Assembly (NCBI GenBank): GCA_028278245.1
Contig: JANQEQ010000082.1
Coordinates: 1 to 64,000 of the forward strand
DNA: 64,000 nucleotides
Direction: 5' to 3'
Source of the DNA: Phycisphaerales bacterium
Lineage (GTDB): Bacteria > Planctomycetota > Phycisphaerae > Phycisphaerales > SM1A02
Within the stretch, counting starts at the first letter, position 1, and each line of letters starts with the position of its first letter. The position numbers and the translations under genes were made by a program. Positions 1-64,000 of this stretch are shown piece after piece. The notes beneath the pieces were generated by a model that was given only the letters and a program-made list of their open reading frames with translations, was not told the DNA's origin and ran no database searches.

Positions 1-9697: not shown

Positions 9698-10120
9698 GAG
9701 TAGCTCCCCTGATCGATTCTGGCAATGACGGCGGAAGAATTGACCGCCCGCCGTGTATAATACCAGGATTTATGTAAGTTTGAAAACAGCTCCCGTGCTA
9801 CCTGAGACATGCGGAGCGAAGTTTGGCTCAGCTGACGTGATTGTCCTTGGGCGGCCCGTACTTTATAAAAAAACTCCGACTCATGTAAATGAAGAGGATG
9901 AAGAAGGTTGAGCAATGGAAGATAGAAATACTCAGTCTCGAAAATGTGATTTCGCTGAGGTTGAATTCCACGGATCGACCAAATATCAATACCATGAATA
10001 ATGCGAATCGCACGTTTTGATCTTCGCAGCTGACCTCGCCTAGGCTGAATAATGGAACACCACGACCACGACGACATAGAGTCACGACGCTGGTGAAGGA
10101 GGTGTGCCGCAAGATGGGCA
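9698..10120. other. Intergenic gap, no supported gene
   Basis: Open frames exist on the minus strand but have no recognisable domains, start sites or coding character. The only feature I can support is the short repeat at 10041-10068. Confidence 0.4.
10041..10068 (+). repeat. Short 28-bp repeat, copy 2
   Basis: Partner of 211-238, 26 of 28 bases identical. It lies about 50 bases downstream of the stop of the small membrane protein gene at 10121. Confidence 0.4.
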
Positions 10121-10615
10121 TCAGCGATCGGTCAAAGATTGATCAGCTTGCATCACCTTGATAGTCGGCTCTAATTCGAATGCTTTGGTACAGACAGCAG
10201 AGATCAACCCGATTATCATTGCCAGAATCATCACTACATAGAATGCATCCATAGCACGGCTATGAGATATCCAGCCGCGTCGTCCAGTACGAATACCTGT
10301 GTAGACACCCGTGCCTGCTGGAAGTTCTTTCTCACAGGCAGCGCCGCTGTCGTAGATGTTGCGGTAAATACTTCTATTTCGTATTTCAAGTGCCCAGAAC
10401 AGGAGCGATACTACCAAGGCGATAGCGAACGGAGTCCACGACCATCCGGGAGCTTCCTTAGCAAGCCAGGAGAGAGCAATCCCCAGCGCAGCCAGCAGAG
10501 CAAAGTAGCCAGCAAAAAGCCGATGCCGCCAAGTCAAAAAATATCGGTAGTTCATTCCGACTTCGGTGTAGACGTCCCTGACCGAAAGCCTGTCTTGATC
10601 GTTCTGGCTGTTCAT
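10121..10615 (-). CDS. Small three-helix membrane protein, function unknown
   Basis: Predicted 164-residue protein that I do not recognise. Three hydrophobic segments are visible: about residues 34-52 (GYFALLAALGIALSWLA), 60-77 (FAIALVVSLLFWALEI) and 125-145 (FYVVMILAMIIGLISAV). Between helices two and three is a polar loop with GIRTGRRGWISHSRAMD, which may face the cytoplasm. The N-terminus is short and charged and there is no cleavable signal peptide. It stands alone. The start ATG fits the N-terminus but lacks a strong ribosome site. Confidence 0.6.
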   Translation of the reverse strand: MNSQNDQDRLSVRDVYTEVGMNYRYFLTWRHRLFAGYFALLAALGIALSWLAKEAPGWSWTPFAIALVVSLLFWALEIRNRSIYRNIYDSGAACEKELPAGTGVYTGIRTGRRGWISHSRAMDAFYVVMILAMIIGLISAVCTKAFELEPTIKVMQADQSLTDR

Positions 10616-10715
10616 CTGGCACTACCTGCAAGGTGCAAGAACTCTGATGATTATGATCGTAATAGAGAATGATATATAATGAAACAGGACGGGGTGGATC
10701 AACACATTGAAAATT

Positions 10716-10745
10716 GAAAAAGAGCCACCCTGAGTGGGCGGCTCT
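10716..10745 (-). terminator. Rho-independent terminator of the dockerin gene
   Basis: On the minus strand AGAGCC and GGCTCT, extended by a GGG/CCC pairing after one mismatch, form a hairpin followed directly by CTTTTTC. It lies about 45 bases past the stop of the gene at 10788-13349. Confidence 0.8.
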
Positions 10746-10787
10746 GTAGGTTGTTCAATCCATGAGCTAGTGGTTAATGCAGAGTGC

Positions 10788-13349
10788 TTACTCACACGGT
10801 CCCCACATGCCGAGGATCGTGAAGAGGTCGTCGATGTTGACCGTGCAGTCTTCAGTCGGATCGCCAATGCAGTAGGGTGGGCAGGGATCGGGGCAGGGTC
10901 CCCAGAGACCGAGAATCTCGAAGATGTCATTAATATCAACTACATCATCACCATTGAGATCGCCAGGGCAGTCGGACTCACAGGGTTCTTCTACCCAATA
11001 AGTACCCTCTTCCAAATAACAATCAAATTCGGTCATCGGTGTGCAGCCGAATTCGTTGTAGCACGCGCCCGTGGGGCAGTCGTAGGTATTGTAAGCGTAA
11101 GGGCAAGGGTCGCACGCATCGCCATCAGAATCACCGTCTGCATTGTCCTGCTCTCCGTATGCGTTCACGGGGTTATATACGTCGGGGCAAATATCACATG
11201 GGAAGCCTACCCCATCCTGATCAGGATCATCGCCACCCTCACATGGAAAACCCCAATCGATGTCGAGAGCATCCAGATCGTCGCTGGCCAAGAGGCCCAA
11301 ACTCGCGGCCGAGGCATACAAAGTCACGCCGGTTCCTCCCCCAGCTACGGGACCGGTGAAATCTGTGTGGAACACATCACCTGGCGAGAGTGGTCCGACC
11401 GGCATGTTCGGGAAGGCGGGAGATCCAGCCAAGGAAGGTGAGCCTGCCGCCAATGAGAATAGCGCCCTATCATTAATGGGAGTTAAAATTCCATCGGGTA
11501 AACCGAACGGAGCGTCGGATACAGCCAGCGCGTCGATCACATCGGTGGGCGCCAGGCCGATATTGGCAACACCGTTAGCGTAGACAGCGAACGCGAATCC
11601 CGGTGTTGGAGCCGTGGAGACCAGGACGTCGTTGGGCGTGAGAGGAGGGGCAAGAGACGGCGAGGCCGCAGTGAGCGTGAAGAACACGAAGTTCCCCGCA
11701 TCAATGATGCCATCCGAAGGAGGTGCTGAGGTTGTGTTGTCAACGGCATCGACCACAATCGCATCGGCAGCCTCCAGCGCATCCAGGTCATCCTCGGGCG
11801 GGCTGCCAGGTCCACCTCCCGCAGAACCTATGGAATGCCTCACCGCGGGAGCCTGCAGACCGAGATACACCTCATCGATCAAAAGTATGTTCCCTCCAGA
11901 AAGTGCCGGCATCACACCAAATCCGAATGCCCCTCCACCAAAGAAACTGAACGACGATGACACAAAGATGTCACCTGCGGCCTCTGCCCCGGGGTCTCCG
12001 CCGCCGTTGCTCGGAACCCTGAGACCAGAGGTAAGCGGAGGAGCCGTCGGAGACAGAGTACTCTGGAAGTTCACAGCTGTGCCGACTAGACCTACTGCTG
12101 TCGGCTCGACACTGAACAGAAGGGTATCGCCACAATCTTGGCCGAATGAGAGTGAGTTCATATTGTCACCCGGAGCCAGTCCAAAAGTACCGATGCCACC
12201 CGGTGGCGCCGGCATCGGGATGGGAGCAGCCGTGTTTGGATTGAAAGGTCCCATGTAGGGAGGACCTGCAGGGGCTGGTCCGATGCCCAACGCGGACGAT
12301 ATCCGATCGACGTTGGTCAGGTCCGAAGGCATACCCAAGAACGCTCCCGAAGACTGGAACAACTCACCCTCAGTAGCATACCCCCAACTCGGAGGGGTAA
12401 GCGCCAGACCCGCCATGCCCAGAGCAAATACATCATTCGGTTCTGGATGGCCCGGCGGGACACACGGATCTGGCACGCGAAGCCCTTCTGCACCGACATC
12501 TACGGAAAAGCTAACCGGCGGAACGACCATCAGACGCCGCAGGGGCGGTGGCAGGGTAGGAGGAGCGGGAGTGCCACCTCCAACCTTGTGAGTTCCCTGA
12601 GACAGCGTGCCAATTAGACAGCCGGTCGTGCAGTCGTACAGCCGAACGTTGCCCGAGATGGAAAAACTGTGCATATAATCGGCGCTGACCGGAGGGAAAG
12701 ACGTGATTCCCATCGCTTCGACAGTTAGTGGTACCTGATTGTAAAGGTACATTGGCCCGCCGAAGGCTGGAGGAACGAATACCTCGACCGAGAGATAAAA
12801 GAAGCTATCGGCCGGAAATCCTGATCCACCGCGTGCTTCGACCTCGCCTAGACTCCTGACAAGTGGGCACGGACCGGTCGTTGAAGGGCCGATCGCAATC
12901 GACCACCCGGCCACATTGGTCAACAGCATATCTACGATCTCGGTATGCACTTCATCAGCACCGCCGCCTGAGTTGTACCCGGCCGGAAAAGGCATCCCAA
13001 TCATGATGTCCGATGTTGCGGCAGTCGGAGGACCACAGAGGCTTCCGTCGCCCAGGGGACTAGAGAGTGTGCTGGCCGGTAATCCCTGAGCGTGAGGATC
13101 GCTACGGACGACGCAGGTAGGGCCCGCAACCTTGATTACAAACGTTGCCCCGCCAAGGGCAGGAGTGAGCGTTATCTTGAATACACCCTTGGATGTAAAC
13201 GAGTCATCGCCTGCCGCTGGGAATGCCTGTGCCTGCGCTGCAGGGACAAACCACATGCAACAGACCGCCAGCATCAATGATACTGTGCGGACTAGTATTG
13301 GTGCCGAAGCTCCAAGGGATCTGTAACTGTTTTTACATAAAATTTCCAT
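10788..13349 (-). CDS. Secreted protein with TSP3-like repeat and GC-type dockerin tail
   Basis: Predicted 853-residue exported protein of unknown function. A signal peptide is clear (hydrophobic about residues 20-38, ending AQAQA). The body is Pro- and Gly-rich with repeated blocks such as PGDNMNSLSFG, LSPGDVFHTDF and AADAIVVDAVDN, suggesting repeated beta-domains. A calcium-binding thrombospondin type 3-like segment follows (DPDQDGVGFPCDICPD, then DNADGDSDGDACDPC), at about residues 715-765. The last 60 residues are the double dockerin-like tail ending WGPCE. The ATG has a strong AGGAGG seven bases upstream. A terminator follows the stop. No neighbour suggests a substrate. Confidence 0.85.
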   Translation of the reverse strand: MEILCKNSYRSLGASAPILVRTVSLMLAVCCMWFVPAAQAQAFPAAGDDSFTSKGVFKITLTPALGGATFVIKVAGPTCVVRSDPHAQGLPASTLSSPLGDGSLCGPPTAATSDIMIGMPFPAGYNSGGGADEVHTEIVDMLLTNVAGWSIAIGPSTTGPCPLVRSLGEVEARGGSGFPADSFFYLSVEVFVPPAFGGPMYLYNQVPLTVEAMGITSFPPVSADYMHSFSISGNVRLYDCTTGCLIGTLSQGTHKVGGGTPAPPTLPPPLRRLMVVPPVSFSVDVGAEGLRVPDPCVPPGHPEPNDVFALGMAGLALTPPSWGYATEGELFQSSGAFLGMPSDLTNVDRISSALGIGPAPAGPPYMGPFNPNTAAPIPMPAPPGGIGTFGLAPGDNMNSLSFGQDCGDTLLFSVEPTAVGLVGTAVNFQSTLSPTAPPLTSGLRVPSNGGGDPGAEAAGDIFVSSSFSFFGGGAFGFGVMPALSGGNILLIDEVYLGLQAPAVRHSIGSAGGGPGSPPEDDLDALEAADAIVVDAVDNTTSAPPSDGIIDAGNFVFFTLTAASPSLAPPLTPNDVLVSTAPTPGFAFAVYANGVANIGLAPTDVIDALAVSDAPFGLPDGILTPINDRALFSLAAGSPSLAGSPAFPNMPVGPLSPGDVFHTDFTGPVAGGGTGVTLYASAASLGLLASDDLDALDIDWGFPCEGGDDPDQDGVGFPCDICPDVYNPVNAYGEQDNADGDSDGDACDPCPYAYNTYDCPTGACYNEFGCTPMTEFDCYLEEGTYWVEEPCESDCPGDLNGDDVVDINDIFEILGLWGPCPDPCPPYCIGDPTEDCTVNIDDLFTILGMWGPCE

Positions 13350-13770
13350 GATGTTTTCCTCCTGTATTGAGTGTTGTATGCAGACCCTATACCGCCGTAC
13401 AAATTATTACAAAACTTTCCAAGGGGATCATCGACCCACCTACTGACATATCGCAAGAGCAGGCATTACCAGCCAACTCGTATCTCATCGTGGTTGTTGG
13501 TATGGAGTGTGGCTGGCGTGCGTGGTTGGATAATCGGTAATGTCCCAACTCCATGATCAAGCGCCAACAGAATATGTCACGGCTCCACAGACACACACAG
13601 ATCACAGAAGTCCGTGAATGGACACCACGCCATTTCAGTTCATTCAGCACTGTTTTCCTTTCCCCATATTCATCTCGGGCATCGTCGCCCCTATCTCCCG
13701 CGCTGCGAGCAATCTCATCCTACTTCATCAAGGAAGATCGAACAAGAATAGCAGATCATGCTATCCATAA
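13350..13770. other. Intergenic gap, no supported gene
   Basis: This holds the upstream region of the dockerin gene, with AGGAGG at about 13357-13362 read on the minus strand. The rest is sequence past the decayed transposase end. I do not see the leader element of 3305-3397 here, and no other gene or hairpin stands out. Confidence 0.4.
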
Positions 13771-15121
13771 TTATGAACGTCGTTTGATGCGAATTCCCCC
13801 ATTACAATGCTTGAACATAACATCCACGCGGTGGTAAACCGTGAGAAGCCATGCATTTATATGCATGACTCGAAGAGGATAACAAAATTTGACTTTCTTA
13901 ATTGATGCGGGAGAAAAGGTTGAACGAGGTGTGATGGAAAAACTTTGTCTCGATAAAACGATGTCTCGAAGGGTGAATTCTGCTTGTCTATGTATTCGGC
14001 GCACACGAAAAACGCCGATCAAATGATTCACCCCATCCAGCCTGACCTCATCAGGCTGCATCTCTGTAATAAAATAATGCTTGAACAGACCACCAAGCCG
14101 TTCATCACAGAGAATACCATCTGTCTTTGAATTCAGTGGAGGGGACGGACCATCACGACATGGAGGTAAAAACTCACGCGAAGAATGAGGTCGTTCATTG
14201 TTGTAGTATTTGACATACTCCTGGATCAGATAGTTCAAATGCTTCTCTCCCAGGATCACAAAATGATTCAGGCACCCGTGTTTCATGGACCGAATCGCTC
14301 GTTCCGCATAAGCATTCATATCCGGTGAACGCCTGAGCAATCGGATCACTTTGATCCCTTTGCCTTTGATCTTTGCACCAAAATTGCCTTCAAATTTACT
14401 GTCTCGATCATGAATGAGATGCGTTGCCGGTGTCGTGTTTTTTTCAATCTGTTCTATGAACTGATCCGCCTGTTGACTCATCCAATCATGGTCAGGATGC
14501 TCGCTGCAGGGAGTGACAAAAAATGCGTCTTGATCCCAGATGAATAAACAACACCATCCAATACTGCCGTAAACCCTTCAATGCCCATACATTGGCACAA
14601 ATGAAGTCACACGCCCAGAGTGTCTGTATATGCATCTTCAGGAACTGATCCCACTTCCCTTCTCCACGATGAGGATCAGGCGTCATGCCATTTCGTTTAA
14701 GGATGTTCTTGATCGTTTTCCGTGAAATCCGGATTCCCAGCTTCTTGAGCTCACCTCGGATCTTGGTGTAACCTGCACCGGTCTCCTCAGCAATACGGAG
14801 GACCAGGCGTTGAATAGGTTCAGGGACTTGACGTCGGCCAGTTTTCTTGCGAGCGATGCGTTTACCTTTAGCTCCCCCACTGCTCATCCAACGCGTGAAC
14901 GTTCGTGGAGAAACAACCGTGATAAGCTCTATAATGGTAGATCCGAGTGGTTTACTCAATCGAATAAGTCGTGCTCGTTCAGCTGGTGTGGTGCGAATCT
15001 GCTTAGGCAATCGACTCCGCAGTATCTCATTCTCAGCTTTCAGAAACTGCACCTTGGCGCGAAGATGATGCTCATCCGTATTCAAAAGCGTCTTCAGAAG
15101 ATGGGGGTAGTAGCGTGGCAT
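13771..15121 (-). pseudogene. Integrase-core (rve) transposase, frameshifted at a T6 run
   Basis: The two halves of one transposase lie in different frames. The first (to 14492) starts at an ATG at 15121, has a coiled N-terminus, a helix-turn-helix and the first catalytic Asp (WACDF). The second (from about 14520 down) carries HDRDSKF (second Asp) and NAYAERAIRS (Glu). The break coincides with six Ts at about 14517-14522; removing one T gives a continuous RIFVTP, then HPDHDWMSQQ. The C-terminus of the family should end near LGGLFKHYF at about 14071, but the frame runs on for about 99 unrelated residues to 13771, so the native stop is also lost. Distinct from the copy at 7781-8854. Confidence 0.78.
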
Positions 15122-15218
15122 ATGAGCAGAATGATCGATATCCAATGTTCCTGCCAGGAGGACACTGTTTTTGCACCCCTGAAAACCTTGCACCCCCGCC
15201 AAAAACGGGTGTCAAACC

Positions 15219-15377
15219 AGCGCCCTGAAAAGCGCCGTGAAGTGGTGATTTTGGTTCGGCGCGCCCTGATGCGCGCCCTCAGCAACGGGTAAAAGAAGGC
15301 AGCAGCGAGCTTTTCGTGAGAAGTCGTTAATAAGAACATCGATTCCAGAGTATCAACAGTGTAGGCCAGCGGTCTTG
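15219..15377 (+). repeat. Repeat R2, copy 1, ending in a tRNA anticodon arm
   Basis: It aligns with 22240-22400 in the same orientation. Shared blocks in order are CCCTGAAAA, CGCCCTGAT, an AAGA(A)GGNAGCAGC block, GAAGNNGTTAAT, CGATTCC and GGCCAGCGGTCTT. This copy contains a strong 7-bp hairpin (GGCGCGC with GCGCGCC around CCTGAT, about 15258-15277) that copy 2 lacks. It lies between a broken transposase and the selenium/sulfur cluster. Confidence 0.5.
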
Positions 15378-15415
15378 TAAGCCGCAGGTCGCAGGTTCGA
15401 GTCCTGCTCGGTTAG
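15369..15415 (+). pseudogene. 3' half of tRNA-Thr (TGT), 5' half missing or decayed
   Basis: A perfect anticodon arm (GCGGT, loop CTTGTAA, GCCGC; anticodon TGT) is followed by variable bases AGGTC, a perfect T arm (GCAGG, loop TTCGAGT, CCTGC) and an acceptor 3' strand TCGGTTA plus a G. Upstream, the 26 bases where an acceptor 5' strand and D arm should lie (15343-15368) do not pair: the acceptor would have three mismatches in seven and no D stem forms. A functional tRNA is therefore unlikely. A remnant left by integration into a tRNA gene fits better. No CCA is encoded. It overlaps the stop of the DUF3343 gene. Confidence 0.65.
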
Positions 15416-15639
15416 ATCTCCAACGGCTCGATACGATCGAGCACTAATCCTGCCTCATTCAGCGCCTCCAGGCAGTCTTCCTTGTCGGACATCAAAATGC
15501 GAACCGCGGAGCCGCAATCACTACTGAGATGTCGAGGTGTGGGAATCAACTTAATATCAAATCCGGCAGCTTTCAGAATGCGCTCGGTGAAGATCGCTTC
15601 AGATGTGGTGTGAACAAGGATTACCGCAAATTCAGACAT
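15412..15639 (-). CDS. DUF3343 putative Se/S carrier protein
   Basis: Predicted 75-residue cytoplasmic protein of the DUF3343 family, described as putative Se/S carrier-like. The opening FAVILVHTTSEAIFTERILKA is typical, followed by a variable middle and the CGSAVRI motif with the conserved Cys. It overlaps the desulfurase-like gene by 8 bases, so the two are probably translated together. Families in this cluster (DUF3343, class V aminotransferase, TusA/YedF, YedE) are linked to selenium handling in other genomes. selD and selA are not in the window, so a selenium role here is inference; sulfur trafficking is the alternative. Confidence 0.78.
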   Translation of the reverse strand: MSEFAVILVHTTSEAIFTERILKAAGFDIKLIPTPRHLSSDCGSAVRILMSDKEDCLEALNEAGLVLDRIEPLEI

Positions 15640-16795
15640 TCAATCTCTGTTCCGCCAGCGTTGTTACGGCTTCGATCGCTCGATCGACTTCCTCTATCGG
15701 CACGAAGGGACCGGGTGCGAAGCGCACGGTGCCATCAGGATATGTACCAAGAGTACGGTGAGTACGTGGAGCACAATGCAGACCCGGACGACACATAATG
15801 TCGAACTGCTGATCCAAGTGATGAGCAACCTCAGAGCAGGGTATAGATTCAATATTGAATGACACGACGGCTGTTCGCTGATTTAACTCCATGGGGCCAA
15901 TGACATGTACCCCGTCAATTTCATCTAATCCATCAATCAGGCGACTTGTCAGTTTCTGCTCTTGCGCCACGATCTGTTCCAAACCATAATCCATCAGGTA
16001 ATGTACTGATGCCGCCAGACCTGCTAAACCAACACTGTTAGGCGTGCCTGCTTCGTATTTGTCTGGCATCAGGTTTGGTTGTGTTTCCTCCTCCGACTGA
16101 CTTCCCGTGCCGCCGTGAATGAACGGTGGAAGCAGGTCAAGGTTAAAGTCATCATGAATCGCCAGTCCACCGGTACCGCTGGGGCCGAGCAATCCCTTGT
16201 GACCGGTAAAAACCAGCAGGTCGATATGATCGGCGTGCATGTCGATCGGCCACGCCCCGGCTGTCTGGGCAGCATCCACAAGAAGCGGGATTCCGTGTCG
16301 TCGGGCGATCTCTCCAATCTGGCGCACTGGTAACACCGTGCCGCATACATTTGATGCGTGATTTACCACGATCAAACGCGTATTGGGTTTGATGCGCTCT
16401 TCGATCGAGGTCGCGTGCATCATGCCATCGCTTTGGCACGGCACGATGGATACTGTCACACCGGATTGCTCCAAGGCGCGCAACGGCCTCATAACGGCGT
16501 TGTGCTCCATGCCGGTAGTTACTACATGACTATTTTCTCGTGTCAGCAAACCATGTATGACCATGTTCAGGGCAGTTGTCGCATTGGGCGTGAAGATCAC
16601 CCGCATCGGATCATTCAATCCCAGTAAACAACCGATTACTTCCCTGGCATCAAAGCGAATTCTCTCGGCTTCAAGGGATAAGCGGTGGGCGCTGCGACCG
16701 GCACTGGCACCAACATCGCGCATGAATCGTTCCATTGCCTCATGCACACACGCAGGTTTCGGCCAGGATGTCGCAGCATGGTCCAGGTAAATCAT
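15632..16795 (-). CDS. Class V aminotransferase / cysteine desulfurase family protein
   Basis: Predicted 387-residue PLP enzyme that removes sulfur or selenium from cysteine or selenocysteine. It begins MIYLDHAATSWPKP, characteristic of the family. The PLP lysine is in VFTGHKGLLGPSGTGG at about residues 196-211, with the upstream VDAAQTAG Asp that holds the pyridine ring. A Cys lies in the MCRPGLHCAP segment near the C-terminus, where the persulfide Cys is expected. I chose the ATG at 16795; one codon upstream is a TTG. It overlaps the DUF3343 gene and lies about 65 bases downstream of the TusA-like gene on the same strand. It is a specialised relative rather than IscS. Confidence 0.87.
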   Translation of the reverse strand: MIYLDHAATSWPKPACVHEAMERFMRDVGASAGRSAHRLSLEAERIRFDAREVIGCLLGLNDPMRVIFTPNATTALNMVIHGLLTRENSHVVTTGMEHNAVMRPLRALEQSGVTVSIVPCQSDGMMHATSIEERIKPNTRLIVVNHASNVCGTVLPVRQIGEIARRHGIPLLVDAAQTAGAWPIDMHADHIDLLVFTGHKGLLGPSGTGGLAIHDDFNLDLLPPFIHGGTGSQSEEETQPNLMPDKYEAGTPNSVGLAGLAASVHYLMDYGLEQIVAQEQKLTSRLIDGLDEIDGVHVIGPMELNQRTAVVSFNIESIPCSEVAHHLDQQFDIMCRPGLHCAPRTHRTLGTYPDGTVRFAPGPFVPIEEVDRAIEAVTTLAEQRLNV

Positions 16796-16860
16796 CAAAC
16801 GACACTCAGGTTGCCAGGGAAGAGAAACCGGCCGCTTCCACCACGCCCGGTATTATGAAT

Positions 16861-17079
16861 TCATTTACGTAGCCTTATCTCGAATATGCCTTCACTCTCC
16901 TCATAACTGACTTTCCATCCTAATTGTTCGGCAGTTCGACTGCAGTTCTGAACCTGAGTCATCGTATCGACCAGCATTTCGATTTCGCCTTCCCCAGCGC
17001 GCTTCAGTGCCTGCTTTGTCAGCAGGGCAGGTTGAGGACAGGACAAACCACGAGCATCAATTTTTTCCATATCAGTCAT
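16861..17079 (-). CDS. TusA/YedF-type sulfur-carrier protein
   Basis: Predicted 72-residue protein with one TusA fold. The catalytic motif is in LSCPQPALLTKQAL, with the sulfur- or selenium-accepting Cys at residue 14. YedF proteins add a second C-terminal domain; this one has only the TusA part. A longer frame reaches back to 17163, but the ATG at 17079 has GAGGTG upstream and starts six bases after the YedE stop, which settles the start. TusA-like proteins pass persulfide between desulfurases and acceptors, which fits the neighbouring desulfurase. Confidence 0.85.
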   Translation of the reverse strand: MTDMEKIDARGLSCPQPALLTKQALKRAGEGEIEMLVDTMTQVQNCSRTAEQLGWKVSYEESEGIFEIRLRK

Positions 17080-17084
17080 TAATA

Positions 17085-18194
17085 TCACCTCGACAAGACC
17101 GGGATACTCCGGCCGGTAATCCCTATCGTAAACACGACAATCAATCCAATCACTACCGCACATGGTGCCATCACTTGGCTGCCAACCATGAGGAAGTTGT
17201 GGGAAACCGCAGCGCCGACAAGCATGCCCAGTACAAACATCGCAGCATCACCATCACCCTCACCTGATAAAAACACCTGCCGCCCGGGACAACCGCCAGC
17301 CAGGCAGAAGGAAAGCCCCGCCAATACCATTCCGCAGAAGTTGAGCCAATGAGTCGTATGCGCAGCCGGCTGCATGCTCACAGATCCATCGTCCGCGGTA
17401 AGTGTGAAGCCTGGATTGAATTGAATATAAATGAGGTTCATTACGAACGCTGCAACAACGAACGCGATCACACCACTGAGAAGATGAAAATCTCGCATGA
17501 GAATAAGATCGCGGAATGCTCCGACAGTACAGAAGCGGGTACGCTGAGCGAGAAAGCCGATGATCAAGCCCGCGACGATCGAGAGAATAATCGGGGCAGC
17601 CATTGCGCCAGGCCCTTTTGTACTCTGGAACAACGCAGAGGTCTCGCTGAATTTTGGATAGAAGATCGCGAGCAATAACAGCACCAGCATCACAATCGGC
17701 ATCGCCAAACCCACGGGGAAACGAGACGTGTACGAACGTCCCAGGCTGAAACCAACACGCAGGAATATCACACCGATAGCAATACCGGTGACTAACCCGG
17801 CTATTCCCAGGATGGCATTCCAGTCACCTCCAGCCAAGCGCAGCATCGCCCGCCAGGGACACCCGAGGAAAATCAGCGCACCGATCATGGCAAACATACC
17901 GAGGATAAAACGTAGCATCGGCGCCGATCCCGTCCGTGGTCGGAACTCCTTAAACATCAACGCTGCGAGGAATGCACCAAGACAGAATGCAGGTATTTCC
18001 GGCCGCAGGTACTGAACGATCCCAGCTCGATGAAATCCCAGAGCACCGGCTATATCACGCGTGAAGCAAGCCACACACACTCCCATGTTTGACGGATTGC
18101 CAAACTTCTGGAGTGATGCTGCGATACAGCCGATTGCCAACCCGACAATGATGATACCGATACGAGATGCAAAAATGTCTTTCGGTTTGGCCAT
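17085..18194 (-). CDS. yedE: YedE-type selenium/sulfur transport membrane protein
   Basis: Predicted 369-residue inner-membrane protein with about ten hydrophobic segments, of the YeeE/YedE (TsuA-like) superfamily. Conserved glycine/cysteine motifs are visible: MGVCVACFTRDIAGALG, LGCPWRAMLRLAGGDWN, TRFCTVGAFRD and LAGGCPGRQ. In TsuA such cysteines line the thiosulfate path. It lies first in the TusA, desulfurase and DUF3343 series, so uptake or efflux of a sulfur or selenium species for that pathway is likely. A 465-base upstream gap contains a possible three-way RNA junction (18371-18414). Confidence 0.87.
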   Translation of the reverse strand: MAKPKDIFASRIGIIIVGLAIGCIAASLQKFGNPSNMGVCVACFTRDIAGALGFHRAGIVQYLRPEIPAFCLGAFLAALMFKEFRPRTGSAPMLRFILGMFAMIGALIFLGCPWRAMLRLAGGDWNAILGIAGLVTGIAIGVIFLRVGFSLGRSYTSRFPVGLAMPIVMLVLLLLAIFYPKFSETSALFQSTKGPGAMAAPIILSIVAGLIIGFLAQRTRFCTVGAFRDLILMRDFHLLSGVIAFVVAAFVMNLIYIQFNPGFTLTADDGSVSMQPAAHTTHWLNFCGMVLAGLSFCLAGGCPGRQVFLSGEGDGDAAMFVLGMLVGAAVSHNFLMVGSQVMAPCAVVIGLIVVFTIGITGRSIPVLSR

Positions 18195-18659
18195 CTCAAT
18201 AGACTCCTGTTCATGGAGATTGATAACAATTCCGGATCAACAGATACGGATTCATGATCCCCAGCTTGCGCGACAATAACACCTTCCCCGCATACGGGAG
18301 CAATTAAATCCATGATGGCGTGGAAACGGGCAACGACGTTCTGGGTCAGCGACGATGCGGTTATCGGTAGCAGGCGCAGCGAGAGTCGCTGGAGGTGGAT
18401 GTACCTCCAGCCTGTGATTCCCTGAAGGATGGTTGTCCCTGAACCAGGGAGCCTGCTTGCTCTCGTCATGTACACCAATATGCGATCAACGATCGCCCTC
18501 CAAAACCAAGAATTGCTTGGATCACAGTATGTCAGTGTCATAGCAGTGATGCAAGTCAAATCTCGTGAAACCTGTAAACCACAATCGTCCTGTGAAACAG
18601 GGAGTCAGAGTGTTTTAGTACCATACCGCGGGATTTTTTGTGTTCGCTACCGCTTCTGT
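18195..18659. other. Intergenic gap upstream of the yedE cluster
   Basis: 465 bases without a gene I can support. A minus-strand open frame crosses it, but its translation matches no family I know and it overlaps yedE in another frame. The main feature is the folded element at 18371-18414. Confidence 0.35.
18371..18414 (-). promoter_or_regulatory. Possible three-way-junction RNA upstream of yedE
   Basis: On the minus strand CAGGC and GCCTG close a domain that holds an 8-bp hairpin (CTGGAGGT with ACCTCCAG, loop ACATCC) and a short GCGA/TCGC hairpin. It lies about 180 bases before the yedE start. It could belong to a leader RNA of the selenium/sulfur operon. There is no second copy for covariation, so it remains a guess. 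Confidence 0.3.
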
Positions 18660-19325
18660 TCAGCCCTGTCGACTCACCATTTCGTTGATCCAGATCGGAG
18701 CAAAGGGGGAAGTGCAGCCCTTGGTAACAGGGTAGTCACGATAGATGCCCAACTTCTCGCCGATGGCAAGCGCCCGTTTTCGATGCTTGGCATGGTTGAT
18801 TCCGATCTCCACCAGACACATATTCATCGTCCACTGTGCCTCGGGGGCAGCGTCTGCCATCTCTGATTCAATCCGGTCCAGCAGAGCAGCAAGATCCAAC
18901 CCATCGGGATCTTTCACGACTCTTCCGGCGGTTGCGCTCCATCCGGCACGGGCCGCCATGATGTCGGCATCTTTCATCCACTTTTGCCGTAACGTTTCCT
19001 TATCTGGATGGTGCTTGACGACATAGGAATAGAGCCAATCTGCTACGTGCGTGAAAGTGACTGAGCGTACCAGCTGGTCCATCTCGTCAGCCGACAGCGA
19101 CTCGGATTCGATTAGCAGGATTGCCAGGAGTCGGGCATCGATGTTCCCGGTCTCCCACAATGCCAGGGCCAACTCGTGGTTGGTCTTGATCTTCTTCGCC
19201 AGCTTTCGAATGTCGCCGAGTTTGACACCAAACTGATTGTCGTGAGCACCCCACTTGGTGTTGTGTTTGCGCCGCTTCTCATCGCCGAGCGCTTCCAGCT
19301 GTTTGAGGACTTCCTTAGCGTTCAT
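18660..19325 (-). CDS. AlkD-like DNA alkylation repair protein
   Basis: Predicted 221-residue all-helical protein of the DNA alkylation repair (AlkD/AlkC-like HEAT) family, which excises alkylated purines. Visible family features are the early WGAHDNQFGVKLGDIRKLAKK segment, IDARLLAILLIE and an aromatic-rich ADWLYSYVVKHH region. Later blocks include AARAGWSATAGRVV and MNMCLVEIGINHAKHRKRALAIGEKLG. Its length is normal for the family. The glycosylase Asp/Trp positions are not firmly identified from sequence alone. The start ATG is clear. It stands alone, upstream of the yedE gap. Confidence 0.82.
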   Translation of the reverse strand: MNAKEVLKQLEALGDEKRRKHNTKWGAHDNQFGVKLGDIRKLAKKIKTNHELALALWETGNIDARLLAILLIESESLSADEMDQLVRSVTFTHVADWLYSYVVKHHPDKETLRQKWMKDADIMAARAGWSATAGRVVKDPDGLDLAALLDRIESEMADAAPEAQWTMNMCLVEIGINHAKHRKRALAIGEKLGIYRDYPVTKGCTSPFAPIWINEMVSRQG

Positions 19326-19534
19326 AATCGCGATTGTAACCTCTTTGAATCCGTCGCATAGTGAGTTATTTCTGACAAATGAACCCGTTCTATTTAAAAT
19401 CCATCAAATGGATAATCAGTGGATCCATTACTCATCAAATCAGGGGAGCAAGTGAGGCGACGAACAGGACCAAAGCAGCGAAATGAATGAGCCATGTGAA
19501 AAACACAAACCTCCTCTGGCGAGCGCGTGACTGA
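19326..19534. other. Intergenic stretch before repeat R1
   Basis: Part of a 630-base gap before the dockerin gene at 19957. Nothing recognisable in these bases; repeat R1 and a short leader ORF follow to the right. Confidence 0.3.
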
Positions 19535-19660
19535 ACAATCAACTGATCTAAGAAGTATCAGAAATCCACGATGGATCCGTTCAACGCTATGAGAATCCTA
19601 GTGGATTAACTCATACTTTCTTGAGGCTGCCTGATACGACAGATAAACAATGATCCAACA
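19535..19660 (+). repeat. Degenerate direct repeat R1, copy 2
   Basis: Aligned with 1-130 as described there. It lies about 300 bases upstream of a dockerin gene, whereas copy 1 lies downstream of another dockerin gene. Confidence 0.45.
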
Positions 19661-19888
19661 CGGCGAGCACCGTCTTTCGGTGGCGGAGAGCTAGTTTCGC
19701 GGCGGTAAGAGATAACCAACGTAGTATCATAGATAGAATGACAGTCCAAAATACTTGCAGAATGGGCATTCCGCACCCACGTAAGGCTGAAAAACTTGTA
19801 GTTTACTCAATCAAGAGGTAAAACGGATCTGCGCACAGATTCTGATGTATCAACTAGTACAGAGTTTTTATCAGGAAAAGGAGGTCAT

Positions 19889-19945
19889 ATGGAAAAATCC
19901 GGTCCAAGAAACTTATTATCGAAACCGGGGAAGAACAAACATTAG
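19889..19945 (+). CDS. Possible 18-residue leader peptide
   Basis: A short frame (MEKSGPRNLLSKPGKNKH) begins at an ATG with a near-perfect AAGGAGGT four bases upstream, stronger than that of any full gene nearby. Its TAG stop overlaps the AGGAG that serves the dockerin gene starting at 19957. That layout suggests translational coupling or leader-peptide control. No second example is in the window, so chance is possible. Confidence 0.35.
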   Translation: MEKSGPRNLLSKPGKNKH

Positions 19946-19956
19946 GAGAAAAGAAA

Positions 19957-22017
19957 ATGAGAGGCTCTCTGTACATAACAACTGCTTTCTTCGCCGTACT
20001 CTTTCTTCCACAACCGTCTGCCTTTGCGCTGAATGAGCTGGCCGGATTTCTGAATACATACGACGTAAATGAGAACCGGTTTGGTGGTTCATTCGTTGTC
20101 AACGGCAACAGCTTAGAACCAGGCCAGCGTGTCGATTGCCCACCCGAAGCTACGATTGAGAGTGAGCCATGTGGGGATGATACTAACGGTGGGTGCAACA
20201 TGACTCTGCCGGCCTTCGAATCCATTCAGGACGGTGAGACAATTTGCGGCACTGCATGGTGGGACGGTTCAGTCCGTGACACGGACTGGTATGAGATAGT
20301 CACTTCCGAAACGAGCGCTTTCACCTGGACAGTCGAATCAGATTTCGATGCGACAATTGGATTCGTGATGATGGGTACTCCCGGCTCCGGTGATTGCGAG
20401 GACGTGTTGTACCTTAACTATAAAGCCTTAGTTGCGGCAGGCGAGGAGGAAACGATTTTTGTTCCGATGATGCCTCCCGGTACGCATTGGTTCTTCGTCG
20501 CTCCGGACTTCAACGGCTCACCTTTCGGATGCACTGATCCCAACGAGTACGTAGCAACGCTGAACGTACTCAGCGAGATACTCACACCGTTCGAGGAGAA
20601 TATGGAAGTGATGATGGATTCCATTGGATCAACTGCATCATTGATAGCCCGAGTCGCTGGTGTTGATGAAAACTCGCCGTTGTCTTTCGTCACTACGACT
20701 GACACTCCGGGAAATAGCTTCACCTATTCGCTTCTGCCGGGATCGACCTACATGGGGCAATCCCTGACACTCGAAGGTACCGGCACCTATAATCCTCCCA
20801 CGGAACGGTGGGATCTGACACTCACCGGACTATACGGTAGCGAACCAATCAGCGGCTCCGGGTACGTGGAAACCGAATCGGGAGGAGGACGCATCGGATG
20901 GATTATTAAAATCGTTGAGTGGGCATGGGATTTCCTCCAACGACTCGATTCGCACAGCAAAAAGGAGTGGATTGCCCCCGGATCTGGTTTTCCCAGACAA
21001 GCGTTTTCCGTCATCTGGACTATCTTCACCCTTGACGATGAGGAGATAGGCAGGAAAAAGAAGGATGATGACGATGGTGAAGCCCGGCCGGGCAATGGCA
21101 CCTCGATTTGGGATTGGAACTGGCAACAGACCTCCCTGGATATCGGTCCCTTCGCGTTGCTTGCCGAAGGAACAATCGACGAAGATACCGGTGCCGGTAC
21201 TGCAACTGTGCAGGTCACTCTCCCCTGGCCTGAGGAGTGGAGCGACAATTTTGATGATTATCCGGAAGGTCCGCTCGCAGGTCAGGGAGGATGGGAGCCC
21301 TGGGGTGGCGAGCCCAATGCCGCCGACTTCATGGTCACATCCGATCAGTCACTGACCGAACCGCATTCTCTGGCGATCGACGATGCCGACGATGCGGTTC
21401 AACAGTTCATCGACTGCGACCAGCCCGACGTATATCACTTTTCTACGTGGCAATACATCCCGGAAACCGCATGTTGCGAACAGACCGCCCTCGTACTCCT
21501 GAACTCCTACGATGGGGGTGGTCCCGATACCAACTGGTCCACCCTGATTTGGTTCGATCCGGATGCTGGTCTTGTCATCAGCGATGGCGGCGGTACGACC
21601 CTACCACTCATCAAGGGTGAATGGGTCGAGATCTGGGTCGCAATTAACCTTGAGGCTGATTTTCAGTCGATCTGGTACGGTCGCGATCATCTGGCGACCA
21701 TAAGTTGGACCGATGGTTACACCGGCAACGGAGCACTGAATGTCGCTGCCGTTGATCTGTGGGCAAACAGTTCGTCCTATGAAGTCTATTACGACGATAT
21801 GATGCTGCGCGGCCCGGCACCGGAAGCAACACCATGTCCCGCCGATCTGACCGGAGATGGTCAAGTTAACATCGATGACATCTTTGCGGTGCTCGGTTTA
21901 TGGGGTGATTGCACAGATCCCTGTCCGCCCTATTGCGAGGGTGATATTACGGAAGATTGTACAGTAAATATAGACGATATCTTCGCCATCCTCGGTATGT
22001 GGGGCCCGTGTGAGTAA
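19957..22017 (+). CDS. Secreted multidomain protein with GC-type dockerin tail
   Basis: Predicted 686-residue exported protein. A signal peptide covers about residues 1-24 (LFLPQPSAFA). Residues 55-205 resemble a pre-peptidase C-terminal type beta-sandwich (ETICGTAWWDG, then DTDWYEI, then GTHWFFVAP), with several Cys that could pair. Residues 425-620 resemble a laminin-G/concanavalin-like fold (DNFDDYPEG, then YEVYYDDMMLRG). The last about 60 residues are the double dockerin-like tail with CPADLTGDGQVNIDDIFAVLG, ending WGPCE. The start ATG has TAGGAG nine bases upstream. A clear terminator follows. Function unknown; surface or matrix carbohydrate binding is possible but not shown. Confidence 0.85.
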   Translation: MRGSLYITTAFFAVLFLPQPSAFALNELAGFLNTYDVNENRFGGSFVVNGNSLEPGQRVDCPPEATIESEPCGDDTNGGCNMTLPAFESIQDGETICGTAWWDGSVRDTDWYEIVTSETSAFTWTVESDFDATIGFVMMGTPGSGDCEDVLYLNYKALVAAGEEETIFVPMMPPGTHWFFVAPDFNGSPFGCTDPNEYVATLNVLSEILTPFEENMEVMMDSIGSTASLIARVAGVDENSPLSFVTTTDTPGNSFTYSLLPGSTYMGQSLTLEGTGTYNPPTERWDLTLTGLYGSEPISGSGYVETESGGGRIGWIIKIVEWAWDFLQRLDSHSKKEWIAPGSGFPRQAFSVIWTIFTLDDEEIGRKKKDDDDGEARPGNGTSIWDWNWQQTSLDIGPFALLAEGTIDEDTGAGTATVQVTLPWPEEWSDNFDDYPEGPLAGQGGWEPWGGEPNAADFMVTSDQSLTEPHSLAIDDADDAVQQFIDCDQPDVYHFSTWQYIPETACCEQTALVLLNSYDGGGPDTNWSTLIWFDPDAGLVISDGGGTTLPLIKGEWVEIWVAINLEADFQSIWYGRDHLATISWTDGYTGNGALNVAAVDLWANSSSYEVYYDDMMLRGPAPEATPCPADLTGDGQVNIDDIFAVLGLWGDCTDPCPPYCEGDITEDCTVNIDDIFAILGMWGPCE

Positions 22018-22075
22018 TGATGATTTGATATTGAAATACTGAATTGGATCAACACAAAGTTGACACTGGAATTCT

Positions 22076-22114
22076 TCACCCTCAGCTTTACCAATCTGAG
22101 GGTGATGTTTTATT
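22076..22114 (+). terminator. Rho-independent terminator of the dockerin gene
   Basis: TCACCCTCAG pairs with CTGAGGGTGA around a 10-base loop, followed by TGTTTTATTT. It lies 60 bases past the stop codon at 22017. Confidence 0.85.
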
Positions 22115-22239
22115 TAGGGATTCGTTCAATATCAAATTGCAGTTCACTCAATCAAATCACACCAAGGAACAACCCCGTGCAATTCCAATTTTCCACTGAG
22201 GACTACTACGGATTATTGAGGTTTGAAATATGATAGAAT

Positions 22240-22435
22240 CCGCACCCTGAAAAACACCGTGTACTCCCGCCTTTACTCGACACGCCCTGATCCACCACCA
22301 ATAACACCGGGCAGAAGAGGTAGCAGCAGAGGTAATTCGCGGGAAGCGGTTAATGAAAAGGACGATTCCGGTCTCTCAGCAACGAAGGCCAGCGGTCTTC
22401 TCATCCGTGGATCGGGCTTGCACAACCTGAGTCAA
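22240..22435 (+). repeat. Repeat R2, copy 2 (more decayed)
   Basis: Same series of blocks as 15219-15377, through GGCCAGCGGTCTT. Beyond that point (22399-22430) it still aligns loosely with the tRNA-Thr 3' half of copy 1, sharing TCCG and GATCG-like positions, but neither the anticodon arm nor the T arm pairs. It is therefore an older, decayed duplicate. It lies 80 bases upstream of the HEAT-repeat gene. Confidence 0.45.
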
Positions 22436-22518
22436 GTTATGCTAGAATCTGATGTAGTAGATCCATGAGAGATCTCACGCCTGTAATTGTATTTCACATC
22501 ACGATCAGGAATAAAAAA

Positions 22519-23349
22519 ATGACACAGGATATTCCAACGCTTATTGCCGGCCTGCGGGTTGTTTTCAATCAACATCAGAACATCACTCAACTGGTGAGGA
22601 TTGGCAAACCTGCTGTTGGTCCATTACTCGATGCGCTGGATACAGAAGATCAAGTCATCCAGGGAGCAATCGTCACTGTGCTTAGCGGGATAGGATCCGA
22701 TGCTGTACCACAACTCATTTATGCGTTGTCGTCTTCGTCACAAATCGTTCAGGGAAATTCAATGAATGCGCTAACTTCGATTGGACTTGATGCAGTCAAT
22801 CCACTGGTTGAAGCGCTCACCGATAACAATCCTCAGGTTTGTGCAAACGCCGGTGCAGTACTCCGGCGACTCGGGCCCGACATTATTCCTGTCCTAAAAG
22901 AGGCCACGGGAGGTGAATTTGGTTCATTGCAGGCCAAGTTGCTTCTCATTGAACTCGATGCGAACGAGCTCATCAACTATGAAAACGATCTTGTTGAAGC
23001 ACTCGGTGCTGCTAATCAAGCAGTCTCTGCTGGTGCAATTCAAGCAGCTTCGGGCTGTGGAGAACATGCTTTACCACTGCTCAGGAGTTTAATGGGCGAT
23101 CCGGATCCCTACAAACAACAGAACAGTACAAACGCGATGATCCTTCTGAGCCCGGTGTCTATTCCTACTTTGGTTGAAGCTCTCGGCGACGCCAAATCAC
23201 AAGTTGTACAGCAGAATGCTGTCCGCGCACTGACAGCCATCGGGCAACCAGCTGAGGAAGAATTGAAACAGGCACTACAATCTGTGAATCCTTACATCAA
23301 ACAGAATGCACAGGCAGTATTCGACCAGATCAAGGCTACTGCATGCTAA
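22519..23349 (+). CDS. HEAT-repeat protein
   Basis: Predicted 276-residue soluble protein made almost wholly of HEAT/PBS-lyase-like helical repeats. Successive units of about 31 residues are visible, for example IGKPAVGPLLDALDTEDQVIQ, SDAVPQLIYALSSSSQIVQG, LDAVNPLVEALTDNNPQVCA and VSIPTLVEALGDAKSQVVQQ. No catalytic residues are seen. Such proteins are usually scaffolds. The ATG at 22519 is preferred over 22465 because AGGA lies eight bases upstream and the repeats begin soon after. The gene converges on ccoS and may be unrelated to the respiratory locus. Confidence 0.8.
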   Translation: MTQDIPTLIAGLRVVFNQHQNITQLVRIGKPAVGPLLDALDTEDQVIQGAIVTVLSGIGSDAVPQLIYALSSSSQIVQGNSMNALTSIGLDAVNPLVEALTDNNPQVCANAGAVLRRLGPDIIPVLKEATGGEFGSLQAKLLLIELDANELINYENDLVEALGAANQAVSAGAIQAASGCGEHALPLLRSLMGDPDPYKQQNSTNAMILLSPVSIPTLVEALGDAKSQVVQQNAVRALTAIGQPAEEELKQALQSVNPYIKQNAQAVFDQIKATAC

Positions 23350-23497
23350 CCTTATTCGTCACCAGGTGACTCCCCGCCGCGATTTACCGTAATGTCGAGC
23401 CAGAGCAAATCGCTCGAATGGAGCGAAAGGATAATATGATTTTCGCGGGTTAAGCGTGTTTGTCTTACCATCACTGTGGTACGGCTATCTCATCGAA

Positions 23498-23713
23498 TCA
23501 ATTACTCGCCTGCGACTCTCCGGAAACCTTTTCGGAGTTACTCAACTTGTCACGAACTTCTGGTATGTCGACCGGTTCATCGTCGTGGAGTATTCGTGCT
23601 GCGGGAGTGTCAAGATCATCGAACTGCCCACTGCGTACCGCCCAGATGAACGTGATCACCGCAATGATCGCGATCAGAAGGGCAAGGGGGAAGATGATGT
23701 AAATCACTGACAT
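23498..23713 (-). CDS. ccoS: cbb3 oxidase maturation protein CcoS
   Basis: Predicted 71-residue single-helix membrane protein needed for cofactor insertion into cbb3 oxidase. The family pattern is clear: an N-terminal membrane helix ([20 protein letters not shown]), then [15 protein letters not shown] with the conserved DD-L-x-P motif. It overlaps ccoI by 10 bases and is the last gene of the respiratory locus. Confidence 0.93.
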
Positions 23714-26136
23714 TCCTGGGTTCCAAATGTACGGGAGCGATAAGACAACATCACCACGGTGAGCGAGCTGATCGGCATCAGGATCGCGGCAATCATCGGA
23801 TTGATTATCCCGGTCACAGCCAGCGATGCAGTCAGGACATTATAGAGCAGCGACACGAAGAGGTTCCTCTTGATCACACGAACCGTTCTGCGCGAGCCAT
23901 GAATGAGATCGACTACCGGTTGTAATCCCGGATTACGCAGGAATGCATCTGCGGCGGTGAGGCTGATTTCAGCTCCGCCATGCACTGCAACACCCACGCC
24001 GGCCGCGGTGAGAGCGGCTGCATCGTTGATGCCATCTCCGACCATGACCACAGGATGATGCTTTTCGAGAGCCCTGGTTACTACCTCCACTTTCCGTTCC
24101 GGCGATGCCTGACCTTCACACAACTCAGGATCAATACCGATCTGCTTCGCCACGGCGTTGACTATTTCTGGATGATCGCCGGATAACACCATCGCTTCCC
24201 ATCCGCTTCGATGCAGGGATGCGATTGCATCAGGAGCGTCGTCCAATACGGGATCGCCTAGTCCAGCAACTGCTGCGATTTTGCCATCCACAGCAACGAA
24301 AACCACGGTCTGGATTTGTGCCAGACATTGACGTTCTGCATCAAGAACCCACGCAGGAGGATCGCCGACTTCTTCCCCGACAAATGACGGTGAGCCGATC
24401 ACAATTCTCTGTGATTCGACTTCTCCGATGACACCTTTGCCTGCAACACTTGTGATTGACGCCGGCTGGATATTTACGCCTTCTTCACCACATGCTGCGA
24501 CAAAAGCATCTGCAATCGGATGAACGACTTGAGATTCGACTGCAGCAATCAGTGGTTTTAATTTTTCATCACCGACATACGAGGTCAGCTTCATTTTTCC
24601 CTGCGTCAGCGTCCCGGTCTTATCGAGAATAATCAAACCCGGTTTGTTCAAAAGTTCGACAACCTCACCGCCTTTGATCAGGATTCCGCAGTGTGCAGCG
24701 CGCCCGATGGACGCTACGACTGCAAGAGGTGTTGCCAGTCCCAGTGCGCAGGGGCAGGAGACGACGAGCAGTGCGATTGAATTTCTCAGCGCCTGCGTGG
24801 GTTCATACCACAACCAGAACGCGGCAGTCAACACCGCCAGTGATACCACAACAATCACAAAGTAATGCGCCACCTGATCAGCCAGCTTCACAATCGGAGG
24901 TCTCTCCTGGGCAAACTTTTCCACCATGGCCATGAGACGACCAATTCGAGTCTGCGCACCGGTTGCCTGTACTTCCATCACAATGCGCGAACTTATGTTA
25001 ACTGCGCCGGCATGAACCTGTTCCCCCTCACCCATCGCAATTGGTTTCGATTCTCCAGTCAGCAGTGAAAGGTCAAATCTTGATGATCCATCAGCGATGT
25101 TCCCATCAGCAGGAATCACATCACCGGCACGGATTTCCACTCTGTCACCAATGTTAAGTGCTTCAACAGGTACTTCCCGAACTGAATCTTCCTGTTCTAT
25201 CAATCGTGCGGTGGTCGGAGTCAGGCAGTAAAGGAGTTCAATTGCGGCATGAGCGGCTCGTTGCTGACGGTGTTGCACCCATCGCCCAACGAGGAGCAGA
25301 AAGATAACCGCGGTCAGTGATTCAAAATAAACATCACCATGCCCACCGGTAACAGTAACATACGCGCCCCATAGAGTTCCTGCTGCAAGTCCCAACGCTA
25401 CCGGGACATCCATGTGCAATGCGCCGGTACGTAGTGAGGACAAAGCTCCGACGAAGAACGTACGGCCGGGGAAAGCCAGCGCGATGAGGGTGATGCCAAG
25501 AGCCGCCCAATTGAAGAGCGTTCTGTACTGATCCTCTATACCTGTGATCATACCCCCGTAGAGGGCAAATGCGATCAACATCACGTTCCCCGCACATGCG
25601 CCAGCCACTCCAATCCTGATGAGGTGGCGATGCTGCTCGCGTCGCCAGATATCGTGCATCCTCGTCCCCCGAAACGGATGTGAGGGATAGCCCAGCGAAT
25701 CAAGTGTCCGAGCGATGCGTGACAGTGAAATCGATTCATCATTCCAAACGATGTGAGCGACCTGCCTTCGAATATCAAGTCGAGCCTCCACCACACCTTT
25801 GAGCACATTCGGCAACTTTTCGATCAACCACACACAGGCAGAGCAATGTACACCTTCCAGGTATAAATCGATACTCGTGAGACCGCCCTCCTGCAATGTA
25901 ACGTGCTGATCGTGGAATGTTGAATCATCGAATGATTCGTAACCTTTACCGGTGGCGCGTCCCGGTTCAGTGGGATCCTGTTCATCTTTCAGATCGTAAT
26001 AGCGCTGGAGGCCGCAACCGTGGATGGTCTCGTAGACCATTTTGCAACCGTTGCAGCAGAACTGATGTTCAGCCTCCTCGTCGATGAGACCTGGGGGAAC
26101 AGGTAAACCACAATGGATACAGGCGACATCAGTCAT
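23704..26136 (-). CDS. ccoI: Copper-exporting P1B-type ATPase CcoI
   Basis: Predicted 810-residue P-type ATPase that moves copper across the inner membrane for cbb3 assembly. In order: an N-terminal Cys-rich metal domain (CIHCG, then [10 protein letters not shown]), an HMA domain with [12 protein letters not shown], about eight membrane helices, the actuator LTGESKP, the ion-binding [12 protein letters not shown], the phosphorylation site DKTGTLTQG and the hinge [10 protein letters not shown]. All catalytic motifs are intact. The length and Cys-rich N-terminus match the FixI/CcoI branch rather than CopA. It lies between the TauE/SafE gene and ccoS. Confidence 0.94.
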
Positions 26137-26207
26137 ACGACTCTGTCAGCATAGAAGGTGAATTGAACAAGACAAAATCAACGGGAATTGTACGATCATG
26201 ATGAGAG

Positions 26208-27089
26208 TTACTCATCAGGTTTCTCCACTGGTTCGGAACTCTCATCATGAGCAGGCTGATTTTCACTTGCGGAAGAATCATCCTCTTCCTGGCAACAGGG
26301 AGGGATATATTTTGTGTCAGAAGTTTCTTCCTGACGGATTTGCTGCAGGACTGCTTGGGTGGACGTATCGCCCTCCCCCACCTGCGGAAGCTGTGCATGG
26401 GCATTGACATCGTATCCGCGGACAATAACGGCAATCCCGACGAAGATCAGCAGACCAGCCATGAGCGCAGGCAAATGTTTCCGAACCGGGCTGAGAAATG
26501 ATTTCACCCCAACCCCGACGGCAGCAAGTATCGGAGTCGTACCGGCCCAAAATGAAATCATCACCGCAGCGCCGACCAATGGCGATCCAGTACCGGCTGC
26601 CCAGATGACAAACAAATACAACCAGCCGCATGGCAGAAAAATCGCCAGCAGACCGATGATCAACGCTCGCGTCACCGGATGTCGACGTTGAGCCGAAGCG
26701 TGTCCTTTGGCAAAAAGAGTTTCCAGTGGTTTGGGTACCCCCAGATGTCTGATCCGCACACCAAGAATGCGCAGCAACATAACCAGCCCAAACGCCACCA
26801 TGAACACGCCGGCGATAATCATTGCAATACGCTGAAAACCGAAAACAGTCCCGCCCCAGTTGGTCGCAGCACCTAAAAATCCACCGATGACTCCGAGGAT
26901 TGTGTAACTGATCAGTCTTCCGCCGTGATAGGCACATTGCACGCCGATATGTTGGGCAACACCACGGTCTTCAGTCCCCACACAAAAAATAACAAACGGA
27001 CCACACATCCCCGCGCAGTGCAGTGATCCGACAATGCTCAGTCCGAAAACCGCCCAGATCAATGACAGGAACACTGGATCGAACATCAT
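26208..27089 (-). CDS. TauE/SafE family membrane protein of the cbb3 locus
   Basis: Predicted 293-residue membrane protein of the sulfite exporter TauE/SafE superfamily, of the UreH-like type often found in cbb3 assembly clusters. The first helix carries GSLHCAGMCGPFVIFC, whose Cys/Met/His residues could handle metal. About six helices follow. The C-terminal tail is polar and contains a YIPPCCQ motif and an acidic stretch. Start and stop overlap or abut ccoH and ccoI, so it is part of the same transcript. Copper or heme delivery is a better guess than sulfite export, because of the context. Confidence 0.82.
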   Translation of the reverse strand: MMFDPVFLSLIWAVFGLSIVGSLHCAGMCGPFVIFCVGTEDRGVAQHIGVQCAYHGGRLISYTILGVIGGFLGAATNWGGTVFGFQRIAMIIAGVFMVAFGLVMLLRILGVRIRHLGVPKPLETLFAKGHASAQRRHPVTRALIIGLLAIFLPCGWLYLFVIWAAGTGSPLVGAAVMISFWAGTTPILAAVGVGVKSFLSPVRKHLPALMAGLLIFVGIAVIVRGYDVNAHAQLPQVGEGDTSTQAVLQQIRQEETSDTKYIPPCCQEEDDSSASENQPAHDESSEPVEKPDE

Positions 27090-27580
27090 GGACCCCTTTT
27101 TCTCGGGATGGTGACCGTTTTTCGCAAGGTATCCACGTAAAGATCATCATCGCGCTTGATGGTCAGTCTAAACTCCCACACTCCGCTGCGTCTAAGCGGG
27201 AGCACTGCGGTGTAGAGACCATCGCTGATATGTTCCAGTTCCGCACGGAAAATGTTCTTTGCTCGTGCATTGTGAAACATATCGATGTTTACCTCGCCAT
27301 CGAGGATAGGTTTACCCCATTTGTCAAACACCGAGAGTTGCACCAGCACATCGCCAAATTCACCAACGGGTGACGTATCAAGATCCACAGTCCAGCCCAG
27401 TTGTTTGCTGGTTTGCTGTTGCAGCTGAATGCTATCCCAATCGCGAGCTTTCTGTTCGTAGTCAGGTTCCAAGGCAAACGATGGATCGCTCACGGCAATG
27501 ATGATCGCAATCCCGTGGATGATGACGGACATGCTGAGCAAACCCACAACCATTCCAATCCAGAACACTTTGGGACTCAT
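27086..27580 (-). CDS. ccoH: FixH/CcoH family protein
   Basis: Predicted 164-residue membrane-anchored protein involved in cbb3 oxidase assembly or stability. One N-terminal helix (FWIGMVVGLLSMSVIIHGIAIIIA) is followed by a periplasmic beta domain. The family signature appears as DPSFALEPDYEQKARDWD and, later, SGVWEFRLTIKRDDDLYVDT. It overlaps ccoG by four bases and the TauE/SafE gene by four. Confidence 0.88.
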   Translation of the reverse strand: MSPKVFWIGMVVGLLSMSVIIHGIAIIIAVSDPSFALEPDYEQKARDWDSIQLQQQTSKQLGWTVDLDTSPVGEFGDVLVQLSVFDKWGKPILDGEVNIDMFHNARAKNIFRAELEHISDGLYTAVLPLRRSGVWEFRLTIKRDDDLYVDTLRKTVTIPRKRGP

Positions 27581-28998
27581 GATCCCGAACCTCCCGGCGA
27601 TTCCTCTGATGATGGTGAGTCGGCTCCGCCAAACAACGGCCCGATCATGCGGTGAGTGTATGTTTTATCGAACGTATCATCATCGGTAATACGAACGTTG
27701 ATCTCCGCACGTCCGCTGGAAAACCGATGACGAGGTATTGTGACATGGAGTGTGGCACTGCCGGATTGATTGCTTTCCAATATCAACGGCAAATCGACAC
27801 TGCTGACCTTTGCATCCTCTACCACGGAGATGTCATAGGAACGGGATTCGGTTGTGCGGTTGCGAACAGAAATTAAAACAAGGTTCGTCACATTACCGTC
27901 ATCAGACAGGGTATAGGGATTGGCCCGGTTACGCAGGAACGACACATCAGCAGTACCGGTATTTACCAATACGACACCGAACAGTACCAGCACAACACAG
28001 AGTATCACCGGATAAATGACGACTCTTGGCCGCAGGAAACGGCGCTTGCCGGACTCCATCGCTTCCTGAGAACTGTAGCGGATCAATCCCAGCGGCTTGC
28101 TGAGTTTTCTCATAATTGAATTGCAGGCATCAATGCACTGGGCGCAACCAACGCATTCCATCTGCAGACCATTACGAATGTCAATCCCGGTAGGACAAGT
28201 CAAAACACAAAGCGAACAATCAACGCAATCACCAAGGTTTTCCTCTTTTCGTTTCTTCCCACGAGGTTCACCGCGTTTACTGTCATAACTGATAATTAAC
28301 GATTGTCGATCCAGCAGCACTGACTGGAAACGCCCATACGGACACATCAGTGTGCAGACCTGTTCGCGGAAGAGGCAGAAATCAAGCATCATCAAAATCG
28401 TAGTGATTGCCACAACGATGAAAGCAGTGGGATATTCGATCGGTGAACGTTGCATCCAGCCGAGGAGTGTCTCCGCTCCGACAAAGTACGCAAGGAATGT
28501 GTGCGCAAGAAACACGGAGATGATGAAGAACACCAGATATTTTGCCGCTTGTCGCAGGGGTGGTATCGAGGTCTTGGCACTGTGATAGCTGCGTCCAGCA
28601 AACAAGCGTTCAATCGGCCGGTATACCAATTCCATGTATACAGTTTGAGGACAACCCCAACCACACCAGACCCGACCCAGCAGAGCGGTGATCAGAAATA
28701 TGCTGATGAAGATCGACAGTATCAGCAGAGCAAGAAGGAGCGTATCTGTCGGAAGAAAGGTTGCACCGAAAAACGTAAACTCACGGTTTGGAATGTCCAG
28801 AAGGATCGGCGGCTTACCGTTGATCTTCAGATAAGGCAAGGCCACAAATACGATTATGAGCAGGTAGCCAATAATTCTGCGCCAGATGAGGAATTTGCCC
28901 GGGGAGAGACGGGGGCGCAACCAGCGCCGTGAACCGTCTTTGTTCAACGTGGATAAAACTCGTTCTTCAACTTCAGGAATATCGTATACAGATGACAT
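27577..28998 (-). CDS. ccoG: cbb3 oxidase accessory ferredoxin-like protein CcoG
   Basis: Predicted 473-residue membrane protein with Fe-S clusters, reported to take part in copper reduction during cbb3 assembly. Five membrane helices are visible, with RVWCGWGCPQTVYMELV after the second and EQVCTLMCPYGRFQ before the cluster domain. Two 4Fe-4S motifs follow: CVDCSLCVLTCP and CVGCAQCIDACN. A C-terminal Ig-like domain follows. I chose the ATG at 28998 (MSSVYDIPEVEE), which has AGG at good spacing; the longer frame starts with TTG. The gap to ccoP is 94 bases, the largest break inside the cluster. Confidence 0.94.
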   Translation of the reverse strand: MSSVYDIPEVEERVLSTLNKDGSRRWLRPRLSPGKFLIWRRIIGYLLIIVFVALPYLKINGKPPILLDIPNREFTFFGATFLPTDTLLLALLILSIFISIFLITALLGRVWCGWGCPQTVYMELVYRPIERLFAGRSYHSAKTSIPPLRQAAKYLVFFIISVFLAHTFLAYFVGAETLLGWMQRSPIEYPTAFIVVAITTILMMLDFCLFREQVCTLMCPYGRFQSVLLDRQSLIISYDSKRGEPRGKKRKEENLGDCVDCSLCVLTCPTGIDIRNGLQMECVGCAQCIDACNSIMRKLSKPLGLIRYSSQEAMESGKRRFLRPRVVIYPVILCVVLVLFGVVLVNTGTADVSFLRNRANPYTLSDDGNVTNLVLISVRNRTTESRSYDISVVEDAKVSSVDLPLILESNQSGSATLHVTIPRHRFSSGRAEINVRITDDDTFDKTYTHRMIGPLFGGADSPSSEESPGGSGS

Positions 28999-29092
28999 AA
29001 AAGAAACCTGAATAGTGTGGGCAGTATCCAAACACTAGGTCTCTGGAGATGAATGTGTCAAGGTGTTACAAAATCGTACAGGGGTGATACTG

Positions 29093-29692
29093 CTAACCTT
29101 CATCAGCAGGCGGATTCGGATCAGGCCAATCGCTGACCTCCTCACCCTGAGGTTCCTTCCCGGGGACAGGATTGTTTTTTAATTGCCCGACATAGGCTGA
29201 GATGAGAACGATCTGAGTCTCATTTAACTCTTTGTTCCAACTGGGCATTCCTTTATCGACAAGACCATCGGTAATGATCTGGGCAATATCCGTGAGCGAT
29301 TTGACATTGATCCAGTAATTGTCTGTCAGATTTGGCCCAATATCGCCGGACGCATCGGCGCGGTGACATTGAGCGCATTTCCCCTTGAACAGGCTTTGCA
29401 TTGCCTTCATCGCCGCTTCATTGGACATCAGTTCGTTAATCGTTGCTTCATCGGCATGCAACTCTCCGAACAGTTCCGGCAGCAGTTCATTGAACGCCAC
29501 CACTTCAGCATCATACTGATCCCAGATAGTTCGACCTTCTGCGTAGTGATATCGAATTACATACGGGATGCAAAAGAGGATGGTGAGAATAAAAAGCCAG
29601 TTCCACCAACCGGGTACGGGATTATCGTATTCCTCGATCCCATCGTATACGTGATCTAGGACTTTATCTGTTTCGATTTCTTGCTTAGCCAT
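29093..29692 (-). CDS. ccoP: cbb3 oxidase subunit III CcoP (single heme c)
   Basis: Predicted 199-residue membrane-anchored cytochrome c that feeds electrons to CcoO/CcoN. The N-terminal anchor carries the typical YDNPVPGWWNWLF motif. There is one heme site, CAQCH; proteobacterial CcoP has two. The likely axial Met is in GMPSW. The ATG at 29692 has GAGGA upstream and overlaps the CcoQ-like gene by 8 bases. The single-heme form occurs in other non-proteobacterial cbb3 oxidases. Confidence 0.92.
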   Translation of the reverse strand: MAKQEIETDKVLDHVYDGIEEYDNPVPGWWNWLFILTILFCIPYVIRYHYAEGRTIWDQYDAEVVAFNELLPELFGELHADEATINELMSNEAAMKAMQSLFKGKCAQCHRADASGDIGPNLTDNYWINVKSLTDIAQIITDGLVDKGMPSWNKELNETQIVLISAYVGQLKNNPVPGKEPQGEEVSDWPDPNPPADEG

Positions 29693-29918
29693 CAATGTAA
29701 TCCTCATCGTGTACAGGACTGGATACAGCAGGTCGCGGACGTGGCTCCACGACCTGTTGATCATCGAGGGGAATCCTCGCAGCCTTTTGATAGCTGGAGG
29801 ATCGGGTGAGCAATAAACGAAGAACCACCAGCAACCAGATCGTCAGAAAAATGGCCAATCCGATCACTTTGAAAGTGAGCGTGATGTCTGCCAGAATGTG
29901 ATAGCCGGTGAATATCAT
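29685..29918 (-). CDS. ccoQ: CcoQ-like small cbb3 subunit
   Basis: Predicted 77-residue protein with one membrane helix (VIGLAIFLTIWLLVVLRLLL) and a charged tail with QKAARIPLDD. Position between the CcoN-CcoO gene and ccoP, size and topology identify it as the CcoQ-type subunit; sequence alone would be weak. It overlaps ccoP by 8 bases and starts 15 bases after the fusion gene. Confidence 0.75.
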   Translation of the reverse strand: MIFTGYHILADITLTFKVIGLAIFLTIWLLVVLRLLLTRSSSYQKAARIPLDDQQVVEPRPRPAVSSPVHDEDYIDG

Positions 29919-29933
29919 CTTTATTCCAGTTGA

Positions 29934-32900
29934 TCAGTCAGTTGCAGCAACGGTTTCAGTCGCCTCTTCTTCAGGAACTTCATTTCCGATATCAGTGCCA
30001 AGCCGCAGAAGATAGGCAACCATAGCGATCACTTCCTTATCCTCAAGGTCGCTATCGGCGTACGTTGCATCTTCACCCACAAGCCTCTGGAATAATTCCG
30101 CTGCCTGCTGACGTGCCAGTTCCTCAGCCTGTTCAATCTCAGCATCGGTGTAGGGCACACCCAACGTTGCCATTGCTTTGACTTTGCCCGGTATGGCGCT
30201 GAAGTCCAGTTCGTTTTCGAGCATCCACGGATAATTCGGCATGATCGAACCGGGACTTGTGTCCAACGGTCGGTTCATGTGACGCACATGCCATGCCACG
30301 GAAGTATTGGTTCTGCCGATGCGGTGAAGATCCGGGCCAATCCGGCGTGAGCCCCACTGGAATGGGCGGTCGTAGACGAACTCACCCGGCTTGGAATATT
30401 CGCCGTACCGCTCTGTTTCGTGACGCATCGGTCGAATCATTTGTGAGTGGCAGTTGAAACATCCCTCAGCAAGGTAGATGTCGCGGCCAGCAAGTTCGAG
30501 CGGTGTGTACGGCTTGACGGCAGCAATCGTCGGCACATTGGTTTTGATCAGGAAGGTGGGGATGATCTCAAACAGAGATGCCACGACGATTGCGATTGTG
30601 ACCCAGATCGTGAACTTCAGAGGCAGGCCTTCCCAGCCCCGGTGCCAACGCAGCTGGGCCAGAACATCGAATTTCTGAGCCATTGCCCCAGCATGGGGAT
30701 TGCGAGGTTCTGCCGGTGCCGGTGGGGTGTAAGTCTTGACCAGTGCGGGTGCCTGCTGTTCCTGCAAATCGTAGGTCTTCGGCCTGCCCACCCATGTCAT
30801 GACGAGATTGAAGAAGCAGAGCAATCCACCAAGGAAGTAGAGTACTCCACCACCGACGCGGATCCAGTAAAACCATTCCAATCGAGTAAGCGTCTCCACG
30901 AAGTCACCGTATAACAGCATGCCCATATGATCGAACGCACGCCACATCAGGCCTTGTGTCAAGCCGGCAGCATAGATTGGGATGATGTACAGAAGCATAC
31001 CAATCGTTCCGATCCAGAAATGCGCCGCCATCATCTTCTTGCTGAAGAGGTTGGTCTGGAACAGTCTGGGCATCAACCAGTAAGCCATGCCGAAGCTCAT
31101 AAATCCGACCCAACCCAACGTCCCGGCATGGACGTGTGCAATCGTCCAGTCAGTGTAGTGGGACAGGGCGTTAACGGATTTGATTGAGAGCATCGGTCCT
31201 TCGAACGTACTCATCCCGTAGAAGGTGATACCCAACACGTAGAATTTAAGAATTGGATCTTCCGCAACTTTGTTCCAAGCACCACGCAGGGTCAGCAAGC
31301 CATTGAGCATACCGCCCCAGGAGGGCATCCAGAGCATCAACGAGAAAAGCATACCCAACGTTGAAAGCCAGGCTGGAATTGCCGTAAAGTGAAGGTGGTG
31401 CGGGCCCGCCCAGATGTAGATAAATACCAGAGACCAGAAGTGCAAAATTGAGAGTCGGTAACTGAACACCGGTCGATTCGCCGCCTTGGGAAGGAAGTAA
31501 TACATCAAGCCCAGGAACGGGGTGGTGAGGAAAAAGGCGACGGCGTTATGCCCATACCACCATTGCATGAAAGCATCCTGTGCACCCGCGTAAATCGGAT
31601 AGCTCTTCAGCCAGGTAACAGGAATTGAGAGATTGTTGAAGATGTAGAGAACGGCAATGGCGATGATGGTCGCAATATAGAACCACAATGCAACGTACAG
31701 GTGTCTTTCGCGGCGTTTGGCAATCGTGCCGAAGAAGTTGATCGCAAAGACGACCCAGACAAGCACCACTGCGACATCAATCGGCCACTCAAGCTCAGCG
31801 TACTCCTTAGCCTGCGTGTATCCCAGCGGATACGTAATGGCAGCTGCGACGATGATCAACTGCCAGCCCCAGAAATGGATGTTGCTGAGCAGGTCGCTGA
31901 ACATTCGAGCCTTCAGTAACCGTTGTGATGAATAGTAAACCGCAGCAAAGATAGCATTGCCGGCAAAAGCAAAGATCGCAGCGTTCGTGTGCAGGTGTCT
32001 CAGTCGCCCAAAGGTCAGGAAGGGAAGATCCAAATCGAGGTTCGGTACGACCAGAAGAAGTGCAGCGATCACACCCACCAAAAGGCCAACCAATCCCCAG
32101 ACGACCGTAGCGAGGAGAAACTTGCGCGAGATCTTGTCATCGTAAACAAAGGTCTCCAGATTGCCCGAGCCGACATTTGCTGATGTGTCTGTTGTCTCTG
32201 TCATCTGTGTATGTTCCTTGGCTGCTAAGGAATGTTCACTCTGATCCTCTTGAATATGCGGAATTTCGGAATCCTGTGGCAAATGGGGTGTACCGGCAGT
32301 TTCAGCGTCTATACCTGCGCTTATCTCTGCAGCACCCTGGAAGTCATAAAAATCTGTTACAGCAGGAGATTCCTCGAAATTATCTGCTGGGGGAGGCGAT
32401 TCACATTGCCACTCCAGGCTCTTGCCATCCCAGACATTACTGGTAGCTACTCGTCCTTGCTTGTGAGCGAGAAGTAAGTTGCCAATAGCGGCGATAATTC
32501 CAAGTATCAGGATAAATGAGCCGCCACATGATAAAAGGTGAAGGTTTTTATAGAGTGCAAGTTCCGCCCCCGCCAATACCTCATAATCCCAGAATCGAGC
32601 CGGCATACCCAGACAACCAAGGATAAATCGCGGGAAAAAGGCCAGGTTAAAACCAACAATAGTTGCGAGTAGGCCCAGTCGCCCAACTGAATCGTTGTAC
32701 ATCCAGCCGGTGATCTTCGGCCACCAGTGATACATACCCCCTATCAGAGCAACTAATACCCCTCCTACAAAAATATAATGAAATTGCGCAACCGCAAAAT
32801 GTGTGTTGTGGAGATAAACGCCGGTTGCCGGGGTTGCCAGGAATAAACCTGCTAAACAACCGATCGTGATATGAATAATGAACGCCAATGCACACAACAT

Positions 32901-33944
32901 CGGGGTGTTGAACGTGATCGAGCTTTTATTCAGTGTGGCCAGCCAGTTAAAAATAATCACGATGATCGGGATGTACATCGTAAAAGCGAGGGCAGACAGG
33001 GCCGCATTGATTTCCGGAGTCTGGCCCGCAGTAAACATGCTGCTACCCCACGCCAGAAGACTGCAGACAGCCGTTATCATCATGCTGATGACGATGGCGC
33101 GATAGCCGAAGATGTGCTTGCGGCCGTGGACGGAAATAATCTCACTCACGACGCCCATGGCCGGTACAATCAGGACATAGAGCATCGCATACAGCGCAAA
33201 TTTCAGCAGGTGGCTGAACAATAAAGGATCACCTGTGACTGCTGAAACTGATTCGGTTCCCGCTGCCACAGCTGCTCGTTCTTTGAGCAGAAGAACAAAT
33301 GCCACAGCAAGCACTGGAGCAGTGATGAAATGGATCCATGCGGTGCCATAAATTGACCAGACAAAAAGAGGCATGCGTGACCACTGCATGTCCGGCAAGC
33401 GAATCCGGTGTATCGTCACCAGGAAATTGAATGTATTAAGAAAAGTCCCCGCAGTGATTGCCAGGACACCGTAAATCATTGCATTTGCGCCGAGGTGTCC
33501 CGCCGACAGAGCATAGGGGATGGAGAAGGTCCATCCCGTATCGATAGCACCGGCATTAACTGAGATGGTCATCATCACCACCCCCAGCAGCCATAGATGA
33601 AAACTCAAGCGATTCAGTGCCGGATAAGCGAGGCGTTGCGCCCCCAGCATGATTGGGAGAAAGAAGCTCCCCAGCGCTGCTGGAATCGAGGGGATGATGA
33701 CGAGGAAAACCGAAATGATCCCGTGCAATGTGAATGCACTTCCATATTTTTCGATCCCCAATGATCCCTCGCCCGGTGAGGAAAGCTCCAATTGCATTGC
33801 CAGTGCAATTAACCCGCCTGCGATCAGAGTCACGACAATGCCGATGAAATACATCACGCCGATGCGCTTATGATCGCGCGTAAGGAGCCAGGACATAATT
33901 CCTTTTTCCCGGGAGAGATAATTTTCGCCGTTCTCTGTCGTCAT
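29934..33944 (-). CDS. Fusion of a degenerate aa3-type COX1 with CcoN and CcoO
   Basis: One uninterrupted 1336-residue frame in three parts. Residues 1-500 are an aa3-type COX1 homologue with about twelve helices. Heme a ligands are kept (His74 in FTLHG; His389 in QFHY). The CuB site is gone: GHPEVY reads LYAMLY (251-256) and HH reads Ser301-Ser302 in WGSSMF. The heme a3 histidine is Gln387. Around these sites the alignment to ordinary COX1 needs no gaps. Residues 515-580 are an acidic linker. Residues 590-1055 are CcoN with all ligands: His652, His799, His849-His850, His937, His939, and the helix VII Tyr843. Residues 1090-1336 are CcoO with heme c site CFNCH (1162-1166). An internal ATG at codon 581 (32204) has AAGGA ten bases upstream, so separate CcoN-CcoO may also be made. 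CcoN-CcoO fusions are known; this N-terminal addition is not one I recognise. It probably forms the cbb3 oxidase core with an added low-spin heme relay. Confidence 0.93.
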   Translation of the reverse strand: MTTENGENYLSREKGIMSWLLTRDHKRIGVMYFIGIVVTLIAGGLIALAMQLELSSPGEGSLGIEKYGSAFTLHGIISVFLVIIPSIPAALGSFFLPIMLGAQRLAYPALNRLSFHLWLLGVVMMTISVNAGAIDTGWTFSIPYALSAGHLGANAMIYGVLAITAGTFLNTFNFLVTIHRIRLPDMQWSRMPLFVWSIYGTAWIHFITAPVLAVAFVLLLKERAAVAAGTESVSAVTGDPLLFSHLLKFALYAMLYVLIVPAMGVVSEIISVHGRKHIFGYRAIVISMMITAVCSLLAWGSSMFTAGQTPEINAALSALAFTMYIPIIVIIFNWLATLNKSSITFNTPMLCALAFIIHITIGCLAGLFLATPATGVYLHNTHFAVAQFHYIFVGGVLVALIGGMYHWWPKITGWMYNDSVGRLGLLATIVGFNLAFFPRFILGCLGMPARFWDYEVLAGAELALYKNLHLLSCGGSFILILGIIAAIGNLLLAHKQGRVATSNVWDGKSLEWQCESPPPADNFEESPAVTDFYDFQGAAEISAGIDAETAGTPHLPQDSEIPHIQEDQSEHSLAAKEHTQMTETTDTSANVGSGNLETFVYDDKISRKFLLATVVWGLVGLLVGVIAALLLVVPNLDLDLPFLTFGRLRHLHTNAAIFAFAGNAIFAAVYYSSQRLLKARMFSDLLSNIHFWGWQLIIVAAAITYPLGYTQAKEYAELEWPIDVAVVLVWVVFAINFFGTIAKRRERHLYVALWFYIATIIAIAVLYIFNNLSIPVTWLKSYPIYAGAQDAFMQWWYGHNAVAFFLTTPFLGLMYYFLPKAANRPVFSYRLSILHFWSLVFIYIWAGPHHLHFTAIPAWLSTLGMLFSLMLWMPSWGGMLNGLLTLRGAWNKVAEDPILKFYVLGITFYGMSTFEGPMLSIKSVNALSHYTDWTIAHVHAGTLGWVGFMSFGMAYWLMPRLFQTNLFSKKMMAAHFWIGTIGMLLYIIPIYAAGLTQGLMWRAFDHMGMLLYGDFVETLTRLEWFYWIRVGGGVLYFLGGLLCFFNLVMTWVGRPKTYDLQEQQAPALVKTYTPPAPAEPRNPHAGAMAQKFDVLAQLRWHRGWEGLPLKFTIWVTIAIVVASLFEIIPTFLIKTNVPTIAAVKPYTPLELAGRDIYLAEGCFNCHSQMIRPMRHETERYGEYSKPGEFVYDRPFQWGSRRIGPDLHRIGRTNTSVAWHVRHMNRPLDTSPGSIMPNYPWMLENELDFSAIPGKVKAMATLGVPYTDAEIEQAEELARQQAAELFQRLVGEDATYADSDLEDKEVIAMVAYLLRLGTDIGNEVPEEEATETVAATD

Positions 33945-33953
33945 GGGTGGTAC

Positions 33954-34988
33954 TTACTCTTGCGTTTGGGCGATTTCCTCAAGCGGATTCCCCTCTTCAT
34001 CTACCACCTCATCAAGGCGACGGATGAAATCAATCAATGCAACAATTTCACGATCACGTAGCTGCCCGGTGAAGTTCGTCATTTCCTGGTCTTTGTAACC
34101 TTTCACCACTTCCACCTGGGGTGAAAGAAGTGAACGACGAATGTATTCCTCATCCACAATGATTTCACCGCCACCTTCCAATGGGCGTGCTTTCCCCCAT
34201 AGTGAAAACGTTTCGCGGAATGATGGACCAATCTTTGACGATCCATCTAGCGAGTGGCATTCCAGACAGTTGCCGGTGAACAGGCGTAATCCCGCCTTGT
34301 ACAATTCGTCATTCGTATAAGCATCCAGCCAGTATGCGACGCTGTCGAGTGCCTCGACGAATGCCTCACCTTCATACGCAGTGACAATCGCATTCATGCC
34401 AATGCAGTTTTCTCCACTGTATTCAACATTGTTTAGTTGGTACTGACCCGGAGAAGCCTCAAACCACAATGATGTCTCGCGAGCTGGCAGGACATCCTGT
34501 TTGATGCGGAAAGCCGGTAGTGAAAGTGAATACGTCATGTCGCGCGAGGTCAGCGTCAAACGTACCGGCTGATTGGCAGGAATATATAGCTGGCCGTCAT
34601 CCTGGATTTTCCCGTTGCGATGTTCGAAAATCCACGATGAATCTTGCGCCGTGACATAAACGTCGTATGCGTGTTGTGGTGAAGTGACCAGCTTGGCATA
34701 TCCCTTCAATCCTGTTGCACACAGTATGACCATCAGGATAACCAGTACACCGGTTACGATGGTTTGCAGAAGCCAACTGCTCTTTGCCGACTTGATCGGT
34801 GTTACTCCCGCCCGCCTGTCGCTCCTAATCACCAGCGCAACGAGTATTCCGACAATGACTAAAAGTATAAGAATGGAAATGATCAATGTAAGGCGGAATG
34901 AATCATCAACAATCTGCATTGCCGGTGCACTGGAATTCATCGGTGTTGCGGAGAGAAAAACAGATTGGATCGTGTTTGAAAGAATCAT
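33954..34988 (-). CDS. COX2-like cytochrome c subunit lacking the CuA site
   Basis: Predicted 344-residue membrane protein related to caa3-type COX2. Two N-terminal helices (about 34-55 and 75-93) precede a cupredoxin domain (105-205) and a cytochrome c domain (225-330) with CLECH at 241-245. The cupredoxin framework is clear (PAFRIKQDVLPARETSLWFEA), but the CuA ligands are replaced: the first His is Tyr153, the two Cys are Asn187 and Ser191, and the second His is Cys195. Glu189 and Met198 remain. Without CuA it cannot work as normal COX2. The start overlaps the upstream gene by four bases (ATGA). It is encoded directly before the degenerate COX1, so the two probably pair. Confidence 0.9.
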   Translation of the reverse strand: MILSNTIQSVFLSATPMNSSAPAMQIVDDSFRLTLIISILILLVIVGILVALVIRSDRRAGVTPIKSAKSSWLLQTIVTGVLVILMVILCATGLKGYAKLVTSPQHAYDVYVTAQDSSWIFEHRNGKIQDDGQLYIPANQPVRLTLTSRDMTYSLSLPAFRIKQDVLPARETSLWFEASPGQYQLNNVEYSGENCIGMNAIVTAYEGEAFVEALDSVAYWLDAYTNDELYKAGLRLFTGNCLECHSLDGSSKIGPSFRETFSLWGKARPLEGGGEIIVDEEYIRRSLLSPQVEVVKGYKDQEMTNFTGQLRDREIVALIDFIRRLDEVVDEEGNPLEEIAQTQE

Positions 34989-35320
34989 CGTTCCCCTGCC
35001 CCTTCCCTGGCTTCACGGATAACCGCTTCGATAGCCAGATCAACTGGAATAGCCAGTGAACGCTCACCTTCAACACGGACCTCCCAATGCGGTGGAGCTT
35101 CCAGTCGTAAGGTTTGTCCTGTTCTCAGCGTCTGCAACGCAGGTGAATACATCGTTTCCTGACGAGATTGATGAATCTCCTCGCGCTCCTGACGGAAGAT
35201 TGCCGTTGCGAACATGGCTGCTGATGCAATCACAATCGCGCTGATAATAATCAACGTTAAACCAACACCTTTATGTGCTCTGGGAGGTTTCTTCGGGATT
35301 GGTTTCAGCTCTTCTGTCAT
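34985..35320 (-). CDS. Small membrane protein between actF and COX2-like gene
   Basis: Predicted 111-residue protein that I do not recognise firmly. One membrane helix (GLTLIIISAIVIASAAMFATAIF) follows a Pro/Lys-rich N-terminus. The outside part ends with IPVDLAIEAVIREARE, which recalls a conserved tail pattern in small proteins of caa3 and complex III loci. It overlaps the COX2-like gene by four bases and follows actF by 35, so it is surely co-transcribed. A structural subunit at the complex III/oxidase interface is a guess. Confidence 0.7.
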   Translation of the reverse strand: MTEELKPIPKKPPRAHKGVGLTLIIISAIVIASAAMFATAIFRQEREEIHQSRQETMYSPALQTLRTGQTLRLEAPPHWEVRVEGERSLAIPVDLAIEAVIREAREGAGER

Positions 35321-35355
35321 AGTTGTGTACTGATAGGATTATGCTCTTGGAGACA

Positions 35356-36648
35356 CTAAATATTCTCAAACGAAAGTGATTCAGATAGACGTGGATCCTG
35401 CATCGGCATCAGGGCACACTTGCGCAGACGAAGCGCGGTGATGGCTATGAATACTCCCAGCATTCCCACCAAACAGGTCAGATCCAACAAGTGTGGTGCG
35501 AATCCGAGGCTCCCGCTATCTGCCGTCAACTGTTCCAGTTCCTGGTACGTCTGCGCATTTGCCAGAGCATCTGCAGGTACGTGCGGCATGACAAGCCAAT
35601 ACACGTCCACAAAATGCATGAGCAGCATCCAGAGTGCAATCAGTGTCAAGATGAGTTTCGCACGCTTGGTGTGTTTGGTGATCAGCAGCAGGAATGGAAG
35701 GACGAAATGCCCTGCCAAGAGCACAATGCTGACTGTCTTCCACGCCCCGAGTTGTCGAGCAATGTACCAGCCGGTCTCTTCGGGTATGTTGGCGTACCAG
35801 ATCAGCATGTACTGACTGAAAGCGATATACGCCCAGAAAACAACACCGAAAGCAAATAAGAGTTTGCCCGCATCCTGATAATGTTCGAATGAAATCTCGT
35901 TTGTGAGTTTACCGAAACGCTGCGTGAAATACATCATCACACAGAGCAATGCGAAGAAACCACAACAGCTTCCGGCAAAGAAATACACACCGAACATCGT
36001 GCTGAACCAGTGGGCCTCAAGTGACATGATCCAGTCGATCGAAGCGAAGGTCTGCGTCAGTGCATACAGGATCACGGCAATCGGCGCCCAGCGCTGCAGA
36101 CGATGCGTGAATTGAACATCACCCGTTTCATCCTGCTTCACTGAATTCCTGTAGAAGTAATAACCAGCCAATCCCCAGATAAGGAAATAAACGACCGCGC
36201 GAATCGACCAGAATTCTGGATTGAGGAACGGTGATTTTGCCTTCAGTACCGGATCATGACGCAGATGCGTGGGATCAGCCCAGTCATACAGAATCGCACC
36301 GTTACCGGTCATCATGATGTAAACAACCGGCACAAAGAGAATCCACAACCAGGTCAGGTTTGCCGCCACGGCTTCTGCCAGACGCCTGATCACGACGCTC
36401 CACCCCGCGCGTGTCAGGTGCTGAATAAGCACAAAGAACAACGCGCCAAGTGACAAAGTCAGTACGAAAATGAACGATGTCAGGTACGAACGGAAAAGCT
36501 GCTCCCATCCGTTCTCGCCACCTCGAACCAGTGGAAATATGACACTGACTGCGAGTCCCAGCAAACCGATAATCAAAGCAGGCACAGCGATCTTTGTCGC
36601 AAGACCACCCAACCGAAGTTGATCGTTATTTGCCTGGTTCAAGTTCAC
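35356..36648 (-). CDS. actF: Alternative complex III subunit ActF
   Basis: Predicted 430-residue membrane protein with about ten helices, the shorter NrfD-like quinone-side subunit of alternative complex III. Family landmarks include LSLGALFFVLIQHLTRAGWSVVIRR and YFFRNSV-like loops, then TFASIDWIMSLEAHWFSTMFGVY and FLLLITKHTKRA. It starts with GTG overlapping the actE stop (GTGA). The long N-terminal extension and hydrophilic C-terminus are normal. Confidence 0.92.
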   Translation of the reverse strand: MNLNQANNDQLRLGGLATKIAVPALIIGLLGLAVSVIFPLVRGGENGWEQLFRSYLTSFIFVLTLSLGALFFVLIQHLTRAGWSVVIRRLAEAVAANLTWLWILFVPVVYIMMTGNGAILYDWADPTHLRHDPVLKAKSPFLNPEFWSIRAVVYFLIWGLAGYYFYRNSVKQDETGDVQFTHRLQRWAPIAVILYALTQTFASIDWIMSLEAHWFSTMFGVYFFAGSCCGFFALLCVMMYFTQRFGKLTNEISFEHYQDAGKLLFAFGVVFWAYIAFSQYMLIWYANIPEETGWYIARQLGAWKTVSIVLLAGHFVLPFLLLITKHTKRAKLILTLIALWMLLMHFVDVYWLVMPHVPADALANAQTYQELEQLTADSGSLGFAPHLLDLTCLVGMLGVFIAITALRLRKCALMPMQDPRLSESLSFENI

Positions 36649-37367
36649 TCTTCGTCTGCCTCCTCTTCTTCGTTATTGCTGGGAATGAGGTTGACGGTCT
36701 CAAGATTATCTCGATCTGATTCCGGGATGTCGGTCAACTCGGCATTCTGACTTCGTTGCAGTGCTCGAACCCAGGCAACGATCGCCCAGCGATCTTCCAC
36801 CGTGATTTGGGACTCCAAAGCCGGCATGTTGTTTTTGCCGACGGATATTGTGTTGAAGATCTCCCCTACCACCTGCTGGTGAATTGTTAACTCATGCAGA
36901 TTCCGCGGAGGCACCCATGATGTTCCCTTCCCCAGCCGGGAGTTTACGAGTAAATCACGAGCAACCTGGTCGACGATTCCATCGCCATAACCAGCCAGCC
37001 CGTGACATGATTGGCAGTAGATGTCGAAGCGTTCTCGGCCACGCTGGAGGAATTCTCTGTTGACCGTAATCTGTGAGGGGAAGCTGGTTGCCCAGGTACC
37101 GTTCAAGGTGCCGCTTGTTAGATGCTCACTATCCACAATTTCGCCACGCATCACAGCTCCATCTACTGGAGGTCGCATGGCTCGATTGTCATCGAACAAT
37201 GGATTTTCATGTTGAGTACGGAACTTGCCCTGGTTATCCATATCCTGAATGAAATGGATGCGCGGTTGCGGTTTTTTGGATGTGCGCATGTAAGCTGTAA
37301 TTGCCGGCGGAAGGAGCGCTGCGGCAATGAGAATCAGCGTGATGTAAATGAAAATCCTGGGTATCAC
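36645..37367 (-). CDS. actE: Alternative complex III subunit ActE (monoheme cytochrome c)
   Basis: Predicted 240-residue lipoprotein-like or membrane-anchored cytochrome c. A hydrophobic N-terminus (IFIYITLILIAAALLPPAI) anchors it outside the cytoplasm. One heme site CQSCHGLAGYGDG is followed by a likely axial Met in NNMPALE. The start is set at GTG 37367, two bases past the actD stop, because GGAGG lies six bases upstream; a longer frame begins with TTG. The C-terminus is acidic. In complex III it carries electrons toward the oxidase. Confidence 0.9.
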   Translation of the reverse strand: MIPRIFIYITLILIAAALLPPAITAYMRTSKKPQPRIHFIQDMDNQGKFRTQHENPLFDDNRAMRPPVDGAVMRGEIVDSEHLTSGTLNGTWATSFPSQITVNREFLQRGRERFDIYCQSCHGLAGYGDGIVDQVARDLLVNSRLGKGTSWVPPRNLHELTIHQQVVGEIFNTISVGKNNMPALESQITVEDRWAIVAWVRALQRSQNAELTDIPESDRDNLETVNLIPSNNEEEEADEE

Positions 37368-37368
37368 A

Positions 37369-37962
37369 CTAATCCTCCAGCATCTCAATGGATATTGGAT
37401 CGAGTTCTTTCAACATCGCCTCAGTCTGATCCTGAGAAAACTGCGGATCACGAACCTCAATCACAACGAAAAAGCGATCCTCGCTGGCCCGAAGAAACTT
37501 CCGATTCTTCAACGTGGGGTGATAGAGCCGAGGCAAACCATTCATGAGTAACATCAATGCCACGGTGGATACGGCAGCAAACAGGATGGTCGATTCGAAA
37601 ATGACCGGAATCCATGCCGGCCCGCTCATCATGGGTTTACCACTGATCAGGAAATCGTAGCCGCGCACAAAAACGATCAACCACATGTCAAAGGTGGAGG
37701 CATTCGTAAACCATTGCAGAATTAAACCGAGTGTGCACCCGGTCAGCCCGGCAAAGAATACCATCACCGGCAGTATTGTGGGCTTGATCCCCATCACCTT
37801 ATCCAGACCGTGTACAGGGAACGGTGTGTGACAATCCCAATGGCGATATCCGGCTGCATGAACGTGTTTCGCTGCCTGCATGATTTTTGCCGGCGTATCG
37901 AATTCAGCCATGATTCCCCAAGGGCGAGGATGATCAGATTGTTGTGTTACCAGTTGACTCAT
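37369..37962 (-). CDS. actD: Alternative complex III subunit ActD (DUF3341)
   Basis: Predicted 197-residue membrane protein with two helices (about 65-90 and 115-140). The DUF3341 signature is visible: [17 protein letters not shown], then [22 protein letters not shown]. It has no cofactor. It overlaps actC by four bases. The C-terminal cytoplasmic tail ends in an acidic MLED. It is a structural subunit in solved complexes. Confidence 0.93.
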
Positions 37963-39365
37963 GCCTTAGCCTCCCCATGTTTTTGATCATGGTGAGGGTC
38001 CGCCTGCGGCATCACGGCTTTGACCTCGGAAATTGCAATCACCGGCAGGAATCGAATAAACAACAGGAACAGCGTCATAAACAGTCCGAAGCTCCCGATG
38101 AGCATCCAGATATCAATCCACGTGGGGGTGAAGTATCCCCAACTGCTGGGCAGAAAATCCTGTTCGAGCGAGAGCACGATGACAAACCGTTCAAACCACA
38201 TCCCGACATTGACCGCCAGGCACACGATGAACATCAATGGAATACTTCTGCGGATCTTCTTGAACCAGAAGAGTTGCGGACTGATAACATTGCAACTCAC
38301 CATGATCCAGTATGCCCAGGCATGTTGGCCGAAGGCGCGATTGATAAACGCAAATGCTTCGTAATGCGCGCCGGAATACCACGCGATGAAAAATTCCATC
38401 ATGTAGGCAAATCCCACCATTGAACCCGTCACGAGGATGATCTTGTTGATGTTCTCCAGGTGACGCATGGTGATAAAGTTTTTCAATCCCCAGATCTGGC
38501 GTGACGGAATCGCCAGGGTATTCACCATGGCAAAGCCACTGAAGATGGCACCGGCAACAAAATAAGGCGGGAAGATCGTCGTATGCCAGCCGGGTAGTTG
38601 AGAGACGGCAAAGTCAAACGACACGACCGAATGCACCGACAGCACCAGCGGTGTTGCCAGCGCCGCCAACAGCAGGTAGGCGCGTTCATAACGGTGCCAG
38701 TGCCTCATGCTCCCCCGCCAACCGAGTGAGAACAATCCGTAGATGATCGCCTTGAATCGACTGGTGGCTCGATCGCGCAGCGTTGCCAGATCGGGCACCA
38801 TGCCAACATACCAGAACAGCAACGATACGGTGAAATATGTGCTGACAGCAAAAACATCCCACAACAACGGGCTGCGGAACTGGGGCCACATTCCCATCTG
38901 GTTCGGTATCGGGAAGAGCCAGTAAGCAAGCCAGATGCGACCGACATGAATGCCCGGGAATAGTCCGGCGCAGATAACCGCAAAGATTGTCATCGCTTCG
39001 GCGAAACGGTTGATTGCCGTTCGCCACCTCTGGCGGAACAGGAAGAGGATCGCGCTGATCAGTGTTCCGGCGTGGCCGATACCAACCCAGAACACAAAGT
39101 TAACAATTGGAAATCCCCACATCACCGGATTTTGATTGCCCCAGATACCCACACCTGTGATAAACAGGTAAGCCAGCAATAGCACCAGTAAGCCTGCCAG
39201 CATGTTGGCAATAATAAATGACACATACCAGGCTTTGGGTGGTTTCGGAGCTTCGTTAACCCTGCAGATCTCTTCCGTCACCGAGGCGAAATCATCGTGA
39301 TTCAACACCAGAGGTGCCCGTTGTTTGGGATCTTCAACCGTGTTGTCAATCGTTACGCTGCTCAT
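37959..39365 (-). CDS. actC: Alternative complex III subunit ActC (NrfD-like)
   Basis: Predicted 468-residue membrane protein with ten helices, the larger NrfD/PsrC-like subunit, which holds the quinol site and a proposed proton path. Landmarks are [20 protein letters not shown] at the first helix, then [24 protein letters not shown], and later [18 protein letters not shown]. The frame extends 78 codons upstream, but the ATG at 39365 overlaps the actB stop as TGATG and gives a normal N-terminus. The upstream part is antisense-free overlap with actB and not coding in this frame. Confidence 0.93.
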
Positions 39366-42300
39366 CAGTGATCGCTCCCTCCATTGGTAGAGGGATGCTC
39401 GGTGGATTGATGCTCGGTGGGAGCTTGTGCATTCGGTGCCTGGTTTCGTAAATTTGCCATATATAACAGGCGCGGTTTGACGTTCAGTTCTTCCAACATT
39501 GCGTAGGAACGCTGGTGCCTGTGCAATTGAGATATGCGGCTTTCCGGATCGTTCAAATCGCCAAAGACGATGGCTTGCGCCGGGCACGTCTGCTGACAAG
39601 CGGTTTTTATTTCGCCATCGTGTATCACCGGAACATCGCTGCGTTGATCAGGATCACTTTGCACCCATTCGTTCTTGACTCTGATCTTCGTTTCGGTAAT
39701 ACGCTGGGTGCAGAGCGTGCATTTTTCCATCACACCCCGCATTCTCACAGTGACTTCCGGATTGAACTGCATCTGGTGGAGTTCATGTGCCTCGGCCTGT
39801 GGTTTCGTGTAGTAGTCAGTATCCACATGCATCAGGGAACCGGGTTGTTCGCGATGTGGTTCCCGCCGATGGAAATCAAAGAAGTTGAATCGGCGAACCT
39901 TATACGGACAGTTGTTGGAGCAATATCGTGTGCCGACGCAACGGTTGTAGACCATGACGTTCAATCCATCCTCGTCATGAATCGTTGCGGCAACCGGACA
40001 GACCTGCTCACAAGGAGCATTCTCGCAATGATGACAGGTCACCGGCTGGAGGGCTACGCTTTTCAGTTTGTTCGCATCGTAGTGATCATCGGTCTGATCG
40101 AATTTGAAGTAACGATCGATACGCATCCAGTGCATCTCCCGGCCCTGGATAACCTGATCCTTACCGACGATCGGGAAATTGTTTTCCGCCTGGCATGCCG
40201 TCACACACGCGCCGCAGCCAGTGCAGGCGGACAGGTCGATCGACATCGCCCAACGATGCTTGGAGTTATTGAGATTGTTTTCCTCCCACAAGGACAGAAG
40301 ATGGGGAGTATGGGTGCCGTGCTTGGCAAAGTCAGGATGATGTTGATATTCATCAAGATTTGCTTCCCGGAATAATCTGGGTAGGCGCTTCTGAATATCT
40401 TTCCCCGCTACGTGCTCCACATCTATGGCATGATGATCCTGCGTCGTCCCGAGCGGATAATTTGAACCCGTTTTCTGTAACGTCATTCCACCGGCAAACC
40501 ACATGGCGTCAACCGTTCGCAATGGTGATATATCCGTACCGGCTCCAGTGCATATACGACCGTCGAACTTTCGACCATAGCCCAGTGATATTGTCGCCGA
40601 TTCATCATATTGCCCGGGAACAATGATCACGGGTGCTTCGATGGAGGATGAGCCGATCGTGATGCGTACAACATCACCGTTATCCAGCGCCAAGTCTCCG
40701 GCTTTGGCGACACTGATTTGCAGAGCATTATCCCAGGTGAGCTTCGTCAAAGGATCGGGTAATTCCTGTAGCCACCCATTGTTGGCAAAACGTCCATCGT
40801 AAACCGCACTTGAGGGAACAAAGGTGATCTCCATCGAGCCTTGCGGGGTCGATGACCGGTGATCAATCATTCCCTGTAAGCGCTGTGCAATCTCACTCCG
40901 GTTCATCTCGGGTCGCTGAATAGGCCACTCGCTGCCGGCTAGCAAACCATCATGTAATGTCTGACGCCATTTTGATTCTGATGCAGCAACACCAAGCGAC
41001 TTATTGAATGTACTGCGAACAATTTCCTGACCGGTCCGCACCTCCTCGCCACACAACACCGCCAGGATTTCAATTGCGCTGCGTGTATCGAAGAGCGGTT
41101 CGATTAACGGTTGGGCAATGCTGATCGTGCCGTCATACCCTCTACCGTCAGACCATGCTTCAAGATAATGAGAACGGGGTAGGTGCCAGTTACACAATAC
41201 CGAGGTTTCATCCTCGTAAGTACCGAGACGTATTGTGTTACTTACTTTCGAAAGTGCTGCTGTAAATCCAAAATCAGCGGGAGCGTCATACACGGGATTG
41301 CCGCCGATGATCAGCAGTGTCTCCACCTGTGAACCACTCATCGCATCAACAAGTGATTGAAGCGAATCGGTATGAGTCTCCTGTTGAGAAAGTTCTGTGT
41401 AATCGACGGTATGACCGACGGCGCCTGTTGCCTGATTTAATACGTGTGCAAGCATATGCACTTCAGCCGGCTGCGCCGATCCGGCAACAAATACCGCACC
41501 ATGCTCCTGCGAATTTACATCGGAAACGATCTGATCCAGCAGAGTCTGCAACTCGTTCTCAGGTAGATTCGTTGAGATCGACTCTTCGGTAAGCTGCTCA
41601 ATTCCCTCTGGCTGATTTTTCAGTAGCTGCCTGGCCAATCGAGCTGCAATGACTACAACATCTTTGCGTTTCAGAGCAACACGATGATCAGCATTCGCGC
41701 CCGTGAGGCTCAACGCACTTTCAAACATGTAGAGCCGACTCATTGAGCCATTCGGCTTATCCGCAAGACGTGTGGATGCAAAATCACGCGTGTACCGTAG
41801 TGCGGAAGGATGAGCGGAAAGGAAATCACAATCCAACGAGACGATGATATTTGCCTGATCAAACTTGTAGTGCGAACGATAAGGCGTGCCGAAGGCTGCG
41901 TCAGAACCCACACGCTCGTTATCATCACTGATCGACTCATACTCATGCCACTGTGATTTCGGGTAGAGTTGAGCCAGACGTTGTTTCATTCGTATCGTGC
42001 TTGGCGAGGCTGTTGCTTCACTGAGTACACAAAGTCCTTCGCCATTCTTCGATTTCAGATCATTGAAATGTGTTGTTGCCCACGTATCAAACGCGCCCCA
42101 GTCCGATACTTCCCCGCTTCGTGTGACAGTGCGGCTGCGATCAGGATCGTAAAGATCCAGGATACTTGCCTGGATGAGAGCGCTGGCTGCACCTCGTGAA
42201 TCAGGGTGATCGGGATTACCTTCCACCTTGATCGGTCGCCCGTCGTAACTCGTTGCTAACAAACCGGTTGCGACACCGCCCAGCTCCAAGCATGTGGCGT

Positions 42301-42583
42301 ATTGTGTGGTTGATCCAGGAATGTAACCTTCCGGACGGTTGGCATAGGGGACTATTTTTTCCTCCGGCCAACGTCGACAACCGGTCAATCCCAAACCGGC
42401 AAGAACAAATGAAGCTCCCATGATTTTCAGGAAGTGCCGGCGTCCCTGACCATCTTCCAACATCTCCGCAGCACCAGCGGGAAATTCACGATGCAGAAAC
42501 TCACGGAATTGCGGATTATCCGTCAGGTCATCAAGGCTTCGCCAGTATTCCCGGCCGGCATGTCGTTGGCTTATCGATGACAC
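39365..42583 (-). CDS. actB: Alternative complex III subunit ActB (Fe-S, molybdopterin-type fold)
   Basis: Predicted 1072-residue extracytoplasmic subunit. The N-terminus has the short [10 protein letters not shown] motif, then RRHFLKIMG and LGLTGC, a Tat-type signal with a lipobox Cys. Residues 60-740 have the molybdopterin-oxidoreductase fold without an obvious cofactor site, as is usual for ActB. Residues 780-1030 are a ferredoxin domain with four cluster motifs: [38 protein letters not shown] and CTLCTQRI with a later CQQTCP. The start is set at GTG 42583 with AGGA nine bases upstream; it overlaps actA by 13 bases. Normal length. Confidence 0.93.
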
Positions 42584-43230
42584 GTGGAACAATCCTGTGA
42601 AGGGTCTATGGAATGCAGTTTGCGAAGTTGATGGCGTTCATCAGCCGTCAATTCAACCATCGGGTCATAAGCGAGATTTGTGATCTCACCCAACGGACGC
42701 AGATGTGGCTCGGGATTGCGATGGCAATTCAAACACCACGCCATGCTTAAAGGCTCATGTTGATACACAACCTCCATCTGATCAACGCGACCATGACATG
42801 AAACACAGCCGACACCTCGTGAAATATGGGCTGCATGATGAAAGTAAACGTAATCCGGCAGGTCGTGAACGCGCACCCAGGGGATCGATTCACCACGCTG
42901 GTATGTTTCATGCAGGAGTTGGAGTTGATCGCTGTCCTTCTTGATCTTCTCGTGGCAATTCATGCACGTTTGTGTTGGTGGAATCGCAGCCTTGGCAGCA
43001 ACCTCTACCGTGTTATGGCAGTAGCGGCAATCCATGCCAAGCTGACCGGCATGCACAGCATGACTGAAGGGAATGGGTTGTTCCGGCTGATACCCTACAT
43101 CGGTTGCCTTCGGGCTGAATCCATAAGCAGCCAGCAATACCACATAGAGAGGCACAACCGTGCTGACCGCAATGAGTGTCGGAAGCAGCATATTGCTCCA
43201 TTTGGGAAACACGTAATGCTGCCGATTCAT
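42571..43230 (-). CDS. actA: Alternative complex III subunit ActA (pentaheme cytochrome c)
   Basis: Predicted 219-residue membrane-anchored multiheme cytochrome. A single N-terminal helix (LLPTLIAVSTVVPLYVVLLAAY) is followed by five CxxCH sites: CRYCH, CMNCH, CVSCH, CLNCH and CSTCH, the last one residue from the C-terminus. Five hemes is the normal ActA count. It is the first act gene and passes electrons from ActB to ActE. The upstream gap to the zinc-ribbon gene is about 105 bases and probably carries a promoter, though I cannot place it. Confidence 0.94.
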   Translation of the reverse strand: MNRQHYVFPKWSNMLLPTLIAVSTVVPLYVVLLAAYGFSPKATDVGYQPEQPIPFSHAVHAGQLGMDCRYCHNTVEVAAKAAIPPTQTCMNCHEKIKKDSDQLQLLHETYQRGESIPWVRVHDLPDYVYFHHAAHISRGVGCVSCHGRVDQMEVVYQHEPLSMAWCLNCHRNPEPHLRPLGEITNLAYDPMVELTADERHQLRKLHSIDPSQDCSTCHR

Positions 43231-43336
43231 CCGATTCTGGTCCTCTTTCTGCTGACGAAATGCGCATCAGCAAGCTCAACACGCATCACGGTTCGGTGTG
43301 AATCGAAAATGTACCCCAAGATCCGGAAGCGCACAA

Positions 43337-43693
43337 TCACTGTGATTCCTCCATGACTCGGCGCTCTTCTCCGCTGGAGCGGAATTGAGATGAGCAATGA
43401 CTGCAGCTCCATTTAATATCATCGTCCTGGGCCTGGCTGATACCACCACCGCACCGGGGGCATTGACCCTGGGCCAGTGTTCTTTTTGCAATTGCAAGCT
43501 GAATCAACACCATTGGTTTGCCCGCCAACACAGCCAGACCAAGCACGATTAACCCCAGCCAGAACAAAAGAATCGTACCAAATGGATGTACGAACATGAA
43601 GAACATCGCAATCACCATAGCGGTGACCAATATCCACATAACAGTAAGTTTGTAGCCTTGATTGAAGGAGCGAAGTGTCCGGTATAAAAGCAT
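43337..43693 (-). CDS. Two-helix membrane protein with C-terminal zinc ribbon
   Basis: Predicted 118-residue protein that I do not recognise by name. Two long hydrophobic segments (about 18-37 and 40-66) are followed by a zinc-ribbon pattern, CPRCGG then CSHC about 20 residues later, in the cytoplasm. The C-terminus is charged. It lies upstream of actA on the same strand, so it may be the first gene of the respiratory locus, but a link to respiration is only positional. Confidence 0.65.
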   Translation of the reverse strand: MLLYRTLRSFNQGYKLTVMWILVTAMVIAMFFMFVHPFGTILLFWLGLIVLGLAVLAGKPMVLIQLAIAKRTLAQGQCPRCGGGISQAQDDDIKWSCSHCSSQFRSSGEERRVMEESQ

Positions 43694-43811
43694 AACAATC
43701 AGTTCCTGGAGTTATGCAGGGGAATATACATTCATTGATGATCAGCAGCAAATATGAACCGTTCGATACACCGCTCATCGTTCACAGAGCACTCGATAAT
43801 ACACAACGTAT

Positions 43812-43846
43812 AAAAAGATCAAGATCACACTCGTAGTGTGATCTTG
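43812..43846 (-). terminator. Rho-independent terminator after the DUF4097 gene
   Basis: On the minus strand an 11-bp perfect stem (CAAGATCACAC with GTGTGATCTTG, loop TACGA) is followed by ATCTTTTTAT. It lies about 175 bases past the stop at 44023. The 330-base gap around it holds nothing else that I can see. Confidence 0.8.
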
Positions 43847-44022
43847 AAATCGATGTGCCTAAAGAAGGACTCCGTAAAAATGCATCAAGAAATGTTTATA
43901 CAAAGATCTTCAATATATTTGTCATCAATCCCCTTCAACCAAAGTAAAAGAGCTGCGATATGTAGTTTGGTAATCCTGTCGTACCTTGCTGCACGATTGT
44001 TCATCTACGAGACACCCCGTCT

Positions 44023-44955
44023 TCACCGTATGATGAGCGTTATGTTGCCATTGCTTGTATCCATAATGGAGATTGTGCTTCCCTCACCGATCACGACGGT
44101 TCCTTCTGTTTTTTTCAGTGTTTGTTGGATCGGGATCCCCGCCTGGTTGTCAACGCGCACGCGCCCGTTTGAAGTATCCAATCGAATCGTGCCGCTAAAC
44201 GCAGAATCGATTTCTGCAGTGATACTGGCGTTGGAAGTATCCAGATGAATCGGTGTATTGATACTATCGCTAAGTGAGAACGTGATACTGCCATTTGACG
44301 TATCAATTGTTGTTTTCCCGGTCACATCGTGAGCTTCGACTGAGCCGTTGGATGTATCGACAAACAACGGCCCGACGGCGCCGGTAACCTGGACTGATCC
44401 GTTAGATGTATCAATGTGAACTTTACCCTGATGATCAAGTACGTTAACCCGACCATTGCTCGTGTCAACATATACCTCCCCACTCGTTCCGCTGATCGAA
44501 ACTCTTCCATTTGATGTATTCACTTTGACACCGTCAGCATCCGGCAGTCGAACAGTGATCTTTGCGCCATCTCCGCTGCGCGATTGCGTGCTGAAGATCG
44601 GTTTGATGACGAGCTTCCCACTGACTCCCCTCTCTGCAATCAAACGAGAATCTGCCAGTCGCTGATCTGCCTCGGATTGGGAACTTCCCCGACAGGTGAG
44701 AACTGCCTTGACCGAAACTTCCTTCACCATCGCATCGGCAATCACTTCAACGGATCCGTTTCGGCTCTCAACTTCCAGCGGCGAACCCGGCATGTGCTTC
44801 ATCTGTAAAGTTAACTCTTTTGAGGCTCGAAACGTCGAATCAAATCCACAGCCGGAAACAACCGTGAGGCACCCGACGATGATGAGCCAGAGGAGGATGT
44901 TCCTCCTACAACTCCACTTGCGTAATAAAATGTGTAACATGGTTTTATCCTTCAA
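44023..44955 (-). CDS. DUF4097 putative adhesin-type lipoprotein
   Basis: Predicted 310-residue lipoprotein. A hydrophobic signal ends in the lipobox VVSGC (Cys at about residue 36). The rest is a regular beta-solenoid-like series in which DTSNGRV or DTSNGSV recurs every 16-18 residues at least eight times, the hallmark of DUF4097 domains. The family's role is unknown; it is often found with envelope-stress regulators. The gene follows the response regulator at 45079 on the same strand after 124 bases, so it may be its target or partner. Confidence 0.85.
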   Translation of the reverse strand: MKDKTMLHILLRKWSCRRNILLWLIIVGCLTVVSGCGFDSTFRASKELTLQMKHMPGSPLEVESRNGSVEVIADAMVKEVSVKAVLTCRGSSQSEADQRLADSRLIAERGVSGKLVIKPIFSTQSRSGDGAKITVRLPDADGVKVNTSNGRVSISGTSGEVYVDTSNGRVNVLDHQGKVHIDTSNGSVQVTGAVGPLFVDTSNGSVEAHDVTGKTTIDTSNGSITFSLSDSINTPIHLDTSNASITAEIDSAFSGTIRLDTSNGRVRVDNQAGIPIQQTLKKTEGTVVIGEGSTISIMDTSNGNITLIIR

Positions 44956-45078
44956 TCTCGGTGCGTAAGACTACCTGGGGGATGACGTTTCCAGGGAGAC
45001 AGCGTTGAGCACATTGTACCGCTTACACAGGTTCATTCGGATAATGCAGTGGGATTTTTCAGACGAACCGTAACTCGA

Positions 45079-45753
45079 TCAGATTTCTTCACCGAACATG
45101 TAGCCATACCCCACGATGGTGCGAATCAAAGGGGTCTGGAATCCCCGATCAATCTTTTTCCGGAGCATACTGACATACACATCAATCGTGTTACTGGTTC
45201 CTGCCTGGGGCGATCCCCATACGTGTGTTGAGATCTGCTCCCGGTTCAACACACGATTGGGATTCTGGAGGAAAAATTCGAGCAATGCAAACTCCTTAGG
45301 GGTCAGGGATAATTCTTTCCCTGCCCGAGTTACTCGGTGCTGAACCATATTCATGGTCAGATCACCACAGACCAGTTCCTTTTCCTTGTGTGGATGTGTG
45401 CGACGAAGCAGTGATCGAATTCGAGCCAGCATCTCATCCAAAGCGAATGGAATGGTCAGGTAATCATCCGCGCCGGAGTCCAGGCCCGCGACCTTGTCGG
45501 CTGTGTTGGTTTCCGGTGCAACCAAAATGACCGGTGATCTCACACCTCGTTTACGCAGAGTCTGACATGTTCGCTGTCCCAAACGTGATGAGGGTTTCAT
45601 CTCAACAATGATTGTGTCATATTCCTGCGAACCAGCCATTCTCTCGCCATCGTCGTGTGACTGCGTCATGTCAACTTCGTAGCCGACATCGGTCAATCCA
45701 CGATGGATTTCCTGAGCCAATCGCTGATCATCTTCAATGAGCAAAATCCGCAT
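45079..45753 (-). CDS. OmpR-family response regulator with altered phosphoacceptor
   Basis: Predicted 224-residue regulator with an N-terminal receiver and a C-terminal winged helix (LTPKEFALLEFFLQNPNRVLNREQI, shortened here). The acidic pocket is kept (LIEDDQ at residues 5-10), but the phosphoacceptor Asp is Glu51 in IIVEMKP, and the conserved Lys of the KPF motif is Ile (LTIPF). The usual Thr of LTA also appears lost. It therefore may not be switched by ordinary phosphorylation; Glu may mimic the active state. The start ATG at 45753 has GGAGGG six bases upstream. No histidine kinase is adjacent. Confidence 0.87.
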   Translation of the reverse strand: MRILLIEDDQRLAQEIHRGLTDVGYEVDMTQSHDDGERMAGSQEYDTIIVEMKPSSRLGQRTCQTLRKRGVRSPVILVAPETNTADKVAGLDSGADDYLTIPFALDEMLARIRSLLRRTHPHKEKELVCGDLTMNMVQHRVTRAGKELSLTPKEFALLEFFLQNPNRVLNREQISTHVWGSPQAGTSNTIDVYVSMLRKKIDRGFQTPLIRTIVGYGYMFGEEI

Positions 45754-46043
45754 ACTCATCCCTCCGTGTTGGAGGTACACAAGCGGGGCGATTCCTGGTT
45801 CTTCAGCCTATACACACCAGACGGTTGTCCCGCTTCACATCAGGTACATAGTTGCACCGTCCCATGTGTATCTTCCTCCCCGCTTCCCCGGATAATTCAT
45901 CTCATTTCCATACTCCTACGGTGTAGTATGAGCCGAATCTGGCACATTGCGAACACCAAGTGAAAAAAATTTCACTTCTTTACACCAAACACAGCCCAGG
46001 AATTTACACCCTCACGGCGTTTTTAATGAGGTGCGATGCTTAT

Positions 46044-46952
46044 TCAAATCGCCCCAAACCACTGCCCCCGGAACACTTCCACCGCTGGGCCGCTGATCAT
46101 GATATGCCCTGTATCCTCGTTCCACGAAGCCTGAAGTTCTCCACCGGGCATACGGACCGTTATATCCCGTTTCGTCATCTTCATCAAAATTCCAGCAGCG
46201 CAGACGGCACCCGCACCAGTACCACATGCCTGAGTCAAGCCGCTCCCCCTTTCCCAGGTACGAACAACGACCTCGTCAGGTTTTTTTACCTGTACAAAAT
46301 GCACATTGATTCGTTGTGGGAATGCATGATGGCACTCAATACCTCTACCCCAATCTGGAATATTCCATTCCACATTCGGCTTTAATTGGAGCAGCGCATT
46401 TTTCTCTTGAAACAAGATGATGTGCGGATTACCCAGAACGACAACCGTACCAATCCATTTGTTATCTCCCACTATCAACTGACATTCGTGTGTGTTGGGA
46501 TCATGATCGTCCAGATTTTCAGGGATAACAAACGAGTCGAGTGATGTGATTTCAAATAGCGGCTTCCCCATATCAACAGCCACTCCCCCACACACGCAAC
46601 CATCATGATCTTTTTCAAATTCCAGATGTACAATTCCACTCTTAGTCTGTACACGCAATGGCGATATGCAAGTTGAATCGTGTTCGTAGATGTATTTTCC
46701 CAGACAACGGATACCGTTGCCGCACATCTCCGCTTCGCTTCCATCGATGTTGAATATGCACATGCGCACATCCGCTTGTGAATCGGTGGTGGGCATAATC
46801 AAAATCAAACCATCGCTTCCCACGCCGTAGTGACGATCGGAGATTGCCCGTGCCAACTGTTCGGGATGTGAAATCGGATCGGTACGAGTATCGATCAGAA
46901 CATAATCATTACCGAGTCCATGCATTTTTGTGAACGCACGCCCTTGATTCAC
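46044..46952 (-). CDS. dapF: Diaminopimelate epimerase
   Basis: Predicted 302-residue enzyme that converts LL- to meso-diaminopimelate for lysine and peptidoglycan. Both catalytic cysteines are in place: EMCGNGIRCLG (about residue 75) and TQACGTGAGAVCAAG (about 240). The opening FTKMHGLGNDYVLIDT is typical. It starts at GTG 46952 with GGAGG six bases upstream. Slightly longer than usual because of an insertion around CVCGG. It stands alone, so Lys/DAP genes are elsewhere. Confidence 0.95.
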   Translation of the reverse strand: MNQGRAFTKMHGLGNDYVLIDTRTDPISHPEQLARAISDRHYGVGSDGLILIMPTTDSQADVRMCIFNIDGSEAEMCGNGIRCLGKYIYEHDSTCISPLRVQTKSGIVHLEFEKDHDGCVCGGVAVDMGKPLFEITSLDSFVIPENLDDHDPNTHECQLIVGDNKWIGTVVVLGNPHIILFQEKNALLQLKPNVEWNIPDWGRGIECHHAFPQRINVHFVQVKKPDEVVVRTWERGSGLTQACGTGAGAVCAAGILMKMTKRDITVRMPGGELQASWNEDTGHIMISGPAVEVFRGQWFGAI

Positions 46953-46992
46953 ACGAAACCTCCAGGTACTGCTGTTCCCGAAACTGTATCAG

Positions 46993-48510
46993 TCATTCCA
47001 GCTTATCCACATACTGTATGATGATAAACAGGATCATTCCGATGATTGAAGCCAACACGAGAACGATGACAGTAAATAACTTAATCAAACGAACCACTTT
47101 GTCGTTTGGAATATTTTCTTCATGCTGGCCCACAAGCTGTTGGAGGTAAGCCTGGCGCCAAGCAATTGAACCGTGTCGCCAACTGCGCCGATCGAGATCG
47201 GAGCCGTGGAGTCGCGCGATCCGACCCAGCGCGTCGCACATTGCCGCTACCGAGTCAGGGTGAATCCTGTTGTTAACCTCCCCAATCTCTTCATCACCGT
47301 TGTCATCTTCATCATCTTTTTCCGGATTCACGTATGCGCGTGTTTTATTAAGATGAGCAACAGCAAACGTATCTGCCTGTCGTTCAAAGCGACGTGAAAC
47401 CCAACCAAAGACTTGCCAGGCAACGATTAACCCCACCAGTAGGAACGCCATATCGCTCCATTGTGGTGCGTTTGAAGAGAATGACCAGGAATTAAGATTC
47501 ATGAGCCACCACAAGCCCTCTCCGATCAGTTCCACCAATAGAATCGTGACAAAGAGTACCGCCAACATCCAGGGCATGTGGTGTTTGCGAACGTGCCCGA
47601 TTTCATGAGCCATCACCGCCTGCAATTCTCGTGACGGCATCGTTTCCAGCAAAACATCGGTGAGCAGGATGTAACGCAACCTTCCAAACAAACCCATCAC
47701 TGCGGCATTGGTCATCATCCCGCTAGTCTTCCATAACAACACGTCCCGCACCTTCACACGATGCAGTCGGCAGATCTGCAACAAACTCTCTCGCACAGTT
47801 CCTTCTGCTAACGGTTCCAGATGAAGCAGGATCCTCGCAATCCAGGGGGAACTCACAAACACCACCAGTGCCGCCACAATTGTTGTCACTTCTCCTACCC
47901 ATGGTTGGATATCCCACGGCTCGAACAATCCCAGCACGAGATCGATACTCTCCGCCAACAACAGAATCACAAATAGAGGAACCAGCAGAATCAGCAATCC
48001 GATGCGCGACTGATCCAGAACATACCGATTGCGTGAGGGGAATTCATGTATTGGTTGACCTTCATCCAATCTTCGAACCAGCAGCGCTTCGTGGAGCCTC
48101 TGATCAATGGGATAGAATAACCAACTCACTCCCAGCCACCCGAATATTGCAGGAAACACTGCTATACACTCATCAACGAGTATCAGATCGCCCACCACTT
48201 CTCGAACAGTCTCCAGCCAATTGAAAAACATCACAGCCACGATGTGCAGTATCAGCAGCCCGGCACGAGCCCATCGTGTCGCTCGTTCTGCGCGCATGAT
48301 GTATTTCACTCCCCGGCCCTGATCGATGCGCTTTCGGCACCAACGCATGCGCCATCCTGTCAATACCAGAAGAGACAACATTCCGAGCGATACGATGGCC
48401 AGCGCAGTCCAGCCCTCCGATGTCGTCCATACCTGTTCGTCTTCTCCCCACGCCATCCCTGCATCTGCTAGCAGAATGACGATCACTACGATGATGGAAT
48501 AAAGCTGCAT
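46993..48510 (-). CDS. M48 family membrane metalloprotease
   Basis: Predicted 505-residue integral membrane zinc protease. The zinc motif HEIGH is at residues 302-306, with the third ligand Glu in RRFERQADTFAVAHL about 90 residues later. Hydrophobic segments lie at about 5-20, 35-52, 84-98, 115-133, 170-196, 205-228, 315-333 and 350-370, plus one at the C-terminus. The overall plan resembles Ste24/CAAX-type M48 proteases. An acidic insertion (EKDDEDDNGDEEIGE) lies after the third ligand. The substrate is unknown; membrane protein quality control is the usual role. Confidence 0.88.
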   Translation of the reverse strand: MQLYSIIVVIVILLADAGMAWGEDEQVWTTSEGWTALAIVSLGMLSLLVLTGWRMRWCRKRIDQGRGVKYIMRAERATRWARAGLLILHIVAVMFFNWLETVREVVGDLILVDECIAVFPAIFGWLGVSWLFYPIDQRLHEALLVRRLDEGQPIHEFPSRNRYVLDQSRIGLLILLVPLFVILLLAESIDLVLGLFEPWDIQPWVGEVTTIVAALVVFVSSPWIARILLHLEPLAEGTVRESLLQICRLHRVKVRDVLLWKTSGMMTNAAVMGLFGRLRYILLTDVLLETMPSRELQAVMAHEIGHVRKHHMPWMLAVLFVTILLVELIGEGLWWLMNLNSWSFSSNAPQWSDMAFLLVGLIVAWQVFGWVSRRFERQADTFAVAHLNKTRAYVNPEKDDEDDNGDEEIGEVNNRIHPDSVAAMCDALGRIARLHGSDLDRRSWRHGSIAWRQAYLQQLVGQHEENIPNDKVVRLIKLFTVIVLVLASIIGMILFIIIQYVDKLE

Positions 48511-48580
48511 CGTTTACTCTGCGGCTCCTGCTTCACACATCAATGTACGTTTCCCGAATCGGTTCGGACGATCACCATCC

Positions 48581-50047
48581 CTATTGTGTAATCTCACCAA
48601 GATCCACCGTTACACCACCATAGCGGTAAAAATCCACGTTCATCACTTCCTTGTGTACCGAAGTAAAGACAACACAGTTGGCACGCGTGTTGGTAGCGTA
48701 ATTCTTATCCCCGAATCCCGGACCAGCGTATTCACTATTGTTCGCTCGCTGAACGTGATAATGGAAATGAAACAAGGCAGTGTATCCCGCATCAAACATC
48801 TCCTGAGATGCATTAAATTCCTGATCGTGGCGGCGAATGCGCGGGGGAAATTCAAGGATCTCATACCGTCCACGATGATCCAGCTTGAAAACGCCTCCGT
48901 ATTCCGTGGATTCATCCGATTGATCGCGCTGGGCATAATCAAACAGATGCGCAACAACCTCCGGTGTTTCAAGCGCCTGGACTAATATTAACATCGCTGC
49001 CAGATCGCCCCAGGTCAGTTCCTTTTTCCACGCATACAGTCGGTCTTTGGTTCCCCCCGCATCACCGTCAAAATTCGTATCGCGGTCGTGATGACGCTGC
49101 TGCTGCGCATATCTGTTTATCAACTGGTACATTTCGCTTTCTGATGCGCTGAGTAGTTGCGGTTGATGTCGGGCGGCGGAAACGACGATGGGCAAATCGC
49201 GCATATCCAGTTGCGCTCTACGTGATTCGGGTACCTGCTGAATCGCTTCGACCAGTTCCTGCCAGAATTGTGCGTGTTCAGGTTTGCGCAGAGTTCTCAT
49301 CCACAGGATTTCTTCACGATTGTGCGGGACGACACCGAGCTCCCTTGCCCCCACATGAAGATCTATCAGCATTGCATCATTTTCCGGCGGTTCATGCTCC
49401 TGAAGTAAATCGACCAGGCGATCGCGATAGCCCAGTCGGTGGAGCAGATCCCAGCAGCGCGTTCTCAAGCCCTGCTCGGAGACCCTGTTTGACTCGACAA
49501 ACAGATCAAACAGCACATCGGGTATTGCCTGTCGGCCATGCAGTCTTGAAAGAGTGATCGCTTCCGGCCGATCCCATTCATCGTTGAATCCGACAATCTG
49601 CACTGCCCACGCGCTGGTCAAAGCCGGCGTCAGGTCAATCCAACCATACTCAGCGATAAGTTCACATAACCGACGTCGCCCTTCCCACGCAGACATGTTC
49701 GGCAAACGCAGACGAAGAGTCCGCTTCAACTGGGTCAAATCGCGTTCTGCGAGCCGACGAACTGCCGCTTCACGAACATCGACTGTGTATTCAGGCGCCC
49801 ACACCATGCGATGGAGTTGCTTGAGATACGCTTCCTCCTGTTCGCCCGTGGATGCGTCCAGCTCTTCCATTGCGGCAAGATGCCGACTGGGACTGTGTGG
49901 CTTCGTTTGCAGCTCAACCATGGGATCATCAATCTGAACGGTTGAGGAGCAGCCTGCCCAAAATCCAGTTAGCAAGAGCATAAACAGACTTCGAAATCTT
50001 AAAACACCGGCGATTCTCTGAATACGATTATTCATTTTTCCGTTCAT
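48581..50047 (-). CDS. Lipoprotein of unknown function
   Basis: Predicted 488-residue exported protein. The signal peptide ends in a lipobox (GFWAGC, Cys at about residue 33), followed by SSTVQIDDP. The N-terminal half is helical and HEAT-like (REAAVRRLAERDLTQLKR, LCELIAEYGW). The C-terminal half is a globular domain with TGYTALFHFHYHVQ-like aromatic strands; near the end VVFTSVHKEVMNVDFYRYGGV recurs in planctomycete proteins as I recall. I cannot name the family. Start could be at the first ATG or four codons later. Confidence 0.7.
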   Translation of the reverse strand: MNGKMNNRIQRIAGVLRFRSLFMLLLTGFWAGCSSTVQIDDPMVELQTKPHSPSRHLAAMEELDASTGEQEEAYLKQLHRMVWAPEYTVDVREAAVRRLAERDLTQLKRTLRLRLPNMSAWEGRRRLCELIAEYGWIDLTPALTSAWAVQIVGFNDEWDRPEAITLSRLHGRQAIPDVLFDLFVESNRVSEQGLRTRCWDLLHRLGYRDRLVDLLQEHEPPENDAMLIDLHVGARELGVVPHNREEILWMRTLRKPEHAQFWQELVEAIQQVPESRRAQLDMRDLPIVVSAARHQPQLLSASESEMYQLINRYAQQQRHHDRDTNFDGDAGGTKDRLYAWKKELTWGDLAAMLILVQALETPEVVAHLFDYAQRDQSDESTEYGGVFKLDHRGRYEILEFPPRIRRHDQEFNASQEMFDAGYTALFHFHYHVQRANNSEYAGPGFGDKNYATNTRANCVVFTSVHKEVMNVDFYRYGGVTVDLGEITQ

Positions 50048-50145
50048 AGGTGGTAGTGTAACGCTCTTGGCGACCAGTGGCTTATTGCCGGCTTACCTCC
50101 TAGAATCCCAAGTACCGATATGCTCAGACTCAGAAAGGTGTTTTG

Positions 50146-50409
50146 ATGACCGATTCAGCGCAGCAACAGCCTTCCAGTCCCACCCTGCAGGAGAAAGTAC
50201 AGGAAGTTCTGGATCTAATCCGACCCGCAATTCAATCGGACGGCGGTGATCTGGAACTCGTCGAAGTCACCAATGACGGCGTGGTTACCGTCCGCTTCCA
50301 GGGTGCCTGTATCGGTTGTCCCTCGGCGGGTATGACGCTTCAAATGGGTATTGAACGAAATCTCAAAGAGCGTGTTCCCGAGGTCACAGTAGTCTACGCA
50401 GTGACATAA
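50146..50409 (+). CDS. NifU-like Fe-S scaffold protein
   Basis: Predicted 87-residue protein equal to the C-terminal domain of NifU/NfuA. It has IQSDGGDLELVEV and the cluster-binding CIGCPSAGMTLQMGIE. It binds and delivers a 4Fe-4S cluster. The ATG at 50146 follows AAAGGTG; the frame also opens one codon earlier with TTG. No isc or suf genes adjoin. Confidence 0.93.
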   Translation: MTDSAQQQPSSPTLQEKVQEVLDLIRPAIQSDGGDLELVEVTNDGVVTVRFQGACIGCPSAGMTLQMGIERNLKERVPEVTVVYAVT

Positions 50410-50571
50410 GCCGTTGATATTCAAACGATTAGATCGCTTTTCTCCATAGATCACTCGGTCTTCTTTTCCACAAAATCCAAATTCTGTGGTTTAGCACTCG
50501 GCTCAAATCAGGTATTCTGGTGGATGGTGGGCCAGCGCATACATGCGCGCAACAGGGCAGGAGGTCCGACT

Positions 50572-50796
50572 ATGCTTGTCATCACCAGACGCGAAGGGGA
50601 AGAGGTGGTCATTGGTGATCCGGAGAATCCCATTGGAGTTGTCCGCATCGCCACAATCAAAGGTGATCGGGTTCGTATTGCCTTCGCTTTCCCTCGTGAA
50701 ATCGATGTGCATCGCCGGGAAATTGCGGATCAGATCGTGGCAACGAAACCCAGTATCGTTGGGTCGATTCGACCCACTGGGACAAAAAACGACTGA
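50572..50796 (+). CDS. csrA: Carbon storage regulator CsrA
   Basis: Predicted 74-residue RNA-binding translational regulator. It starts MLVITRREGEEVVIG with the conserved first-strand Arg residues, and has the second RNA-contact strand VRIAFAFPREIDVHRREI. It binds GGA motifs in mRNA leaders. The start has GGAGG seven bases upstream; a longer upstream frame is not needed. The downstream intergenic region has several GGA-bearing hairpins. Confidence 0.95.
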   Translation: MLVITRREGEEVVIGDPENPIGVVRIATIKGDRVRIAFAFPREIDVHRREIADQIVATKPSIVGSIRPTGTKND

Positions 50797-50863
50797 CACG
50801 AAGATACCCTCTCTGTTTCTGTATCTTCCTCAACCGTTCACGATAGGACGGGTTGTTGTGCCA

Positions 50864-50901
50864 TGAAAAAGCTCGTAGTGCGGGTGGGTCGCGCTACGAG
50901 C
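50864..50901 (-). terminator. Rho-independent terminator
   Basis: On the minus strand GCTCGTAG pairs with CTACGAGC around a 15-base loop, then CTTTTTC follows directly. It ends transcripts coming from mraZ or from the region in between. Confidence 0.75.
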
Positions 50902-51304
50902 AAAGCGGAAGGGATCATGCGACTTGTCTCCCTTGAGACGAGTCGCGGGCAGGAAAGCCTCCGGCCACGTGACTGACCGGAGACAAAGCTCGGGGGGGCT
51001 TGCATGCCCTTACCTGTACCTGACGAGAAACTCAGCCGATCCGTGCTGGAATCCCGTCACTCTCATCCAGGTCATCCTTGACCCGTCGCCACAGTAGCGG
51101 AACGTTTTACCTGTCTGTTGATCATCGTGATAGGTCCCTGTGACTGCTGTATTTCACACCGATCCGATAAATGAGCGATGCTTCTTCCCTGATGCGCCGC
51201 TCATTCTGTTGGTAAACCGAACCTCCCTGCTCGGATGTTCCTGATTGACTTTTGAACAAGTCAATCGTGCTCTGTGCCGTAAATGTCCATAACCCGTGTC
51301 CGGG
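50864..51304 (-). ncRNA. Candidate structured RNA or long 3' UTR between mraZ and csrA
   Basis: About 440 bases with no gene but with many strong hairpins: 50871-50901 (8 bp), 50919-50946 (12 bp, loop four bases), 50959-50982 (6 bp) and 51243-51266 (9 bp). A further hairpin covers the mraZ stop (51291-51306). The last hairpin on the minus strand is followed by a U-run, so an RNA ending near 50864 on that strand is likely. I tested by eye for tmRNA, RNase P, SRP and 6S signatures and saw none. It could be an independent small RNA or simply the mraZ 3' UTR. Confidence 0.4.
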
Positions 51305-51787
51305 TTACGAACGTTCCTTCTCCCCTTGTCTATGCTGCTCGGCTAATGCTCGCCGGGCACGTAAGATGATCTCCGATTGCTGTTCCAATTTCTGTTTTCG
51401 GAGTTTCTTCCATTCCTTTTGGTTGCGAATTTCCAGATGATCTCTGATTCCGAGAATCACAACCTGCTTGTCCAACTGATGTTCCTGCAGAATGCGCTCG
51501 GGTAGTCTTATCCGACCGGTTGAATCCAACTCCACACGTGATGCCTGAGAGAACAACAACTCTTCGTATGCCATCAGGTCTTCTTCTGGCAGGAGTGTTT
51601 GTTCCAAAGCTCCAGCCATTGCTTCGAATGTTTTCTCCGGCCAGAGCCAGATGGCGCCATTTGATCCGGGCGCCAGATAAAACACTCCCGCAACGCCCTG
51701 GGATTCCAGACGAGAGCGTATCTCCGCAGGCACAGCCAATCTGTGCTTTGAGTCGATCGAATGTTCGTATTCGCCTGTGAATAACAC
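51305..51787 (-). CDS. mraZ: MraZ, transcriptional repressor of the division/cell-wall cluster
   Basis: Predicted 160-residue DNA-binding protein with two AbrB-like SpoVT motifs. The first half has FTGEYEHSIDSKHRLAVPAEIR; the second has ELDSTGRIRLPERILQEHQL. It starts with GTG. MraZ normally opens the dcw cluster ahead of rsmH; here rsmH and ftsL do not follow, and the neighbouring gene is csrA in convergent orientation. The C-terminal tail is longer and more basic than in E. coli MraZ. Operator repeats lie just upstream (51823-51837). Confidence 0.93.
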   Translation of the reverse strand: MLFTGEYEHSIDSKHRLAVPAEIRSRLESQGVAGVFYLAPGSNGAIWLWPEKTFEAMAGALEQTLLPEEDLMAYEELLFSQASRVELDSTGRIRLPERILQEHQLDKQVVILGIRDHLEIRNQKEWKKLRKQKLEQQSEIILRARRALAEQHRQGEKERS

Positions 51788-51822
51788 GCATTCCTACCTC
51801 GTCCAAGGTCGACGGGAACTTA

Positions 51823-51837
51823 ACCCACATTGCCCCA
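51823..51837 (-). promoter_or_regulatory. MraZ operator boxes
   Basis: Read on the minus strand, TGGGG and TGGGT are separated by exactly five bases, the TGGGN-N5 repeat pattern known for MraZ binding. They lie about 35-50 bases before the start of mraZ, so autoregulation is likely. More TGTGG and TGGGGG motifs occur further upstream (51870-51905). Confidence 0.7.
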
Positions 51838-52111
51838 CTTTGCAACACATTCAAACACATATTCACCGTTCGTCCACATTTTACCCCCACAATCCACACT
51901 CCCGACTCCTTCAACCAGCTTGGATCGGACTGCAACTCTTTGTCCGACAGCAACTTATAGAAAAACTCCTGTGCTGTCTTCAAATTTATAGTCTTTAGGA
52001 GAGAATAAAGACCACATTAAATCGGGAACGAATCTCAGCCGATCTTGGTTACGTAGATAGTCATAGAGGTGGTGAATCAACCCAGTGACGTCGTGCATTG
52101 CTGAGGTAGTC

Positions 52112-52621
52112 ATGCCTACACCCGATCCATGTGAAATTGACCAGGCTATTGACTGGATTCCTCGCGGCCTGTTTCTGGTAACCAGTGCGCACGAAGGGCT
52201 ACGCAGTGGTGTTCTCACGCAGTGGGTTCAACAATGTCTGAGCAAGCCGCCAATGGTGATGATCGCTTTACCCAAAGGCACTCCCGTTGAACCGCTCATT
52301 CGCGACAGCCATGGCTTTGTACTTTGCCAGATAGGTCAAGGCGATCGCATCCTGCATCACAAGTTTGCCGTTCCACCTACGCGTGGGGATGATCCCTTTG
52401 ACACATTGTCAACTTTCCCTGCCCCCAGTGGCGCGCCGGTAGTTGAGTTGGCGATGAACTATCTTGATTGTGAACTGCTCCGCAAGGTTGAACTTGACCA
52501 TGATCATTGGCTCTATGCCGGCCTCGTTCGCAATGGGGCTGTTCTCAACGAAGATCAACCAATTATCAACGCAGGAAGTACATCTCAAAGTTCGTTGGAT
52601 AACGGTGAGAACGTAGCCTGA
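52112..52621 (+). CDS. Flavin reductase-like domain protein
   Basis: Predicted 169-residue protein of the FMN-binding flavin reductase-like split barrel family. Visible features are PRGLFLVTSAHEG, then SGVLTQWVQQCLSKPPMVMIALPKG, a pattern typical of the family core, and VVELAMNYLDCELL. The ATG at 52112 has GAGGT six bases upstream, better than the GTG at 52085. The substrate is unknown. It converges with the histidine kinase gene and ends six bases from it. Confidence 0.85.
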   Translation: MPTPDPCEIDQAIDWIPRGLFLVTSAHEGLRSGVLTQWVQQCLSKPPMVMIALPKGTPVEPLIRDSHGFVLCQIGQGDRILHHKFAVPPTRGDDPFDTLSTFPAPSGAPVVELAMNYLDCELLRKVELDHDHWLYAGLVRNGAVLNEDQPIINAGSTSQSSLDNGENVA

Positions 52622-52627
52622 CAGAAT

Positions 52628-55600
52628 TCATCTTCCCCCCACGTTCTCGGTAATATTCTCTTCGATTTCACCTGCGCTCAGTTGGATGTTCATAAAACAC
52701 TTTGCACCCTCCGCGGGGAATTCAAAGGTGACATCTCCGTGAAGATCCGCCTGCACCAGCCCTCGAATCAACTTCAGGCCCATCCCCTCACAAGGTGTAT
52801 CTGCAATCGGATTAACACTTTGTTCTGACCAGCGAAATCTTAACCGCGAATGTGCTGTATTCGTCTCATACCATCGCCAACTCACCCGGACAACACCTTG
52901 TTCGCATCCAAGAGCACCATACTTCAGACTATTCGTGGTCAGCTCATTCATCACCATTACCATAGCCTGCACCTGCCCGGCAGGTATCTCAACGTCCGGC
53001 CCATCGACTTCAAGTCGTCCACGGTGATCTCCAGTTGTGACGTGCTGGAGAAGAGCACATAAGGAAACAGTTCCCCATTGACGTGATGTCAGGATGGCGT
53101 GAACCATGGCCATGGCCTGTACACGCGCACGGACCGATTGAGCAAACGCGGGGATATCATCTGCTTCTTTCGCGGTCATGCCAATCAGGGAATCGAGCGA
53201 ACTGAGATTGTTCCGCACCCGGTGATCCAATTCCCTCAAGAGCATGCGTTCTTTTTCAGCCTGGCGAAGCTGTTCTTCCTCAGCTTGTTTCTGTGCAGTG
53301 ATGTCAGTCAAAGCGCCCACGATTGCAACAGTTTTCCCATTCTTCACAACCGGGGTCTCTTGAACCTGAACCCATATCTTTCTGCCTTTATTCCCAATCA
53401 ACTCTAGTTCGTACGGATCCTGGCGCTCCCCGGTATCGATTGCTCTCTGGGTTAATTCATACCCGCGCTCATTGACCGGATTATCCGTTGCGAGTTCGGT
53501 CCATAGAATCTGCGCTTCCTCAGGCTCACAATCAAAGAACTCACGAGTCTGCGGGCTCAGATATGTCAACACATGATCGGGGGTGTGTGAATAAAAAAGG
53601 TTGGAACTGTGTTCGATGATATTCCGCAGTTTTTCTTCACTTGCCTGAAAACGAAGTTCTGTTTCTTTTCGTAAAGTTATGTCCTGAATCGTCCCCATCA
53701 TCCGTAGCGGAGTGCCGAAACCATCTCGCTGGATTTGTCCCCGATCGTGGATATAGCGTATCGAACCATCTGGATGAATAACGCGTATATCAATGTCAAA
53801 CGTGTCCTCGTACTTATGTGCATGCTCCAAAGTCTTTAGGAATAGATCACGGTCATCAGGATGAAGACACGAGAGTATCAACTCAACCGATGGCTCCTGT
53901 TTCTCCACACCAAGAATCCTGTAAATCTCATCCGACCATTCCTTATTACCGGTGACGAGATCATGCGACCAGTTCCCTATACTGGCGACACGCTGCGCTG
54001 CTAAGAGTTGAGTGCGGCTCTCCTGTAATGCTTCCTGGCTTTTTTTTCTCCCTGTCATATCTCGTGCAATACCACACGAGCCAATAATTTCTCCATCCCT
54101 ATCACGCATGGGAGCGTTGACAATGTTAAAGATTCTAATTTCTCCATCGACTTCCCTGTGGTCTTCCTCCTCAACGATCTCACCCGCAAACACACGTTGA
54201 TCGATGGATCGGATTTTTTGTGCATTCTCTCTATCAAACATTTCATCAGGTGACATTCCAACAAATTCGTCAAGTGACCGATTGAATATCTTGGCCATTG
54301 CAGGATTGACATGCACGTAGCGCGATTGGAGATCCTTGATGTAAATAGAATCGGTAGCTGTTTCAAATATTGCGCGGAATTGAGCTTCGCTTTCTCTTAA
54401 TTCTTCCTCCACCTGCTTGCGCCGGGTAATGTCCTCTGCTCCTGCGTGGAAACGAACGACCTTACCAGTCGTTTCATCTCTAACTGGCTTCCCGTAAGCT
54501 CGAATCCATCTGGTTTTGCCAGATTTGTGGATAATCCGGTATTCCGTAATATCTTCTTCCCCTCTCAACAATCGTTCTCTTCGTTGCAGGTGGAGATGAA
54601 GATCATCCGGATGAACAATACTTTGAAAACCATGCTCCAGCGCCTTTACTTCATCCGTGGTGTAACCGAACAACTTGTTATAGTCACCGGATATCCACTC
54701 GCGAACCGTGCTCCTATCATCCTTGACCCGGCAAGTGTAAACGTAGTTGGATGCCATGTCGGAAATAGCATGAAAACGTTCCTCATTTGCCAGTAGTTCC
54801 AATTCCATTTTCTTTCGCTGTGTTATATCCTCCGCGCCACCGTGGAGACGTATGACGCGATTTTCCACAGCATCCCAAATTGGTTTTCCAAACGCACGAA
54901 TCCACCGTACCTCACCGGATTTGTGAATGATTCGGTATTCGGTGATATCTGATTCGCCGTTTAGTAATCGATTGATACGACGTGAGTAAATGGAGAGATC
55001 ATCAGGATGAATGATGCTGCGATATCCACCTTCGAGTTTTTCCACTTCTTCCCTGGTGTAACCAAATAGTATTTTATAATTTTCTGAGGTCCACTCCCGA
55101 ACATTACTTTGATCTTCATTGATGCGACTGGTGTACACATAACTGGATGCTACGTCAGCAATCTCACGAAAACGCTCTTCGTTCGCTTGGAGTTCGGTTT
55201 CCATATTTTTGCGTTCTGTGAAATCCGTAGCGACACCACATATACCGGCTATCTCACCATCTTTATCTCGGATAGGGAATTTTAAAGATAAGTAAGAATG
55301 GACACCATCATCCTGCGGAACCTCCTCATCAAACATCATGGGAGAACCAGCCGAAATAACCTTTTGGTCATTTCTCAGAAAAGTTTCTGCTGCATCTTTG
55401 GGAAATACATCGTAATCGGTTTTTCCGATTATTTGGTCGTTGGAAATGTGGAATAGCTCTTCATACTTACGATTTATCAGCAAGTAACGACCTTCTACAT
55501 CTTTAAGAAAAATAACAGACGGGCTGTGAGTTAATATGCCTTGAAGTCGCTCACGACTTTCTCGAAGTTGTTTTTCAAACAGCTTACGTTGTGTAATGTC

Positions 55601-57025
55601 AATAAAAGCGCCAAAAGAACCGATAAATCGAGCGTTAATATCAAATCGTGGCGATACCGAAACAAGAATTGTCTTGCGCTTCCCACTCCTGGTAACGATA
55701 TCCATTTCGTACTGAGAAGGAATTCCCTTTTTTCTCTCTTCTGTGCCCGAGAAAATAATATCTCTTTGATCATCGGGCATAAAATCGAGAAGGCTTCTGC
55801 CGATAAGGTGTTCGGCCGAATCCTCCTCGAAGATTGTCGCCCAGGCCCTGTTACAGAACTGGATATTTTCGTTTTCATCGACCTGTCCGATACCTTCCAT
55901 AACGGAATCGAATAATTCTCGATATCGGCTCTCACTATCGCGCACGGCTTCCTCCGCCTTCACCTGACGGGTGACATCCATATCCGTCCCGATCAGACGA
56001 ATCGGTTCCCCGTTAGTGTCGCGCATGGCAACGCCTTTGGCGTGAATCCAGCGCACTGATCCATCCTTGTGCATCATGCGGTGTTTCAGATTGAATTCAG
56101 GAGTATTTCCCTGGAGATGATCCTGGACCGTACTGGAGACCAATTCGCGATCATCTGGGTGAACGTATTGTGACCACGCTTCGAGATCGTTTGGAATCTC
56201 ATTATCTGAATAACCTAAAAGTGTCTTGACATTCGGATCAAGATAAAACGAGTTATCGAGGAGATCCAAATCCCAGACACCGACGTGCGCTACGGATGTG
56301 GCAAGATCATAACGGCGTGTGCTTTGCTGAAGCGCGAGAGCGGTTTGTTCATGTTCTTTATGAGTACGGATATTCTCAATGGAGCGCGCACCGAGGTCGG
56401 CAAAGAACTCCAGATACCTGAATTGCTCTTCCGTTGGCCTCTGACCGTCAATTGGGTTATCAAGCGCGATCGAACCGATGACCCGACTGTCACGTGCATA
56501 GAGCGGAACGTAGGCAAGATCGCAAGGATCCCACGTGTCACCTGGCTGCACCGGCCTACTACTTTCCAGTAGTTCTCTACCTTCAACTAATGCCGGGACG
56601 TCTTCCCCGGGGACCAGATAAGAACGGCTGACACGATACTGTGCACGTTCTTCAGAAAACATCGCCTCACGTATGGCCGGCGGCAAATGATCATTTTTGA
56701 GAAATGCGATCTGCTCTTTCGTCAACCCCGCAAATGCAGAATGCACTCTCTCCCATTCGATATAGGAATGAGCTGCCACCGAGTCCCATCCTGATTGTTG
56801 TATTGCATCAGCAATCACCTGCAGGGCATCAACTTCAGTTTCTGCTTCCTGTACTGCTGATGCTGCTTGCAGGAGTCGCTCCAGATAATCACTAGTCGGT
56901 GTATCCTCACAATTGATCCGTTGCTCTTTAACCTGACAGTCCGCCTTCATCTGACGTACCTGCTGGCGCAGATCATCCAGCTCATCGATCAATTGTGCTT
57001 TGGTTTTCCGTTTGTCCTGAACCAT
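52628..57025 (-). CDS. Multi-PAS sensor histidine kinase of the HWE/HisKA_2 type
   Basis: Predicted 1465-residue soluble sensor kinase. In order: a short coiled coil (1-45), a GAF domain (about 55-230), eight PAS units each with PAC-like ends (DVTRQ, DITQRK, DFTERK, DITRRK and so on, about 235-1240), then a kinase domain (about 1260-1465). The phospho-His is in LDHRVRNNLSSL, the N box in MNELTTNSLKYGAL, and the Trp-x-Glu signature in FRWSEQ. The fourth and fifth PAS units are recent tandem copies (both have EYRIIHKSG and VREW). No membrane helix is seen, so it senses cytoplasmic signals, perhaps redox or light. No partner regulator adjoins. Confidence 0.9.
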   Translation of the reverse strand: MVQDKRKTKAQLIDELDDLRQQVRQMKADCQVKEQRINCEDTPTSDYLERLLQAASAVQEAETEVDALQVIADAIQQSGWDSVAAHSYIEWERVHSAFAGLTKEQIAFLKNDHLPPAIREAMFSEERAQYRVSRSYLVPGEDVPALVEGRELLESSRPVQPGDTWDPCDLAYVPLYARDSRVIGSIALDNPIDGQRPTEEQFRYLEFFADLGARSIENIRTHKEHEQTALALQQSTRRYDLATSVAHVGVWDLDLLDNSFYLDPNVKTLLGYSDNEIPNDLEAWSQYVHPDDRELVSSTVQDHLQGNTPEFNLKHRMMHKDGSVRWIHAKGVAMRDTNGEPIRLIGTDMDVTRQVKAEEAVRDSESRYRELFDSVMEGIGQVDENENIQFCNRAWATIFEEDSAEHLIGRSLLDFMPDDQRDIIFSGTEERKKGIPSQYEMDIVTRSGKRKTILVSVSPRFDINARFIGSFGAFIDITQRKLFEKQLRESRERLQGILTHSPSVIFLKDVEGRYLLINRKYEELFHISNDQIIGKTDYDVFPKDAAETFLRNDQKVISAGSPMMFDEEVPQDDGVHSYLSLKFPIRDKDGEIAGICGVATDFTERKNMETELQANEERFREIADVASSYVYTSRINEDQSNVREWTSENYKILFGYTREEVEKLEGGYRSIIHPDDLSIYSRRINRLLNGESDITEYRIIHKSGEVRWIRAFGKPIWDAVENRVIRLHGGAEDITQRKKMELELLANEERFHAISDMASNYVYTCRVKDDRSTVREWISGDYNKLFGYTTDEVKALEHGFQSIVHPDDLHLHLQRRERLLRGEEDITEYRIIHKSGKTRWIRAYGKPVRDETTGKVVRFHAGAEDITRRKQVEEELRESEAQFRAIFETATDSIYIKDLQSRYVHVNPAMAKIFNRSLDEFVGMSPDEMFDRENAQKIRSIDQRVFAGEIVEEEDHREVDGEIRIFNIVNAPMRDRDGEIIGSCGIARDMTGRKKSQEALQESRTQLLAAQRVASIGNWSHDLVTGNKEWSDEIYRILGVEKQEPSVELILSCLHPDDRDLFLKTLEHAHKYEDTFDIDIRVIHPDGSIRYIHDRGQIQRDGFGTPLRMMGTIQDITLRKETELRFQASEEKLRNIIEHSSNLFYSHTPDHVLTYLSPQTREFFDCEPEEAQILWTELATDNPVNERGYELTQRAIDTGERQDPYELELIGNKGRKIWVQVQETPVVKNGKTVAIVGALTDITAQKQAEEEQLRQAEKERMLLRELDHRVRNNLSSLDSLIGMTAKEADDIPAFAQSVRARVQAMAMVHAILTSRQWGTVSLCALLQHVTTGDHRGRLEVDGPDVEIPAGQVQAMVMVMNELTTNSLKYGALGCEQGVVRVSWRWYETNTAHSRLRFRWSEQSVNPIADTPCEGMGLKLIRGLVQADLHGDVTFEFPAEGAKCFMNIQLSAGEIEENITENVGGR

Positions 57026-57187
57026 TACTATCTCCTCAGGACGCTTATGTTGAATGTGAGCAGTGTGTCACGGTACATGCTCACCATAGCTATCACCCCC
57101 ACAAAGGAATGTGCATTGTATCGGGTCTTTGACATTGATGGAGATACTCCTTATCCCCCCTGCAATTCAATTTACGATAAGCTACGC

Positions 57188-57439
57188 ATGATGAAATTGG
57201 TGGTATTCGTATCGGTCATCGCCGTCATGCTGATCATCTGGTTCTGGATGAGATCACGACTGCGCCCTCCCTTTAGCGCATCCACAAGCTGGAAACGTTA
57301 CGGAAACAGGCATTTTTCACGAATTGATGAAGGAGTGGACGAAACGGACAACTTGCCGGAGGATCCTGCTCAGGCACTATGTCAGATGAAACAGCAGGCT
57401 GATAGGATAAAATCACCCGATGCCCACTCTCCCTGTTAA
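57188..57439 (+). CDS. Small single-helix membrane protein upstream of aroB
   Basis: Possible 83-residue protein. Two ATGs in tandem open a membrane helix (LVVFVSVIAVMLIIWFWM) followed by a basic, then acidic, cytoplasmic part with ASTSWKRYGNRHFSRIDE. It overlaps the aroB start by 20 bases, which suggests coupled translation. The ribosome site is weak and I know no family for it, so it may be a chance frame, although the topology is convincing. Confidence 0.45.
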   Translation: MMKLVVFVSVIAVMLIIWFWMRSRLRPPFSASTSWKRYGNRHFSRIDEGVDETDNLPEDPAQALCQMKQQADRIKSPDAHSPC

Positions 57440-58547
57440 TCTCCCCCACCACGAATATTCGATCCACCTGAAACCGGGAATTCTTCCCCGTGTTGGTGAG
57501 ATTGTACGGGATCTCACTGCTCATCCAGGTGCCTTCCTTATCACCGATGACAACATCACCGAATCCCACGGGGCTGTTGTCTCCAAGTCATTGAACAATG
57601 CTCAGTTCTCACTCTCACAAGCACAACTCACCGCAGACGAAGCGCTGAAAACGCTGTCCACTGTTTCGGATTTGTATGGACAAATGCTGGAAGCGCGGCT
57701 TGATCGCAACTGTCCGGTCATCGCACTGGGAGGAGGTTTGGTAGGTGATGTTGCCGGCTTTGCCGCAGCCACATTCCTGCGCGGTCTACCCCTCATACAG
57801 ATACCCACGACGCTGCTGGCAATGGTCGACGCATCGGTAGGAGGGAAAACCGGCGTGAATTTTCCCCTGCCCCAGGATGAGTCGGGTTACAGTGAGTTGG
57901 GGAAGAATCTCGTAGGTTCATTTTGGCAACCACGCGCAGTCATCATGGATCCTGAAGTTCTGCGAACACTTTCACCTCGGGATTTTCGCTGCGGTTTGGC
58001 GGAATGCGTCAAGCATGCAATCATTGCTGACCGTGATCTGCTGAAATTTCTCACGGACAATTCTCGTGTAATTCTTGACTGTGATGCAGAGTGTCTGACG
58101 ACGCTGATTGAGCGCTCCGTTTCCATCAAAATCAACCTCGTGCAGCAGGATGAGCGGGAAGCGGGGATCCGTGCGCTTCTTAATCTCGGCCACACCTTTG
58201 CCCATGCAATCGAGCCGATCAAGCAACTCGATCTCCGTCATGGGGAAGCAGTTGCGATCGGGCTTTGTGCCGCTGCTGCATGTGCGCTCAATGTTGGATC
58301 ACTGACGCAGGACGAAGCGATTGAAATCCACAACGCACTCAAGCTGCTTGAACTTCCGACAAAACTCCCCCAGCCGGTCGATCATGGTCAGTTGCTTCTT
58401 GCCATGGGATTTGACAAAAAAGTATCCGATGGACAACTTCGTATTATTCTGCCTGACGGATTGGGTGCAGCCCGCATCGTGAACGATCTTTCCCTGGAGG
58501 AGATCAAATCAGGGTGGGCAGCGGTCAGCGGAGACGATCATGGCTGA
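57420..58547 (+). CDS. aroB: 3-dehydroquinate synthase
   Basis: Predicted 375-residue enzyme for the second step of the shikimate pathway. NAD-binding GGGLVGDVAGFAAATFLRG, then PTTLLAMVDASVGGKTGVN, the zinc ligands in KHAIIADRD, LNLGHTFAHAIE and RHGEAVAIG are all present. Length is normal. It overlaps the glycosyltransferase gene by eight bases, though the two have no evident metabolic link. Confidence 0.95.
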   Translation: MPTLPVNLPHHEYSIHLKPGILPRVGEIVRDLTAHPGAFLITDDNITESHGAVVSKSLNNAQFSLSQAQLTADEALKTLSTVSDLYGQMLEARLDRNCPVIALGGGLVGDVAGFAAATFLRGLPLIQIPTTLLAMVDASVGGKTGVNFPLPQDESGYSELGKNLVGSFWQPRAVIMDPEVLRTLSPRDFRCGLAECVKHAIIADRDLLKFLTDNSRVILDCDAECLTTLIERSVSIKINLVQQDEREAGIRALLNLGHTFAHAIEPIKQLDLRHGEAVAIGLCAAAACALNVGSLTQDEAIEIHNALKLLELPTKLPQPVDHGQLLLAMGFDKKVSDGQLRIILPDGLGAARIVNDLSLEEIKSGWAAVSGDDHG

Positions 58548-60132
58548 GCCGCCCCAGCTGTCTGTATTCTGGTGCCGTTCGTGGCAATTCATCGCGCTCA
58601 TCGCACTGGTTTGGCTGATTGCAGCACGCGTGTTCGGGCCGAGCGATCTGTGGGATCAAACCCAGCCGAAAACCGTCAGCTACACCACCGATATAGTCGT
58701 CAACCATCATTGGGTACTTCCGGTTGAGCGCGGTCTGTATCCTGCCACCAAACCTCCGCTGTACAACTGGGTAGCAGCACCATTTGTGAAGGCCATGGGA
58801 TTTTCTAGTGAAATCGCCCATAAAATGCCCAGCCTGATTGCACTCTTTCTCTGCTGGGCACTGCTGATGCAGTTGGTAAGGAAAATCGATCATCGGCATC
58901 GTGGTGCGCTGGGTCCACTCGCTGCTATAGCATTGGTCGCTTGTTACCCGGTCTTCAAACTTGGATATCTCGCGCGGCCAGACATGCTTCTGACACTAAT
59001 CTGTTTCGTCGGGTGGCTTGTTGCTGTCAGGATTCTGCTGCGTGCAAGGAATGATTCATTTCGCCCCACAGCCGGTTCCCGACTGCTTGCATTTTCCTTT
59101 TGGATCTGTGTCGCGCTGGCGGCACTGACAAAAGGTCCCGCTGCAATACTCCTGCCGATTGCGGCATTTTCCATGAGTCGGGTACTGACGGGGCGCTGGT
59201 TAGCGCGGGGAGCTCTGGCATGGCGATGGGGATTGCCTTTGTGTCTCATCATTGCTGGTTCATGGATTTTTGCGGTCTGGCTCGTAAATCCCGAACATCT
59301 CCGCGAAGAGCTGTGGTTCAATGAGTTTTATGGCCGGGTAATGGGCACTGGTCCGGAAGGACGCGGCGGTGGTTTTGTCGGATGGATCACCAGTCTGGGA
59401 CACATGCCGGGCTATTTCATGATCCGATTTGCCCCATGGTCGGTCGGAGCGTTGGCAGCATTGTTTGCTCTATGTTCACGAAAATTCCGTGACTCATTTT
59501 CTGAAGTCGATCGGGAGCACTTGCTGCCTTGGATTCAGGCAGCGGTCGTTTATGTGGTCGTCGTCATCGTTTTATTTTCCCTGAGCACGGGGAAGCGAGC
59601 CGACTACCTTGCTCCAGCCCTTCCTCCAGCAGCGTTACTGGCCTCATGGTGGATGCTCAGCGCCAAGCCGTATCTCGGAGTACGCATACCCTGGGCAGGT
59701 CCGTTGATCGCGATAATCAGTTTGGGGGCGATGACCTACATCAACGAGCAGGAAAAGATCGCGCCGAAAGAAGGTTTTGGTGATTCCATCATGGAATTTG
59801 CCCGAACCGCAAATCACATCATCGCCGCTAAACCCGCACCCATCGTTTGCTGGGATGTCGGAGCGAGCCATCTGCAGGCAATGGTGGGTTGCAGTGTTGT
59901 TGATGGCAAGGAACAGGTGCATCAGCAACTCCTGGCCGGTGAACCATTCTGGCTGCTAGCCGGCCAATCCCCGAGCACGCCTTTCCGCTTCCAGACTTTA
60001 CTGACGATTGATAATTCAGCCGGCCAACTGACATTTCAGACGGAGTCGGATCGGCTTCCTCGTGATGCGGTCTGGCCGGAGGTAGTTCGTCTATTCCGGG
60101 TTGAGCCTCTCACGGTGCAGCAAACGGAGTGA
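58540..60132 (+). CDS. GT39/ArnT-like membrane glycosyltransferase
   Basis: Predicted 530-residue membrane protein with about eleven helices, of the dolichyl-phosphate-mannose/ArnT-like GT-C family, which transfers a sugar from a polyprenyl phosphate carrier to lipid or protein. The first outside loop holds the DLWDQTQPKTVSYTTD segment, where the catalytic Asp is expected, followed by PATKPPLYNWVAAPF. Later GRPDMLLT-like and GKRADYLAPALPPAALLASWW motifs fit the family. A soluble C-terminal domain follows. The acceptor is unknown. Confidence 0.85.
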   Translation: MAEPPQLSVFWCRSWQFIALIALVWLIAARVFGPSDLWDQTQPKTVSYTTDIVVNHHWVLPVERGLYPATKPPLYNWVAAPFVKAMGFSSEIAHKMPSLIALFLCWALLMQLVRKIDHRHRGALGPLAAIALVACYPVFKLGYLARPDMLLTLICFVGWLVAVRILLRARNDSFRPTAGSRLLAFSFWICVALAALTKGPAAILLPIAAFSMSRVLTGRWLARGALAWRWGLPLCLIIAGSWIFAVWLVNPEHLREELWFNEFYGRVMGTGPEGRGGGFVGWITSLGHMPGYFMIRFAPWSVGALAALFALCSRKFRDSFSEVDREHLLPWIQAAVVYVVVVIVLFSLSTGKRADYLAPALPPAALLASWWMLSAKPYLGVRIPWAGPLIAIISLGAMTYINEQEKIAPKEGFGDSIMEFARTANHIIAAKPAPIVCWDVGASHLQAMVGCSVVDGKEQVHQQLLAGEPFWLLAGQSPSTPFRFQTLLTIDNSAGQLTFQTESDRLPRDAVWPEVVRLFRVEPLTVQQTE

Positions 60133-60254
60133 TCTGAAACGCGATTCAAGCGAAGGTGTATCCGGTTCCGATAAGCAGAGTAGACCGCGAGGGTCTCACA
60201 CAAGCTGTTCGCCCAATAGACACTGATCAATCAGCGCCAGGAACCATCGTTACC

Positions 60255-61721
60255 GTGCGCACCATCGCAATCGTCAATCAGAAAGGTGGATGCGGCAAAA
60301 CGACCACCGCCATCAATCTTGCCGCCATCTTTGCTGCGCGAGGACAACGCACTCTACTCATCGACATGGATCCGCAGGCACACTGTGCAGTGGGTTTGGG
60401 AATTCCTGAGCATGGTCTGGATTACACCATCGCCGATGCGCTACTGGCAAATCACGATCAACGTTTCGATCCATCAAACCTGCTGTGGGAAGTGACGCGT
60501 AACCTCGATCTCGCCCCCAGTTCCATGCGACTGGCAGCGCTGGATACTCCCGATGGCGGATTACACCGCCTTCCTGATAAAGACCGTCGACTCCAGAGTC
60601 TTCTGAACCATCTGACAGGTCGCTACGACACGTGTCTGTTTGATTGTCCGCCTTCGATCAGCCTGCTCACCTACAACGCTTTGCGAGCAGCTCGTGAAGC
60701 GCTAATTCCGGTTGAGACGAGTATTTTCTCATTGAGAGGTGCAGAGAAGCAATGGTCGACCATTCAACATCTCATGAAACGGATTGGTCGGCCAATCATC
60801 TGCCACCTGCTGCCTACCCTGCATGATCCGGATTCAGCGATCGCGCGTGATATTCTCGCTGCCCTGCATCGTCAATTTGCCGGCCACCTCCTACCGACGG
60901 TAATCCACATCCATGAGGTGATCCGGGAGGCAACCAGCTTCGGCCAACCAGTCCTGGAATATGCACCACAATCTGAGGCACATCTCGATTTCACAACACT
61001 GGCAGATTGGCTGGAAGCAAATTGCCCGCCGCCCATGGCTCCGGAAGCGATTTCGGCCGCTGAAGGTGCTATGGATCTAAGTGGAAGCCAGCCTCCAGGG
61101 GGAACTCCTACCCCCTACCACATACTCTCACACCACCAACACACACAACCATCCAACGTACAACCATCCGTTCCCGCCCCGCCAGTTCAGGGAACTCAGC
61201 CCTCAAAGCAGGGACGAGCAGCGGAGTTGGCGCGTCGAGTCCAGGCGATGGCTCATCAAAACGCCCAGCAGGATCAGCAATTCAATGCCCGGGTCGGTTC
61301 CGTGCTGGGTGATGGAACGACGCCTGAATCACTCCCCGTCGTGCCACCGCCCCAGATTCAGCCTCCTCAGAAAAGGCACAACGAAACCCCAGCCATGCTC
61401 CAGGGAGCGGTGTCTTCGCTGCTGGGGGTTCGCGTGCTGCACGATGGAATTCTGTTTGTTCAGCCGGGCAATCTTGGGAAAAAAGTTTCAATTGCGGGTG
61501 AATTCAACCAATGGTCCCCCACCGCAACACCCATGCATCACAATCAACGGATGAATGTCCTTGAAGCCCACGTAAAAGTTCCGCCGGGGACATATCAATA
61601 TCGTCTCGTCGTGGACGGTCAATGGCAGGCAGATTGGTACAATGATCTGCCGCAGGTTCTCAATTCCTATAACGAACCCAACAGCATCGTTGTCGTCAAG
61701 ACAATGCCACCGAAGCCATGA
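60255..61721 (+). CDS. ParA-type ATPase with C-terminal CBM48-like domain
   Basis: Predicted 488-residue protein. The N-terminus is a ParA/Soj-like deviant Walker ATPase: NQKGGCGKTTTAINLA at about residues 8-23, IDMDPQAHCAVGLG, and FDCPPSISLLTYNAL. A Pro/Gln-rich linker (about 260-385) leads to an isoamylase-N/AMPK glycogen-binding type domain (about 400-488) with VSIAGEFNQWSP, then PPGTYQYRLVVDGQW. I start at GTG 60255 since MRTIAIVNQKGG-type openings are usual; the frame extends to a GTG at 60156. The fusion suggests a polymer- or glycogen-associated partition or localisation role, not chromosome segregation. It overlaps the next gene by four bases. Confidence 0.85.
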   Translation: MRTIAIVNQKGGCGKTTTAINLAAIFAARGQRTLLIDMDPQAHCAVGLGIPEHGLDYTIADALLANHDQRFDPSNLLWEVTRNLDLAPSSMRLAALDTPDGGLHRLPDKDRRLQSLLNHLTGRYDTCLFDCPPSISLLTYNALRAAREALIPVETSIFSLRGAEKQWSTIQHLMKRIGRPIICHLLPTLHDPDSAIARDILAALHRQFAGHLLPTVIHIHEVIREATSFGQPVLEYAPQSEAHLDFTTLADWLEANCPPPMAPEAISAAEGAMDLSGSQPPGGTPTPYHILSHHQHTQPSNVQPSVPAPPVQGTQPSKQGRAAELARRVQAMAHQNAQQDQQFNARVGSVLGDGTTPESLPVVPPPQIQPPQKRHNETPAMLQGAVSSLLGVRVLHDGILFVQPGNLGKKVSIAGEFNQWSPTATPMHHNQRMNVLEAHVKVPPGTYQYRLVVDGQWQADWYNDLPQVLNSYNEPNSIVVVKTMPPKP

Positions 61722-63064
61722 ACGATCCACACGATCCACTTGATGATTTGGCTGATCTGCTCCTGAGCGAACCACACGCTGAAACACATCAACCAACGGC
61801 CGTGGCTGAAGCTCCCGCAACAATCGAAATTCTGGCGGTGGGTCATCTCCCGGTCCGGGGTGGTTTATGGTTGACTCCTTATGCTGATGCGCAGGCGCGC
61901 AACTTCGGGCCGACTGCTCTAATTCGATTGGATGGCGAGGAAACGAGTATCCACCTGCTGCGTGGTGATCCTGCTCATCTCGATCCGATCCTCAAGCACG
62001 ATCCTCCGCTGTCACTTCCTGATGCGATCGAGGAGCTGGCTCCAGCAATAGCCCACTGGGTCATACGCCCAGCCTTGAATTATCCATCTGAGCAGTTGAT
62101 GAACTGCAATGCTGATCAAATCACCATTTTGAGCAGTGCTGACCAGGCGGCTGTGGTCGCTGCGTACCAGCTTATCAAGCAGATGGCTGATTATGCTGCG
62201 AAAGATGAATCGACACTTTCGCCCATTGGACTTGCCGTGCTGGGGGCTGAACCTTCTGCCGCTTCATCCGTTCTGGAACGTCTACGCCAGACTACGCTGT
62301 CATGCCTGGAAATTGATGTATCACTGGTCATTTGCCTGACGCGTATCAACGCCGGTTTGCAATCGACCGGCTTGATCAACTTTGCCGGCACATCTGCACC
62401 TGCGCTTGACACTCTTGTCCAGTGGATTCAGGCCGCGGATGAGAAAGCTGTATCGCACAAACCGGCTGCATCTCAATTTGCCCCAGCGGTCTCACAGGAA
62501 ATTGAACAGCTTCCACTCCCCGCACACACCCACACACGATCACAACCGGATTCTGTTGAGCTGGATACAGCATCGGAACCCATCAAGCTCGCGCCATCAC
62601 TGCGCTTTTCTGACCATATTGCAGAGGAATCAACCCCCCCCCACACACACTCCCCCACACATTCCCCCACACACTCCCCCACACAAACACCCGCAGACAT
62701 ATCAGAATCGGTGGGCGAACTCGCATGTCACATCACCAACCTCACATTACTACCTGTGCACTGTCCTTATCATCCACAACTGGAACTGGCAGTGGATGAT
62801 CGGGGAATTTTGCATCTGTTGGGACGCGAGGAGGACTTGCGATCATTCCCGGCAGTACAAACGTGGATTCGTGATCACTTCGATCTGATCGCGCTTGTTT
62901 GCCAAGGTAAAACTTTTTCAGCACCAGATGTTGTAACTTGTCATCTTTTCACAGATACACCAGCAGCAGTATCCGATCTGATCCATTCAGATTGGCACTT
63001 GCATCTGCTGACAGAAGTAACCGTTACCGGGCAGAAAGCGTGGTTCTCGACTCCGCTGAATTAA
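61718..63064 (+). CDS. Partner of the ParA-CBM48 protein, function unknown
   Basis: Predicted 448-residue soluble protein that I do not recognise. Residues 1-240 look like one folded domain (PVRGGLWLTPYADAQAR, then QITILSSADQAAVVAAYQ and SPIGLAVLGAEPSAASSVLERL), perhaps with a nucleotide-hydrolase-like core but without a Walker motif. A disordered Ser/Thr/Pro/His linker (about 275-325) holds four THSP-like repeats. A smaller domain closes the protein (QTWIRDHFDLIALVCQ). The start overlaps the ParA-type gene as ATGA, so the two are made together. Confidence 0.75.
   Translation: MNDPHDPLDDLADLLLSEPHAETHQPTAVAEAPATIEILAVGHLPVRGGLWLTPYADAQARNFGPTALIRLDGEETSIHLLRGDPAHLDPILKHDPPLSLPDAIEELAPAIAHWVIRPALNYPSEQLMNCNADQITILSSADQAAVVAAYQLIKQMADYAAKDESTLSPIGLAVLGAEPSAASSVLERLRQTTLSCLEIDVSLVICLTRINAGLQSTGLINFAGTSAPALDTLVQWIQAADEKAVSHKPAASQFAPAVSQEIEQLPLPAHTHTRSQPDSVELDTASEPIKLAPSLRFSDHIAEESTPPHTHSPTHSPTHSPTQTPADISESVGELACHITNLTLLPVHCPYHPQLELAVDDRGILHLLGREEDLRSFPAVQTWIRDHFDLIALVCQGKTFSAPDVVTCHLFTDTPAAVSDLIHSDWHLHLLTEVTVTGQKAWFSTPLN
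62633..62692 (+). repeat. Low-complexity CCCCCACACA tandem tract inside a gene
   Basis: Imperfect 10- to 12-base units of CCCCCACACA(C/T)T run through the linker of the gene at 61718-63064, encoding THSP-type repeats. Slippage could change the copy number. The unit length is 12 in the middle part, so most gains or losses would keep the frame. Confidence 0.65.
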
Positions 63065-63078
63065 CCCACAGAAAATTA

Positions 63079-63126
63079 GTAGGAATCGCTTCCCTTTCCG
63101 GGGGCGCTCGTCCCACCCTACTTGAT
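63079..63126 (+). repeat. Palindromic 45-bp repeat, copy 1
   Basis: GTAGGAATCGC at the left and CCCACCCTAC at the right are near-inverted around a CCC/GGG core. A second copy lies at 63520-63567, same strand, about 75% identical, and with paired changes (GGAATCGCT shared, C-runs varying). This looks like a dispersed REP- or MITE-like element. Confidence 0.6.
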
Positions 63127-63159
63127 CCTGCGCTACATTACGGCGCAGCACGGTTCACG

Positions 63160-63420
63160 CTTACAATATAACCAATAATTATAATAGTAATTAGTGTCGA
63201 AATTATGATTATTATAAAGCTAATAGATCTTCGTATTAGTATTCGCTTTACCTCCATTTTCCGTTCTTCATTGTTCATTGATTGAATCTTATCATAATTC
63301 ATCAATTTTAATGATAATTTTGTCCACCAATTGAAGAAGGATGAGGGAAATTGGCAAAAGCGATTGAACTTTCTTATAAACATATATTAATACCTTAAAT
63401 TATCCTAATATATGTATGCA
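63160..63420. other. AT-rich island
   Basis: About 260 bases of roughly three-quarters A+T between GC-richer repeats. A minus-strand frame (about 63138-63278) could encode a 46-residue peptide with one membrane helix (SIIIIISTLITIIIIGYI-like) but has a poor ribosome site. The base composition differs from all surrounding sequence and suggests imported DNA. Confidence 0.35.
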
Positions 63421-63476
63421 AATTCATAGCGAGTAGGAATCCAGTGAAAGGTCATACGCTGTCCGCGCTGCGCTGG

Positions 63477-63496
63477 ATACCCGCTTGCGCGGGTAT
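63477..63496. repeat. REP-like hairpin
   Basis: ATACCCGC and GCGGGTAT pair perfectly around TTGC, inside a longer CTGCGCTGGATACCC-type segment. This type of hairpin is a widespread dispersed repeat in many bacterial genomes. GTCATAC/GTATGAC flanks it as a further outer pairing. Confidence 0.55.
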
Positions 63497-63519
63497 GACG
63501 AGAAATAAACCAGAAGTCA

Positions 63520-63567
63520 TTGGTGGGAATCGCTCCCCCTCCGGGGGCACCTATCCCACCCTATTTG
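63520..63567 (+). repeat. Palindromic 45-bp repeat, copy 2
   Basis: Partner of 63079-63126: GTGGGAATCGC, a CCCCCTCCGGGGG core and CCCACCCTA. The two copies enclose the AT-rich island and the REP-like hairpin. Confidence 0.6.
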
Positions 63568-63576
63568 CTTTTCATT

Positions 63577-63996
63577 CTAGCTTATACCAGTTCTGCCTAT
63601 TTGACTCTCGCCACCCATATCACCAGAATGATCTTCATCCATAATGCTGGACAAATCAACTGAGTCACCAGTGCCATGAGGATCAACTACCTCATGTATT
63701 TCATCCTCTTTCAATGAAAAACTAAGAATATCATCAACCTTAACTACCAACATTGCACCAGCATATTTATCAAGCCTGAATCCATCATAGGGAGGAGCTT
63801 TTTCAATACTTCCGTACTTTTGCTTCATCAAGTTTTTATAACCGTCTTTATCCAACATCTTAAGATAATTCACAACCCTCTTAACTCTCCTCCAGCTATC
63901 ATCCTTGCCGGCGGGAGAGAAAATGACTTTCAGACCCTCAGCACTCTCAAATTCCATCTCATAAGGCATCCTGGCTTCATCGGCCGGGATGGGCAC
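63577..63996 (-). CDS. Hypothetical protein, probably cut by the window edge
   Basis: At least 139 residues, no family recognised. The sequence is soluble and charged, with KVIFSPAGKDDSWRRVKRVVNYLKML, shown here only in part, then KYGSIEKAPPYDGFRLDKYAGAMLVVKVDDIL and an acidic, Asp-rich C-terminus. The frame begins with GTG four bases from the end of the window and may continue beyond; an internal ATG at 63969 is the other option. It lies in a region of repeats and AT-rich DNA. Confidence 0.55.
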   Translation of the reverse strand: MPIPADEARMPYEMEFESAEGLKVIFSPAGKDDSWRRVKRVVNYLKMLDKDGYKNLMKQKYGSIEKAPPYDGFRLDKYAGAMLVVKVDDILSFSLKEDEIHEVVDPHGTGDSVDLSSIMDEDHSGDMGGESQIGRTGIS

Positions 63997-64000
63997 CCCA

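Follow-up and report, generated by a model that had tools for sequence, protein, structure and literature searches.

Two heme-copper oxidase subunits stripped of their metal sites, encoded between ACIII and cbb3 genes in a Phycisphaerales bacterium, may form a non-catalytic adaptor

Introduction

In Rhodothermus marinus, alternative complex III (ACIII) works with a caa3 oxidase: the cytochrome c domain of its subunit II receives electrons straight from ActE, and subunit I/III lies beside ActC in a map of low resolution (PMC5928083). In the supercomplex of F. johnsoniae, ACIII contacts its oxidase through subunit III (PMC8361435). The part of a Phycisphaerae genome survey considered here finds that Phycisphaerales have ACIII where others have bc1 and, for the SM1A02 family, reports 40-60% of genomes with either a caa3 or a cbb3 oxidase and six with both; that part makes no mention of non-catalytic subunits (PMC11266412). 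In the literature that we searched, for the most part outside subscription journals, neither a COX2/COX1 pair devoid of CuA and CuB nor a fusion of COX1 to CcoN is described.

It is by their metal ligands that subunits of heme-copper oxidases are usually identified. We analysed a locus where these sites have been lost while the proteins, and selection on them, remain. It lies in a stretch of 64,000 nucleotides of an SM1A02-family Phycisphaerales bacterium (assembly GCA_028278245.1, contig JANQEQ010000082.1, positions 1 to 64,000), hereafter the window, on which an earlier note had been made from the sequence alone. Elsewhere in the window, positions 52628-57025 encode a histidine kinase of the HWE type, which has 1465 aa and numerous PAS domains.

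Results

The locus is read on the minus strand from 43230 downwards, in the order ActA, B, C, D, E, F, a small ORF, the COX2-like gene (COX2L) and a 1336-aa ORF. ActA (42571..43230) is a pentaheme cytochrome c without the sixth-heme domain, and is followed by ActB (39365..42592), ActC (37959..39599), ActD (37369..37962), the monoheme cytochrome c ActE (CQSCH; 36645..37388) and ActF (35356..36648). These six genes occur in the expected order and have homologues at ordinary identity in relatives, which identifies the operon as that of ACIII. The small ORF of 111 aa (34985..35320, minus) has weak positional homologues in some relatives and no family match.

COX2L (33954..34988, minus, read from 34988 to 33954) starts at an ATG and encodes 344 aa, made of a transmembrane hairpin (residues 24-102), a cupredoxin domain without CuA (about 106-212) and a cytochrome c domain (about 213-344). 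The protein is recognised by the Pfam models COX2 (29 bits, over the cut-off) and Cytochrom_C, and its cytochrome c domain matches structure 1w2l with 65 bits. It scores far below the cut-offs of the quinol oxidase models, reaching 39.7 bits against 266 for CyoA and 34.9 bits against 241 for QoxA. When it is aligned with 38 normal homologues, the former CuA site (34404..34532, minus) is seen to have lost all four of its His/Cys ligands: Tyr153 (34530-34532) stands for a His, Asn187 (34428-34430) and Ser191 (34416-34418) each for a Cys, and Cys195 (34404-34406) for a His, all on the minus strand, while Glu189 and Met198 are retained. The canonical residues (H, C, C, H) are present at these four positions in 38/38 normal homologues. 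The heme c site is intact, with the CLECH motif at residues 241-245 (34254..34268, minus) and the axial Met303 conserved in both degenerate genomes, i.e. this one and the second genome described below. The earlier note had read this gene as a COX2 that lacks CuA and keeps its cytochrome c domain; Pfam and alignment agree, the ORF lies where it had been placed, and each residue it had named is exact. That note was silent on the minus strand, on the COX1-CcoN-CcoO fusion and on the position between ACIII and cbb3 operons. The model of COX2L that AlphaFold2 built from an alignment of two sequences was of poor quality (mean pLDDT 38.5).

Directly behind COX2L, the 1336-aa ORF (33944 to 29934, minus) is composed of a COX1 domain, a second COX1-family domain (CcoN) and a FixO/CcoO domain. 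Its COX1-like part, COX1L (residues 1-530; 32355..33944, minus) retains 12 hydrophobic segments, both low-spin heme ligands (His74 and His389), W138 and one propionate Arg (R450). As the earlier note had stated, CuB is gone: alignment shows its three histidines replaced by Y252, S301 and S302, and the heme a3 ligand is lost as well (His to Q387). The D-channel Asp has become R104, the K-channel Lys I330 and the Arg contacting the heme a formyl group, at the position of bovine Arg38, Q51. These three losses are common to both degenerate genomes, so that the proton channels and the formyl contact must have gone before the lineages diverged. The second genome still has H252 and H302, two of the three CuB histidines, and erosion of CuB thus continued after the split. 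Its second low-spin ligand falls in an assembly gap. The placing of heme c near heme a, which the earlier note had raised, is not borne out, since the heme A and heme O synthases are undetected in both genomes and the formyl-contact Arg is lost in both; for the same reasons, any low-spin heme remaining in COX1L is probably heme b rather than heme a.

The rest of the ORF encodes an intact cbb3 oxidase core. The NCBIfam CcoNO model scores 1189 bits on the fused ORF, over its cut-off. The CcoN and CcoO parts match cbb3 oxidases of solved structure (588 bits to 9g6b). CcoN (residues 596-1060; 30765..32159, minus), fused in frame to COX1L, has its metal-binding motifs GHNAV, GPHHLH and HVHAG in place; the CcoO part (residues 1101-1320; 29985..30644, minus) carries one heme c motif (CFNCH). 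They are followed on the same strand by CcoP (29093..29764), CcoG (FixG-like; 27577..29031), CcoH (FixH; 27086..27580), a 293-aa membrane protein that reads as DsbD/CcdA-like (26208..27089) and has the same position in relatives, and a copper P-type ATPase that reads as CcoI-like (23704..26136), also conserved in position. Classical CcoP is a diheme protein; the CcoP of the window has 223 aa and a single CxxCH, and relatives align with it over almost its full length. A search of the whole genome revealed two COX1 domains (COX1L and CcoN) and one COX2, which leaves cbb3 as the sole heme-copper oxidase in the results. The relatives possessing cbb3 show the same cco gene order, but away from the ACIII operon, and the joining of the ACIII and cbb3 genes is thus a derived state.

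The reading frame is open across the junction between COX1L and CcoN. Normal COX1 tails end about where the CcoN of the window would start, which indicates that the junction is nearly direct. Both the end of COX1L, with its 12 hydrophobic segments, and the beginning of CcoN should, given the folds of these proteins, lie in the cytoplasm, and the fusion is therefore topologically possible. Separate translation of CcoN would also be possible from an internal start (32202..32219, minus), where an ATG (32204-32202) is preceded ten bases upstream by the Shine-Dalgarno-like AAGGA.

We found one other genome with the CuA loss in a survey that took in 181 family genomes as well as samples at the level of order, class and phylum: CP070772.1, the Phycisphaerales MAG bin220 (G031), which belongs to a second genus. 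There, as in the homologues that the earlier note had proposed to look for, the loss is again found beside a degenerate COX1. The COX2L of bin220 has Tyr, Gly, Ser and Phe at the four positions. The CuA motif is canonical in 46 of the 48 loci checked, both exceptions being at the bin220 locus, and the relatives that we examined have a normal COX2 and COX1 behind their ACIII operon. No third case emerged when COX2L served as query against the samples from order, class and phylum, a search in which divergent independent cases could hide among normal COX2. Two other observations concern these loci. At L006 (G020) and L030 (G058) the COX2 match in the search table contains one in-frame stop (TGA and TAG, respectively), possibly because the match runs past the gene end or because the gene is broken. 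At L071 (G014:C1:41500-61000) there is another COX2/COX1 pair, which is more distant and has its ligands intact, with no ACIII genes in the stretch examined; several family members carry such a second COX2.

The window genome and bin220 come out as sisters, with 100% support, in each of three trees (COX1, COX2 and ActF). This pair is nested inside the normal group in the ActF and COX2 trees; in the COX1 tree its branches are very long, at 3.6 and 2.2 where the median is 0.25, and its placement is unsure, while its ActF branches are ordinary. Subunits I and II share descent with A-family oxidases, as indicated by the trees and by their position in the operon. The earlier note had held that normal CuA ligands in close relatives would refute its reading; nearly all relatives in the family are indeed normal, but the sister genus shares the loss, and the loss of CuA is thus the derived state of one lineage and not of one genome.

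bin220 also bears on the fusion. One of its stretches runs into 100 N after about residue 337 of COX1L, and another starts directly after 100 N at residue 205 of CcoN and continues with the gene order of the window. The two pieces agree with the same fused arrangement, short of proving it, and it is the reading frame of the window genome that establishes the fusion. The sequence of CP070772.1, given as a single contig, contains runs of exactly 100 N (L032, i.e. G031:C1, and L105), which in one stretch are about 5.0 kb apart, and genes that break off in one piece do not resume in the neighbouring one; the record has the look of contigs strung together, in which gene order over the gaps is unreliable. 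The COX1 neighbour that the earlier note had called degenerate is so, and in the window it is also the N-terminal part of a COX1-CcoN-CcoO fusion.

The losses are not evenly spread over the two proteins. Among the near-invariant periplasmic residues of COX2, four of the six CuA ligands are changed in both genomes, against 3/38 of the others (Fisher p = 0.003). One of these three is Trp117, which by its spacing we take to be aligned with bovine Trp104, the Trp of electron entry, and another adjoins a CuA ligand. The figures for changed residues in COX1 are 10 of 11 in the catalytic, proton-channel and formyl set and 61 of 189 outside it (p = 0.0002, a descriptive value, as the residue set was chosen by known function after viewing the alignment). 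Between the window and bin220, pS is 0.72-0.73 (saturated) and pN is 0.30 for both COX2L and COX1L. An exact dN/dS would be unreliable with saturated synonymous sites and with GC contents of 51% in the window and 65% in bin220; we used instead pN/pS, which is 0.41-0.42 for the pair, and the contrast between domains. With pN of 0.22 and 0.24, the cupredoxin and cytochrome c domains of COX2L are under much the same constraint as the ACIII subunits (0.19-0.23), and only the transmembrane hairpin is loose (0.46). With approximate domain borders, the cytochrome c domains of the window and bin220 are 66% identical, against about 46% between a normal member and its relatives. COX1L is relaxed, with 54% identity within the pair against 79% between normal members; ActF and CcoN identities are ordinary. 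The losses concentrate on the CuA path and on catalytic and proton residues, and the pair is still under purifying selection. The selection check that the earlier note had called for thus turned out in its favour, with frames open in both genomes.

These changes go together with the loss of other genes. The normal cluster (locus L111) comprises the Act genes, a small ORF, SCO, COX2, COX1, COX3, COX4 and COX3, then CtaB and CtaA. We compared ten genomes, namely the eight nearest normal relatives, the window genome (G000) and bin220. CtaA (heme A synthase), SCO and COX3 are each present in 8/8 normal relatives and were undetected in both degenerate genomes in this search. CtaB (heme O synthase), told from other UbiA proteins by all-against-all similarity, is also found in the eight relatives and undetected in the two degenerate genomes, where the UbiA proteins all belong to other UbiA groups. 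The window genome is 89% and bin220 79% complete, so that one single absence means little; the pattern of loss is the same in both, and the places of SCO and COX3 are empty within the assembled operon of the window.

Discussion

The earlier note had seen in the parallel losses of two partner proteins a new role shared by both. We show that the losses are linked, common to a second genus, selective and accompanied by purifying selection; the shared new role itself is an inference. We think it somewhat probable that an A-family (caa3-type) oxidase has been retired here, and that its COX2 and COX1 persist as a non-catalytic adaptor from ACIII to cbb3. In its stronger form, on which our judgement is evenly balanced, this would be a new assembly, where a complete though non-catalytic A-family shell of COX1 and COX2 is the electron-entry and docking subunit of a C-family oxidase, cbb3, covalently joined to the catalytic subunit and coupling it directly to ACIII.

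With no heme-copper oxidase detected apart from cbb3, this should be the one that ACIII feeds, unless a further one has been missed. The heme c of COX2L would receive electrons from ActE, as in the caa3 relatives, and its next acceptor would be a heme c in CcoP or CcoO in place of CuA. COX1L would hold COX2L in the membrane, may dock against ActC, and would be tethered to CcoN by the fusion; any heme remaining in it would probably be of the b type and structural. Electrons would flow from menaquinol through ACIII, COX2L heme c, the CcoP/CcoO hemes and CcoN heme b to heme b3-CuB and oxygen. The simplest chain appears to be one where the old acceptor, COX2L heme c, was kept and the downstream partner changed. 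The adaptor is supported by the second genus with the same loss, forming one clade amid normal members, and by the joint absence of CtaA, CtaB, SCO and COX3 from both genomes when all are present in the eight comparison genomes. The selective change, the purifying selection, the intact cbb3, the R. marinus-like ActA and a topologically possible fusion point in the same direction. Against it, docking in F. johnsoniae occurs via subunit III and COX3 is absent here, so that docking by COX1L is not certain. The fast evolution of COX1L also fits partial decay, and the assembly gap of bin220 at the junction, the possible separate translation of CcoN and the incompleteness of the genomes (89 and 79%) have to be kept in mind.

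An unlikely alternative is that the pair is a relic in slow decay after a switch to cbb3, COX1 persisting as the N-terminal part of the CcoN frame and COX2 through upstream translation in the same operon. The long COX1L branches beside ordinary ActF ones, the CuB histidines lost after the genera had split and the prior loss of COX3, SCO, CtaA and CtaB would all be expected of such a relic. However, both frames are open although synonymous sites are saturated, pN/pS is well below one, all heme c residues are retained in a domain better conserved than among normal members, and the surrounding unneeded genes have been deleted when COX2L and COX1L have not. We give less credit still to an electron wire or store, where COX2L heme c would pass electrons to the low-spin heme b of a redox-active, b-type COX1L and from there to CcoN or a membrane quinone site. 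The retention of H74, H389, W138 and R450 agrees with it, and the loss of the formyl-contact Arg in both genomes fits a swap of heme a for heme b; but by analogy with the caa3 architecture, the distance between heme c and the buried low-spin heme is, without CuA, probably too great for electrons to pass quickly, the second heme ligand of bin220 sits in a gap, and no route is evident from COX1L to the CcoN hemes.

That a chimeric contig or a wrong base should have joined two operons and created the fusion seems very improbable. Admittedly, the window genome is fragmented (180 contigs) and the junction is seen in one genome only. A junction error, though, could delete a stop codon and would not account for the ligand losses, and in bin220, an independent MAG, CuA is lost as well and the missing genes are the same ones. 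There, moreover, the COX1L piece ends and the CcoN piece starts inside the expected fused gene, the latter followed by CcoO, P, G, H, the DsbD-like gene and CcoI. We attach the least credence of all to a new catalytic role, for instance another metal site in COX2L made of Cys195, Met198 and Glu189, or a COX1L that catalyses something new. The COX2L of the window does have Cys195 and Met198, yet the replacing residues differ between window and bin220 (N/G, C/F and I/A at 187, 195 and 196). A new metal site in COX2L was rejected on this ground, bin220 having a Phe at 195.

If the adaptor is real, a terminal oxidase has been swapped across families while the old docking platform and cytochrome c entry were kept, and the locus would be a natural case of catalysis separated from supercomplex assembly. 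Annotation by Pfam or gene neighbourhood would credit the window genome with an aa3/caa3 oxidase that is very probably not made.

All the parts of this locus belong to known families, and what is new is their state and combination. Like the ACIII-caa3 system of R. marinus (PMC5928083), the window has an ACIII operon followed by caa3-type COX2 and COX1, a cytochrome c domain on COX2, a pentaheme ActA without the sixth-heme domain and a monoheme ActE. Unlike it, its COX2 has no CuA, its COX1 neither CuB nor the heme a3 ligand, and COX3 is missing; oxygen reduction would, as read from the sequence, fall to the cbb3 encoded directly behind. Among the hallmarks of a caa3-type oxidase, common descent is thus preserved, but CuA, the CuB and heme a3 histidines, the D and K channels and CtaA/CtaB are not found. 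The cbb3 part resembles C-family oxidases with fused CcoNO, CcoN and CcoO being intact and CcoP, G, H and I following as in relatives; it differs from those known in bearing a degenerate A-family COX1 on the N terminus of CcoN and in lying behind ACIII and COX2L. The cupredoxin domain without CuA ligands recalls subunit II of quinol oxidases (CyoA, QoxA). These have no heme c and work with a catalytic COX1, while the window retains heme c and its COX1 is predicted to be non-catalytic. Another parallel is the bc1-cbb3 supercomplex of Rhodobacter capsulatus, where complex III is physically coupled to cbb3 with a membrane-bound cytochrome c (PMC8361435). In the coupling proposed here from the genes, ACIII takes the place of bc1, and the cytochrome between the two complexes would once have been subunit II of a caa3 oxidase.
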